DNA of 41,931 nt, taken from positions 1 through 41,931 of the IMG/VR virus record IMGVR_UViG_3300014962_000015. One strand, 5' to 3'. Position numbers and translations under genes: made by a program. Source of the DNA: a virus. This document shows, in pieces, positions 1 to 41,931 of this stretch; the first letter of the stretch is position 1; each line of letters starts with the position of its first letter. Below the pieces are notes generated by a model. It did not search any database, was not told the DNA's origin, and saw only the letters and a program-made list of their open reading frames with translations.

Positions 1-63
1 GTCCCTCTCCGGTATGAGGGCAAGCACCCTCGCGATATGGTCGGCAGCTCCCCGCTTATCCAC
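1..63 (-). CDS. Small protein, duplicate copy 1 (cut by window start)
   Basis: The 21 codons present begin at a GTG (61-63) preceded by an AGAAAGGG ribosome site and encode V-DKRGAADHIARVLALIPERD. Apart from the start residue they are identical to the first 21 residues of the 65-residue gene at 41280-41477. The reading frame runs off the window start. If position 1 joins position 41931 (circular genome), it would add AACRRGGRDV and stop, giving a 31-residue protein about half the length of its duplicate. The function is unknown. It follows a one-helix membrane peptide gene, exactly as the other copy does. Confidence 0.6.
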   Translation of the reverse strand, partial: MDKRGAADHIARVLALIPERD

Positions 64-91
64 ACTCAACACACCCTTTCTGTGGTGTCAC

Positions 92-205
92 TCAAAGCCC
101 GAGCGTATCAAGCCAGCCGACGAAACCCATCACCAACACGGCAAACGTGAGGCCCGTAATGCCGGCAACTATTTCCCCCCTGCGGGTCAGCTTCACACCG
201 TCCAT
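92..205 (-). CDS. 37-residue single-helix membrane peptide
   Basis: The start ATG (203-205) overlaps the stop of the preceding gene as TGATG, which implies translational coupling. The protein has a short basic N-terminus (MDGVKLTRRGE) and then one hydrophobic helix of about 20 residues (IVAGITGLTFAVLVMGFVGW), so it should sit in the inner membrane with the N-terminus inside. No family is recognised. A 31-residue membrane peptide occupies the equivalent place in the duplicated module (41483-41578). Small phage membrane peptides can be superinfection-exclusion or accessory lysis factors, but nothing here shows a role. Confidence 0.65.
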   Translation of the reverse strand: MDGVKLTRRGEIVAGITGLTFAVLVMGFVGWLDTLGL

Positions 206-489
206 CACGCACCGCCAACCTCAACGCGCAGGAACGACTCCAGCACATCAACGTCCATCGTCCAAGACTCACCCCGACCAGCCTCCGTCTGGTCAATAAT
301 CCTCGACCATGAATCCAACCAAGCCTGACGGGAAGAACAGTCCTGCTTACGGAAGATTGGGCGTAACTCGGCAAGTGCAGCAAGCCACGCCCGCACCGTC
401 GCGTCGTCCTCCCACAACCCGTAAGCTTGAGCGAACTCCATCGGTGTGTGTTCCATGTCTCCCCCTAATGTTTCGTTGATTGTATTCAT
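205..489 (-). CDS. Hypothetical 94-residue protein
   Basis: I chose the ATG at 487-489 because it overlaps the upstream stop (TGATGA) and has a GGAGGGGG-type site just before it. A second ATG at 458 (MEHTPMEFAQ) also has a good site, GGGGGAGAC. The protein is acidic and helical, with several Trp residues (YGLWEDDATVRAWLAAL, WLDSWSRIIDQ), and ends in a short beta-like tail. I recognise no domain. It is coupled to the membrane peptide gene downstream. Confidence 0.65.
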   Translation of the reverse strand: MNTINETLGGDMEHTPMEFAQAYGLWEDDATVRAWLAALAELRPIFRKQDCSSRQAWLDSWSRIIDQTEAGRGESWTMDVDVLESFLRVEVGGA

Positions 490-812
490 CACGAGTCCCC
501 CTCCTGCGCCGCCCACACGTCCGGGCAGCACTCCACGGTGCAGAATTTGATCGGCGTCCCGTTCTGGCACACATCCCCCTCGTCGGCAGGGTGCCGATAC
601 GCACCCCCCGTCGCGTATGTTCCGATCATCTCAACGTTCACACTCAACGCTTCATCAAACAATCGAGGCGGCAACAAATCCCCCGCCGCAACTTCCCGCG
701 CAGTCTCAATGATCCCGTCCCGATCAAGGTTGGAATCAACGATCACCGTAACGATGAGGTTGTCCAAGTCAAACTCGACCCGATACTCACGCCATTGTTT
801 TAGATCGTTCAT
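489..812 (-). CDS. Hypothetical 107-residue Cys-containing protein
   Basis: The ATG at 810-812 overlaps the upstream stop. The N-terminal half (about residues 10-60) looks like an alternating beta/alpha domain: YRVEFDLDNLIVTVIVDSN is followed by a helix. The C-terminal third carries four Cys (VCQNGTPIKFCTVECC) that could bind a metal. It ends in GDS followed by a junction sequence that is repeated exactly at the next gene boundary. The function is unknown. It belongs to a tightly overlapped leftward operon. Confidence 0.65.
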   Translation of the reverse strand: MNDLKQWREYRVEFDLDNLIVTVIVDSNLDRDGIIETAREVAAGDLLPPRLFDEALSVNVEMIGTYATGGAYRHPADEGDVCQNGTPIKFCTVECCPDVWAAQEGDS

Positions 813-1015
813 CACGAGTCCCCTCTCACGGTCCCGTATCCGGCAATAAAGTTCACGACTATGTGCGTGAGCGCGTCGAGTTGTTCATCGTTGAGACGCT
901 CATACCCGAGCATCGGGGCAACCTCGGCAAGATAATCGTTCAGCTCATACAACCGCTGCCGGTATTCCCATTCCTCATGGGCAGCGTATTCACGAGCGTC
1001 ATACTCGGCAGTCAT
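812..1015 (-). CDS. Hypothetical 67-residue protein
   Basis: It starts at the ATG 1013-1015 overlapping the upstream stop and ends in GDS with the same 16-nt junction as the next gene. It is highly charged and Tyr-rich at the N-terminus (EYDAREYAAHEEWEYRQRLYE) and predicted mostly helical. No known domain is recognised. Similar small charged proteins are common in early clusters of actinobacteriophages. Confidence 0.6.
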   Translation of the reverse strand: MTAEYDAREYAAHEEWEYRQRLYELNDYLAEVAPMLGYERLNDEQLDALTHIVVNFIAGYGTVRGDS

Positions 1016-1386
1016 CACGCCACGCTCCCCTCGTCGGCAAGCTGTTCACGCTTCGCTTCCTCCCACACGGGGCAGCCGTCGTCGTGCTCCCCCGCAAACG
1101 CATACTCGCCACGACGGGCAAGCGAACGTGCGTCCTGCCCACACGTACAGCCATACCGATCGGCAGGGTCGTCGGCAAGTGGTTGGCCCTCGTCATCGGT
1201 CACGCTCGACAAGCAACCGGGACGGCAAGGCTCCCCCGCCTCCGCATTACACCCCGCGCAATCCTCACCGTGACCGTCCGTGATATCCCAACCAACAACA
1301 ACGTCACCGCCGAAGCATTCCGCGACACTCCACTTGCGCGGATTCTCGTCCGTATCCACATACACCGTGATTGTGTAAGTAGCCAT
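1015..1386 (-). CDS. Cys-rich hypothetical protein (123 residues)
   Basis: The ATG at 1384-1386 has an AAGGAG site 8 nt upstream, so it is a strong start and probably the first gene after a promoter. The N-terminus is beta-like (MATYTITVYVDTD). It is followed by clustered cysteines: CAGC, CRPGC, CTC and a last single Cys. This arrangement suggests one or two structural zinc sites. The last residues (REQLADEGSVA) and the gene-end DNA closely match the end of the 35-residue zinc-ribbon gene at 41802-41909, so the two regions share ancestry. The function is unknown. Confidence 0.65.
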   Translation of the reverse strand: MATYTITVYVDTDENPRKWSVAECFGGDVVVGWDITDGHGEDCAGCNAEAGEPCRPGCLSSVTDDEGQPLADDPADRYGCTCGQDARSLARRGEYAFAGEHDDGCPVWEEAKREQLADEGSVA

Positions 1387-1394
1387 CACACACA

Positions 1395-1469
1395 CTCCTT
1401 TTCATATCTAGGACAACCCCGTTAGTTATCCTCCGAACGGCACAAGCGGGGGGCAGAAAACTTGTGCCG
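1395..1469 (-). promoter_or_regulatory. Intergenic hairpin plus CCTAGA promoter-like element
   Basis: This 118-nt gap contains a 9-bp inverted repeat (CGGCACAAG at 1438-1446 with CTTGTGCCG at 1461-1469). On the minus strand it is followed by CCTAGATAT (centre about 1409), which lies 21 nt before the start at 1386. The same hairpin-then-CCTAGA arrangement precedes the starts at 2253 and 2858. TAGATA fits the actinobacterial -10 consensus TANNNT, but no clear -35 is seen. Confidence 0.45.
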
Positions 1470-1504
1470 AACGGGGGGCAACTACACCCGTACTATCATG
1501 TCAC

Positions 1505-2110
1505 TCACGAGGCAAGCGAACCGTCCTCAAAAAACTCCAGGCCCATATCCTTCGCGTACTCCAAGCAAGCCTCGTCCCCCCACCAATACTCAAAGTCCTT
1601 CCGCGCAAGGTCATACAAGTAAGTCGCCATGTCCCGATACCAATCCAACACAACCGACTCGGCAGCCTCGTCCTGTGCAACTAACTCGGTGTACGTCATG
1701 TTCGAGTCATCAAAGTCACCCCAACCGACCGTCACACTCGGGCCGCGACCCCAACCACGCAGATCGCCACCATCAACCGACACAGATGTAACACCGGCAA
1801 GAGCAGGGTCGTCCTTCGGGAACACTGGTGCACCATTCCAGTCATCGCCCTGCGTGAACGCCGGCAAGTCGTCAATATCCACGCGGAACGTCACACCATC
1901 GCCCTGTACCCAACCGACCGACCACTCCATCACCGCAGCAGACGGGCCGAACATTGACCGCAGACCCTCATTGAGGTAATCCGTCTCCTCCTCGGCCTCG
2001 GGCTTACCCATCTCGCCAATAAGGTCCTTCGCCTTGTCCCAAGCTGCCCCGCCAATCTCATGCAGCTCGGCAGCAGAAAACACAGATCGAGTAATCGTAA
2101 GCGTCCTCAT
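1505..2110 (-). CDS. Antitoxin-of-TA-stability-like phage protein
   Basis: This 201-residue protein starts at the ATG 2108-2110, with an ATGA overlap of the upstream stop. The N-terminus (RSVFSAAELHEIGGAAWDKAKD) and C-terminus (a Tyr/Asp-rich helix, then FEYWWGDEACLEYAKDMG and EFFEDGSLA) match the layout of a widespread phage and plasmid family. Databases label that family antitoxin of toxin-antitoxin stability system: a FDELSxxAKxKA-type start and an EYEYLTSDEAVxExIxANxYxFxEDG-type end. No toxin is recognisable next to it, so the label is a family name rather than a demonstrated function. The middle is acidic and beta-rich. Confidence 0.6.
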   Translation of the reverse strand: MRTLTITRSVFSAAELHEIGGAAWDKAKDLIGEMGKPEAEEETDYLNEGLRSMFGPSAAVMEWSVGWVQGDGVTFRVDIDDLPAFTQGDDWNGAPVFPKDDPALAGVTSVSVDGGDLRGWGRGPSVTVGWGDFDDSNMTYTELVAQDEAAESVVLDWYRDMATYLYDLARKDFEYWWGDEACLEYAKDMGLEFFEDGSLAS

Positions 2111-2253
2111 GCCGTCACCCCCACAATCGCACCCGAACGATCGCCAAATACGCACCAGCGAAACACCGGATACCAGCGAACGTCAGGGTGCGCGGGCAAC
2201 GGCGCACCCGCAGGCAACTCGTAAGACTTCCCGCAACCTGGACACTTCCGCAT
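2107..2253 (-). CDS. 48-residue zinc-knuckle-like protein
   Basis: It begins at the ATG 2251-2253, 7 nt after a GGAGGG site. The protein opens with a CxxC knuckle (MRKCPGCGKSYELPAG) and has one later Cys (FRWC), so a full zinc ribbon would need a His or Asp ligand; two His are candidates only loosely. The rest is short and beta-like. No family is recognised. It is coupled to the antitoxin-like gene by a 4-nt overlap. Confidence 0.6.
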   Translation of the reverse strand: MRKCPGCGKSYELPAGAPLPAHPDVRWYPVFRWCVFGDRSGAIVGVTA

Positions 2254-2259
2254 GACTAA

Positions 2260-2320
2260 CCCTCCACTACCTTTTCTAGGGGTATCTCCCCTGCCCGTAC
2301 CCCCGCACCTAGCGGGGGCA
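2260..2320 (-). promoter_or_regulatory. Hairpin plus CCTAGA promoter-like element
   Basis: The 107-nt gap upstream of the start at 2253 contains a 7-bp hairpin (CCCCCGC at 2300-2306, loop ACCTA, GCGGGGG at 2312-2318). On the minus strand GGGCAGGGG and CCCCTAGAAAAGG follow, with TAGA 22 nt before the ATG. The layout matches the gaps at 1395-1469 and 2870-2920. The hairpin may end upstream transcription and the box may restart it. Confidence 0.4.
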
Positions 2321-2360
2321 CAGACACAGGCTACACCGACCCTTACATAGATGTCACGCA

Positions 2361-2858
2361 CTAGGCGTACACGTTCGCCTCATTCCGGTCATACTCCCAA
2401 CCTTCCGCAACGACAGACGCAAGGTGACGACGCAATCCCTGGCAGAATCGGAACGCGGGAGTCCCCTGCCACTCGGGAAGCTCGCAGGCTTGATACTCGA
2501 AACACGCAAGCGCGCCCAACACGCGGCGGCAAATATCCACCGACTCAGACTTGACCGCGAACGCGTACGGCGTCGGAACATACTTGTAGGCGGGCATAGG
2601 GGAGTACAGCATTCCCGATAAGTATTCCTCATAGCGATACCCGGGCAACGTGTCGAGCTTGTCCGACGGGTAACGGTACGCCACCGAACGCACATTGAGA
2701 CTTGCCAGATACCGGCCAACCGCCTCGCGTAGTTCGCGGTCACTATCCGGCGGGGTCACATGCGGGTAGATATCCCGATACGTGTCCATCAACTCGTAAG
2801 TGTTCGCCGCGTCAATAATGAGGCTAATCGTGTCCGGGTGTACGACGTATGCGCTCAT
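2361..2858 (-). CDS. Conserved phage protein of the YQACE type
   Basis: The 165-residue protein starts at ATG 2856-2858 behind GAAGGTGAGG. It has the layout of a common actinobacterial phage and plasmid family of unknown function. The N-terminus is MSAYVVHPDTISLIIDAA. A middle motif resembles NVRSVAYRYP. Near the C-terminus FEYQACELPEW is followed by a helix and a final acidic stretch. Conserved aromatic and Cys positions suggest a fold rather than a known active site. I assign no function. Confidence 0.6.
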   Translation of the reverse strand: MSAYVVHPDTISLIIDAANTYELMDTYRDIYPHVTPPDSDRELREAVGRYLASLNVRSVAYRYPSDKLDTLPGYRYEEYLSGMLYSPMPAYKYVPTPYAFAVKSESVDICRRVLGALACFEYQACELPEWQGTPAFRFCQGLRRHLASVVAEGWEYDRNEANVYA

Positions 2859-2869
2859 AATCCTCACCT

Positions 2870-2920
2870 TCCATGTCTAGGGCCCAGTTGCCCTGCCCCA
2901 CGCTCACGCACCGCGTGAGC
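2870..2920 (-). promoter_or_regulatory. Hairpin plus CCTAGA promoter-like element
   Basis: Between the genes at 2361-2858 and 2932-3156 lies an 8-bp hairpin (GCTCACGC at 2902-2909, loop ACC, GCGTGAGC at 2913-2920). On the minus strand GGGGCAGGG and GGGCCCTAGACATGG follow, with TAGA about 18 nt before the ATG. This is the third copy of the same arrangement in the left arm. Confidence 0.4.
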
Positions 2921-2931
2921 ATGAGACACAA

Positions 2932-3156
2932 TCACCGGGGCAACGTGGACAAGCACGAGTCGCACGACATATCTGCGAACTCGTCACTAGCGAACACCGG
3001 CACATGCTCCCGCATGAAAGTCACATAATCCCGACGCGCCACCTTGCCCGAACACTCGACACAGTACGCCGCACCCTCGAACGTCACCCCGACGATCTCC
3101 CACGCCTTCCCGTAACACGTTGAGTTGTATTCCTCGATACCCGTATCTGTAGACAT
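2932..3156 (-). CDS. 74-residue zinc-ribbon-like protein
   Basis: The start is ATG 3154-3156, preceded by two good sites (GGAGGG and GGAG). It is the first gene of this leftward cluster. Cys residues occur as a single Cys, a CVEC pair about 20 residues later and a CDSC pair near the C-terminus, which suits one structural zinc site made of the two pairs. No enzymatic motif is seen. It is likely an early protein expressed from the promoter region at 3200-3232. Confidence 0.6.
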   Translation of the reverse strand: MSTDTGIEEYNSTCYGKAWEIVGVTFEGAAYCVECSGKVARRDYVTFMREHVPVFASDEFADMSCDSCLSTLPR

Positions 3157-3199
3157 AGCTCCACCCTCCATATCGTGACCCCCTCACCGGGGATAAGTC

Positions 3200-3232
3200 A
3201 CACCCTACACCAACACCTTTCCAAGGTGTCAA
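3200..3232 (-). promoter_or_regulatory. Leftward promoter with overlapping dyad operator
   Basis: On the minus strand TTGACA (complement of 3227-3232) is followed 19 nt later by TAGGGT, which fits the actinobacterial -10 form TANNNT. A 17-nt dyad, ACACCTT-TCC-AAGGTGT (3213-3229), overlaps the -35 edge and fills the spacer, a typical repressor position. It would drive the leftward cluster that begins at 3156. The spacer is longer than the usual 17 nt, so the exact boxes are uncertain. Confidence 0.45.
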
Positions 3233-3235
3233 ACA

Positions 3236-3692
3236 CTACCGCCAACACACACCCCGAACCTATCCCACCAATAGGTTGCACCTATCGCTACTAGTTCTCC
3301 CGCAGACAACTAGATTCCCCGATCGTTCCTCCATATGGAACACTTTTCACCCCCTGCCTGGCCCGATCGGGGACCCCCTACCCCCCTGTGGACTTGTGGT
3401 GGAGTCATGCACCTAGCCCCCCTCCCCCCGCCCCCCGCGTTCGGGCGTGTCGCAGCTCGACCCGGGGGTTTTAACATGCGCGTGCCACTACATATATATC
3501 TACCGACTTTTTGTTTTGCACGAATTTTTGGTTCATTTGTGATGGGTTATGCACAGGTTTTCCTCATGGGGACAGGGGGGACAGGGGGTGTCCGTTTTGG
3601 TATGGTGTGTGTGGGGTTTTACCCCATGTTTTGTAACATCTTGGTAAACGTGTGTCCAGTTGGTGTTAAAAATCCAAGGATATATCTATGGA
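3236..3692. other. Non-coding divergent region with inverted repeats
   Basis: No credible gene is visible. It contains a 9-bp inverted repeat (CCCCGATCG at 3317-3325, CGATCGGGG at 3364-3372) enclosing a smaller GTTCC/GGAAC dyad around CCATATGG. It also holds short hairpins at 3612-3626 (TGGGG/CCCCA) and around GGACA-GGGGG-TGTCC, and repeated GGGGACAG units. From about 3480 the sequence becomes much more AT-rich. TTATGCACA at 3547-3555 matches the DnaA-box consensus TTWTNCACA. A packaging site, an origin or late-operon control are all possible; none is proven. Confidence 0.4.
3665..3692 (+). promoter_or_regulatory. Candidate rightward late promoter
   Basis: TTGGTG near 3660-3665 is followed after about 15 nt by TATATCT (about 3680-3686), just before the first hairpin of the leader. 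It is the best promoter-like sequence before the virion operon. The spacer is short, and a phage-specific sigma factor (see 36319-36981) could use different boxes, so confidence is low. Confidence 0.3.
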
Positions 3693-3820
3693 GGGTTTGA
3701 AAAACCCGACCCTGTACTGTGCCTCCCCGAAGGGGGGCTAGGGGAGGCACCCTGTGTCGCCCCAGGCCCTAAGCCTGGGGCTCCCCCGTACCGTACTCGG
3801 CAGCCTTTTAAGGGCTGCCT
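3693..3820 (+). other. Array of tandem RNA hairpins in the late leader
   Basis: Four hairpins follow one another with almost no space between them. They are GGGTTT-GAA-AAACCC (3693-3707), a 10-bp stem GTGCCTCCCC/GGGGAGGCAC (3719-3750), an 8-bp stem CCCCAGGC/GCCTGGGG (3760-3780) and a 7-bp stem GGCAGCC/GGCTGCC (3799-3819). The next hairpin (3831-3857) is the terminator listed separately. Such chains are seen in antitermination leaders and in stable small RNAs. Both are possibilities here. Confidence 0.55.
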
Positions 3821-3830
3821 CGTTCTGGGT

Positions 3831-3877
3831 AGGAGTCGCCGCCTGGCGGCGGCTCCTCCTACTTCTTTTTTTGTTTT
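3831..3877 (+). terminator. Rho-independent terminator before the terminase gene
   Basis: AGGAGTCGCCGCC (3831-3843) pairs with GGCGGCGGCTCCT (3845-3857), a 13-bp GC-rich stem with one G-T pair. It is followed at once by a T-rich run containing TTCTTTTTTTG. The orientation would stop rightward transcripts before the virion operon. A late promoter upstream would therefore need antitermination, or the terminator shields the operon from read-through. Confidence 0.6.
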
Positions 3878-3892
3878 CAAAAATCAATTCTT

Positions 3893-3944
3893 GACGACGG
3901 TTGGAACCCTTATGGGTTCCTCATGGTCATTGGACGACGGTTGG
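3893..3944. repeat. Direct repeats GACGACGGTTGG around a hairpin
   Basis: GACGACGGTTGG occurs at 3893-3904 and again at 3933-3944, 40 nt apart. Between them is a 7-bp hairpin, GGAACCC-TTAT-GGGTTCC (3903-3920). A related CGACGACGGGGG follows inside the terminase gene near 4025. Repeats next to a terminase gene can be terminase binding sites (pac or cos elements). That is an inference from position only. Confidence 0.4.
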
Positions 3945-3965
3945 GGTTGTTCACCATTGTGACGA

Positions 3966-5924
3966 ATGGTTCCCGACACGGTTCTGACGCATGTTGAGGG
4001 TTTCGGTTTTTTCCACAGGGTTTCGACGACGGGGGTGTTTTGGGTGTCTCGTGGTCGGAAGGTTGATGACACGGCGGCTGAGGCGAAGCTGCGGTTTTTG
4101 GAGGCGTTTCAGACGGGGGCTGGGGTCGCTGAGGCGGTGAAGGCGTGTGGCCGGTCCCGTTCGACGTATGAGTTGTGGCGGCGTACTGACCCTGAGTTTG
4201 TGGCTTCGGTGGAGCGGATCAGGTCGATCCGTGAGGGTGCGGAGTTTCATGTCCGTGAGGAACTGTCGTTCCCTGAGTTTTCGGAGCGGTTTCTTGGGCA
4301 GCGGGTGTTCCCGCATATGCAGAACGTGGTGGACCTGATTGAGGGGAATCAGCCTTCTTGGGTGCATCCGAATATGGTGCATGAGCCTGGTGAGCCGGAT
4401 TTGATCATGGTGAACATGCCGCCGGAGCATGCGAAGACCACGAGCATCACGATCAACTACATCACGTATCGGATTGCGATGGACCCGAATATTCGGGTGC
4501 TGATTGTGTCGAAGACGCAGGCGATGGCGAAGAAGATGCTGTATGCGATTAAGACTCGCCTGACGCATCCCCGTTATGCGGACATGATCACGTCGTATGC
4601 CCCGCCTGGTGGGTTCGATGGGAACTCTGAAGCGTGGAACGCGGAGATGATTTACATCTCGGATGACGCACGCGATTCGGGTGAGAAAGACCCGACAGTG
4701 CAGGCGTTGGGTATTCGTGGGCATGTGTATGGTGCGCGTGCGGATTTGATTGTGCTGGATGACTGCGTCGATTTGACGAACGCGCACGAGTACGACAAGC
4801 AGATCGACTGGATTCAGTCCGAGGTGATCTCCCGTATTTCCTCGAACGGTGCCCTCCTGGTGGTGGGTACGCGGCTTTCCAGTAAGGATTTGTATTCGGA
4901 GCTGCGGGACCCGTCCCGCTACCCAGATGAAGTGTCCCCGTGGACGTACCTGGCGATGCCTGCCGTGTTGGATTTCGCGGACAAGCCCGAGGACTGGGTG
5001 ACACTGTGGCCTAAGTCGAACCAGCCCGAAGCCGGGTCGAAGGGTGAGCAACTGGAACCTGACGAGAACGGCCTGTTCCCGAAATGGGACGGTCCGCGTT
5101 TGTTTAAGAAACGCGCACGAGTGTCCCCGCGCTCGTGGTCGATGGTGTACATGCAACGCCAAGTCGCGGAAGACTCAATCTTCTCCCCTGACGCGGTGAA
5201 ACACGCAATCAACGGTAACCGGATGGTCGGCCCGATCCCGAAAGGGATGGTGGGGCAACGCCACTTCGGGATGGACGGCCTGATCATTCTTGCCGGCCTG
5301 GACCCCGCAACGTCGGGTCATACTGCTGCCGTGTGCGGCGGGATCGACCCGAACACTGGCAAACGCTACATCCTCGACTTGTGGAACAAGGCTGGGATGA
5401 AACCCGACGAGATCCGTTCCGTCATCAAGAACTGGACCGACAAGTACAACATCACTGAGTGGCGTATCGAACGCAACGGTTTCCAAGGGTTCTTGGTGCA
5501 TGACCGTGAAATCGGTGAATACCTCGCGAACCGTGGCACCCTGATCCGACCGCACTTCACGGGCGCGAACAAACACGATGAGGGTTTCGGTGTCGCCGCA
5601 ATGTCGATGCTGTTTGACGGATACGAATCCGACACCCAGTTGATTGAGCTACCCAGCACGCACGGGTCTGAGGCAGCGAAAGCACTCGTGGAGCAGTTGG
5701 TGACCTGGTCACCTGACGCACCGAAGTCACAAAAAACTGACCTTGTGATGGCGATGTGGTTCTTCGAGTTGGCGTGCCGGGACCGGGTGCAGTTGTTCGG
5801 GAACGCGAACCGTGCCCACGCAAGCAAATCCATGTTCCTCACCCCGTGGGATATGCGGCAACAGCAGGTCGTGAACTTGACCCAGATGGAAGCGCAAGGG
5901 AATTGGCAACCAATCACAGCTTAA
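3966..5924 (+). CDS. terL: Terminase large subunit with N-terminal TerS-like HTH
   Basis: The 652-residue motor protein packages DNA into the prohead. Residues about 39-94 form a helix-turn-helix region of the small-terminase type (LRFLEAF, GVAEAVKACGRSRSTYELWRR, DPEF). The ATPase follows: a variant Walker A PPEHAKTTS near 152-160, Walker B ADLIVLDD near 260 and a coupling motif LLVVGTR near 300. The RNase H-like nuclease has LAGLDPATSG (Asp about 446), WRIERNG (Glu about 501) and KTDLVMAMW (Asp about 592). The usual Walker A is PPGHGKT or similar, so PPEHAKT is unusual. No separate small subunit gene is present. The ATG at 3966 lacks a clear ribosome site, and a GTG around 4020-4050 is a possible alternative start. 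Confidence 0.93.
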   Translation: MVPDTVLTHVEGFGFFHRVSTTGVFWVSRGRKVDDTAAEAKLRFLEAFQTGAGVAEAVKACGRSRSTYELWRRTDPEFVASVERIRSIREGAEFHVREELSFPEFSERFLGQRVFPHMQNVVDLIEGNQPSWVHPNMVHEPGEPDLIMVNMPPEHAKTTSITINYITYRIAMDPNIRVLIVSKTQAMAKKMLYAIKTRLTHPRYADMITSYAPPGGFDGNSEAWNAEMIYISDDARDSGEKDPTVQALGIRGHVYGARADLIVLDDCVDLTNAHEYDKQIDWIQSEVISRISSNGALLVVGTRLSSKDLYSELRDPSRYPDEVSPWTYLAMPAVLDFADKPEDWVTLWPKSNQPEAGSKGEQLEPDENGLFPKWDGPRLFKKRARVSPRSWSMVYMQRQVAEDSIFSPDAVKHAINGNRMVGPIPKGMVGQRHFGMDGLIILAGLDPATSGHTAAVCGGIDPNTGKRYILDLWNKAGMKPDEIRSVIKNWTDKYNITEWRIERNGFQGFLVHDREIGEYLANRGTLIRPHFTGANKHDEGFGVAAMSMLFDGYESDTQLIELPSTHGSEAAKALVEQLVTWSPDAPKSQKTDLVMAMWFFELACRDRVQLFGNANRAHASKSMFLTPWDMRQQQVVNLTQMEAQGNWQPITA

Positions 5925-5936
5925 AGGAGGCGGCTC

Positions 5937-7841
5937 GTGAGCATATGGAATGAGTCGCTTGAAGACGAAGGGCACGACTACGACGATCCACGCGGCATGA
6001 ACCTGCGTGAGATCCGTGCCCTGTACGACCGGACGAAGGCACGCTACGCGGACCGTGAGGCACGCATGCAGCAAACCCTCGCTGTCCGGCAAGGACGCAT
6101 GCGTGACGTGTTCCCCGACCTGTTCCCCGAGGGTCCGTTTGACCGGGGCATTGTCGCGAACATGGTGGATGTCGCAGCACGCGACACCAGCGAGGTTCTC
6201 GCTCCCCTACCAGCATTCAACTGTGCGTCCGCAACGAACGTGTCCGACACGTCACGATCATTCGCGGATAAACGCACCAAAATCGTCAACGGCTACGTTG
6301 ACTTCTCCGACCTGCAACGCCAAATGTATACGGCGGCTGACAGGTACGTGTCCTATGGCTTCACCCCCGGCATTGTTGAAATCGACGTGGACGAGAAGAT
6401 GCCACGAATCCGTTTCTTGGATTCGATCGGCGCGTTCCCCGTGTTCAACAGGTGGGGTGAAACGTCTGCCGCGTTTTTTACTTTCTTTAAAACGCGGGAC
6501 GAACTGATAGCGGCCTACCCCGACAAGGCATCCATCCTCGAAAAACCCAACCGGACCGGTGGGAATGACCTGATCGAGGTTGTCCGTTATCACGACAAGT
6601 ACGTGGACATGCTGTTCATGCCACGCGAGGCAGGCATGGTGCTGCAATCGGTGAAGAACCCGGTTGGTGAGTGCCTGGTTGAATGGATTCAACGCCCCGG
6701 TGTGGATGATGACGCGCACGGACAATTCGATGACGTGCTTGCCGTACAGGTCGCGAAGTCACGTTTCGCGTTGCTGTCACTGGAAGCAGCACAAAAGTCG
6801 GTGCAGGCACCGATCGTGCTGCCACCTGACGCGCAAGAACTACCGCTCGGTCCTGACGCGGTGATCCGCACCGCAAACGGGCAAGCGGTGCGCCGCGTCC
6901 CGATTGAGGTGCCGCAGGCAGCGTTCGCGCAACAATCCATTTTGGATCAGGAGCTGCGGCAAGGGTCACGCTACCCGGAGGTGCGCGGCGGGAACACGGA
7001 CGCGAGCATCGTCACGGGTCGCGGCGTACAGGCCCTCATGTCAGGGTTTGATTCGCAGATCCGCACCGCCCAGGCCATGTTTGCGGTCGGGTTGCGGAAC
7101 CTGATCCGTAAAGCCTTATACGTCGATGAGATGTTGTGGCCTACGGAGACGAAAGAGATCCGTGGCAACGCGGAAGGCACCCCTTACTCGATCAAGTACA
7201 GACCCGATCGTGACATCAAGGGCGACTACACCGTCGATGTGACCTATGGACTCATGGCAGGTTTGGACCCGAACCGTGCATTGGTGTTCGGGTTGCAGGC
7301 TCGCGGTGACAAACTGATTTCCCGTGACTTCCTGCGCCGGCAAATGCCGTTCGCGTTGGATGCGTCTGAGGAAGAATCAAAAGTCGATATTGAAGAAATG
7401 CGTGACGCGATCAAACAAGCCGTCGCAGGTTACGCGCAAGCCATCCCTGTGCTTGCACAAAACGGGCAAGACCCGGGCGAAGTGCTTCAACGCTTGTCGA
7501 AAATCATTGTCGGACTCCAAAAGGGTTCGATGATTGAAGACATTGTGGGTGAGGCGTTTGCGCCTGAACCTGCCCCCCAAGTTCCCGCACCGCCCGGAGT
7601 TGAGTCCCCTGGTGGAGTGGCAGATACCGGAATGGGCCTCCCAGGTGAGGTGCCTCCGGGCGGTGGCGGGTCTACGGAAGGGTTGTCCGCTGCGACAGGT
7701 CAGCTCCGTGGTGTCGCCCCCGGACAAGCAGGACTTCCCCCAGGTGGCAGACCTGATCTTCAAACGCTGATGGCTGGCCTGGGTTCAAACGGTCAACCCC
7801 AACTTGCCGCTGGCGTATCCCGCCGACTCCCGATTGGTTAG
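5937..7841 (+). CDS. Portal protein
   Basis: The 634-residue protein starts at GTG 5937, 6 nt after AAAGGAGG. Its place directly after the terminase, its length and its mixed alpha/beta sequence with a long C-terminal helical part fit the portal dodecamer at the capsid vertex through which DNA moves. The C-terminal 80 residues are rich in Pro and Gly (PEPAPQVPAPPGVESPGG) and probably disordered. I assign it from context and general composition rather than a single motif. It is probably translationally coupled to the terminase (12-nt gap). Confidence 0.85.
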   Translation: MSIWNESLEDEGHDYDDPRGMNLREIRALYDRTKARYADREARMQQTLAVRQGRMRDVFPDLFPEGPFDRGIVANMVDVAARDTSEVLAPLPAFNCASATNVSDTSRSFADKRTKIVNGYVDFSDLQRQMYTAADRYVSYGFTPGIVEIDVDEKMPRIRFLDSIGAFPVFNRWGETSAAFFTFFKTRDELIAAYPDKASILEKPNRTGGNDLIEVVRYHDKYVDMLFMPREAGMVLQSVKNPVGECLVEWIQRPGVDDDAHGQFDDVLAVQVAKSRFALLSLEAAQKSVQAPIVLPPDAQELPLGPDAVIRTANGQAVRRVPIEVPQAAFAQQSILDQELRQGSRYPEVRGGNTDASIVTGRGVQALMSGFDSQIRTAQAMFAVGLRNLIRKALYVDEMLWPTETKEIRGNAEGTPYSIKYRPDRDIKGDYTVDVTYGLMAGLDPNRALVFGLQARGDKLISRDFLRRQMPFALDASEEESKVDIEEMRDAIKQAVAGYAQAIPVLAQNGQDPGEVLQRLSKIIVGLQKGSMIEDIVGEAFAPEPAPQVPAPPGVESPGGVADTGMGLPGEVPPGGGGSTEGLSAATGQLRGVAPGQAGLPPGGRPDLQTLMAGLGSNGQPQLAAGVSRRLPIG

Positions 7842-7849
7842 GAAACTGA

Positions 7850-8056
7850 ATGTGTAACACCTGTGGCTGCGGTCACGTTATGACTCCCGCAATGCAGCAA
7901 GCCGCTGTCAAAGGCTCAATGGGTCTTGGTATTGCGGAAGAAGAACGCTACCCGAACGGGATGACCGAGCAGTACATCTCGAAGGAAGCACAACGGATGC
8001 ACGAACGCACGGAATCCTCGTATGAGGCTGCGCGGGAAGCCGCGTCTTACAAGTAA
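7850..8056 (+). CDS. Small Cys-knuckle protein, 68 residues
   Basis: It starts at ATG 7850, 8 nt after the portal stop. The N-terminus MCNTCGCGHVM holds three closely spaced Cys and a His that could bind zinc. The rest is a charged helix (EEERYPNGMTEQYISKEAQRM). No family is recognised. It sits between portal and internal virion proteins, so a minor virion or assembly role is plausible but unproven. Confidence 0.6.
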   Translation: MCNTCGCGHVMTPAMQQAAVKGSMGLGIAEEERYPNGMTEQYISKEAQRMHERTESSYEAAREAASYK

Positions 8057-8087
8057 ATATGACCCACGTAGCGAAGGAAGTTATCTC

Positions 8088-8219
8088 ATGGCACAGCCAG
8101 GTAAGGGCGGTCACGCACCCGTCAACACGTCACAGCCAATCGACGGTCGCAAGGCAAGCAAGCCGAGCGGTGGTCAGATCGTTGCCCCGGTCCATCCGGG
8201 CGGCACTCGCGGCAAGTAG
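8088..8219 (+). CDS. 43-residue basic hypothetical protein
   Basis: The ATG at 8088 follows GAAGGAAG. The peptide is Gly-, Lys- and Pro-rich (MAQPGKGGHAPVNTSQPIDG, then APVHPGGTRGK) and looks disordered. Gene size and spacing match its neighbours in the virion operon. No known family is recognised. Confidence 0.5.
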   Translation: MAQPGKGGHAPVNTSQPIDGRKASKPSGGQIVAPVHPGGTRGK

Positions 8220-8224
8220 CCGCA

Positions 8225-8434
8225 ATGTCCCGCGACATGTTAGTGACGATGCGCTGGGACGATCTTGAAGTAACAGTGAACGCCGAAGGCGTGTCGTACA
8301 CGCCTGATGTTTTTGATGACATCGGTCGGAACATGTTGCTTTGGATGCACGACTTGATCGTGATGGCGCACCATTTGGGCGCACCTCCCTCTCGTGAGGA
8401 TGAGGATGAAGAAGTTGGTATTGACGAGGAGTAG
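8225..8434 (+). CDS. 69-residue acidic hypothetical protein
   Basis: It starts at ATG 8225. The N-terminal half is beta-like (MLVTMRWDDLEVTVNAEGVSY), followed by a hydrophobic helix (IGRNMLLWMHDLIVMAH). The tail is strongly acidic (EDEDEEVGIDEE). Acidic tails are common in small phage assembly or chaperone proteins. No specific match is recognised. Confidence 0.6.
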   Translation: MSRDMLVTMRWDDLEVTVNAEGVSYTPDVFDDIGRNMLLWMHDLIVMAHHLGAPPSREDEDEEVGIDEE

Positions 8435-8436
8435 GT

Positions 8437-8886
8437 ATGGCTGCAAACGGGCATGGTGGGAAACGCACTCCGCGTAACCCCGCACCAGTCAGCGGCCCTG
8501 GTTCTTTGTCACGTCGCACGGACGGCAAGCAGGGGGCACAGTACGTGTCTGGCATGCCGTATGGCGAAGGTCAGGACTTCTACGACTTGCAGACTTCTGC
8601 GAGAATGAACGAGTCTGGTCCGGCGGTGCAGCCGGCAGTGAAATCGCAGGGACCTGCGGCTCCCCCGCAGCAGGTGACCCCGTTGTTCGCTCCTACGGAG
8701 CGTCCCAACGAGCCGATTACTGCTGGCGCACCGTTCGGTCCAGGCCCAGGACCCGCACAACAGCCACCTGTGTCGAAGTTTGCACCAATCGTCAAGTACC
8801 TCCCAGCTTTGGAGGAGGCAACGAAGTGGCAGGACGCACCTGAAAACTTTCGTGCCCTCGTGAGGTTCTTGCAGGGGCAACGTTGA
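8437..8886 (+). CDS. Proline-rich hypothetical virion-region protein
   Basis: The 149-residue protein starts at ATG 8437, 2 nt after the previous stop. It is largely disordered: Gly, Arg, Pro and Gln dominate residues 1-110 (GPGSLSRRTDGKQG, GPGPGPAQQPP). A short helical C-terminus (IVKYLPALEEATKWQDAPE) may be a docking helix. It overlaps the next gene by 4 nt (TTGA). No family is recognised. Confidence 0.6.
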   Translation: MAANGHGGKRTPRNPAPVSGPGSLSRRTDGKQGAQYVSGMPYGEGQDFYDLQTSARMNESGPAVQPAVKSQGPAAPPQQVTPLFAPTERPNEPITAGAPFGPGPGPAQQPPVSKFAPIVKYLPALEEATKWQDAPENFRALVRFLQGQR

Positions 8887-9089
8887 CCAAACGACAGACT
8901 CAACATCCGTCCGTATGGCACCCGTTGAGTGTCTACGACAATTTCACCGCCGCCGCTGACGCTCTCGGGTTTGAGAACGCAGACGTTGCTTGGGGTTTAG
9001 CGAAGGTCCGATGGGAATCGGTTGAGGACCGCGAAGCGTTCTTGCAGGCATTGACGGCACCAAAGTCAAGGGATGTCTTCAATGGCTAA
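8883..9089 (+). CDS. 68-residue hypothetical protein
   Basis: It uses a TTG start at 8883 that overlaps the previous stop (TTGA), which implies coupled translation. The protein is alpha-helical (YDNFTAAADALGFENADVAWGLAKVRWESVEDREAFLQAL). Its end overlaps the start of the giant virion protein gene. A small helical protein encoded just before a very large virion protein may be an assembly partner; this is inference. Confidence 0.6.
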   Translation: MTKRQTQHPSVWHPLSVYDNFTAAADALGFENADVAWGLAKVRWESVEDREAFLQALTAPKSRDVFNG

Positions 9090-12000
9090 CTTCATTGAGG
9101 ACCTGATTGCTGGTACCCCAAATGAGAAAACGGGTGAAAACGACGGTGGTCTAGCGGGTGCCCTTGACGCGATCACCCCGGACCCTGGAACGCCGCTTGC
9201 GAATTTCCGTGACACGGTCATGGATAACACGCCGTTGCGTGCGGTCAAAGAAGCAGGAAACCTTGCCATCAAGACGATGGACTTTTGGGATCAGTACGTT
9301 ATCTCGCGTCCATTCTCAACGGCAGCACAAGCGATCAGCCCGTCAGGTATCGGATACAACCCGCTGTACCGCGACGGGGTGCAGTTCGATGATTTTCGGA
9401 AGATGTGGAACGCTTCCGAATACATTTCCCCAGGGCGTGCCGGTATCACGAACTGGGGTTCCGACCTTGCCAGTATCGGTATCAACGGTGACTGGAACAA
9501 ATTTGCGTACCAAAACGGGTATGACCCGTATGCGATGGGTAAAGACGCAACCGAAGAAGCTTGGGATTCATCCCCGCTAGGCACTATTGGTTCCCTGTCC
9601 CTTGACGCGATGTTTCAAATCCTTGTCGGTGGCAAGGGAGTAAACGCAGCAGCGAAAGGCGCAAAACGCGCACTTGGTCTTTCGACTGACATTGCAAATG
9701 CTCGTGACCTGTCAAAGGTTGCTACCACGATTGACAGTCACCTCGACTGGGTTGACTCCGCTGGATCGACCGGTTCACCGTCCGTGTGGGGTCAGCACAT
9801 TGTTGATCTTGCAAACGAGACTGAGTTCTCAAAAGTGTTCTCCAACCCGATGATCAACAAGTACACGAAACTTGGATCGGCAAAGCAGATCACGGTTGCG
9901 AACCTGGTTACGAAAGCGTCAGATCCGCGCATGGTTCGGGACATCATTCTTGCCGATAAGGGTGACCCGATGGCTATCGGTCGTCTTTTCCAAAAGGCTC
10001 CTGACCATGTGTGGTCGCTCTCCGATATGAACGGTGCGATGCGTGCAAAGTTCATGGAGGGTGGGCAGTGGCATCCGAACGCTGATGAAGTTGACATCAT
10101 CAAGCAGACGTTTGATTCAGCTTTGGAACGTGATGATTTTTACCGTCAGGTCCGTGATGCTTTTACTGGGACATCTGGCACGGGTGAGATTTCTTCGCTG
10201 ACCCGCAACTCAACCACCGTGTCAATGAGTGGTGTTGCTGGCAAGGCTGAGCGGTGGTTATACAACCAGATTCAGGGAATGAACACCGGAACTGACCACA
10301 TGGCGTTTATCCCGCTTGGCAATTCGAGTGTTGCCACGGCTGGTAGTGCGCTGCTTGCTTGGGTTGGTGGTCGTAAACCGCTGAACGCGGTGACCATTTC
10401 TGGTACTCGACCTAATGAAGTCATTGACGAAATGATGGCTTACGCGCAGTCGTCACCTGTGCTGCGTGGTAACAAGACAGTCACGGTGCTTCCGATGGTT
10501 CGTGATGAGTTTGGCAACTTGGTGGAGTCGGCTCCGGTGAGGATGTCGGCTAATGCGTGGCGTTCAGACATGATGGCCCGTATTGGTGCAGCAATGTCGT
10601 CTCGCACACCAGAGGCTTCCGTGACTGGCGTGGTGCGTGACTTAGAGGCCGAGATCATCTCTATGCACTCGTTCCGCTACAAGATTGACCCGAAGACCAC
10701 GCGCACGATTGCGAACGGGCTACAAGAGGCTCGTGATACTGCGATTGATTCCGTGGCAAAAGACGGATTCTTCATTGATGACGTTCACGGTCGAGTGTTT
10801 GTTGATCCCGTGTTTCGTCGGCAACTCGCAAACCAAGTGAATTTGATTTCGCTTCGCGATTTTGACCACAGCATGAAGATGCAATCGTCCGTGGTTGGTG
10901 GGGTTTCGCGTTTTGGCGAGCGTGCCACGTACAACATGGCGAATGTTGCAGATACCGTGTTGAAGTATTTCCGCACTATGACTCTGTTCAAGCCAGGGTA
11001 CGTGCCGAAGAACTCCATTGTGGAACCTGGCATTTCTTCGCTGCTGGCACACGGAACGATTCTTGCCACGGATGGACCGGTCAACAGTACGGGACGTTTC
11101 CTGGTGAATAGATCACGAATGTTGCGTCAAATGGGATACGGGACGATGGACCGCGTGCCGTTCCTAAACGTTGGCGTAAGGCGTAGTGGTGCGGAGATCG
11201 CTGAGCTGCACTCGCAGCGTCAAATGCTGCTGCAACTGCTTGACATGGATGCTCGCGACCTCGACAACTTCAAGGCCGGTGTGATGTCGCCGTCGCAGCA
11301 GCGCATGTATGAGGCTACTGCGAAGAATTCGTATCGCGAGTTGCGTGACCAGTTGAAGGTTCTTGAAACGCAACTAGATGAGTCTGACCCGATATGGCGT
11401 GAGGTTGAGGAGGTTCCGACATACGCACAGTTGAGCGGTCGGCTGGATGAACTTGACCGGATCGTGAACCGTGGCCCCGAGTACATTGATGGGTTGAAGC
11501 GCAGTCGAGATGGAATTGTGGCTCGCGCGGAAAGCCGCACTGTTTCGGAATCGGAATCTATCAACAACAAGATTGCTCAACTACAGGCGCAACTTGATGA
11601 AGTTGATGCTGAGTGGAAACGGCTTCACGATTCATATCCTGGTGGAACCGAAACATTCAGTACCACTCGTGGACTGGCAAGCAAAGAGGAACGACTTGCC
11701 GCTATTGAGTCTGAGATTGCTGCCGTTCGATCTGAACGCAATACGCTTCGTGCAGCATATGAATCGAAGTTGGCTGAACTTGGACCTGATCACCGCGATG
11801 TGCTGAAAGCCAAAGGTGAATTGAGTTCGGCGCAACGCCGGATACAGATTCTTGCCCGTAGGCGAGCAAAAGCCAAGAAGACCGACGAGTTCACCAATGA
11901 TGTATCCATTGTTGGCGGTCCGGCTGATGTGACACCAGAAAAGCTCACGGCGAAGGCCCGTGATCTTGGTGGATCAGCGATGCGGCGACATCGTCAATCG

Positions 12001-14850
12001 CTACTTGAACAAATGGATGCGTTGCTGGAGCGTCGTAAGACATTTGATGGCGCAGAGTCTGAACGTCCAGTCTTGTTTTTGGGACAGGAACAAGCCGAGA
12101 TTGACCGCCTTGATGGACTGATTAGTATTGCTGAGCGGTACAACAACGGTGATTTGGACTTGTCGGCAGCAGTTGGCTCTCTACGCACTAAGTTGGACGA
12201 TATTCGTAGCCGCACCGATGCTCTGCACGAAGGTGTGACCGCTGAACGTCAAGCCTGGTATGACGAACTTATGTCGCTTGATGCGCGTACCGCAAAGTTA
12301 CGGAAGAAGAACGCTGGGCAGTTAAGTCGCCGCGAGAAGGCGGCACAACGCAAACTCTCCGGTGAGTCGTATTTCCGTATCGGTAACGATGGTGAGATCA
12401 CTATCCCCCGCGTGTTCAACGAGGGTGAGTTCGGTGAGGCAATGCGGGTTGAATCCTCGTCCGGCTTGACCACATCGTTGACGTTGAACCCAGCAAACTA
12501 CGGGACTGGTGCAATATCCCGCCTGATTCGTTCCGGTGGCATTGATTCGATTGACCCTTCCGATCCGCTGTACTTCAAGGAAATGGCACATATCGCGAAC
12601 CGTCAGGTTCGAGGCGACAAGTTTGCAACCTTGATCCTTGAAGGTGCCGATAATGCTGCGATCCGTAAATGGTTCAAGACCCCCGAGGGTCGCCGTTACA
12701 TGGATCAAATGGGCTGGAAGTCGAGCGAACTTGATGCGCGTGTTGTTGGCTCTAAATCGGCCCGTCCGTTAGCGGACACCGATAAGACTGCAAAGCATCC
12801 AGGGTCGCGGTTTGTGAAGCGAGGCACACCGAAGATTGAGGTGTTTGAGGACGGCATCATTGACCGTAACCGTCAACTCTTGAACGCCTACTTCCCAAGT
12901 CGTGAAGTGCAGCAGCGTCTCCTTGCGGAGAACGATGTGACTCCTGGCGAACTGGAGAAGATGCTTGCCGGGAACGAGAACCTGTCGCCGGTTCACGCCG
13001 GCGAACTGGTGTTTGACGGGAACCGTTGGTCCAAGACTGGTGCCTATCTCAACCGTGCGATGGAAGCCGTATGGCGTGGATTAGCGGCAAACCCTGAATC
13101 ACGTTTCGGACGTTGGCCTTTCCTTGATCGTCAGTTTGAGATGAACATGAAGGCTGATGTGGCGTTTATGCGCTCCCAGGGTCACGAGCTGACTGACGAG
13201 TTGGTGAACAATCTTCGCCACGGTGCGGCAGCGAGAGCGTTGAAGGAAGCGGAGAATACGTTCTACAACATTCGCCGTTACTCAAACCCAGCGTATGCGT
13301 TGCGTTTCATTACGGGCTTCCCAGGCGCGTACTTCAACTCAATCTACCGCTATGCACGGCTTGCCTACCGTAATCCCGGTAACGCGCTCGTAGTGTCTAA
13401 CGCTTGGTCTGACGGTTTGTACAAGTCGTTCGGTATCGACGAGAACGGTGACCCTACGGATGACCCGACCAAGGTTGAGGCGTTTGCGTTCACAATTCCT
13501 GACCCGTTGGCTGATTCCGTTTCTTTGGATAAGAACATCAAGATGTCAACTAAGGGCTGGGAGTTTGCCCTGAACCCAATGACGGCGATGCCGTTCGTGG
13601 TGATGCCAGTCGATTCGGTGTTGATGTCTGTGCCAACCGCGAATCAATGGTTGAAGGACAACATTGGCGACGACCTGTATTCGTTCTTGTTCCCGTTTGG
13701 TCGCCCAGATACGGAACCGACGTTCGGTGTTGGGCCACTCAATTTTGATCCGTGGATTCCGTCTTACTTTGTAGACGCAAAGAAGTCCATTGATGAAATG
13801 GAGCAGGACCGTATTCAGTCAACAAACATCATTTTCCAGTATCGGATGTGGCAGTACCGAAACGGGATGATCAAGACGGCCCCGACACCAATCTCGGCGG
13901 CTCGCGAGTCTGAGGGTTTTTGGCGGCTCCGCGTGGCAACAAAGTTCTTGACTTCTGGTGGGTTTGCAATGAACCCGATTGGTCAGAACTATGTTGATGC
14001 GTGGAATGAGGTTCATGCCGCAACTGGTTTTGATACGAAACTTGCTAAGCAAAAGTTCCTTGAAATGTACGGCGCACCAGCGGAAGTGTTCACGTACTCA
14101 ACTTCAAAGAACCGTGCAGGTATGCCGTACACGGTTGAGGCGCAGCGCAGGCTTGAACAGTTTCCTGACCTGATGAACGATCTGCGTGAGTTGAACCCGG
14201 ATGATCCTCGGGCCACCGTGTCTTTGATTTTCGGTGATGCTCAGGGAGAGTTTGATCCTGTGGTGTACGACTCAATGGCACGCAACAGTATCCCTGGTGA
14301 GACTGAACCGATCCGTTCCAAGATGGACCCGTACCAGTTGGCTGACAAGATTGCCACTGACTCGGCGTGGCAGTTGTATAACGCTTCCCGCGCGAAGATT
14401 GATGCGATGGTGATGCAGTATGGATATTCGTCGCTGGAAGTGAAGGAAGCTGAGTGGATCAAGTCACAGTGGAAGAAGTGGCTGACTGATTTCAAGGCTG
14501 ATCCTGACAACGCACAATGGCTTGCAGAATATGAAACTCGGGAGTCTGGTCAGCCGTTCCGTGTGATTAATGGCATGAACAAGGTGCTTGGTGATTCCAA
14601 GTTTACTCGCGTGTACGGCAACTCTGCGGCATACAAGACTATGCGTGACTATTTGACGGAGCGCAGCGAGATTCTTGCCATGTATGAAGCGGCAACGACC
14701 TCTGATGAGAAGACTCGGATCGCTGCTGGCTGGGATCAGTATGTGCGGCAATGGTTCATGCCAATGAACTCGTTCTTCTCTGACACGTATTCACGCTACC
14801 TCGATGGTGGTCGTGACCTGGAAAACAAGAGGGTTTTGGATAATGATTGA
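9082..14850 (+). CDS. Giant internal virion or ejection protein candidate
   Basis: This protein has 1922 residues from ATG 9082, or three more from ATG 9073. It is the largest gene in the window. The N-terminal 500 residues are mixed with many Gly and Asn. A long coiled-coil region spans about residues 705-930, with a second about 970-1080 (QSLLEQMDALLERRKTFDG). The C-terminal third is helical and aromatic-rich (YNIRRYSNPAYALRFITGF, GAYFNSIYRYARLAYRNPG). I see no peptidase or lysozyme motif. Its length, coiled coils and position before scaffold and capsid fit a large internal protein ejected with the DNA, as in other podoviruses. A tape-measure role is unlikely, because no tail tube or assembly chaperone genes flank it. 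Confidence 0.75.
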   Translation: MANFIEDLIAGTPNEKTGENDGGLAGALDAITPDPGTPLANFRDTVMDNTPLRAVKEAGNLAIKTMDFWDQYVISRPFSTAAQAISPSGIGYNPLYRDGVQFDDFRKMWNASEYISPGRAGITNWGSDLASIGINGDWNKFAYQNGYDPYAMGKDATEEAWDSSPLGTIGSLSLDAMFQILVGGKGVNAAAKGAKRALGLSTDIANARDLSKVATTIDSHLDWVDSAGSTGSPSVWGQHIVDLANETEFSKVFSNPMINKYTKLGSAKQITVANLVTKASDPRMVRDIILADKGDPMAIGRLFQKAPDHVWSLSDMNGAMRAKFMEGGQWHPNADEVDIIKQTFDSALERDDFYRQVRDAFTGTSGTGEISSLTRNSTTVSMSGVAGKAERWLYNQIQGMNTGTDHMAFIPLGNSSVATAGSALLAWVGGRKPLNAVTISGTRPNEVIDEMMAYAQSSPVLRGNKTVTVLPMVRDEFGNLVESAPVRMSANAWRSDMMARIGAAMSSRTPEASVTGVVRDLEAEIISMHSFRYKIDPKTTRTIANGLQEARDTAIDSVAKDGFFIDDVHGRVFVDPVFRRQLANQVNLISLRDFDHSMKMQSSVVGGVSRFGERATYNMANVADTVLKYFRTMTLFKPGYVPKNSIVEPGISSLLAHGTILATDGPVNSTGRFLVNRSRMLRQMGYGTMDRVPFLNVGVRRSGAEIAELHSQRQMLLQLLDMDARDLDNFKAGVMSPSQQRMYEATAKNSYRELRDQLKVLETQLDESDPIWREVEEVPTYAQLSGRLDELDRIVNRGPEYIDGLKRSRDGIVARAESRTVSESESINNKIAQLQAQLDEVDAEWKRLHDSYPGGTETFSTTRGLASKEERLAAIESEIAAVRSERNTLRAAYESKLAELGPDHRDVLKAKGELSSAQRRIQILARRRAKAKKTDEFTNDVSIVGGPADVTPEKLTAKARDLGGSAMRRHRQSLLEQMDALLERRKTFDGAESERPVLFLGQEQAEIDRLDGLISIAERYNNGDLDLSAAVGSLRTKLDDIRSRTDALHEGVTAERQAWYDELMSLDARTAKLRKKNAGQLSRREKAAQRKLSGESYFRIGNDGEITIPRVFNEGEFGEAMRVESSSGLTTSLTLNPANYGTGAISRLIRSGGIDSIDPSDPLYFKEMAHIANRQVRGDKFATLILEGADNAAIRKWFKTPEGRRYMDQMGWKSSELDARVVGSKSARPLADTDKTAKHPGSRFVKRGTPKIEVFEDGIIDRNRQLLNAYFPSREVQQRLLAENDVTPGELEKMLAGNENLSPVHAGELVFDGNRWSKTGAYLNRAMEAVWRGLAANPESRFGRWPFLDRQFEMNMKADVAFMRSQGHELTDELVNNLRHGAAARALKEAENTFYNIRRYSNPAYALRFITGFPGAYFNSIYRYARLAYRNPGNALVVSNAWSDGLYKSFGIDENGDPTDDPTKVEAFAFTIPDPLADSVSLDKNIKMSTKGWEFALNPMTAMPFVVMPVDSVLMSVPTANQWLKDNIGDDLYSFLFPFGRPDTEPTFGVGPLNFDPWIPSYFVDAKKSIDEMEQDRIQSTNIIFQYRMWQYRNGMIKTAPTPISAARESEGFWRLRVATKFLTSGGFAMNPIGQNYVDAWNEVHAATGFDTKLAKQKFLEMYGAPAEVFTYSTSKNRAGMPYTVEAQRRLEQFPDLMNDLRELNPDDPRATVSLIFGDAQGEFDPVVYDSMARNSIPGETEPIRSKMDPYQLADKIATDSAWQLYNASRAKIDAMVMQYGYSSLEVKEAEWIKSQWKKWLTDFKADPDNAQWLAEYETRESGQPFRVINGMNKVLGDSKFTRVYGNSAAYKTMRDYLTERSEILAMYEAATTSDEKTRIAAGWDQYVRQWFMPMNSFFSDTYSRYLDGGRDLENKRVLDND

Positions 14851-15550
14851 ACTACCTAACGGCACTGTTCTTGGTGTGCAATCAATCCCTGGTCGCGACA
14901 ATTTCAATCAGAATCGTCCTCCCGCCAAAGAAGTTATTCAGATCACCGTTCCGGGTGGGCCAAACGGTGGAAATCCACCTGTGCAAGATTCTCAGTATTA
15001 TTGGAATGGCACCACCACAAGTCCGCTTGCGAACGTAAATATCGACTGGGCCGATTTGTCCATCAAGGATAAGAAGTGGTGGACGAGTCAGGCTAAGGTC
15101 CGATATGGCGGTGATCCACGGTATGTACAATGGGCACCAGGGTTCTTTGCGGACGCTGTATCAATGTCTGCTCAATACTATGCCAACAATCAACAGGTGA
15201 CCCCCCAGGAAGCTGCAAAGAAGTTCCTTGAATTGCAAAAGCAAGCAGGTAGCGGTTCATCTTCTGGCGGTGGTGGTGGTGGTGGTTCTGCCACCCCGAC
15301 CGTGTCAGCCCAGAACATGCACCGCCTGGTAGATCAGACGACGCAGCAATTTTTGGGCCGTGAAGCCACAAATGCTGAGGCGAAGGCGTTTACAAAGGAT
15401 GTACGCCAGTCGCTTTCGTCTAATCCGAAGAACACGGACCCGACGTTCATGGCTGAGGAGTTCGCGAAGAACACTCCAGAAGCGACCACGTATGCGGCAA
15501 ACAATTACATGAAGGTGTTCTTGCAGTCCCTTGGAGGTTTGGGTGGCTAA
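14843..15550 (+). CDS. Internal virion protein candidate (235 residues)
   Basis: The ATG at 14843 lies inside the last codons of the giant gene (8-nt overlap), so translation is coupled. The N-terminus (MIELPNGTVLGVQSIPGRDN) is beta-like. The middle has a Ser/Gly linker (residues about 135-150, SGSSSGGGGGGGSATP). The C-terminus is a helical domain (MHRLVDQTTQQFLGREATNA). It probably works with the giant protein and the two following genes inside the capsid or tail. This is inferred from gene order. Confidence 0.6.
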   Translation: MIELPNGTVLGVQSIPGRDNFNQNRPPAKEVIQITVPGGPNGGNPPVQDSQYYWNGTTTSPLANVNIDWADLSIKDKKWWTSQAKVRYGGDPRYVQWAPGFFADAVSMSAQYYANNQQVTPQEAAKKFLELQKQAGSGSSSGGGGGGGSATPTVSAQNMHRLVDQTTQQFLGREATNAEAKAFTKDVRQSLSSNPKNTDPTFMAEEFAKNTPEATTYAANNYMKVFLQSLGGLGG

Positions 15551-16631
15551 GCGGGGGTTTGCACAGAAGGCAGCGAACAAGGCTGTCCGTGAGGCGAGGC
15601 AGGCTCGACGGGTCGCTAGGCAGACTGCGGGTGGTGCTGATGACGCGCAGGCTCGGAGGGAGCTGCGTCGGGCACGGAATCAGCGTCAGGATCTGATTGA
15701 GGCACGGAAGTCTGGTGATCAAGCAGCGGTCACGGAGGCTCGTGACGCGATCCTTGAAAAGTATTACGCGCAGTTCGGTTGGGCGCAGGACACGATCAAC
15801 GCGAACGACGAGCTGAAGGGTTTGTTCCGTCAGGCAGTAATGCAGGGCTGGACGGATCAAGAGTTTCAGAACAAGATTTTCCAGTCAAAGTGGTATGACG
15901 AGTCTGGTTCTGATGCTCGTAAAGCGTTCGCGTTGGAGCATGGCGCGTCGAGTGCTGACTGGCAGGTTGCGCTCACGGATGCGACTGACGCGGTTCGTAT
16001 TGCTGCGACGAACGCTGGCGTGCAGGTTGATGAGACGCAACTGGATGCTCTCGCGCACGAGTATTTGTATGGCGGTTGGGCGAAGAACCCTGACCGGATG
16101 AGTAAGGCTCTGGCAGCGAAGTTCACGGGCACGGACGCTTCGACGGGTGAGGGTGACTTCACTGCGACGGGTGACCCTGGCACGTATGTGAACAAGTTGA
16201 AGACTCTTGCACAGTTGAATGGTGTGTCGATGCGTGACTCGTGGTATCAGGAGGCTGCACAAGCGTTGATCACGAATCCTGATGCTTTGGCTGATTATGA
16301 GCAGTCGATTCGGAATGTTGCTGCGACAACGTATGGGCCGTATGCGGAGGAGATTAAGTCGGGTCGGATGACGACGACTGATCTTGCTGCGGGGTATATC
16401 AACGCGATGCGGACTACGTTGGAGTTGGATAACGTTGATGTGTTTGATAACACGATTCAGAAGGCTTTGACGGGTGTGACTGACTCAAATGGGAAGCAGT
16501 CGGTGATGAACATGTATGACTTTAAGCGCATGTTGCGTCAGGACCCGCGTTGGAAGCAGACGGATAATGCGTATGAGACGTATTCGCGTGTGTCGTCTGG
16601 TCTTGCTCGTGCGTTTGGGGTGAGTATCTGA
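15543..16631 (+). CDS. Internal virion protein candidate (362 residues)
   Basis: I chose GTG 15543, because GGAGG ends 5 nt upstream and the in-frame TTG at 15531 lies on top of that site. The first 70 residues are very basic and Ala/Arg-rich (VREARQARRVARQTAGG), which would suit DNA contact. The rest is helical, with repeated Asp/Ala-rich segments (LFRQAVMQGWTDQEFQNKIF). No enzyme motif is recognised. The stop overlaps the next start (TGATG). Confidence 0.6.
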   Translation: MAKRGFAQKAANKAVREARQARRVARQTAGGADDAQARRELRRARNQRQDLIEARKSGDQAAVTEARDAILEKYYAQFGWAQDTINANDELKGLFRQAVMQGWTDQEFQNKIFQSKWYDESGSDARKAFALEHGASSADWQVALTDATDAVRIAATNAGVQVDETQLDALAHEYLYGGWAKNPDRMSKALAAKFTGTDASTGEGDFTATGDPGTYVNKLKTLAQLNGVSMRDSWYQEAAQALITNPDALADYEQSIRNVAATTYGPYAEEIKSGRMTTTDLAAGYINAMRTTLELDNVDVFDNTIQKALTGVTDSNGKQSVMNMYDFKRMLRQDPRWKQTDNAYETYSRVSSGLARAFGVSI

Positions 16632-17953
16632 TGCCTCGTGGAAATGGCGGACGTGGTAACGGTAACCGTGGCAACGGCAATGATGCGAATGCTGGTCAGC
16701 AGTCTGGAGGCCGTAGACCTGGCGGCGGTGGTGGCGGCGGCGGTACAACCGTTACTCGCCCTGGCGGAGGTGGTGCTGGTTCAGTTGGTGGCAGGCCAGT
16801 ACGTCCGTCTGTCACACCTACGCAAACGTCACAGAATCTTTCTGCACCTGGGCCTACGGATAACGGTGGCTACAATCCGGCGAACGCTCCCGTTGAAAGC
16901 GGAGGCGGTTCCGGCGGTGGCGGCGGTGGTGCTACGGCACCGACGAAGACTGGGCAGGAAACCAAAGAGGTTGCTAACGGCAACGGCACGTATGACACGG
17001 TCACGTATGACATTTATTCTGACGGTTCCCGTGTAGAGGTTGGTCGTGTCGCGAATACTGCGCGGCGCAACGTGTACAACGACATTAACTTGACGTTGCA
17101 GGAAGCGTCGTGGGGTGTTGACCTGACGCAGTGGCTGCCGATCATTGACAAGTGGATTGCTGACGGTGTCGCTGACGCTTCTAACGGTGAGGAGATCATC
17201 GTGAAGATGCTGTCCACCTCTAAAGAGACGTTGCCGAACTCTACTCAAACTGTGTCGGATTTGTTTAATCAAAGGTTCCCTGGGTTTGCTGCCGCAAACA
17301 CGGGAGGTCAGAACATGACTCTCGCTGAGTACCGCCAGTTTGAGCAGGGTGCTATCTCGGCAATGCAACGCTACAACTTGCCTACTGAGATGTACGACAA
17401 CCCTGCTGATCTCGCGAAACTGGTCACGGGGCGGGTGTCTTTGCAGGAAGTGGATGACCGTATTGCTACCGCGAAACGTGCCCTGGACTCGTCCGATCCG
17501 TCCGTTGTTGATGCGTTCCAACGCTACTACGGTGTTGGTCGAGGTGACCTGCTCGCGTACATGCTTGACGGTGAGAAGGGTCAAAAGATCATTGAGCAGC
17601 GTGCGAAGACCGCTGAGATCGGCGGGTCTGCTGCACGGTACGGATTCACTCTGAGCGAGCAGCAAGCATCAGGTTTCAGCAACCAGGGCCTGCTCGGTTC
17701 AATGTCTGGCACGAACTCCGCGCTGCGTGGGCAGGCTGAGCAGTACATGTCGCAGGCCGCTGATTTGCGTGACCAGGACACTCGCCTGTCAGCGATTGAT
17801 AAGGAAGACTATTCAGCGAATGATGCGATCGACACCGTGTTCGGTGACCGCAATAAGGAGTTGAAGTCGCAGAAGCGTGCGGAGCGGGAGACTGCACGGT
17901 TCAAGGGATCAAGCGGTGTGACCGCTACTTCCCTGTCGCGTAGAGCGATCTAA
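16631..17953 (+). CDS. Gly-rich internal virion protein candidate (440 residues)
   Basis: The ATG at 16631 overlaps the previous stop. Residues 1-110 are almost entirely Gly, Asn, Arg and Pro with several long Gly runs, so this part is disordered. From about residue 130 the protein is folded and helical (LTQWLPIIDKWIADGVADAS, MTLAEYRQFEQGAISAMQRY). The C-terminus is a charged helix ending RRAI. Together with the two genes before it, it forms a coupled block upstream of the scaffold gene. The function is inferred from position. Confidence 0.6.
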   Translation: MPRGNGGRGNGNRGNGNDANAGQQSGGRRPGGGGGGGGTTVTRPGGGGAGSVGGRPVRPSVTPTQTSQNLSAPGPTDNGGYNPANAPVESGGGSGGGGGGATAPTKTGQETKEVANGNGTYDTVTYDIYSDGSRVEVGRVANTARRNVYNDINLTLQEASWGVDLTQWLPIIDKWIADGVADASNGEEIIVKMLSTSKETLPNSTQTVSDLFNQRFPGFAAANTGGQNMTLAEYRQFEQGAISAMQRYNLPTEMYDNPADLAKLVTGRVSLQEVDDRIATAKRALDSSDPSVVDAFQRYYGVGRGDLLAYMLDGEKGQKIIEQRAKTAEIGGSAARYGFTLSEQQASGFSNQGLLGSMSGTNSALRGQAEQYMSQAADLRDQDTRLSAIDKEDYSANDAIDTVFGDRNKELKSQKRAERETARFKGSSGVTATSLSRRAI

Positions 17954-18331
17954 AAAAAGAGTTACTCCCTGCGGTCCCGTGGGACTGGTAGGGGTATCGG
18001 GTGTGACAGGTCAGACAGACTGTAAAGCCGCATGACGGACACAGACTGAACCCCGGTTCGATTCCGGGCACATCCACGCGGTGGGACCCGATGTACGTCG
18101 GTCCATTCCTCCGCTTCATCCCCCGTCCTACGTGTCGGGGTCGGGACGCAAGTTCCGCTTCGGGGTAATCAGCTAACGACTGTCGGAAGATTCACGATCT
18201 TCTACCCCACTCCCGTTGGACCTACCGGCCCCAACGTGTCGAAAGTCCGGTAGCAGCGTTCCACACCACCATCCCCAGGTGGACCGTGAGGTTTGGCTGC
18301 GAGTTCACATAACACAACGAATGGGAGTGCC
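17954..18331 (+). other. Structured 380-nt non-coding gap before scaffold
   Basis: No credible gene lies here, although the rest of the operon is tightly packed. Besides the tRNA-like element, there are hairpins GGTCCC/GGGACT near 17975, GGACC/GGTCC near 18088-18104, GAAGAT-TCACG-ATCTTC (18186-18202), and CTACCGG (18222-18228) with CCGGTAG (18247-18253). The gap starts with A7 after the upstream stop and ends in GGGAGTGCC before the scaffold ATG. It could contain a terminator, a processing site and a promoter for scaffold and capsid. Confidence 0.5.
17999..18076 (+). tRNA. tRNA-like element with an unresolved anticodon arm
   Basis: A textbook T-arm (CCCGG, loop TTCGATT, CCGGG, ending at 18068) is followed by CACATCC-A. 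This pairs with GGGTGTG at 17999-18005 over all 7 positions, with one G-T pair. The 78-nt distance is right for a tRNA. The 46 nt between acceptor and T stem do not form a standard D arm and 5-bp anticodon stem. CTGTAAA (tyrosine-type loop, anticodon GTA) is present but its flanks do not pair. It may be a degenerate tRNA, a chimera or a tRNA-like RNA structure. Confidence 0.4.
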
Positions 18332-18826
18332 ATGTCTGGCGAAATTGAGTACGACGACGATTGGGATCTCGACGCTGACGAGCGTCAGGACAATAATGTT
18401 CTTCGGGAACTGCGGAAGCAGAACAAGTCGAAGGACCGGCAAATCAAGGAACTGCAAGAGCAGTTGTCTGGGTTGTCGAAGAATGTCCGTGAGCGTTCCG
18501 TGAAAGACGTACTTACGTCCCGTGGGTTGAACCCGAAGATTGCGGCGTTCATCCCCGAGGGCATCTCATCTGAGGATGAGGTTGCTGCGTGGGTTGACGA
18601 ATACGGTGAAGTGTTCGGTGCCACCCCGCAGCAGCAGGAGGAACCGTCTCGTGGCGACGACCGCCCTGAGCTTCAAGAACTCTCCAAGATCAGTGATATG
18701 CAGCGTTCGGGTCAACCTTTTGATTCTGACCCGTCGCAGTTGGCTGCACGGATCGCATCGGCTGCAAGCCCGGAGGAGTTGAACAAGCTTCTGTTCGGTA
18801 GTGCTGCGGGTCCCCAGACCTTCTGA
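18332..18826 (+). CDS. Capsid scaffolding protein
   Basis: The 164-residue protein starts at ATG 18332 after GGGAGTG. It is acidic at the N-terminus (EIEYDDDWDLDADERQDNN). A coiled-coil helix follows (LRELRKQNKSKDRQIKELQE, then LQEQLSGLSKNVRERSV), and the C-terminus is disordered and Gln/Ser-rich. This composition and its position directly before the major capsid protein fit a scaffold that shapes the prohead and then leaves. No protease gene is visible, so the scaffold may exit intact. A clear function is supported by context. Confidence 0.75.
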   Translation: MSGEIEYDDDWDLDADERQDNNVLRELRKQNKSKDRQIKELQEQLSGLSKNVRERSVKDVLTSRGLNPKIAAFIPEGISSEDEVAAWVDEYGEVFGATPQQQEEPSRGDDRPELQELSKISDMQRSGQPFDSDPSQLAARIASAASPEELNKLLFGSAAGPQTF

Positions 18827-18868
18827 CCTATTTCTAATCCATGACATCACCATAGGAGGTGAATCCCT

Positions 18869-19834
18869 TTGGCTAACGCCTATACCGACTCCTCGGCCCT
18901 ATCCGGTCTCGTTAAGACCGCTTATGACCGCTACGTGGAGTTCGCACTGCGTTCGCAGCCGCTGTTCCGTAACCTTGCGGACAAGCGGCCTGTGCAGCAG
19001 GCCATGCCGGGTTCATCGGTTGTGTTCTCGCTTTACCAGGACATCGCGGCTCAGACCTCGACCCTGACTGAGACGACCGACCCGGACGCTGTTGCACTTT
19101 CCAACGTGAACACTGTCACCGTGACCCTCGCGGAATACGGCAACACTGTTCTCCAGACCCGCAAGCTCGGTGAGTTTGCCTTTAGTGACGTCGATCCGGC
19201 TGTCGCGAACATCATTGCCTATAACATGGCTGACTCAATCGACAAGGTTGTTGTCAACAAGTTGATCACGGGTGACAACGTGCTTTACGCGACGGGTGGC
19301 TCGTCCACTCCGACCTCAACCGCGACGGTTGACGCGGAAGACATCATCTGTGCGGCTGACATCCGTAAGGTTGTCGCGAAGATGCGTGCAGCGAACGCGG
19401 TCCCGAAGGACGGCACGCTGTTCCATGCTTACGCACACCCCGAGGTGACGCATGATCTGCGTGCCGAGACGGGTACTGCTGGTGCGTTTGAGGATGTGCG
19501 TAAGTACACCGATAACACCAACATTCTCGCTGGCGTTGTCGGCGTGATGCACGGTGCGGCGTTCATTGAGACTCCGCGTGCATACACCGCTAACGACGGT
19601 GCGGACCTTGACGGTGCCGGTGCTGGTACCGCTCAGGCGAAGGTGTACCGCACGATCATCGCTGGACAGCAGGCTCTCGCTGAGGCGACTGCTGTTGAAC
19701 CGGGCATCGTTATTGGCCCGGTCGTTGACAAGTTGATGCGCTTCCGCCCTCTAGGGTGGTACAGCTTGCAAGGTTGGTCTTTGTACCGCCAAGCAGCTCT
19801 TTGGCGCATTGAGTCGTCCAGCTCCATCGCCTAA
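18869..19834 (+). CDS. Major capsid protein, N4 gp56-like
   Basis: The 321-residue protein starts at TTG 18869. A full-strength site, AGGAGGTGA, ends about 7-8 nt upstream, the strongest in the window, as expected for the most abundant virion protein. The sequence has the HK97-fold composition: an N-terminal helix (FRNLADKRPVQQAMPGSSV), beta-rich TVTVTLAEYGNTV, and a C-terminal segment (KLMRFRPLGWYSLQG) ending the shell domain. The overall pattern resembles the N4 gp56 family of capsid proteins. A stable hairpin follows the stop. The capsid role is strongly supported; the subfamily is a moderate guess. Confidence 0.85.
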   Translation: MANAYTDSSALSGLVKTAYDRYVEFALRSQPLFRNLADKRPVQQAMPGSSVVFSLYQDIAAQTSTLTETTDPDAVALSNVNTVTVTLAEYGNTVLQTRKLGEFAFSDVDPAVANIIAYNMADSIDKVVVNKLITGDNVLYATGGSSTPTSTATVDAEDIICAADIRKVVAKMRAANAVPKDGTLFHAYAHPEVTHDLRAETGTAGAFEDVRKYTDNTNILAGVVGVMHGAAFIETPRAYTANDGADLDGAGAGTAQAKVYRTIIAGQQALAEATAVEPGIVIGPVVDKLMRFRPLGWYSLQGWSLYRQAALWRIESSSSIA

Positions 19835-19851
19835 CCATAGGCAACATTTCC

Positions 19852-19886
19852 AAAGTGGGTCACCCTCAAAAGGGGTGGCCCACTTT
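19852..19886 (+). terminator. Stem-loop after the capsid gene (partial terminator)
   Basis: A 14-bp stem (19852-19865 with 19873-19886, one G-T pair, 7-nt loop) starts 17 nt after the capsid stop. It lacks a long T-run (only TTT within the stem end), so it probably attenuates transcription or protects the capsid mRNA rather than stopping it fully. This would give more capsid than downstream tail proteins. Confidence 0.55.
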
Positions 19887-19907
19887 GGGTTGGAAGGAAG
19901 AACAAAA

Positions 19908-20165
19908 TTGCCGTACATGTTTCGGACACCCGTGATCGAGTTGAAACCTGCCCGTGGTGGCAAGTTGCTGTCTCGGTACAGGTTCCCGCAAGCGTTGAGC
20001 GTCGTGAAGTACGGCTCCACCTATGAGGTGGTGAACGCTCCCGCACAAAGTGTTTTCGATACCGCTGACCATGTTTACCTTGGTGGGCGGGATCACATTG
20101 TTGATGATGCAGAGGCTTCTCTGCTTACCGCTGCCGGTTACGGCGATTATCTAACAGAGGTTTAA
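19908..20165 (+). CDS. Small head-tail region protein with DxADHxYLGG motif
   Basis: The 85-residue protein uses TTG 19908, 7 nt after GGAAGGAAG; an ATG nine bases later has poorer spacing. The C-terminal 35 residues (FDTADHVYLGGRDHIVDDAE, then AAGYGDYLTEV) clearly resemble the C-terminus of the 318-residue protein at 20553-21509 (DLDAADHYFLGGHHYQLTDAE). It is probably a head-completion or decoration protein. The shared domain may be a binding module. The function is not known. Confidence 0.6.
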   Translation: MPYMFRTPVIELKPARGGKLLSRYRFPQALSVVKYGSTYEVVNAPAQSVFDTADHVYLGGRDHIVDDAEASLLTAAGYGDYLTEV

Positions 20166-20549
20166 GTGGCTGGGAATCTTACTGACACGATTGAGAATCA
20201 ACTCCTTGATGCTCTCGTGGGTACTGCATCGTATTCGGTGACGACCCCGATCAAGCTGGCTCTTGTGACGGCGAACGGGTCTGATTCGTCTGCTGGCACG
20301 GAGGTGACGGGCGGGTCGTATGCGCGGCAGACGATCGCGTTCGGGTCCGCGTCGAGTGGTCAAATCGCGAACTCGTCGGTGATTAACTTCACGGGGATGC
20401 CAACTTGCACGGTGGTGGGTATTGAGTTGTATGACTCTGCCGGCACCCCGAAGCGGCTCGCGTATGGTGCGCTTGCTGCATCGAAGTCTGTAACGAGTGG
20501 CGATACAGTGCAGTTCGCCGCATCGAGCGTCACGTTTAGCTTGGACTAA
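20166..20549 (+). CDS. Phage tail fibre-family protein (127 residues)
   Basis: It starts at GTG 20166, immediately after the previous stop. The sequence fits a widespread small family often labelled phage tail fiber protein: an N-terminal helix (TDTIENQLLDALVGTASY), then VKLALVT-type strand (IKLALVTANGSDSSAG), EVTGGSYARQTIAFG, VVGIELYDSAGTPKRLAYG, and a final VTSGDTVQFAASSVTFSLD. In other phages it lies between capsid and tail genes and may decorate the head or tail. The precise role is unresolved. Confidence 0.65.
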   Translation: MAGNLTDTIENQLLDALVGTASYSVTTPIKLALVTANGSDSSAGTEVTGGSYARQTIAFGSASSGQIANSSVINFTGMPTCTVVGIELYDSAGTPKRLAYGALAASKSVTSGDTVQFAASSVTFSLD

Positions 20550-20552
20550 ACC

Positions 20553-21509
20553 TTGCGCGTGATCTCGCGGATCGTTGCTCGCCTTGGCTATATCAAGGTT
20601 GAGTCGGGGTCTGTTGCCCTTTCGGGTTCGGGGACGCTGGCTGCGGCCCCGATTGTTATCGCGCTGCCGACTGTCGCCCTGTCGGGGTCGGGGTCTGTGT
20701 CTGCTGCGGCGACACGGGTGCAGCCTGCTGAGGCTGCCCTCACAGGTTCAGGGTCGCTGGCTGCCCAGGCCATATATATAGGTGTGGCTTCGGCTGCCCT
20801 CTCGGGGCAGTCTGACGGTTCAGCCCAGGCTGACAGGTTCGTGGTGGTGGCTGCGGACCTGGCTGGTACTGGCTCCTTGGCTGGGTCGAGCATCCTGGTG
20901 GGTGTCGCCTCGACTGCCCTGTCGGGTGGGTCGGTGTTGTCGGCTGACGCGATTCTGATTGAGGCGGCGCAATGCGCCATCACTTCAGAGTCGAACCTGA
21001 CTGCTACTGCCCTACTGGTGTTGCCGGCATCTACCTCGTTGTCTACCACGAGCGACCTGGCTTCTACCGCCTTGCTGGTGCGGTACGGGACCGCTGACCT
21101 GACTGCGTCCGCGACGGTGACTGCGAACGGTGGCTTGATTGCCACCGTGAACGCGGACCTGACCGCTGACACGCTCCTGGTCGCGGACAGCACCCGAGTC
21201 GTTCTTGGTGACTACACCGGTTCAGGCGTGAGCGCAATGACTGCGTCCATTCTGCCGATCCGCAGGGTGGTCACGTTGTCCAGCGAGCAGGCGTACTCGA
21301 AGAACGTCTTGTTGATCCGTTACGGCATTGATGTCGGGAAAACGATCCTGATTAAGGACAACGTGTTGACGATCACGGAGACACCTGGGCAGTGGGATTT
21401 GGACGCTGCCGACCACTACTTCCTTGGTGGACACCACTACCAGTTGACGGATGCCGAGTATCAGGCGTTTGTGGATGCTGGTCGTGCTGACCTTGTTGAT
21501 GTTGTTTAG
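20553..21509 (+). CDS. Repetitive Ala/Ser-rich virion protein with C-terminal module
   Basis: The 318-residue protein (TTG start at 20553) consists of about nine degenerate repeats of 22-24 residues between residues about 20 and 230. Each has a core like VALSGSGTLAA followed by hydrophobic I/V runs (IVIALPTVALSGSGSVSAA). Such repeats probably build a beta-helical or solenoid fibre. The last 40 residues carry the DxADHYFLGG-type module shared with the 85-residue protein upstream. A decoration, whisker or fibre role is likely but not proven. Confidence 0.6.
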   Translation: MRVISRIVARLGYIKVESGSVALSGSGTLAAAPIVIALPTVALSGSGSVSAAATRVQPAEAALTGSGSLAAQAIYIGVASAALSGQSDGSAQADRFVVVAADLAGTGSLAGSSILVGVASTALSGGSVLSADAILIEAAQCAITSESNLTATALLVLPASTSLSTTSDLASTALLVRYGTADLTASATVTANGGLIATVNADLTADTLLVADSTRVVLGDYTGSGVSAMTASILPIRRVVTLSSEQAYSKNVLLIRYGIDVGKTILIKDNVLTITETPGQWDLDAADHYFLGGHHYQLTDAEYQAFVDAGRADLVDVV

Positions 21510-21518
21510 GAGTTGCTG

Positions 21519-21833
21519 ATGGCCTGCCGTACTGGATGTCGAACAAAAGACCACGCGAACTGGGGTGACTGCGCTCGGGCTGCACGGATGCAGCTTGCAC
21601 CGGGTGAGACTGCACCAGGCCAGTACACGACGAAATCGTGGGATAGCGAACTGGAGTTGTATCGGGAGGCCCGTAGGCAGGGTATTCAACCGGAGGGGAC
21701 GACGATGCCGAAGATTCGTGCAGCGTTGGATGCTTCGGACCGTTTGGGTCGAGCGTATGACGGTGAGAAGGACATGCCTGCTCGGGCGATTACTGAACCG
21801 ACTGCGAAGGTTCTGAATGAGATTGGTGCGTAG
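21519..21833 (+). CDS. Hypothetical 104-residue virion-operon protein
   Basis: The start ATG 21519 lies 6 nt after AGGAG (21508-21512). Its N-terminus has two Cys near a His (MACRTGCRTKDHANWGDCAR) and the C-terminal part is a helix with charged residues (MPKIRAALDASDRLGRAYDG). The same Cys/His-start small protein type is frequent next to connector genes of actinobacterial podoviruses. No function is assigned. Confidence 0.6.
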   Translation: MACRTGCRTKDHANWGDCARAARMQLAPGETAPGQYTTKSWDSELELYREARRQGIQPEGTTMPKIRAALDASDRLGRAYDGEKDMPARAITEPTAKVLNEIGA

Positions 21834-22726
21834 TGTCTACGTTTAGTCAACTGGTCGATTCGACCCTCATGTATTTGTATGGGTTTACGACGTTGCAGGA
21901 TCAGGCCACGTCGCTTGCGTCGAACGTGACGGATTCGGGTTTGACGTTGAGTGTTGATGATGCGTCTGCGATGAGTCGCGGGATCGTTGAGATCGGTGAC
22001 GAGTTGATGTGGGTTGATTCGGTGGATCAGTCCGCGAACACGTTGACGCTTGCACCGTATGGTCGCGGGTATCGCGGGACGACCGCGTCAGCGCACACGG
22101 CTGGTGTGCGGGTGGCGCAGGCCCCGTTGTTCCCGAGGGTGCTGGTTGCTCGTGCAGTGAATGAGACGATCCGCACGGTGTGGCCTGACTTGTTTGGTGT
22201 TGGCACGACGGATATCACGTTTAATGCTGCGATTACGACGTATGCGTTGCCTGCTGGTGCGACGAACGTGTTGTCGGCACGGTGGCAGACGATCGGCCCG
22301 ACTCGTGAGTGGGCACCGATCCGCAGGTACGGCATTGATAAGCATGCCCCAACTTCGGCGTTCTCATCGGGTGTGTCGGTGTCGTTCTATGACGCGATCG
22401 TGCCAGGTAGGACGATCCGCGTGGTGTATGCGAAGCAGCCTACGGAGCTGGTGAATCCGTCTGATGATTTCGTGTCGGTGACTGGTTTGCCGGCTTCGAG
22501 TGAGGACGTGATTCGTTTGGGTGCGGCGTACAGGATGGTGCCGTTCCTTGATTCACCGCACCTGGCGGGGATGTCTGCTGAGGCTGATTTCGCTGCGAAT
22601 ATGCGCCCTGTTGGTGGCGCGTCTCAACTTGGTAAGTACATGTTCCAACTGTATTCGACTCGTCTTGGTGAGGAGACTCGTCGTTTGCAGGAGTTGTATC
22701 CACCCCGTACTCACTACACCCGCTAG
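21833..22726 (+). CDS. Head-tail adaptor / tail tubular A-like protein
   Basis: The 297-residue protein starts at GTG 21833 overlapping the previous stop. The N-terminal 100 residues hold a compact beta insertion (SGLTLSVDDASAMSRGIVEI, DELMWVDS, GRGYRGTTASAHTAG). The rest alternates helices and strands (LFPRVLVARAVNETIRTVWP) and ends in a helix with basic residues. Position and size fit the adaptor ring that attaches under the portal in short-tailed phages, equivalent to T7 gp11 or P22 gp4. No motif is decisive. Confidence 0.6.
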   Translation: MSTFSQLVDSTLMYLYGFTTLQDQATSLASNVTDSGLTLSVDDASAMSRGIVEIGDELMWVDSVDQSANTLTLAPYGRGYRGTTASAHTAGVRVAQAPLFPRVLVARAVNETIRTVWPDLFGVGTTDITFNAAITTYALPAGATNVLSARWQTIGPTREWAPIRRYGIDKHAPTSAFSSGVSVSFYDAIVPGRTIRVVYAKQPTELVNPSDDFVSVTGLPASSEDVIRLGAAYRMVPFLDSPHLAGMSAEADFAANMRPVGGASQLGKYMFQLYSTRLGEETRRLQELYPPRTHYTR

Positions 22727-22739
22727 GAGATAGGTTCAC

Positions 22740-23348
22740 ATGGCGCGTAGGTATTACTCCTCGACTGCGGTTCGTACCGCTTTGTCGTCGGGGATTTCGT
22801 CGTCTGCGACGACGTTGACGGTGAATGCGAACACGGGGTTCCCTGGCTCGTTCCCGTTCACGTTGATCATTGACCAGGACACGGTGAATGAGGAAGTTGT
22901 TCAGGTTGAGTCGCTGGTGTCGGGGACGACATATAACGTGACTCGTGCCCAGGATGGCACTTCTGCGGTGCTGCATTCGACGGGTGCTGCGGTGAATCAT
23001 GGCGTGTCTGCCCGTGATTTTGATGAACCGAATTCGCATGTGAACACGAACGTGTCGCACGTTGTGGTGTGTACGTCTGCGACTCGACCTGCGTCTCCGT
23101 CTGAGGGTCAGATCATTTATGAGACTGACACGGATTTGTTTTACGGGTATAAGGGCACGAGCTGGTCGAGTATTGGTGGTGGTGCTACGGGTGGTGGCAC
23201 GGACCAGGTGTTTCACGAGAACGGTCAGACGGTGAATACGAACTACTCAATCACGAGCGGTAAGAACGCGGTTTCTGCTGGCCCTGTGACGATTGCAAGC
23301 GGTGTGACGGTGACGATTCCTAGCGGTTCAACATGGGTGGTGGTGTAA
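22740..23348 (+). CDS. Tail or fibre base protein with beta insertion module
   Basis: The 202-residue protein begins at ATG 22740 after TAGGAGATAGG. The first 100 residues hold the same beta module as the adaptor before it (SSATTLTVNANTGFPGSFPF, EEVVQVESLVSG, RAQDGTSAVLHSTGAAV). The C-terminal half is Gly/Thr-rich and fibre-like (IYETDTDLFYGYKGTSWSS). It probably anchors the fibre proteins encoded just after it. The function is inferred. Confidence 0.6.
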   Translation: MARRYYSSTAVRTALSSGISSSATTLTVNANTGFPGSFPFTLIIDQDTVNEEVVQVESLVSGTTYNVTRAQDGTSAVLHSTGAAVNHGVSARDFDEPNSHVNTNVSHVVVCTSATRPASPSEGQIIYETDTDLFYGYKGTSWSSIGGGATGGGTDQVFHENGQTVNTNYSITSGKNAVSAGPVTIASGVTVTIPSGSTWVVV

Positions 23349-23876
23349 ATGCCTGTTCGTATTAACGGAAGCACGAGCGGATATGTGGAGTTGGCTGCTC
23401 CTGCGGTTGCGGGGTCTACGTCGTTGACGTTGCCGTTGACGGGGTTCGGCAAAGTGCTACAGGTTGTTCAGGCTAAATATGCAACAGAAACTACTGTTAC
23501 ATCTGGTTCATGGACAGCAAGTGGGCTTTCTGCATCAATAACTCCAAATTCATCATCTTCACAAATTATTGTTCTTATTTCTTCTAGTGTGAAAAAGACA
23601 GGTGGTGTTGCTGCTGCCGCTAGATTTACAATTTTTCGCGGAACAGTATCTGGAACAAATTTAGCGTCAGACACTAACGTTGGTTTTTCAGAACTATATT
23701 CACCAGTGTCAGGAGGAGAAATTCGTTCTCATGTTGGAATAACGTATGTTGATTCGCCTTCAACAACTGCTTCTGTCACATATACATTTGCGATGAAATG
23801 CAGCGGATCAGAAAGTGTAGTGGCTCAAAATTCAGCGACTACATCAACGATGACGCTTGTGGAGATCGGCCCATGA
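23349..23876 (+). CDS. Fibre or receptor-binding protein, paralog 1
   Basis: The 175-residue protein starts at ATG 23349 right after the previous stop. Its N-terminal motif (LPLTGFGKVLQVVQ) and C-terminal motif (STMTLVEIGP) closely match the next gene (LGFGKVLQVVQ, STMILIEVGP). From about 23460 the DNA becomes noticeably AT-rich and uses different codons, while both ends match the rest of the genome. This points to exchange of the central domain by recombination. A beta-rich tip or receptor-binding role is likely. Confidence 0.6.
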   Translation: MPVRINGSTSGYVELAAPAVAGSTSLTLPLTGFGKVLQVVQAKYATETTVTSGSWTASGLSASITPNSSSSQIIVLISSSVKKTGGVAAAARFTIFRGTVSGTNLASDTNVGFSELYSPVSGGEIRSHVGITYVDSPSTTASVTYTFAMKCSGSESVVAQNSATTSTMTLVEIGP

Positions 23877-23931
23877 TTCCTACGTTTCCTCTGTCCACCG
23901 TATTTGTGTCCAAGTTCTTAGGGGGTAGTTC

Positions 23932-24450
23932 ATGCCTGTGACGATTAGCGGGTCTGGCCCGGTTACTGGGTTGACGAGTGTTGCGTCCCCGACGACGTTG
24001 AACGGCCTAACAATTCCCACGCTGGGTTTCGGCAAAGTATTACAAGTGGTTCAAGGGACAACAACACTATCTACTGCAAACAATACTTCAACGTACGCTG
24101 ATACCAACTTGTCGGCAACGATCACTCCGTCTTCGTCGTCTAGCAAGGTTCTCGTTCTGGTGAACCAGGCTGGGTGTTTGAAGAAAGGGGGCAACTCGGG
24201 TAACGGTATTCATTTGCAACTGTTAAGGGGTTCAACTTCTATTTGCGAGTTTGCGAAGTACGCTGGCTATACGGCGTCAAGTTCCGATCTTCAAATAGGG
24301 AATATTTCTACGGCGTATTTGGATAGCCCTGCTACAACTTCCGCGACCACCTATAAGACGCAGTTTAAAAATAATGTGAACGCTACTGGCGTTACGGTGC
24401 AGGACGGGTACGACACTTCTACGATGATTTTGATTGAGGTCGGTCCATGA
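23932..24450 (+). CDS. Fibre or receptor-binding protein, paralog 2
   Basis: The 172-residue protein starts at ATG 23932, after a 55-nt gap with GGGGGTAG upstream. Conserved ends shared with paralog 1 (FGKVLQVVQ; SSSSKVLVLV, DTSTMILIEVGP) frame a different centre. Two tandem copies suggest duplication followed by divergence, as in receptor-binding tip proteins that widen host range. Its stop overlaps the next start (ATGA). Confidence 0.6.
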   Translation: MPVTISGSGPVTGLTSVASPTTLNGLTIPTLGFGKVLQVVQGTTTLSTANNTSTYADTNLSATITPSSSSSKVLVLVNQAGCLKKGGNSGNGIHLQLLRGSTSICEFAKYAGYTASSSDLQIGNISTAYLDSPATTSATTYKTQFKNNVNATGVTVQDGYDTSTMILIEVGP

Positions 24451-25499
24451 GTACTGTTAAAGCGAATTACCTCCAGCATCCGTCGTCGTCTACCACTAAT
24501 TTGACGTTGGAGTCGGATGGTTCCGTGTCGGGTGGGTTGCCTACTGGTGGACGTAACGCCCTCGTGAACGGGTCTATGGCTGTCTGGCAAAGATCAACGT
24601 CGGCAATCACGATCACCACTACTTCGTATACCGCTGACCGTTGGGCTGCGTACCGTGCTGTTGCTGGTTCAAGTGTAAGCCGTCAGACGACAAGTGATAC
24701 AACTAATCTGCCGACGATCAAGTATTGCGCGAGGGTCGGCAGGGATAGTGGTAATACAGCGACAAACGCTATCTATTTCGGGCAACCGTTAGAGACATTA
24801 GACTCGTTGCGGTTTGCTGGTAAGACGGTGACGTTTTCTTTTTGGGCGAGAGCTGGCGCGAACTATTCTTCTGCGAGTAGCGCGTTGAAGGTTGAGATTG
24901 TTACTGGTACGGGTACTGATCAGAATGTGATTCACGGTTCGTACACTGGTTCTTCAACGATTGTGAGTGCGACTAAGACTTTGTCTACCACTTGGCAAAA
25001 GTTTTCGGTGTCTGCTGCCGTGGCTTCTACCGCGACTGAGATTGCGGTACAGGTTTGGTACACGCCTGTTGGTACTGCTGGTGCGTCTGATTATTTTGAG
25101 ATTACGGGCGTGCAACTGGAGGAAGGCCCTGTCGCTACCCCGTTCGAGTTTGAGGATTACGGGACGACGTTGCGGAAATGCCAGCGGTACTATCAGAAAC
25201 GAACAGCAGATTTGGCCTGGTTCGTCGCTGGCACAGAATACAACTCGACGCTTGCCTTGGCCGTATTCATTCCTGTTTGTCAAATGAGAGGCAACATTTC
25301 TGATGTCTACGCATCGGGAACATTATGGGATGTCACCGGAGTTGGCATTATTTCACCAACTTCAATAACGATAAATCAGTCCGGCAAAGATTCAGCAACA
25401 CTGTCTATCAACTTTGCTAGTGGCGCAGTTACCCAGCGGGCGGGATCGCTGAGAGGTAATGCGACAGGTGCATATCTTGCGGTTGGAGCGGAACTCTAA
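24447..25499 (+). CDS. Tail fibre/appendage with carbohydrate-binding-like domain
   Basis: The 350-residue protein starts at ATG 24447. It has a short fibre-like start, then a sequence typical of phage tail appendages with a CBM-like jelly-roll. The pattern is GGRNALVNGSMAVWQRSTSA, YTADRWAAYR, KTVTFSFWARAG, TTWQKFSVSAAV and YFEITGVQLEEG, ending in FEDYGTTLRKCQRYYQK. The last 100 residues change composition and may be an exchanged tip. It probably binds host surface glycans. Confidence 0.7.
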   Translation: MSTVKANYLQHPSSSTTNLTLESDGSVSGGLPTGGRNALVNGSMAVWQRSTSAITITTTSYTADRWAAYRAVAGSSVSRQTTSDTTNLPTIKYCARVGRDSGNTATNAIYFGQPLETLDSLRFAGKTVTFSFWARAGANYSSASSALKVEIVTGTGTDQNVIHGSYTGSSTIVSATKTLSTTWQKFSVSAAVASTATEIAVQVWYTPVGTAGASDYFEITGVQLEEGPVATPFEFEDYGTTLRKCQRYYQKRTADLAWFVAGTEYNSTLALAVFIPVCQMRGNISDVYASGTLWDVTGVGIISPTSITINQSGKDSATLSINFASGAVTQRAGSLRGNATGAYLAVGAEL

Positions 25500-25684
25500 T
25501 GTATTTCTTTCAAGACGTACTGAACGTTGTGACGAAAGAACTTGATCGCCAAATAGTCTTCCGAAACGGCGATGAGGTTGTGTCGTTTCCCGATGCGGAA
25601 TGGAACACGGGTCCAAATCGGATGGCCTACCTCGCCTGGGTCGCGGAAGGCAATACTCCTGAACCGTGGAATCCCGCACCGTAA
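25499..25684 (+). CDS. 61-residue fibre-associated protein
   Basis: It starts at ATG 25499, which overlaps the fibre stop (TAATG). The short protein ends in YLAWVAEGNTPEPWNPAP, a pattern common in small proteins encoded after phage tail fibres; such proteins may act in fibre assembly. The first half (MYFFQDVLNVVTKELDRQIV) is helix and strand. The role is inferred from position. Confidence 0.55.
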   Translation: MYFFQDVLNVVTKELDRQIVFRNGDEVVSFPDAEWNTGPNRMAYLAWVAEGNTPEPWNPAP

Positions 25685-25702
25685 CCCGCTAACCCGTCCA
25701 TG

Positions 25703-25720
25703 CCCCGCCATCGTGCGGGG
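25703..25720 (+). terminator. GC-rich hairpin between fibre and lysis genes
   Basis: CCCCGC (25703-25708) pairs with GCGGGG (25715-25720) around a 6-nt loop in the 60-nt gap before the lysis cassette. There is no T-run, so it may attenuate read-through or set mRNA ends rather than terminate. Confidence 0.4.
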
Positions 25721-25744
25721 CTGAACTATTTGGAGAACAAAAAA

Positions 25745-25981
25745 GTGCCTGAGTGGTTTGACGAACCAGGAGAGATCCTTGCCGTCTTGTCGATTGTTGC
25801 AGCCGTGTTCGCTGGCCTGATTTGGATCATTAAAGCGGTTGATGCGATTAAGCATGAGACGAAACCGAACTCTGGTCAGTCGTTGCGGGACGCGGTGGAT
25901 CGGATTGAGTCGTCGGTGACTCGGTTGAACGACAAACTCGATAACCACATTGATTGGCATTTGGATAACAAGGAGAAGTAG
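25745..25981 (+). CDS. Single-helix membrane protein, holin-like candidate
   Basis: I chose GTG 25745 with GGAG 9 nt upstream; frames further upstream cross a hairpin. The 78-residue product has one transmembrane helix (ILAVLSIVAAVFAGLIWIIK), then a coiled-coil tail (LRDAVDRIESSVTRLNDKLD). Its membrane helix, small size and place before another membrane gene and the endolysin suggest a holin or holin-associated protein. It could also be an antiholin. Confidence 0.6.
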   Translation: MPEWFDEPGEILAVLSIVAAVFAGLIWIIKAVDAIKHETKPNSGQSLRDAVDRIESSVTRLNDKLDNHIDWHLDNKEK

Positions 25982-26226
25982 TGAAGTTTTTGGATTGGTT
26001 AGCGGTGTCGCCGTTGGCGACAGCCGGTAAGACGTTTATCGCGGTGGTGTTGTCTGCTGCTGTCGCGGATTGGGCGACGGGTGGCGCAATCTCCCTGGCG
26101 AACTGGGAAGCGTGGGTGATCGCTGCGTGCGTGTCCGCTGTCCCGCTGATCGTGAACGCTTTGAACCCGCAGGACCCGCGTTACGGCGTTAAGGACCCAG
26201 CGTTGTTTGAGGACGGTGACAACTGA
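25981..26226 (+). CDS. Holin candidate with two membrane segments
   Basis: The 81-residue protein starts at GTG 25981, overlapping the previous gene's stop. It has two hydrophobic segments (TFIAVVLSAAVADWATGGAI and AWVIAACVSAVPLIVNAL) and a charged tail (DPALFEDGDN), the layout of many actinobacteriophage holins. It would form membrane lesions that release the amidase. The adjacent lysis genes support this. Confidence 0.6.
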   Translation: MKFLDWLAVSPLATAGKTFIAVVLSAAVADWATGGAISLANWEAWVIAACVSAVPLIVNALNPQDPRYGVKDPALFEDGDN

Positions 26227-26309
26227 TGCCGGAGCCGGAGTTCATGGAGCATCCCGAGTTTGACGGTGACCCGCTTGTTGGCGTGGTCGAGTTGGAGGAT
26301 GAGGATTAA
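26226..26309 (+). CDS. 27-residue acidic micropeptide
   Basis: The ATG at 26226 overlaps the holin stop (ATGA) and its stop overlaps the endolysin start (TAATG), so it is sandwiched by coupled translation. The peptide is strongly acidic (MPEPEFMEHPEFDGDPLVG, tail EDED). The tight overlaps support a real gene. The role is unknown, perhaps control of lysis translation. Confidence 0.55.
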   Translation: MPEPEFMEHPEFDGDPLVGVVELEDED

Positions 26310-26890
26310 TGTCGTTTGCTGACGAGTTGAAGCGTGAGTTGCGGAAGCAGTTCCCGAAGGATCAGGTGAAGTTCGCTAAGGGTTGGCGTACTCGTGGCGA
26401 TAAGTGGCTGACGGGGAATGGTCGCCCTGTTGGTTCGTTGCATCATCACACGGCGGGTGGTTCCGCGAACAGGAACCCTGGCGTGGTCGCGTGGTGTATC
26501 GCGGCGAAGCAATCACATGGTTGGTGTAACGCGGTGATTGACCGTGACGGCACGGTGTTCATTGTGGGTGTGAACGCACAGTGGCATGCTGGTTTGGGTT
26601 CGTTCGCTGGCACTCGCTGGGAGAAACTCGGAATTGGTCGGGATATGGGAAACCGCCACCTCTGGGGCACAGAACTCGTCGATCCTGGTAAGGGCAAGAC
26701 GATCACGAAAGCGCAGAAGCAAGCGATGGCGAAACTTGATGTGTGTCTGCGTGCGGCGTGTGGTTGGCCTGGGTTCAAACTGCGGGTGATGAATCACAAG
26801 GACTGGACGAGCCGCAAGAGCGATACGAATTATTCGTGGGGGTACTGGCTGCGTCGTGCCCGTGCCGCATGGCTGACTCGGGCACGCTAG
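26309..26890 (+). CDS. Endolysin, N-acetylmuramoyl-L-alanine amidase
   Basis: The 193-residue protein has an Amidase_2/PGRP-type fold. LHHHTAGG near residue 45 supplies the first zinc His. GWCNAVIDRDGTVFIVG and AQWHAGLGSF form the central strands and second His. VMNHKDW near residue 157 gives the last metal ligand. It cleaves the bond between N-acetylmuramic acid and L-alanine in peptidoglycan at lysis. There is no signal peptide, so export through the holin is expected. No cell wall-binding domain is seen. Confidence 0.88.
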   Translation: MSFADELKRELRKQFPKDQVKFAKGWRTRGDKWLTGNGRPVGSLHHHTAGGSANRNPGVVAWCIAAKQSHGWCNAVIDRDGTVFIVGVNAQWHAGLGSFAGTRWEKLGIGRDMGNRHLWGTELVDPGKGKTITKAQKQAMAKLDVCLRAACGWPGFKLRVMNHKDWTSRKSDTNYSWGYWLRRARAAWLTRAR

Positions 26891-27229
26891 TTGAGTCTTG
26901 CACGCAAGATTGATCGCCGTAATCGCGGCCTACGTACTGTTCGGATTGGTACTGCTGCTACTGCGGTAGGGGGTGTCGCTTGTTCTGGTGTGATTGCGGT
27001 AGGTCTAGCCGCGCAATCTGGTGCGTTGAATGCGGAACAGCAGACGAGTGTGGATGTTCCTGTGGTTGTACCTGCGGGGACGGTGTCACCGTCGATTCGG
27101 AGTGTGGTTCACAAGGACAAGGCGAAAGCTCAACCGAAACCTAAACCGTCTCCAGCTCCTCCCGTGAGTCCTCCGAAGCCTGCGAACAATAACGGTAATA
27201 ACAATTCTGGTAAGTCGAACGGATCTTAA
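26891..27229 (+). CDS. Membrane-anchored Pro/Lys-rich lysis-region protein
   Basis: It starts at TTG 26891, directly after the endolysin stop. The 112-residue product has a basic N-terminus (LARKIDRRNRGLRTVR), one membrane helix (about 24-45, TAVGGVACSGVIAVGLAA) and a long Pro/Lys/Asn-rich extracellular tail (AQPKPKPSPAPPVSPPKPAN). This topology fits a cell-wall spanning anchor, possibly an accessory lysis or wall-binding protein. No spanin or lipobox motif is evident. Confidence 0.55.
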   Translation: MSLARKIDRRNRGLRTVRIGTAATAVGGVACSGVIAVGLAAQSGALNAEQQTSVDVPVVVPAGTVSPSIRSVVHKDKAKAQPKPKPSPAPPVSPPKPANNNGNNNSGKSNGS

Positions 27230-27231
27230 CT

Positions 27232-29181
27232 ATGCCTACTGCTGCTGAGTATGACATCACTGAGGCGTTGGGGATGGTGTCTGCCGCGTCGGGTGTGACG
27301 ACGACGAATCTTCCTCCTGGTATCCGGTGGGATTGTTCGATTGCTGGGATGCCGTTTCTGTTCGCGATGAGTGACCAGTTCCCGATGCAGCGGGAGACTG
27401 CTGAGTTTCGCCGGCAACGTATTGATAATGAGCGTGATCCTGGTGAGCAGTCGCTTGACTCAGGTTTCTGGTTGCGGTCCCAGTCGAGTTTCCATCTTGG
27501 TGCGGGGTTGACTTCTGCTGAACCGTTGGAGATTAACGACGCGGAGGCACGGTTCCGGTATGTGACTTCTGGTGGCGTGGATGTGTGGACTCCTGGCGAG
27601 TTGAGGCTGTTGCATGCTTCGACGGTTGCGAACGCCGATTCGACTGCTTCGCAGCTTGCTATCGGTGTGGACACGGGTGTGTTGCATGGGTATGGGACGA
27701 CGTTGAAGTATGTGCCGTTGTCTGGGTCTTCCTCGACGGTAACGTGGTCTGGCACGCATACGATCACGAGTTTGACGACGGATGGTTCGTCGTATTTCGT
27801 GGGTGATGAGACGGGTATCTGGAAGGGCACGCTTCCTGGTTCGTCTGGCACGGGGACACGGATCTATTCGTTGTCTGCTGCACCGTTGCTGCGGTGGGTG
27901 AAGCAGCGTTTGATGACTGCTGTGGGTGAGTCGATCTATGAGGTGACGAATGTGTCGCCTGCTACTCCCCCTGCGGCGTTGCCGACCGCGCACTATGTGC
28001 ATCCGACGACTGGTTGGAAGTGGACGGATTTCGCTGAGGGTCCGTCCGCGATTTATGCGTGCGGGTATGCGGGTGACACGTCGATGATTTACCGAATGAC
28101 GGTGACCGCTTCGGGTACGGGTTCGTCGGGCACGATTGGTTTGTCGCAACCGACTGTTGTTGCGGAGCTGCCCCGTGGTGAAGTGGCCCTGTCCTTGTAC
28201 TCGTACCTGGGTTCCTTGTTGATCATCGGCACGAGTAAGGGTTTACGTGTCGCCTCGATTGCGGAGACGACGGGTGCGTTGAATGTTGGCCCGTTGCTGT
28301 TCACGGCGACTGGTGGGGTGAAGGACACGGTTGCGATTGGTTCCTACATTTACGCGGCTGCCGGTTCAGCGGTGGATTGTGGGAATCATGTGTCGCGTCC
28401 TGGGTTGTGGCGGGTGGATCTTGCGACCCCGCTGGATAACAACAATCGGTTCGCGTGTGCCCCAGATTTGACGGCACCGTCTGGTACTTCGGGTGCTGCG
28501 GAGCAGGTGACGGTTGCTGGTGGGAAGGTTTTCTTCACGGTGTCTGGTGCTGGCTTGTTGAAGGAGTCCACGGATTTCGTGTCGGAGGGCTGGCTGGAGA
28601 CGGGCCGTATCCGGTTTGCGACGTTGGAGCGGAAGGCGTGGAGGGATTTGCGTCTGATTGGTTCTGCTGGCATGTCGGGCACGGTTGAGGGGTACGTGTC
28701 GAGTGTGGGTGATACGTCACCGTCGTTTTGGTCGAAGGTGATCACGATTTCTGGTGCGTACCCGGATGAGGCTGGGTCGTTGAATACGGTGTCGGAGTTG
28801 CCGACGGCGAACGCTTTTGTGGCGTTGCGTCTGGTGCGGGACATTTCGACCCCGGAGGAGTCTCCGGTGTTGGGTGGCTACCAGTTGCGTGCGTTGCCGG
28901 CACCTCGCCGTTCGGAGCTGGTGCAGGTTCCGATCCTGGTGTTCGATTTCATGCTGGACCGGAACGGGTTGAAGTTTGGTTGGAAGGGTGCCGCGTGGGA
29001 CATGGTCTCAAATTTGAAGGCGATGGAGTCTGCGAAGGGCACGGTGCAGTGGCGTGATTTCACGACGGGTGAGGTTGCGGAGGGGTATGTGGAGCAGATT
29101 CGGTTCACGAGGACGACCCCACCGACACGTAACTTGTCCGGTATGGGCGGTATCGCCACGGTAACGCTTCGCCTCGTGTAG
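27232..29181 (+). CDS. Large tail protein, nozzle/tail tubular B candidate
   Basis: The 649-residue protein starts at ATG 27232. Residues about 80-480 alternate short strands with Gly/Thr/Ser turns and repeating blocks (LVYGYGTTLKYVPL-like), typical of a beta-propeller. The C-terminal 150 residues (VQVPILVFDFMLDRNGLKF, TVQWRDFTTGEVAEGY) form a separate domain. This size and architecture fit the tail nozzle of short-tailed phages (T7 gp12 type), the lower end of the tail. It follows the lysis genes, an unusual split of the tail genes. Confidence 0.6.
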   Translation: MPTAAEYDITEALGMVSAASGVTTTNLPPGIRWDCSIAGMPFLFAMSDQFPMQRETAEFRRQRIDNERDPGEQSLDSGFWLRSQSSFHLGAGLTSAEPLEINDAEARFRYVTSGGVDVWTPGELRLLHASTVANADSTASQLAIGVDTGVLHGYGTTLKYVPLSGSSSTVTWSGTHTITSLTTDGSSYFVGDETGIWKGTLPGSSGTGTRIYSLSAAPLLRWVKQRLMTAVGESIYEVTNVSPATPPAALPTAHYVHPTTGWKWTDFAEGPSAIYACGYAGDTSMIYRMTVTASGTGSSGTIGLSQPTVVAELPRGEVALSLYSYLGSLLIIGTSKGLRVASIAETTGALNVGPLLFTATGGVKDTVAIGSYIYAAAGSAVDCGNHVSRPGLWRVDLATPLDNNNRFACAPDLTAPSGTSGAAEQVTVAGGKVFFTVSGAGLLKESTDFVSEGWLETGRIRFATLERKAWRDLRLIGSAGMSGTVEGYVSSVGDTSPSFWSKVITISGAYPDEAGSLNTVSELPTANAFVALRLVRDISTPEESPVLGGYQLRALPAPRRSELVQVPILVFDFMLDRNGLKFGWKGAAWDMVSNLKAMESAKGTVQWRDFTTGEVAEGYVEQIRFTRTTPPTRNLSGMGGIATVTLRLV

Positions 29182-29303
29182 GTGACACCCTACCCAGATG
29201 CCGTTTAACGGCGATTTCAGGCCCGTAGACAGGGTTTTACTGGCTCCTGGTATACAGACAGGGTGACACCTTTCTAACGTCTTAGAGCGGCTGTAATTGA
29301 GAG
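29182..29303. other. Intergenic stretch with GTGACACC repeats
   Basis: This 120-nt stretch after the nozzle gene has no gene. GGTGACACC occurs near both ends (about 29181 and 29271), and AGACAGGGT is repeated near 29228 and 29255. The terminator follows. No function is evident. Confidence 0.3.
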
Positions 29304-29338
29304 AACCCCCCGAAGGATGATTGGTCCTTCGGGGGGTT
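29304..29338. terminator. Bidirectional intrinsic terminator
   Basis: A 14-bp perfect stem (AACCCCCCGAAGGA at 29304-29317, loop TGATTGG, TCCTTCGGGGGGTT at 29325-29338) is followed by TTCTTTCTG on the plus strand. It lies between the converging virion operon and integrase operon, so it should stop transcription from both sides. Confidence 0.85.
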
Positions 29339-29350
29339 TCTTTCTGCTTT

Positions 29351-29584
29351 CTACAGGTTGTCCTCAGTAATCGTGGTCACCCGCATCCGATGCTGGGGTC
29401 TCACGTTGTTGATTTTCGCCCGTCGCCCCATCTCCCGCAGGTCACCGAGCCTGGAGTCGTAGCACCGTTCACACATGTCGAGTTCCCACGGGGCACCCGC
29501 TTTGTAATTCCACACGACCGTGAGGGTTTGCACATTGTCTTCGCTTCGGCACAGGTCACACATGAGCCGCTCGATCTTCGCCAC
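29351..29584 (-). CDS. Lsr2-like zinc protein
   Basis: The 77-residue protein starts at GTG 29584, with CTGGAGGTGA upstream, and overlaps the integrase end by 29 nt. It has two CxxC pairs (CDLC near residue 9 and CERC near residue 39). It also has the middle pattern TLTVVWNYKAGAPWELDMC followed by DLREMGRRA, which resembles the N-terminal dimerisation part of Lsr2 (a strand, W/Y-E-I/L-D-L, helix, GRR). Actinobacterial Lsr2 silences AT-rich DNA. Here it lacks the AT-hook C-terminus and may instead regulate excision or modulate host Lsr2. Confidence 0.6.
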   Translation of the reverse strand: MAKIERLMCDLCRSEDNVQTLTVVWNYKAGAPWELDMCERCYDSRLGDLREMGRRAKINNVRPQHRMRVTTITEDNL

Positions 29585-30608
29585 CGTCGATCACCTCCAG
29601 GCCAGGTTTACCGAACACGTTCGGGAACATGGGTTTGCCTGCCCACGTCTCATCGCGTTCCAACTTATCAAGATTCATCCCCGTATAGATCTCAGTCGTC
29701 TTCACTGAGGCGTGTCCCAGCATTGCTTGAACCCTGCCGAGGGCACGATCATAGCCTTCGCCACGCAGTTGCTGTACGGCTGCGGCAGCACCAGACCTAC
29801 GCAGGGAGTGCATGCCTTGCCCTGACGTTTCGTACCCCAACGTTTTCATGGCTCGTTTGATGGGGCGGTAGATCTGTACGGTTTTCTTTGTGGGCAGCAG
29901 CGGCATGAGAGCACCAGGGTTGGGTGCGAGGCGGTGCGTGAGTGGGTCTTTGAGCATCGGCATGGGGCCGAATCGTGGGATGACGTACCAGCGTGGGTCG
30001 AGGAAGTCGGTGTTCATCATGCGCCGGTAGTGGTTGAACCATTCGACCATCTCTGTGCGGAGCTCAGCGGTGAGCGGCAGCATGTCGTGTTGGTCGGTTT
30101 TGATCCGGTAAATATCGACCCGATTGTTTTTGAAGTCGATGTCTGCGATCCGCAGGTTCGCGATCTCTGAGGCTCGGCAGAACGTGAACAGTCCCAGGGC
30201 GACACAGGCACGGTCCCGTGGGTGGTACTCCCCCGCGACTTGGAGCAGGCGTGGGAAGTCTTCGGGTTCGATCCAGACTTTCTTGGCTTTCGGGACCCGC
30301 AGGTTCTCAAACTCCACGGTTGGGTTGAGGAGCGGGTTGATGTATTGCCGGCGTGCCGCCCAGTTGAAGAACCCTTTCAAAGCTGTCATGTACACGTTCT
30401 TGGTTTGGGGGCACCAGTTGGACTGCCCGAACAGGATGTCGAAGTCGGTTGGCGTGATCCGATGGAGATAGGTGTTACCCATTTGTTTCGTGAGGGCGAC
30501 TAGCGGTGATCGGTGGTTGATCACGGTCCGCTGTTTGCGGCCCTTGTTGACCAGGTATTTCAGGTACTCGGTTTGTGCCTCAACCAGGGTGATGTGCTTG
30601 ATGTTCAT
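29556..30608 (-). CDS. int: Tyrosine integrase
   Basis: The 350-residue recombinase starts at ATG 30608, 7 nt after CGGAGG. It has an N-terminal SAM-like core-binding region (LVNKGRKQRTVINHRSPLVA, GFFNWAARRQYINP). The catalytic domain shows the Arg of CRASEIANLRIADID, the HSLRRSGAAAA box with the H-x-x-R pair and the LGHASVKTTEIYTGM box with His and the nucleophilic Tyr. It recombines attP with a host tRNA gene. The adjacent tRNA-type core upstream of its start supports this. Confidence 0.93.
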   Translation of the reverse strand: MNIKHITLVEAQTEYLKYLVNKGRKQRTVINHRSPLVALTKQMGNTYLHRITPTDFDILFGQSNWCPQTKNVYMTALKGFFNWAARRQYINPLLNPTVEFENLRVPKAKKVWIEPEDFPRLLQVAGEYHPRDRACVALGLFTFCRASEIANLRIADIDFKNNRVDIYRIKTDQHDMLPLTAELRTEMVEWFNHYRRMMNTDFLDPRWYVIPRFGPMPMLKDPLTHRLAPNPGALMPLLPTKKTVQIYRPIKRAMKTLGYETSGQGMHSLRRSGAAAAVQQLRGEGYDRALGRVQAMLGHASVKTTEIYTGMNLDKLERDETWAGKPMFPNVFGKPGLEVIDGGEDRAAHV

Positions 30609-30679
30609 GTCTGCCTCCGTTAGGTGACTTGTGTTTTTGACACTATACATGTTTGACCTGGCTAACACCATAACTAAAC
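30609..30679. promoter_or_regulatory. Integrase upstream region
   Basis: Between integrase and the attP core lie TTGACA (30637-30642), TATACAT (30645-30651) and TTTGACC, arranged as possible promoter elements on either strand. TTGACC occurs again near 30801. These short repeats may be arm-type integrase sites. No single promoter can be fixed. Confidence 0.35.
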
Positions 30680-30719
30680 CCTGACTTGGGTTGGGGTTCA
30701 AGTCCCCCCTCGGACACCA
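30680..30719. other. attP core, tRNA 3' end with CCA
   Basis: TGGGG (30692-30696), TTCAAGT loop (30697-30703) and CCCCC form a T-arm with four perfect G-C pairs. The acceptor strand CTCGGAC (30709-30715), A discriminator and CCA (30717-30719) follow. No 5' half of a tRNA is nearby, as expected for an attP core copied from the end of a host tRNA gene. Integration would restore the host tRNA. The tRNA identity is not readable from this piece. Confidence 0.75.
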
Positions 30720-30720
30720 A

Positions 30721-30793
30721 GGTTAAGAACAGGCCCCTGACCTGGGCTTTTACTCCTCCGAATCGGTGCTTTATAAGTACGTTTTTCTTAACC
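30721..30793. repeat. Inverted repeats flanking attP
   Basis: GGTTAAG (30721-30727) and CTTAACC (30787-30793) form a 7-bp inverted repeat in the arm between the attP core and the regulator promoter. They may be arm-type integrase or excision-factor sites; this is inferred from position. Confidence 0.35.
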
Positions 30794-30809
30794 TTCAGAT
30801 TTGACCGAT

Positions 30810-30842
30810 CAGTGATTGACACTGTGTGTGGGGTGGTATCAC
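30810..30842 (+). promoter_or_regulatory. Regulator promoter with dyad operator
   Basis: TTGACA (30816-30821) is followed after 15 nt by TATCAC (30837-30842). A dyad CAGTG-ATTGA-CACTG (30810-30824) overlaps the -35 box. The same CAGTxATTGAC core occurs in the spacer of the promoter at 31583. A short leader with AAGGAG leads to the ATG at 30896. An autoregulating repressor is the simplest reading. Confidence 0.5.
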
Positions 30843-30895
30843 CATTGTCTAAGATGTTAGTAGGCCAGGACAGGGCCAGAAGGAGCGTCTCGACA

Positions 30896-31342
30896 ATGGC
30901 AAGACCAGCGGTAACACCAGATAAGAACACACTCGAACGATACTTGGAGCAGGGCCTCACGCACCAGCAGATCGCAGATATCGTGAATCAGCAGCACGGA
31001 TCGAGGATCGGGCGGACCGCTATCGCGGCTGCCGTGATGAAGTACGGGCTGGGAACTCAGCGTCCACGGTACAAGGATGAGCTGCCGTGGAAGGTGCGGG
31101 ACGAGCATGGGAACGCATACCAGGCGGTGATGCTCAGGCTCCTTGGTAGGAAGCGAGCCAAGCGGCATCTTTCCGAACGGGATGAACGCAACCTTGCGTC
31201 GTGGCTTGACGGGATGCGGAAAGACGGGCTGATCGTGGCGTATGACCCCGACTCTGGCCCAGGGTTCTTCTACATCGACAAACGGTACAAAGACCACAAC
31301 CGGCATATACCGATTAGGGTGAAACCGTTACGGAACATGTGA
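30896..31342 (+). CDS. HTH regulator, repressor candidate
   Basis: The 148-residue protein starts at ATG 30896 with AAGGAG 9-10 nt upstream. It has an N-terminal helix-turn-helix region (LERYLEQGLTHQQIADIVNQ, then RIGRTAIAAAVMKYGL). The C-terminal domain is basic, ending in FFYIDKRYKDHNRH and IPIRVKPLRNM. It is transcribed away from integrase and upstream of the early promoter that shares its dyad, so it may be the immunity repressor. The family is widespread in actinobacteriophages, where its role is often unverified. Confidence 0.65.
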   Translation: MARPAVTPDKNTLERYLEQGLTHQQIADIVNQQHGSRIGRTAIAAAVMKYGLGTQRPRYKDELPWKVRDEHGNAYQAVMLRLLGRKRAKRHLSERDERNLASWLDGMRKDGLIVAYDPDSGPGFFYIDKRYKDHNRHIPIRVKPLRNM

Positions 31343-31355
31343 CCCCCAGATTGTC

Positions 31356-31373
31356 CACCGCCTACAGGCGGTG
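31356..31373. terminator. Hairpin after the regulator gene
   Basis: CACCGCCT (31356-31363) pairs with AGGCGGTG (31366-31373), an 8-bp perfect stem 14 nt after the regulator stop. There is no T-run; it may mark an mRNA end or assist the larger stem-loop downstream. Confidence 0.4.
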
Positions 31374-31409
31374 AAACCCCCTGGAGAATCACCCAGAACC
31401 CAGATCAGA

Positions 31410-31490
31410 GCGAGCCCCCCCAAACCCCCCCAAATGAAATTTCGGGACGGTCTGAGGGGGCTCGCGTCGTATAGATAGTGGGTTTTTCTT
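31410..31490 (+). terminator. Long stem-loop before the early promoter
   Basis: GCGAGCCCCC (31410-31419) pairs perfectly with GGGGGCTCGC (31456-31465), with a 36-nt loop containing CCCCCCAAA runs. GGGTTTTTCTTC follows about 16 nt later. It may terminate regulator transcription before the replication operon. A separate role in the 276-nt gap (RNA or binding site) is possible. Confidence 0.45.
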
Positions 31491-31582
31491 CACCCGTCAC
31501 CCGTCACGTCGCTCGCCCCGCAGTCATTATTGACCCCATACAACGATTCCACAACACGAGCAGAACCCGCGTGTCACTCCGC

Positions 31583-31611
31583 TTGTGACCAGTCATTGAC
31601 TGGTGTACAAC
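31583..31611 (+). promoter_or_regulatory. Early leaderless promoter with operator in spacer
   Basis: TTGTGA (31583-31588), a 17-nt spacer and TACAAC (31606-31611) form a good promoter. The ATG of the next gene starts 7 nt later, so the mRNA would be leaderless. The spacer holds a perfect dyad CCAGTCA-T-TGACTGG (31589-31603). Its core resembles the regulator operator at 30810-30824, so binding would block this promoter. Confidence 0.6.
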
Positions 31612-31618
31612 TTGCGCC

Positions 31619-31849
31619 ATGACATTCATGGGGGCTACCACCACGAGCCTAAAGGTGGAGACATACACGACCGGCGAAGTGACCGCTCTACGTCGAGACG
31701 ACATGCTGATTCTCCTTGCGCCACACAGGGAAATCGACACTGAGCTGCTCGACATCTACGACTGGATCGGAACCGACCAGCAGATGCGGACCGTCGGAGA
31801 AATCAAACTTGATGGCGTGTCGCGCATGATCCAAATCACATTGGTGTAA
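31619..31849 (+). CDS. 76-residue early hypothetical protein
   Basis: It starts at ATG 31619, without a ribosome site but 7 nt after a -10 box, which fits a leaderless start; an ATG nine bases later is an alternative. The protein is beta-rich and compact (TGEVTALRRDDMLILLAPHR, GEIKLDGVSRMIQITLV). No family is recognised. It is the first gene of the operon controlled by the operator, so it may act early in the lytic cycle. Confidence 0.65.
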   Translation: MTFMGATTTSLKVETYTTGEVTALRRDDMLILLAPHREIDTELLDIYDWIGTDQQMRTVGEIKLDGVSRMIQITLV

Positions 31850-31859
31850 TCTAAGAACC

Positions 31860-32726
31860 ATGTCAAACACCGTGAGCTACCTCTCATACTCCAGTTTCAC
31901 GACGTACCTGGAGTGCGGCGAGAAGTTCCGACTCTCACGAATCGAGAAGGTCCCTGAAGATCCCGCCTGGTGGCTGATCGGTGGGACCGCTGTCCACTCG
32001 GCGTTAGACGTATACGACCTGGCACTCCCCCAAGTGGGGAAGCATGACGCATACGGCGCAGCCTTAGAGGAATTCAATTCCCAACTCACCAAGGAAATGA
32101 ATACCCCAGGGAACAAGCGTTCGTCAGGTCGAGGAACGAAAAAGTATCCGAACGGTGAGGATGGTGCCTGGTGGCGGGACAACGGCCCGAACTACCTGCA
32201 TGCCTGGAGTGTGTGGCGGGAACAAAACCCGCAGCTTGATATTTGGACGACACCCGAAGGTGTGCCGGCGATTGAGTTGGAGTTCAACATCAACCTGCCT
32301 GGTGATGTGAACGTGAAAGGGTTCGCGGACCGGGTCATGGTTGATCAGAAGTCCGGTGAGTTACTGATTGTTGATAACAAGACGGGGAAGAACACTCCCC
32401 CGTCAGCGTTACAGCTCGCGTTCTACCGCATCGGGATGGAGAACACGTTCAACGAGTCACCCAGGTTCGGTGCGTACTGGATGGCACGCACGGGGGCGTT
32501 CCCCGAAGTCCATGACCTGTCCCGTTACTCAACCGAGATGGTGTCGCGTTGGTTACGGAACGTGCGAAAAGCAATCGACTTGGAAATGTTCACGCCGAAC
32601 CGTGGACGGAACTGTGACTGGTGCGGGTTGAAAGACTCCTGCTACGCCTACAACCCCGCCGTGCCACCACCTGTTTTTTCATCCGATATAACTAACACCC
32701 TAGAAAGTGAGTCACCGAATGAGTAA
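31860..32726 (+). CDS. Cas4/RecB-like PD-(D/E)XK nuclease with Fe-S site
   Basis: The 288-residue protein has the order of the Cas4/RecB exonuclease family. A first Cys sits in YLECGEKFR. A His helix follows in GGTAVHSALDVY, then the acidic residue in GFADRVMVD and LLIVDNKTGK (Asp and Lys of the PD-D/E-XK core). A QLAFYRIG helix and a C-terminal CDWCGLKDSC complete the four Cys for a 4Fe-4S cluster. It probably trims DNA ends during replication or recombination. No Cas1 or CRISPR array is present. It has no clear ribosome site, and TAATCT 7 nt before the ATG could permit leaderless translation. Confidence 0.85.
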   Translation: MSNTVSYLSYSSFTTYLECGEKFRLSRIEKVPEDPAWWLIGGTAVHSALDVYDLALPQVGKHDAYGAALEEFNSQLTKEMNTPGNKRSSGRGTKKYPNGEDGAWWRDNGPNYLHAWSVWREQNPQLDIWTTPEGVPAIELEFNINLPGDVNVKGFADRVMVDQKSGELLIVDNKTGKNTPPSALQLAFYRIGMENTFNESPRFGAYWMARTGAFPEVHDLSRYSTEMVSRWLRNVRKAIDLEMFTPNRGRNCDWCGLKDSCYAYNPAVPPPVFSSDITNTLESESPNE

Positions 32727-33171
32727 TGCTGAGGCCCCGTTCTCGTACACGGCGAAGATCCACGGCGAGTTGTTCACGGTCCGTGGCGACGACGCGGAAT
32801 CGTTCTTGAACAATCTTGCGTGGGCGGCAACGAACATTGGTCAGATCGTTGAAGCAACGAACCTGATTAGTGCAACGAGTATCACCAATGAAGTGATGCA
32901 CCGTGTCCCGATCCAAGCGACAGCGACAGGTGTTGCTGCCGCATCGAACGCATGGACGCAGCCTGCTGCACCAGCGGCACCGCCAGCGTTCACACAAGCT
33001 TCCGTGCCTGCACCGACCTGCAACCACGGACCCCGAACAGCCAAGTCTGGGGTTGGCCCGAAAGGTCCGTGGAAAGCTTGGTTCTGTAGCGCACCGAAGG
33101 GCGATCCCACTCAGTGTGAAGCACAGTGGGTTCGTCAGGGTCAGCCTGAATGGGCGACGTTCCCGGCGTAA
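32719..33171 (+). CDS. Phage protein with C-terminal zinc ribbon, SSB-like candidate
   Basis: It starts at ATG 32719, overlapping the nuclease stop. The 150-residue protein has a folded N-terminus (KIHGELFTVRGDDAESFLNN), then a Pro/Ala-rich linker and a C-terminal ribbon (CNHGP, WKAWFC, QCEAQW). This layout occurs in many actinobacteriophages next to DNA replication genes. It may bind single-stranded DNA, but this is inferred. Confidence 0.6.
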   Translation: MSNAEAPFSYTAKIHGELFTVRGDDAESFLNNLAWAATNIGQIVEATNLISATSITNEVMHRVPIQATATGVAAASNAWTQPAAPAAPPAFTQASVPAPTCNHGPRTAKSGVGPKGPWKAWFCSAPKGDPTQCEAQWVRQGQPEWATFPA

Positions 33172-33962
33172 TGCGCGACCTTTCTCGTGCAGTACGCACT
33201 TTGGACCGGGGCGGTACAGCGTTGCCTGTGCCGTTCCGGTCCTGGGCTGCCGCACAAATCCATATTCGCCGTGGCGAGGTCACGATGATTGCCGGCCCTC
33301 CCGGTGTCGGGAAGTCAACGGTTGCTCTCGCACTAGCGATGGGAATGCCAGACGTACCAACACTCTATTTCTCGTGTGACTCGCACGCAGCGACGATGGC
33401 ATTACGTTCACTCGCAATGCTGACAGGTATCCCGCAAGGGATCGTCGAGGAACAAATGAGCGCGGACCCGCAATGGGCGACAACGATTCTGCGTCAAGCC
33501 TCACACATCAAGTGGGTGTTTGATTCGTCCCCGACCCTTGCCGACATTGAGGATGAGATCAGTGTGTACCGCCTGGTGCAAGGCCAGGACCCGCATCTGA
33601 TTGTGATTGATAACGCTGCCGATGTTGGTTACGAGTCTGGTGATGAGTTCTCGTCGCTTCGCCAGTTGATGAAGGAAGTGAAGTGGTGGTCGCGCGAGAC
33701 GAACGCGGCGATCATCATTCTGCATCACACTTCCGAAGGGTATTCGGGTGAACCGTGCCCTCCACGTTCAGCAGTGCATGGGAAAGTCAATCAGACACCA
33801 GCCACGGTGCTGACGCTTGCTACTCCGCAACCGAACTACATGGCTGTTGCTGCGGTGAAGAACCGTTACGGACCCGCAGACGCTTCGGGTCGTACCGCGC
33901 TTTGGATGGATTACAACCCGACCACGATGCACCTGGCTGACATGCAAGGCGGTGCCGCATGA
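33171..33962 (+). CDS. RecA-fold ATPase, DnaB/RepA-like helicase candidate
   Basis: I chose ATG 33171, which overlaps the previous stop; an in-frame ATG at 33150 would lengthen it by seven residues. The 263-residue protein has a clear Walker A (GPPGVGKST, about residues 42-50) and a Walker B-like HLIVIDNAAD. The middle (TNAAIIILHHTSEG) and the end fit RecA-type hexameric ATPases such as DnaB or RepA. The short length lacks a DnaB N-terminal domain. It probably works with the following primase at the fork. Confidence 0.8.
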   Translation: MRDLSRAVRTLDRGGTALPVPFRSWAAAQIHIRRGEVTMIAGPPGVGKSTVALALAMGMPDVPTLYFSCDSHAATMALRSLAMLTGIPQGIVEEQMSADPQWATTILRQASHIKWVFDSSPTLADIEDEISVYRLVQGQDPHLIVIDNAADVGYESGDEFSSLRQLMKEVKWWSRETNAAIIILHHTSEGYSGEPCPPRSAVHGKVNQTPATVLTLATPQPNYMAVAAVKNRYGPADASGRTALWMDYNPTTMHLADMQGGAA

Positions 33963-34342
33963 CCGACATCTCAAAACGAAACAAGGCAGCGAAACGACGC
34001 GGCTCCGAATGGGAGACGACGCTGCGTGACTACCTGCGATCCAAGAACCTCATGTGTGAACGGTTACCTAAGACAGGAGTACGTGATGAAGGAGACCTTT
34101 GGGTACTCGCTGGGAAAGATCCTCGGTACTTCGTTGTTGAAGCTAAAGCCACTAGAGCGTTTACTCCTGCCGAGTGGGTTGAAGAAGCAGCAACCGAAGC
34201 CGTCAATTTTGCGTTTGCTCGCGGCCTTACGGGACACGTCCCCGCAATCGTCATCGCGAAACGACGCAACACGGCAACCGGGCGAGCCTATGTCATCCAA
34301 GAACTCGACGACTGGTTGAAAACCCAAGGCGTAATGGAGTGA
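33959..34342 (+). CDS. Resolvase-like nuclease (PD-(D/E)XK)
   Basis: The 127-residue protein starts at ATG 33959, overlapping the ATPase stop. Its fold resembles archaeal Hjc or VRR-NUC nucleases: an N-terminal Glu in RRGSEWETTLRDYL, then GDLWVLAGKDPRYFVVEAKA with an Asp and the ExK pair. It probably cuts branched DNA during replication or recombination. It overlaps the primase zinc gene by 4 nt. Confidence 0.75.
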   Translation: MTDISKRNKAAKRRGSEWETTLRDYLRSKNLMCERLPKTGVRDEGDLWVLAGKDPRYFVVEAKATRAFTPAEWVEEAATEAVNFAFARGLTGHVPAIVIAKRRNTATGRAYVIQELDDWLKTQGVME

Positions 34343-34704
34343 GTATCTACAAAGTGTTGGAGCATTACGGGTGGAAGCTGCCGCCTGTGCGTCCAGGTTG
34401 GACGACGGTGCGTTGCGGTGTGCATGACGATTCCCACAAGTCTTGCAACATTTCGGACGAACACAACTACGTGAAATGTATGGCGTGTGATTTTGCCGGT
34501 GATGACGTTGAAGTTGTGAAACATTACGAAGGGGTCGGGTTCAAAGATGCTCTCACCATTCTTGAAGGAATCCTTGGAGGAAGCGACCGCCGAGTACCAC
34601 GCACAGGTAGAACAGGTCGCACCGTATCTCGTCAGCAGGGGTCTCGACCAAAGAGCAGCGGCAGAGTTTCGTCTCGGGTACGTCGGGACACCGAGGATCG
34701 GTGA
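34339..34704 (+). CDS. DNA primase, zinc-binding part (split primase)
   Basis: It starts at GTG 34339, overlapping the previous stop. Residues about 1-80 form a CHC2-type primase zinc domain: WTTVRCGVHDDSHKSCNIS, YVKCMACDFAGDDVEVV, then a helix ending DALTILEG. After about residue 80 the frame reads an Arg/Ser-rich sequence that looks out of frame, while the +1 frame reads a normal primase linker. Either this short protein is made alone, or ribosomes shift +1 to join it to the TOPRIM part. Confidence 0.65.
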   Translation: MSIYKVLEHYGWKLPPVRPGWTTVRCGVHDDSHKSCNISDEHNYVKCMACDFAGDDVEVVKHYEGVGFKDALTILEGILGGSDRRVPRTGRTGRTVSRQQGSRPKSSGRVSSRVRRDTEDR

Positions 34705-35164
34705 CGACCAGTATGCAGGGCGACTCGTCATCCCGTATCTCACCCCGACCGGTGTCATTGACATCCGTTACAGGTCCGTTGGTCACGATGACGGTCCTAA
34801 ATACCTGTCTCGTGCAGGTGCAGATATCCAAATGTTCAACGTTTTGGCCTTCGGATTGGATTCCGATGTCATCGCCGTATGTGAAGGCGAGATCGACACG
34901 ATGATCACGCACGCCATGTGCGGTATCCCCGCTGTCGGGCTGCCCGGGGTGAACGCATGGAAGTCGTTCTACCACCGTGCGTTCGCTGACTACTCCCGCG
35001 TGTTTGTGCTGTGTGACGGGGACCAGCCAGGTCGTGACCTTGGGAAACGAATCAGTCAATCCCTTGATGTGGCGACGGTGATCCACATGCCGGACGGCAT
35101 GGACGTGAACGACGTGTACCTGTCCGAAGGACCGGACGGCATTAGGCGAAGGGTGGGAATGTGA
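34547..35164 (+). CDS. DNA primase, TOPRIM part (split primase)
   Basis: The 205-residue product from ATG 34547 overlaps the zinc-domain gene by 158 nt in the +1 frame. It reads SRGLDQRAAAEFRLGYVG, RLVIPYLTPTGVIDIRYRS, PKYLSRAGADIQMFN and then the TOPRIM core. The core motifs are IAVCEGEIDTMITHA (Glu) and VFVLCDGDQPGRDLGKR (DxD). These are in the order of DnaG-type primases after the zinc domain. Its ribosome site is weak (GAAGGGG about 14 nt upstream). It makes RNA primers, probably with the ATPase upstream. Confidence 0.8.
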   Translation: MLSPFLKESLEEATAEYHAQVEQVAPYLVSRGLDQRAAAEFRLGYVGTPRIGDDQYAGRLVIPYLTPTGVIDIRYRSVGHDDGPKYLSRAGADIQMFNVLAFGLDSDVIAVCEGEIDTMITHAMCGIPAVGLPGVNAWKSFYHRAFADYSRVFVLCDGDQPGRDLGKRISQSLDVATVIHMPDGMDVNDVYLSEGPDGIRRRVGM

Positions 35165-35565
35165 ATGACAACAATGTCTCCGCAGGACTGGGAGACGCTA
35201 CTCCAGATGGTTATGGATCTTGGCTTGGAGGTCCTGTCGTCGAACCGCAGGGATGGGACGATGACCGTGAGGGTCCCGAAGATACGCCGCTGATTGAGCA
35301 TCCCGCCGTGTTCTACCACGGTAAAGGTGTCATGTCGGAGCATCTCGCTGACTTCATTGACCGCATGAGTGAACGCACGATGGACCGTGTGCTGGGTGTT
35401 GGTCGTGACCAGTACCAGGACGAGAACGGTCAAGTGTTTGAAACCTATTCGATTGCCCGTGAGTATGACGAACTGCTTGATGAGCTTGCGGACGCTATCG
35501 CGTACATCGCGTTCATCGCGATCAAAGCCGGTGTTGTCGTGAAGAAAGTAGTGGACCGTGACTAA
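35161..35565 (+). CDS. MazG-like or nucleotide-metabolism protein candidate
   Basis: The full frame from GTG 35161 (134 residues) overlaps the primase stop. The first 40 residues, with low third-position GC, look less gene-like than the overlapping frame. A shorter protein from ATG 35332 (MSEHLADFIDRM) with AAAGG upstream is possible. The C-terminal helices (DRVLGVGRDQYQ, EYDELLDELADAIAYIAFI) resemble small phage proteins of the MazG or nucleoside triphosphate pyrophosphohydrolase type. The function is uncertain. Confidence 0.55.
   Translation: MNDNNVSAGLGDATPDGYGSWLGGPVVEPQGWDDDREGPEDTPLIEHPAVFYHGKGVMSEHLADFIDRMSERTMDRVLGVGRDQYQDENGQVFETYSIAREYDELLDELADAIAYIAFIAIKAGVVVKKVVDRD
35165..35293 (+). 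CDS. 42-residue overlapping small protein candidate
   Basis: A second frame starting at ATG 35165, four bases after the GTG of the longer gene, encodes MTTMSPQDWETLLQMVMDLG, then LEVLSSNRRDGTMTVRVPKI and a final RR. It has a helix-then-strand pattern and third-position GC typical of the operon. AAGGGTGGG lies upstream. It ends before ATG 35332, which may start the second gene. The two alternatives cannot both be full length without a long overlap. Confidence 0.45.
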   Translation: MTTMSPQDWETLLQMVMDLGLEVLSSNRRDGTMTVRVPKIRR

Positions 35566-36331
35566 ATGGCTAGTTGTTCCCGACATGCAAGTCCCCGACC
35601 ATGATCAGGCTGTCGTGGATGCCGTGTGTGACATGGTGAAGACGCTGCGGTTTGACGCTATCGCGATTGTTGGTGACGAGTGTGACGCACCGGAACCTTC
35701 CAGATGGAACAAGGGTTATGCGGGTGAGTATGCCGGCACGTTACAGAAGAATCTCGATAAGACCCATGATGTGTTGGCGCAGTTACGCAAAGCGGTTGGG
35801 AAGGACGCACCTGTCCTGTTGATGCGATCCAATCATGGTGAGCGGATCAGTAAATACATTTCCAAATACGCACCCGCCTTGTCGTCGCTGCGTTCCCTCG
35901 ACTACGCATCCCTCCTCGGGTTGGATGAACTAGGGATCACCTACTTGGAGCGGCCCACCGAGTTCGTTCCCGGCTGGTGTTTAGCCCACGGTGATGAAGG
36001 ATCGTTGATCCAAACCCCCGCAGGGACCGCACTCAACCTTGCGAAACGGTGGGGTAAATCCGTCGTGTGTGGGCACACGCACCGTGCAGGGTTACAGCAC
36101 CACCACTCGTCCGTGAACGGGAAAATCAACCAGTACCTGTTCGGTATGGAAGTTGGTCATTGGATGACCTACGGGAACGGCAAAAACAAGGCTGACTATC
36201 TGCGTGCAGGGTCAGCGAATTGGCAGCAAGCCTTCGGTGTGTTCACTGTCGAAGGGAGAACGGTCAACCCCCAGCTCGTGACCATCATCAACAAATCGTT
36301 TGAGGTCAACGGGAAGAAGTGGGCGTGGTGA
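35558..36331 (+). CDS. Calcineurin-like metallophosphoesterase
   Basis: The 257-residue protein starts at GTG 35558, overlapping the previous stop by 8 nt. It has the metal-binding motifs of this fold: PDMQVPDHD at the N-terminus, AIVGDECDA with the GDxxD-type Asp, MRSNHGERIS (GNHE-like), CLAHGDE and VCGHTHRAG. It should hydrolyse phosphoesters with two metals; substrates in phages are unknown. Many actinobacteriophages carry it beside replication genes. Confidence 0.85.
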   Translation: MTKWLVVPDMQVPDHDQAVVDAVCDMVKTLRFDAIAIVGDECDAPEPSRWNKGYAGEYAGTLQKNLDKTHDVLAQLRKAVGKDAPVLLMRSNHGERISKYISKYAPALSSLRSLDYASLLGLDELGITYLERPTEFVPGWCLAHGDEGSLIQTPAGTALNLAKRWGKSVVCGHTHRAGLQHHHSSVNGKINQYLFGMEVGHWMTYGNGKNKADYLRAGSANWQQAFGVFTVEGRTVNPQLVTIINKSFEVNGKKWAW

Positions 36332-36981
36332 GGGAAAGCATTACTGAGAAAGAAATCAAGCTTGCTCGACAGGGAGCCATGTCTGCTTGGAAGGCAGGTC
36401 GCGGCATCGTGCCGCTTGATGACTTGCACCAGGAAGCGTGCATGTGGATTCTGGAGCATCCCCGCAAAGTGGATGAGTGGCGTGCTGAGGGTCGTCACGG
36501 TGAGAACAGGGTCAGGTATGCGTGCAAGATGCACGCGCTTACTGTCGTGTCGAAGGAACGTGTCCGACGCACGGGGGCGCACGCCTCAGATTTGACGTTC
36601 TATTCCCCGCAGATGGTGCGGGAAATCCTGCCTGACATTTTCAACACGGACGACTGGGTGCTTGCCTCGCATCAGCAGGAAACATCGGACTATGTGAAGT
36701 CCACGATCAAACCGTCCGAGGGGAACAATCGTCTCGCCCTGTTGGTGGATGTGAAGTCTGCGTTTTATGCGTTGAAGGAACACGATCAGGCGTTGCTGCG
36801 TGACCTGTATGAGGATGGTGGCGTTTCCTTGGGTGTTCTTGCCGCAACGATGGAAGTGAATGAGCGGACGGTTCGCCGGCGTGAACGTCGAGCTATCGAC
36901 CGGATGGTCGAGTACCTGGGTGGCGAGGTTCCGTTTTGGGTGCAGCGGCAGCGTCGTGACGTTACCGCTGATTACGTGTGA
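36319..36981 (+). CDS. Sigma-like factor
   Basis: The 220-residue protein starts at GTG 36319, with further GTG codons at 36325 and 36328 that overlap the previous stop. It has a sigma-like N-terminus (LARQGAMSAWKAGRGIVPLD, DLHQEACMWILEHP), resembling region 2, and a C-terminal HTH (LAATMEVNERTVRRRERRAI) resembling region 4. It is the last recognisable gene of the early operon, so it may direct RNA polymerase to late promoters. The binding specificity is unknown. Confidence 0.6.
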   Translation: MGVVRESITEKEIKLARQGAMSAWKAGRGIVPLDDLHQEACMWILEHPRKVDEWRAEGRHGENRVRYACKMHALTVVSKERVRRTGAHASDLTFYSPQMVREILPDIFNTDDWVLASHQQETSDYVKSTIKPSEGNNRLALLVDVKSAFYALKEHDQALLRDLYEDGGVSLGVLAATMEVNERTVRRRERRAIDRMVEYLGGEVPFWVQRQRRDVTADYV

Positions 36982-36991
36982 AGGGCCAGTA

Positions 36992-37054
36992 ATGCTAGAA
37001 GTAGCAGGAGTATTCCTCCTCCTAGTGTGCATACTCCTACTAATAGGAGGCTGA
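36992..37054 (+). CDS. 20-residue hydrophobic micropeptide
   Basis: The ATG at 36992 has GAAGGG 7 nt upstream and encodes MLEVAGVFLLLVCILLLIGG, a single membrane helix. The codons CTA, ATA, GTA and GGA are unusually frequent. The DNA also forms hairpins (AGGAGTA/TACTCCT and GGAGG/CCTCC), so the ORF may be incidental to a terminator. It closes the rightward operon before the opposing leftward cluster. Confidence 0.5.
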   Translation: MLEVAGVFLLLVCILLLIGG

Positions 37055-37089
37055 TCCTCCACAGGTGTGCCTCAAACGTGGGTTCACCT

Positions 37090-37281
37090 TTACTCATCGT
37101 CTGCACTCTCATCCCATAACCCGTCACCGAGAGCGAGGTCTACGCCTTGTGCGATGAGATGACAGTTGTCGTCTTTCGTGCAAGTGTCGAGGTCGTTGAT
37201 CCTGTCCATGAGTACGGTTCTCCATCGTTCCCGTTCGTCGCGGATTCCTTCCTCATATGCTTCCTGCCAAGTGTTCGGCAT
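37090..37281 (-). CDS. 63-residue charged hypothetical protein
   Basis: It starts at ATG 37281, overlapping the upstream stop (TAATG). The first half is a charged helix (WQEAYEEGIRDERERWRTVL); the second has two Cys (DTCTKDDNCHLI). It resembles many small actinobacteriophage early proteins. It ends 36 nt from the convergent operon. No function is known. Confidence 0.6.
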   Translation of the reverse strand: MPNTWQEAYEEGIRDERERWRTVLMDRINDLDTCTKDDNCHLIAQGVDLALGDGLWDESADDE

Positions 37282-37604
37282 TACTTCTCACCTCGCAGGG
37301 AGTCAATAGCGGCGAGGGCGTCATCGACTTCAATAACATGGTTGGCGCAACCTTCGTCGTACATCCACTCCATGCCACGCACCGCTTCCCGTGCCGCGTC
37401 CAGACCAGCGACGTATGCCTGCTTTCGGAATAGCCTCACCGCTGCTAGTTGCCCCATCTCAGACCAATCTGCGTCAAAGGTTTCCTGTCGCACTCGCTGT
37501 TCGCAGGCACGAAGAATGTCGCACAAGCATTGGCACTCGCAGTCACCCATCCACGGACAGCATGGGCCGTTGAAGTTCGGGCACTCAAGTAAGTGGTTAC
37601 TCAT
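37281..37604 (-). CDS. Cys-rich protein with repeated C-terminal domain (copy 1)
   Basis: It starts at ATG 37604 after AGGTGAACAAA. The 107-residue protein has eight Cys in residues 8-35 (CPNFNGPCCPWMGDCECQCL, then C and C), likely a double zinc site. The C-terminus (GLDAAREAVRG, then DDALAAIDSLRGEK) is repeated in the next gene. The 3' end includes a 19-nt sequence identical to that gene's. The functions of both are unknown. Confidence 0.6.
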   Translation of the reverse strand: MSNHLLECPNFNGPCCPWMGDCECQCLCDILRACEQRVRQETFDADWSEMGQLAAVRLFRKQAYVAGLDAAREAVRGMEWMYDEGCANHVIEVDDALAAIDSLRGEK

Positions 37605-37809
37605 TTTGTTCACCTCGCAGGGAGTCAATCGCTGCAAGTGCAACGTCACGTTGGCCAGGATCTGTAACATCCATCGGGCCAAGTGCATGACGAACCGCTT
37701 CACGGGCAGCGTCTAACGCCTCGATGTATCCACGCAGATACGCATAATGAACACAGTCGGGTGAACCCTCATAGTAAGTGTGCCCACACGTTCCGTATGG
37801 GTTATTCAT
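37597..37809 (-). CDS. Protein with repeated C-terminal domain (copy 2)
   Basis: The 70-residue product starts at ATG 37809, overlapping the stop of the upstream zinc ribbon. Its N-terminus has a different Cys pattern (YGTCGHTYY, SPDCVHY), while the second half (ALDAAREAVRHALG, DVALAAIDSLRGE) matches copy 1. The ribosome site (GCTGGGACG) is weak; coupling to the upstream gene is probable. No family is recognised. Confidence 0.6.
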   Translation of the reverse strand: MNNPYGTCGHTYYEGSPDCVHYAYLRGYIEALDAAREAVRHALGPMDVTDPGQRDVALAAIDSLRGEQNE

Positions 37810-37906
37810 CGTCGTCCCAGCTCTCGTAATCCATACGCGCACACGACTCGCACACGCTAAACATCCCCAACGGGGCTCCACACACTTCACACTCACGCAA
37901 ATCCAT
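37802..37906 (-). CDS. 34-residue zinc-ribbon micropeptide
   Basis: The ATG at 37906 is followed by MDLRECEVCGAPLGMFSVC and ESCARMDYESWDDDE: two CxxC pairs 10 residues apart, the minimal four-Cys zinc ribbon. It overlaps both neighbouring genes by a few bases (TGA and ATG overlaps), which supports translation. The Cys order and length make a metal-binding role likely. The target is unknown. Confidence 0.6.
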   Translation of the reverse strand: MDLRECEVCGAPLGMFSVCESCARMDYESWDDDE

Positions 37907-38126
37907 CACACACTCCTTCATCTATCGGTGTAGGTAGCGTCAGCAACGCACCACACCCGACGCACACACCGTCGAGCGCATACCAGGCCACGTTCCTGTC
38001 GTCGTCAAAAGCAACGAGTGCCATGTACAAGTTGGAGCCGCACACGCACTCGATGGTGGGGATTCCCCGATAGTCGGGTCCGTCCCCAAGATCGAACGGG
38101 AACGGGTGAGTCAAGCGTCGGCCCAT
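37893..38126 (-). CDS. 77-residue zinc-ribbon-like protein
   Basis: It starts at ATG 38126. The protein has CVCG near residue 30 and CVGCG near residue 57, with beta strands between (NLYMALVAFDDDRNVAWYAL). The ligand pattern fits a zinc ribbon. The ribosome site is weak and overlaps the upstream gene by 16 nt, so coupling is likely. The function is unknown. Confidence 0.6.
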   Translation of the reverse strand: MGRRLTHPFPFDLGDGPDYRGIPTIECVCGSNLYMALVAFDDDRNVAWYALDGVCVGCGALLTLPTPIDEGVCDGFA

Positions 38127-38296
38127 TTCACGTTCCCGCAGGTACGGCACTGCATCCACGCACCGTTCTCGTGGTACTGCACTACTGTCCAATGCGCCCA
38201 CCTACCGCACACGGGGTCGAACCGTCCCCATTCCAGACCTGCAAGTGGGTGATCAAGTGGGTACTGTCTCGGTTTGCGCCAGAACGTGAGCCTCAT
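38111..38296 (-). CDS. 61-residue Trp/Cys-containing protein
   Basis: The ATG at 38296 overlaps the upstream stop (TGATG). It is Trp-rich (MRLTFWRKPRQYPLDHPLAG, WGRFDPVCGRWAHWTVVQYH) and ends with CRTCGNVKWADA. A zinc site would need Cys plus His from the middle. No family is recognised. Confidence 0.6.
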   Translation of the reverse strand: MRLTFWRKPRQYPLDHPLAGLEWGRFDPVCGRWAHWTVVQYHENGAWMQCRTCGNVKWADA

Positions 38297-38814
38297 CAGA
38301 AACACCCCGTCCCAGGGACAGTCGGTAACCAATGCTTCGCACCCTTACCGTGCCTCCACACAACCCAAAACGCTTGGTCCTGCCAGAACCTCGACCATTG
38401 ATTCACTTCATGCCGTGACAAGACACGGAACATTCGGTTCGCGGCAGTCTTCCCGTAGTCGTGGCGGGTTTCTTTCTTCATCATCCACGCCAGTGACACG
38501 GGCCAACGGTTGCTTGCCATGAACTGATACGTGCCGCCATCGGACAGCATGTATTGAAAATGTGATTCCCTCGTCCCAATGCACTTGCGGATAGGTTCGG
38601 TTCGTTTGTCGAACCATCTCCCCCTGTATGAGGACGGTTCGTATCCACGGTGCGTCTCGTGACTGTGCTTCCGCAGCAGCTCGGGCATGACTGCCCCCGT
38701 GACGGGTCGAGGCTCAGCGTGGACACTCGTGGCGATCAACGCCACCGACAGCACCCCCAAGAACCCAGCCAACACCAGCAACGCCTTATCCCTCGATGAC
38801 AGCCTTTCTAGCAT
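38296..38814 (-). CDS. Membrane-anchored Rpf/transglycosylase-like protein
   Basis: I use ATG 38814, which overlaps the upstream stop; TTG 38829 or GTG 38823 would add 3-5 residues. Residues about 10-35 form a membrane anchor or signal peptide (KALLVLAGFLGVLSVALIAT). The extracellular part has the resuscitation-promoting-factor/lysozyme-like pattern CIGTRESHFQYMLSDGG with a catalytic Glu, then TYQFMASNRW and a Trp-rich C-terminus (FWQDQAFWVVWRHGKGAKHW). It could cleave glycan strands of actinobacterial peptidoglycan. Its place in an accessory cluster, away from the lysis genes, is notable. Confidence 0.7.
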   Translation of the reverse strand: MLERLSSRDKALLVLAGFLGVLSVALIATSVHAEPRPVTGAVMPELLRKHSHETHRGYEPSSYRGRWFDKRTEPIRKCIGTRESHFQYMLSDGGTYQFMASNRWPVSLAWMMKKETRHDYGKTAANRMFRVLSRHEVNQWSRFWQDQAFWVVWRHGKGAKHWLPTVPGTGCF

Positions 38815-38815
38815 G

Positions 38816-39241
38816 TCACGCACCGTCAATCAGTTTGATGTGATCCAGCGACAAGGACCAACCACGGATCTTGCGGACACGGGAACGTTCCTGCGCGGTC
38901 AAGCCACCGATCACCCCGTACTCAAACGACGCGATCCCCCACTCCCTGCACTCAACCAGTAGGTCGCAGCCCTCACACATGGCACACGCTGTCGCCATCA
39001 CGTTCTCGTACCCTTCCCCACCCCTGTCGGTGAAGAACATTTCCGGGTCCACTTGCCGGCACGGAACATCATTCGTGTACTCCGGTATCGGCATCGTCAC
39101 GCGGGTTACACCCGCTGATTTCGATACCCGTAACGGTTGTACGAGTGGGGTCCGGTAATGCTCAGGGTTGAACACTCGCTTACGCCAGTTGTCTACTTCG
39201 GTTTTCTTCACCCGCATGAGTGTCGGTCGTTCCATGTGCAT
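38816..39241 (-). CDS. WhiB-family Fe-S regulator
   Basis: The 141-residue protein starts at ATG 39241 with GGAG 8 nt upstream. It has the WhiB layout: a first Cys (PCRQVDPEMFF), then CAMCEGCDLLVECREW giving the other three ligands of a 4Fe-4S cluster, then a Gly-rich turn (YGVIGGLTAQER) and a basic C-terminus (RSRVRKIRGW). WhiB proteins bind sigma factor and alter transcription in actinobacteria. A phage copy may control host dormancy, superinfection or phage genes. The usual GxWGG turn appears as YGVIGG. Confidence 0.85.
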   Translation of the reverse strand: MHMERPTLMRVKKTEVDNWRKRVFNPEHYRTPLVQPLRVSKSAGVTRVTMPIPEYTNDVPCRQVDPEMFFTDRGGEGYENVMATACAMCEGCDLLVECREWGIASFEYGVIGGLTAQERSRVRKIRGWSLSLDHIKLIDGA

Positions 39242-39440
39242 TGCTTTTCTCCGTCCGTATTTGTTTGATCGTTTCTTCGTCCCAACCCAGCAGCTCGACT
39301 GCTTGCGCGGCATACGCTTTCGCCCACTTCGGCACATACGGCGGGGACCACGGCTGTTCGTGTTTCGCTTCGCAATAGGAGAGATAAAACTTGCGGCCCA
39401 AGAATCGGGTCACAAGTTGCTGCTCCTCAATGTGGTTCAC
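39180..39440 (-). CDS. 86-residue hypothetical protein
   Basis: It starts at GTG 39440, overlapping the upstream stop (GTGA). It has a helical N-terminus (IEEQQLVTRFLGRKFYL), an aromatic centre (WSPPYVPKWAKAYAAQAVEL) and a charged end. The last 62 nt overlap the WhiB gene in another frame, so its true end may be confirmed only by protein data. No family is recognised. Confidence 0.55.
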   Translation of the reverse strand: MNHIEEQQLVTRFLGRKFYLSYCEAKHEQPWSPPYVPKWAKAYAAQAVELLGWDEETIKQIRTEKSNAHGTTDTHAGEENRSRQLA

Positions 39441-39637
39441 TCCACTCCTTCGTCTTGCTCTTGCTTACGGATGATGTGGTCGGCGTGTGCCCTGACGCAG
39501 GGCCACGAGCAGAACCCTTGACTCGGTGCCATTCCTGGCGGGTCGAGGTGAATCCAGTTGTCGGGGTCGGTCCAACCTTCGTTGTTTTGGATTGACCCGC
39601 ACTTGTCGCAGGTGTAGGTGCTGACTGTTGAGATCAC
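39437..39637 (-). CDS. 66-residue zinc protein
   Basis: The start is GTG 39637, because AAGGAG lies 5 nt upstream. The protein has CDKC near residue 10, then GFCSWPC with a following RAHADH, so it could bind zinc through four Cys. The beginning (STVSTYTCDKCGSIQNNEGW) and the end are typical of small phage zinc fingers. It is coupled to the next gene downstream. Confidence 0.6.
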   Translation of the reverse strand: MISTVSTYTCDKCGSIQNNEGWTDPDNWIHLDPPGMAPSQGFCSWPCVRAHADHIIRKQEQDEGVE

Positions 39638-39774
39638 TTCTTCTCCTTGATGTCTGCGTCGGTGAACTGCCCGACCCCTGCGTCCCGTAATGCACGGGTG
39701 AGTGCTGCTTCCTGGTTTTTCGCTACGACGTTCACGATCAACGTGACCTCGTATTCGTGATACTTGGTGTCCAT
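39634..39774 (-). CDS. 46-residue small protein
   Basis: The ATG at 39774 follows AGGCAGGAAGAA and the stop overlaps the next start (GTGA). The peptide has a strand (YHEYEVTLIVNVVAK), then a helix (NQEAALTRALRDAG) and a Lys-rich end. It is the first gene of this sub-operon, directly after a promoter at 39819-39845. Its size and secondary structure fit a small DNA- or RNA-binding protein, but no family is recognised. Confidence 0.6.
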   Translation of the reverse strand: MDTKYHEYEVTLIVNVVAKNQEAALTRALRDAGVGQFTDADIKEKK

Positions 39775-39818
39775 TTCTTCCTGCCTCTCTGGTGACCATC
39801 TATTGCCTGGTCTTGACG

Positions 39819-39845
39819 TTGATACGTCCCGTTCTATGGTGTCAA
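39819..39845 (-). promoter_or_regulatory. Leftward promoter TTGACA-15-TATCAA
   Basis: On the minus strand TTGACA (39845-39840) is followed after 15 nt by TATCAA (39824-39819). This matches the box sequences and spacing of the regulator promoter at 30816-30842. It is 45 nt upstream of the ATG at 39774, after the methyltransferase remnant. No clear operator dyad is seen. Confidence 0.5.
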
Positions 39846-39848
39846 ATA

Positions 39849-41215
39849 CTAGCCATGCTGGGAGAGCTGTGTCTCATATTCGGTAATCAACACGCCGACA
39901 TATTCCGCAACGTTCACGGTGACGGCGTTCCCCATCTGCTTGTATCTATGTGAGTCAGCTTGCCCTGTGGTCCAGTTGTCGGGGAATCCTTGTAACCGTT
40001 CACACTCGACTGGGGTCAAACGTCGCACGACTGTGGTGGCCTCATGCACCGCCTCCACTTGCGCTGTGACTTCTGCTGATTGTGGGGATCGTGACGGGTT
40101 GTTGCTTGCGCTCAGCGTTGGTGCGACTGTCGCTATTGCTGGCGGCGAGGGGATACCCAAACCACTACCTACTTCCACGGTCGGTGACACGTTTACTGCG
40201 GGTGCGTCGTTACCACCACCCGTGGCATAGAACGCAATCACCAAGGTTCCACCTTGATTCGCCGCAGGATTCAAGCCCCCAGCATCCATCGTCTTAGTCG
40301 TGTCTTCTTCTTTCACGTAGAACCCCCCGTCAGGTCGGTCCTTGCGGCGACTGCCACCCCACGTTGTGTAGGTCACGAGGACGGTTGCTCGACTATCACC
40401 AGAATCAAAAGCGTTCAGAGTCGGACACACCCCCCCCTCTATCCATGTCTCAAAGTCCGTGTCGGATTGGGCACGTTTCGATTTCACAAACCAAGAAAAC
40501 GTCACCACACCAACTTGTTCTCTTGCACGTACTGATTACCTATTCCTTTGTAATCTCTGGCGCACAAGGTTCCTGTGATTGGGCCACCAATAGCAACGCT
40601 GTCTCCAGCTCGGGCGGCAGGGTTCTCCCCCTGCGTGTCGCCCTCCGCAGAATCCCCGCTGCTGCTTTCGCGCTCAACAAGTATTTCTCGTCCGTCGAAC
40701 TCTCCAGTATGTCCGACAATGAACACTCTCTTACGACGTTGGGGGACACCGTGGAACTGCGAGTCCAGCAAACGCCACTCGACGTGGCGATACCCTGCGT
40801 CTCCCAATGCAGCGATGACTGTCCCGAAATCGCGTCCCTTATTTGACGTATAAAGTCCGGCAACATTCTACAGCAGGACGTATCTCGACCCGACCGCTTC
40901 CGCGAAAGCGAGTGCGTCCCAGAACAAACCGGACCTGGAGCCGGCAAGACCAGCTCGTTTCCCTGCGACAGATAAGTCTTGGCAGGGGAATCCCCCGCAA
41001 ACAAGGTCAGTTCTTCCGACAAGCCCTTCCCCTCTCGCCCACTCAATCGCTGTCCTCACATCGTCATGGCGTGGTACGTCGGGCCAATGTTCAGCCAGTA
41101 CCCGCTGGCAGGCAGGGTCAATCTCTACCTGCCCGACACATTCCATGCCTGCCCGTTCCAGGCCAAGATCAAACCCGCCCACCCCAGCAAACAAGGACAC
41201 GAACCGTAACGTCAT
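39849..41215 (-). pseudogene. DNA cytosine-5 methyltransferase, broken
   Basis: From ATG 41215 the first 115 codons contain Dcm motifs: FVSLFAGVGGFDLGLERAG (SAM binding) and LVCGGFPCQDLS (PC motif with catalytic Cys). The next codon is TAG (40868-40870) exactly where the ENV motif Glu should be (RYVLL-stop-NVAGLY). The same frame then gives HGVPQRRKRVFIVG (motif VIII). It stops at 40502, and a -1 shift gives the missing middle and motifs IX-X (RRLTPVECERLQGFPDNW, YKQMGNAVTVNV) to 39849. A GTGA overlap at the shift could allow coupled translation of the last piece. A sequencing error is an alternative for each change. Confidence 0.8.
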
Positions 41216-41279
41216 AACTGACTATCATGTCACGCACTCCCCGAATCCTGGCACGACACGCCCATTAGTACGATGTCAA
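41216..41279 (-). promoter_or_regulatory. Upstream region of the methyltransferase
   Basis: On the minus strand TGATTGACA (complement of 41274-41282) repeats nine bases of the regulator operator at 30813-30821. GATAGT lies 6 nt before the methyltransferase ATG (41215), which fits a leaderless -10. The -35 position has no good match. A shared repressor target is possible. Confidence 0.4.
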
Positions 41280-41477
41280 TCACAGCCCCGTAGAAGGGCC
41301 AGAATCCGGCAGGTTCCCTACCCCCTCATGCGGGGTCAATGAGTCGTCTAACCCCCCTAGAATCAGGTTATCGAGGGCATACTGGGACAGCCCCAGGTTC
41401 ACGGCGTCGGCAACGTCCCTCTCCGGTATGAGGGCAAGCACCCTCGCAATATGGTCAGCGGCCCCACGCTTATCCAA
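41280..41477 (-). CDS. Small protein, duplicate copy 2
   Basis: The gene starts at TTG 41477 with AAGGAGG 10 nt upstream. The 65-residue protein begins L-DKRGAADHIARVLALIPERD, identical after its first residue to copy 1 at the window start, and continues VADAVNLGLSQYALDNLILG to a Gly/Pro-rich end. It is a helical protein of unknown function. The upstream gene is a membrane peptide, as in copy 1. Confidence 0.65.
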   Translation of the reverse strand: MDKRGAADHIARVLALIPERDVADAVNLGLSQYALDNLILGGLDDSLTPHEGVGNLPDSGPSTGL

Positions 41478-41482
41478 GATAG

Positions 41483-41578
41483 TCACCCCTCCTTCTGTGA
41501 TGTTACATACACGGCAAGCATATACACCCACGGGGCGCACCAGGCCACGGCAGCAACCACTTTCAGCAACGTCACCAT
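41483..41578 (-). CDS. 31-residue single-helix membrane peptide
   Basis: The ATG at 41578 overlaps the upstream stop (TGATG). It encodes MVTLLKVVAAVAWCAPWVYM and LAVYVTSQKEG, a single membrane helix with a short tail. It occupies the same place as the 37-residue peptide at 92-205, before the duplicated small gene. Its function is unknown. Confidence 0.6.
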   Translation of the reverse strand: MVTLLKVVAAVAWCAPWVYMLAVYVTSQKEG

Positions 41579-41802
41579 CACTCCTCCTCCTCTTCCCCGA
41601 AATACTCAACGTCCACATAGCTCGCAGACGCAAGCAGTTCACGAGGAATACCCGACTCCACAATCCAATCGGCGGCAAGATCAACCGCAGACTCAGAACA
41701 ACCAGCGTTCGCCGTGGCAGACAAGGTGCAGTAATCAAACACCCACGTCACTTTGCAGTTGTCCACGTCACCGAGCTGCCATTCAGTCACCATTGTGTTC
41801 AT
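41578..41802 (-). CDS. 74-residue acidic Cys-containing protein
   Basis: It starts at ATG 41802, which overlaps the upstream stop (a GTG three bases earlier is also in frame). The protein is acidic with a run of Glu at the end (YFGEEEEE). It contains Cys residues at FDYCTLSATANAGCSES that do not form a clear zinc pair. No family is recognised. It is the counterpart, by position, of the gene at 205-489. Confidence 0.6.
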   Translation of the reverse strand: MNTMVTEWQLGDVDNCKVTWVFDYCTLSATANAGCSESAVDLAADWIVESGIPRELLASASYVDVEYFGEEEEE

Positions 41803-41909
41803 CACGCCACGCTTCCCTCGTCAAGCTGCTTACCTAATTCCACGCAACCGCAAACCTGGCAATCGTTATCCACCCACCAATCCGGGTAACCGCAAGACTC
41901 ACACGTCAC
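41802..41909 (-). CDS. 35-residue zinc-ribbon protein
   Basis: The GTG at 41909 is preceded by AGGGGGGC. It encodes VTCESCGYPDWWVDNDCQVC and GCVELGKQLDEGSVA, two CxxC pairs 11 residues apart, a minimal zinc ribbon. Its end (KQLDEGSVA) and gene-end DNA match the end of the 123-residue gene at 1015-1386 (EQLADEGSVA). If the genome is circular, it directly follows the small gene that starts at position 63. Confidence 0.6.
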   Translation of the reverse strand: MTCESCGYPDWWVDNDCQVCGCVELGKQLDEGSVA

Positions 41910-41931
41910 GCCCCCCTCGCCTGCAAGCGGC

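Follow-up and report, generated by a model that had tools for sequence, protein, structure and literature searches.

A probable structured leader RNA ahead of the late terL operon in a large group of phages, with a possible antitermination-like action

The late leader of phage lambda transcribed from pR′ (6S RNA, ending at tR′) is nearly 200 nt in length and is closed by an intrinsic terminator that precedes the late genes; its control involves the protein Q and a sigma-dependent pause. A 5′ stem-loop of the ompA type stabilizes an mRNA against decay that depends upon the 5′ end. The put RNA of phage HK022 is located in early leaders and comprises about 70 nt with two bulged stem-loops in a V-shaped fold; it reads through terminators by way of the zinc-binding domain of the RNA polymerase β′ subunit (PMC9378689). 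The LoaP-dependent dfn leader of Bacillus velezensis contains a UNCG hairpin and a terminator, and requires the NusG paralogue LoaP (PMC12691694).

The DNA analysed here (the window) is a virus record of 41,931 bases, and the features discussed are collected in Table 1. The genes to the left of 3171 are on the minus strand. To the right lies an array of five perfect or near-perfect stems (3693–3862). The original prediction of five consecutive hairpins, a T-rich tail and a sixth stem at 3903–3920 is borne out by the sequence and by folding, and its stem lengths of 6, 10, 8, 7 and 13 bp stand, except that hairpin 3 has 9 bp and not 8. Hairpin 1 is lengthened by G.A, A.G and G-C pairs at 3690–3692/3708–3710, and the whole element extends from 3690 to 3710. 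A direct repeat, GACGACGGTTGG, is located on either side of hairpin 6 (3893–3904 and 3933–3944), and part of a third copy is found near 4024.

Table 1. Features of the window (all coordinates refer to the 41,931-base record)
Feature	Position	Strand	Description
Upstream element GACCCGGGGGTTTTAAC and first TATATATA	3464–3500	+	In relatives, recurs before the box at a distance of 106–221 nt
GTGTCC half-site	3652–3657	+	Located at −35/−36 relative to the G that follows the box; counterpart of TGTCC in relatives
Box TATATCTATGGAGGG	3681–3695	+	Variant of TATATATAGTGAGGG in the window; probably the core of a late promoter; array begins inside the box
Hairpin 1	3693–3698/3702–3707	+	6 bp, loop GAA; read from the sequence, then folded
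Hairpin 2	3719–3728/3741–3750	+	10 bp, 12-nt loop GAAGGGGGGCTA closed by C-G
Hairpin 3	3759–3767/3773–3781	+	9 bp, loop CCTAA
Hairpin 4	3799–3805/3813–3819	+	7 bp, up to 9 with loop-side pairs; loop TTTTAAG
Hairpin 5	about 3829–3862	+	At least 13 pairs, loop TGG; terminator scan gives 12 pairs at 3831–3857
T-tract TTCTTTTTTTGTTTT	3863–3877	+	Directly 3′ of hairpin 5
Hairpin 5 with T-tract	3829–3877	+	Strong intrinsic terminator between array and TerL (sequence, folding, terminator scan)
Hairpin 6	3903–3909/3914–3920	+	7 bp, loop TTAT
TerL	4035–5924	+	First late-operon gene; start probably at GTG 4035 (ORF opens at 3966)
Terminator closing the late operon	29303–29339	+	Intrinsic, strong (terminator scan)
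Sigma-like protein	36319–36978	+	Candidate specificity factor for the box; phrog_354 sigma-K, E = 1.2e-15

On the 3′ side of the array the gene order is TerL, portal, a 1925-aa protein, capsid, SU10-type adaptor and tail-fibre genes, and the array therefore lies in the leader of the late operon. The label of virion operon given originally was apt, both for these genes and for the terminator at their end. GTG 4035 is the probable start of TerL because homology to relatives begins at residues 20–30 of the longer ORF, and the array begins 277–345 nt before the gene. Of the terminator-like sites within 2900–16000, hairpin 5 with its tail ranks first. The 1925-aa protein (9073–14850, plus strand) has no Pfam match, and its C-terminal section matches phrog_10618 (function unknown); Streptomyces phage Manuel has a 1646-aa counterpart at the same place. 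Just past the late operon a tyrosine integrase (PF00589, E = 6.6e-18) is encoded on the minus strand at 29556–30698. By contrast, Abafar and other cultured Beephvirinae are described as virulent (PMC11536984).

The 251-nt segment from 3680 to 3930 folds with −124.4 kcal/mol, compared with −90.5 ± 5.0 kcal/mol for dinucleotide shuffles (z = −6.7, 0 of 200). When 464 stretches, each of 180 nt, were scanned, first and second place went to the pair covering the array (z = −7.7 and −5.7), the median being −0.45. With the gene order, these results uphold the proposal of structure beyond chance in the leader of a long late operon. The minus strand of the array folds equally well (z = −8.2); since any inverted repeat folds on both strands, folding alone gives no strand, and it is the T-tract, the gene order and the relatives that indicate the plus strand. 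The third most structured stretch of 180 nt in the record is 31321–31500 (z = −5.5), located between 30686–31342 and 31619–31849.

A search with TerL returned 57 IMG/VR loci with up to 71% identity, and a TerL profile returned more than 600 stretches, of which 80 were taken in. The TerL of the Beephvirinae, podoviruses of Streptomyces, is about 47% identical, while no TerL relatives were found among 84,980 bacterial and archaeal genomes. Relatives with 43–71% TerL identity carry hairpin arrays at the matching place that are similarly built, but unalignable with that of the window, and the same is true of the arrays before TerL in the Beephvirinae phages Manuel, FlowerPower and HaugeAnator. Leaders fold more strongly than the DNA just upstream of them, with median z of −1.99 versus −0.64 for 93 and 89 sequences, some of the loci having been chosen via the box described below. 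The window leader itself gave no blastn match among phages, and no close relative of it was found in the collections searched with blastn and with a window-specific 14-mer that occurs in 102 contigs.

In most relatives terL is preceded by a box, TATATATAG(TGA)GGG, and the hairpins begin at its GAGGG. The exact 15-mer TATATATAGTGAGGG was found in 69 contigs in a gene-blind scan of 2.9 million viral contigs, and in 39 of these (a tally that takes in L010, L014, L015 and L056) a member of the TerL family lies 155–745 nt downstream in the same sense. The control was the 14-mer from the window's own variant of the box, for which 0 of 102 contigs had TerL. Among loci found by TerL only, the box is recognisable in 79 of 101, at a median of 213 nt (161–677) before the TerL match; the 22 others comprise variants missed by the pattern, such as L142, and loci that truly lack a box, such as L131, L178 and L207. 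The arrangement of box followed by hairpin 1, with the array within a few hundred nucleotides of terL and in the same sense, is present in the window, with a variant box. Two related loci with 45% TerL identity (L045 and L046) have a tRNA-like sequence directly upstream of terL in place of box and array.

The box is the probable core of a late promoter. TGTCC occurs at −36/−35 in 38 of 92 leaders, and GGAC[AG] at −17/−16 in 29 of 92. Pairing of the flanks of hairpin 1 suggests that the putative RNA starts at or before the G that follows TATATA; were the box a −10 element of the usual sigma-70 kind, transcription would begin a few bases further on, within the stem of hairpin 1. Further upstream, the element at 3464–3500 is present in 49 of the 79 TerL-found loci that have a box. 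It has the form CCC(A/G)GGG(T)nTTTAAA, with a second TATATATA some 30 nt later, and its sequence is more conserved than the hairpins; in Beephvirinae it is located about 235 nt from the genome end. It could possibly be a first promoter (P1), a packaging site or an origin.

Each of the 13 related genomes tested, among them those of Beephvirinae, encodes a sigma-like protein, and all 13 members match phrog_354; the profile of the protein also matches region 4 of FliA (E = 2.3e-7). Its gene adjoins that of a metallophosphoesterase (35558–36331), and it has the same neighbours in Streptomyces phage Manuel. A search for relatives using the sigma-like protein returned no loci. The protein may read the box, though the two may simply belong to one core genome. 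PF00940 of T7-like polymerases was absent from all 14 records, a search in which the control genomes were equally silent. Neither the conserved box that opens the array nor a phage sigma-like factor figured in the original prediction.

A lack of compensatory changes in relatives was named as refuting the original prediction. Such changes are found in three lineages, though the hairpins of the window have no alignable relative. An alignment of 17 leaders from the lineage with 57–60% TerL identity has double-sided changes in 11 of its 24 consensus pairs, and 99.0% of cells are paired; cells with double changes number 51, compared with 14.5 in shuffles, which leave relatedness in. The covariation score is 0.363 versus 0.136 when shuffled and 0.03–0.08 when partners are slid by one to three columns, a control that takes relatedness out, with the reservation that a structure derived from the consensus favours itself somewhat in such scoring. 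Hairpin 2 of this lineage, which is smeared by the alignment, is a perfect stem of 6–9 bp in 17 of 17 leaders, with about 11 different stem sequences. Double changes are present in 12 of 39 pairs in Beephvirinae, and in 9 of 28 pairs in the lineages nearest to the window, where the alignment is loose. The changes point firmly to selection of the leaders as folded RNA in two lineages, and give a fair indication of it in the third. For the window's own leader, selection as RNA is suggested by position, box and architecture. Single mismatches in the interior of long stems (seven G.T and three A.C) are too few to decide the strand. A covariance model of one lineage gave confident matches within its own lineage only and did not reach the window. 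Its sub-threshold matches on the plus strand, which extend to the leaders of other lineages, start at the boxes of L196, L181, L193, L014, L048, L092, L195 and L206; they are suggestive only, since the box itself adds to the score.

In many lineages hairpin 1 has the form GTGA-stem-loop-stem-GAAC with unrelated stems, and in the RNA tandem G.A pairs allow GUGA to pair with GAAC. The flank GGA..GAC of hairpin 1 in the window is the counterpart of GUGA..GAAC with U-A swapped for G-C, and in L195, L196 and L206 the flank is fully Watson–Crick (GTAGAGGGGC..GCCCCTCTAC). GAAC occurs within 70 nt of GTGA in 19 cases, compared with 10.8 expected, a modest excess; that the stems directly before GAAC do pair is the stronger point. 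Loops of 12 nt, of which hairpin 2 of the window has one, are over-represented (54 in leaders versus 12 in the upstream control). Most are closed by C-G and either begin with UC and end with CC, or both begin and end with GA. Complementarity of the kissing type between large loops is no greater than random. Some lineages keep internal motifs, for example CCTAACC..GGTTAGG.

Two more extended elements were noted in individual lineages. Six leaders (L032, L073, L077, L086, L088 and L191) share CAGCAGG-GACC-GGUG-UA-GGUC-CACC-AGAGGCGUAG some 50–120 nt after the box; this can form a compact pseudoknot, and occurs in versions with GACC/GGUC, ACCC/GGGU and GGCC/GGCC. The leaders of L001–L018 contain a conserved GGGG...GGGAC-U-CCCC...GUCCC, a possible pseudoknot, that ends in CTCATGGTNCGTCCC. 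In the window there is a partial CCTCATGGTC at 3919–3928 that may be compared with this end.

A conserved, structured late leader RNA ahead of terL is very probable. It is most likely a group-wide leader of the late terL-portal-capsid operon, having a common position and architecture in a large group of phages that includes the Beephvirinae. The best explanation overall is a structured 5′ late leader with an antitermination-like action, which we advance tentatively. Transcription would start at or near the TATATATAG box, probably by host RNA polymerase that carries the sigma-like factor of the phage. As it emerges, the RNA would fold first into the 5′-proximal hairpin, and then into the chain of hairpins before terL. 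Acting in cis upon its own long transcript, as we infer, the folded leader would keep the late transcription complex productive, in the window by passing or gating the terminator at 3829–3877.

Granted the conserved leader, the antitermination-like step is plausible, if somewhat less likely than not. If the box drives the operon, the window's terminator must be passed or gated, which fits such a role; the operon, some 25 kb in length, has to be expressed, yet its first gene is separated from the array by a strong terminator. Against this, most relatives have no T-tract after the array, and passing a leader terminator is therefore not the shared function. A hairpin with a T-rich tail is present in the leaders of few of 93 relatives, so that the shared role would be broader: it could lie in long-range processivity, or in protecting the transcript from Rho or at its 5′ end. 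We prefer long-range processivity with modest confidence, with 5′ stabilization close behind. No protein like Q, N or NusG/LoaP was found in Pfam and PHROG scans of about 35 ORFs of the window.

A possible but on balance doubtful alternative is that the long late mRNA is shielded from Rho and from 5′-end-dependent decay by the hairpin at its extreme 5′ end together with those that follow, termination at intrinsic terminators being unaffected. This would be consistent with a hairpin 1 that lies at the putative 5′ end in many lineages, as GTGA-stem-GAAC with differing stems, and with sequence that turns over while architecture stays; nor does it require a terminator. One hairpin would suffice for the purpose, however, and the preferred 12-nt loop and the internal motifs conserved in some lineages suggest recognition by something.

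It is improbable that the array forms a stable small RNA of its own, some 180 nt long, that ends at the T-tract at 3863–3877 and acts in trans, as a packaging RNA like the pRNA of phi29 or a product of the 6S type. The window's unit adjoins terminase; it folds compactly and possesses both a box and a terminator, like the lambda 6S leader. But most relatives have no terminator at that place, there is no match in Rfam, the phi29 pRNA family included, and loop-loop complementarity does not exceed random. The reading as a stable phage RNA offered by the original prediction is thus weakened for the group, and keeps in its favour the terminator of the window's unit.

Still less probably, the inverted repeats could belong to a DNA element (a packaging or cos-type site, a replication origin or an operator array) and merely resemble RNA hairpins. 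In Beephvirinae records the array is found 0.25–0.65 kb from the left end, adjoining terL, and the minus strand folds equally well. Yet the stems switch letters while pairing is kept, leaving no conserved arm sequence for a protein to read, the loops vary between lineages, and the excess of G.T over A.C among interior mismatches weakly favours RNA of the plus strand. Chance or lineage-specific junk palindromes beside an ordinary terminator, to which the want of an alignable relative might point, are very improbable for an array that ranks first and second of 464 stretches and sits exactly where relatives carry covarying arrays.

Returning to the leader with antitermination-like action, we think it rather unlikely, but conceivable, that it constitutes a new class: an RNA-based processive antiterminator or transcript-protecting leader of a large podovirus-type clade, in which a phage sigma factor opens the TATATATAG late promoter and the first RNA made, a series of hairpins that evolve fast and among which a 12-nt loop recurs, would alter the polymerase for the length of the late operon. 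No description of the leader was found in the open-access literature searched, within which the late-gene control of these phages is unmapped. The combination of covarying leader, box and sigma-like gene provides a model that can be tested in the cultured Streptomyces phages Manuel, WRightOn, HaugeAnator, FlowerPower and Abafar. If antitermination is correct, RNA-only antiterminators reach well beyond the lambdoid phages; if stabilization is correct, the survival of very long late mRNAs is accounted for. The structures of these leaders are missing from Rfam, searches of which at both gathering and relaxed thresholds gave no family for the window (the best was 6C, on the minus strand, with 26.5 bits against 47).

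The leader resembles several known systems in part. Like the phi29 pRNA it would be a structured phage RNA of similar length near packaging genes, but it matches no Rfam family, most relatives give no sign of a separate RNA, and the phage group is different. It shares with ompA a hairpin at or very near the putative 5′ end, and differs in having several further hairpins, compensatory evolution and a preferred loop size. As in the dfn leader, a hairpin and then an intrinsic terminator precede the first gene of a long operon; the UNCG hairpin is not found in the window leader, however, nor is a LoaP-like protein among the approximately 35 ORFs scanned. A terminator closes a short late leader in the window, as in that of lambda pR′, and in few of 93 relatives. 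Most relatives are without it, no Q-like protein was found in the ORFs scanned, and there is an array of hairpins instead of a pause leader. The original prediction had named put as a model for a cis-acting antiterminator. The two have in common promoter-proximal stem-loops in the leader of a phage operon, a probable action in cis, and the lack of a known protein partner here. They differ in that put is lambdoid with no sequence relation found to the window leader, which has four to six mostly perfect stems over at least 170 nt, in a late operon and with a terminator in the leader that is absent from most relatives. On the features tested the window leader is thus not a member of the put type, although by analogy it may perhaps work like put.
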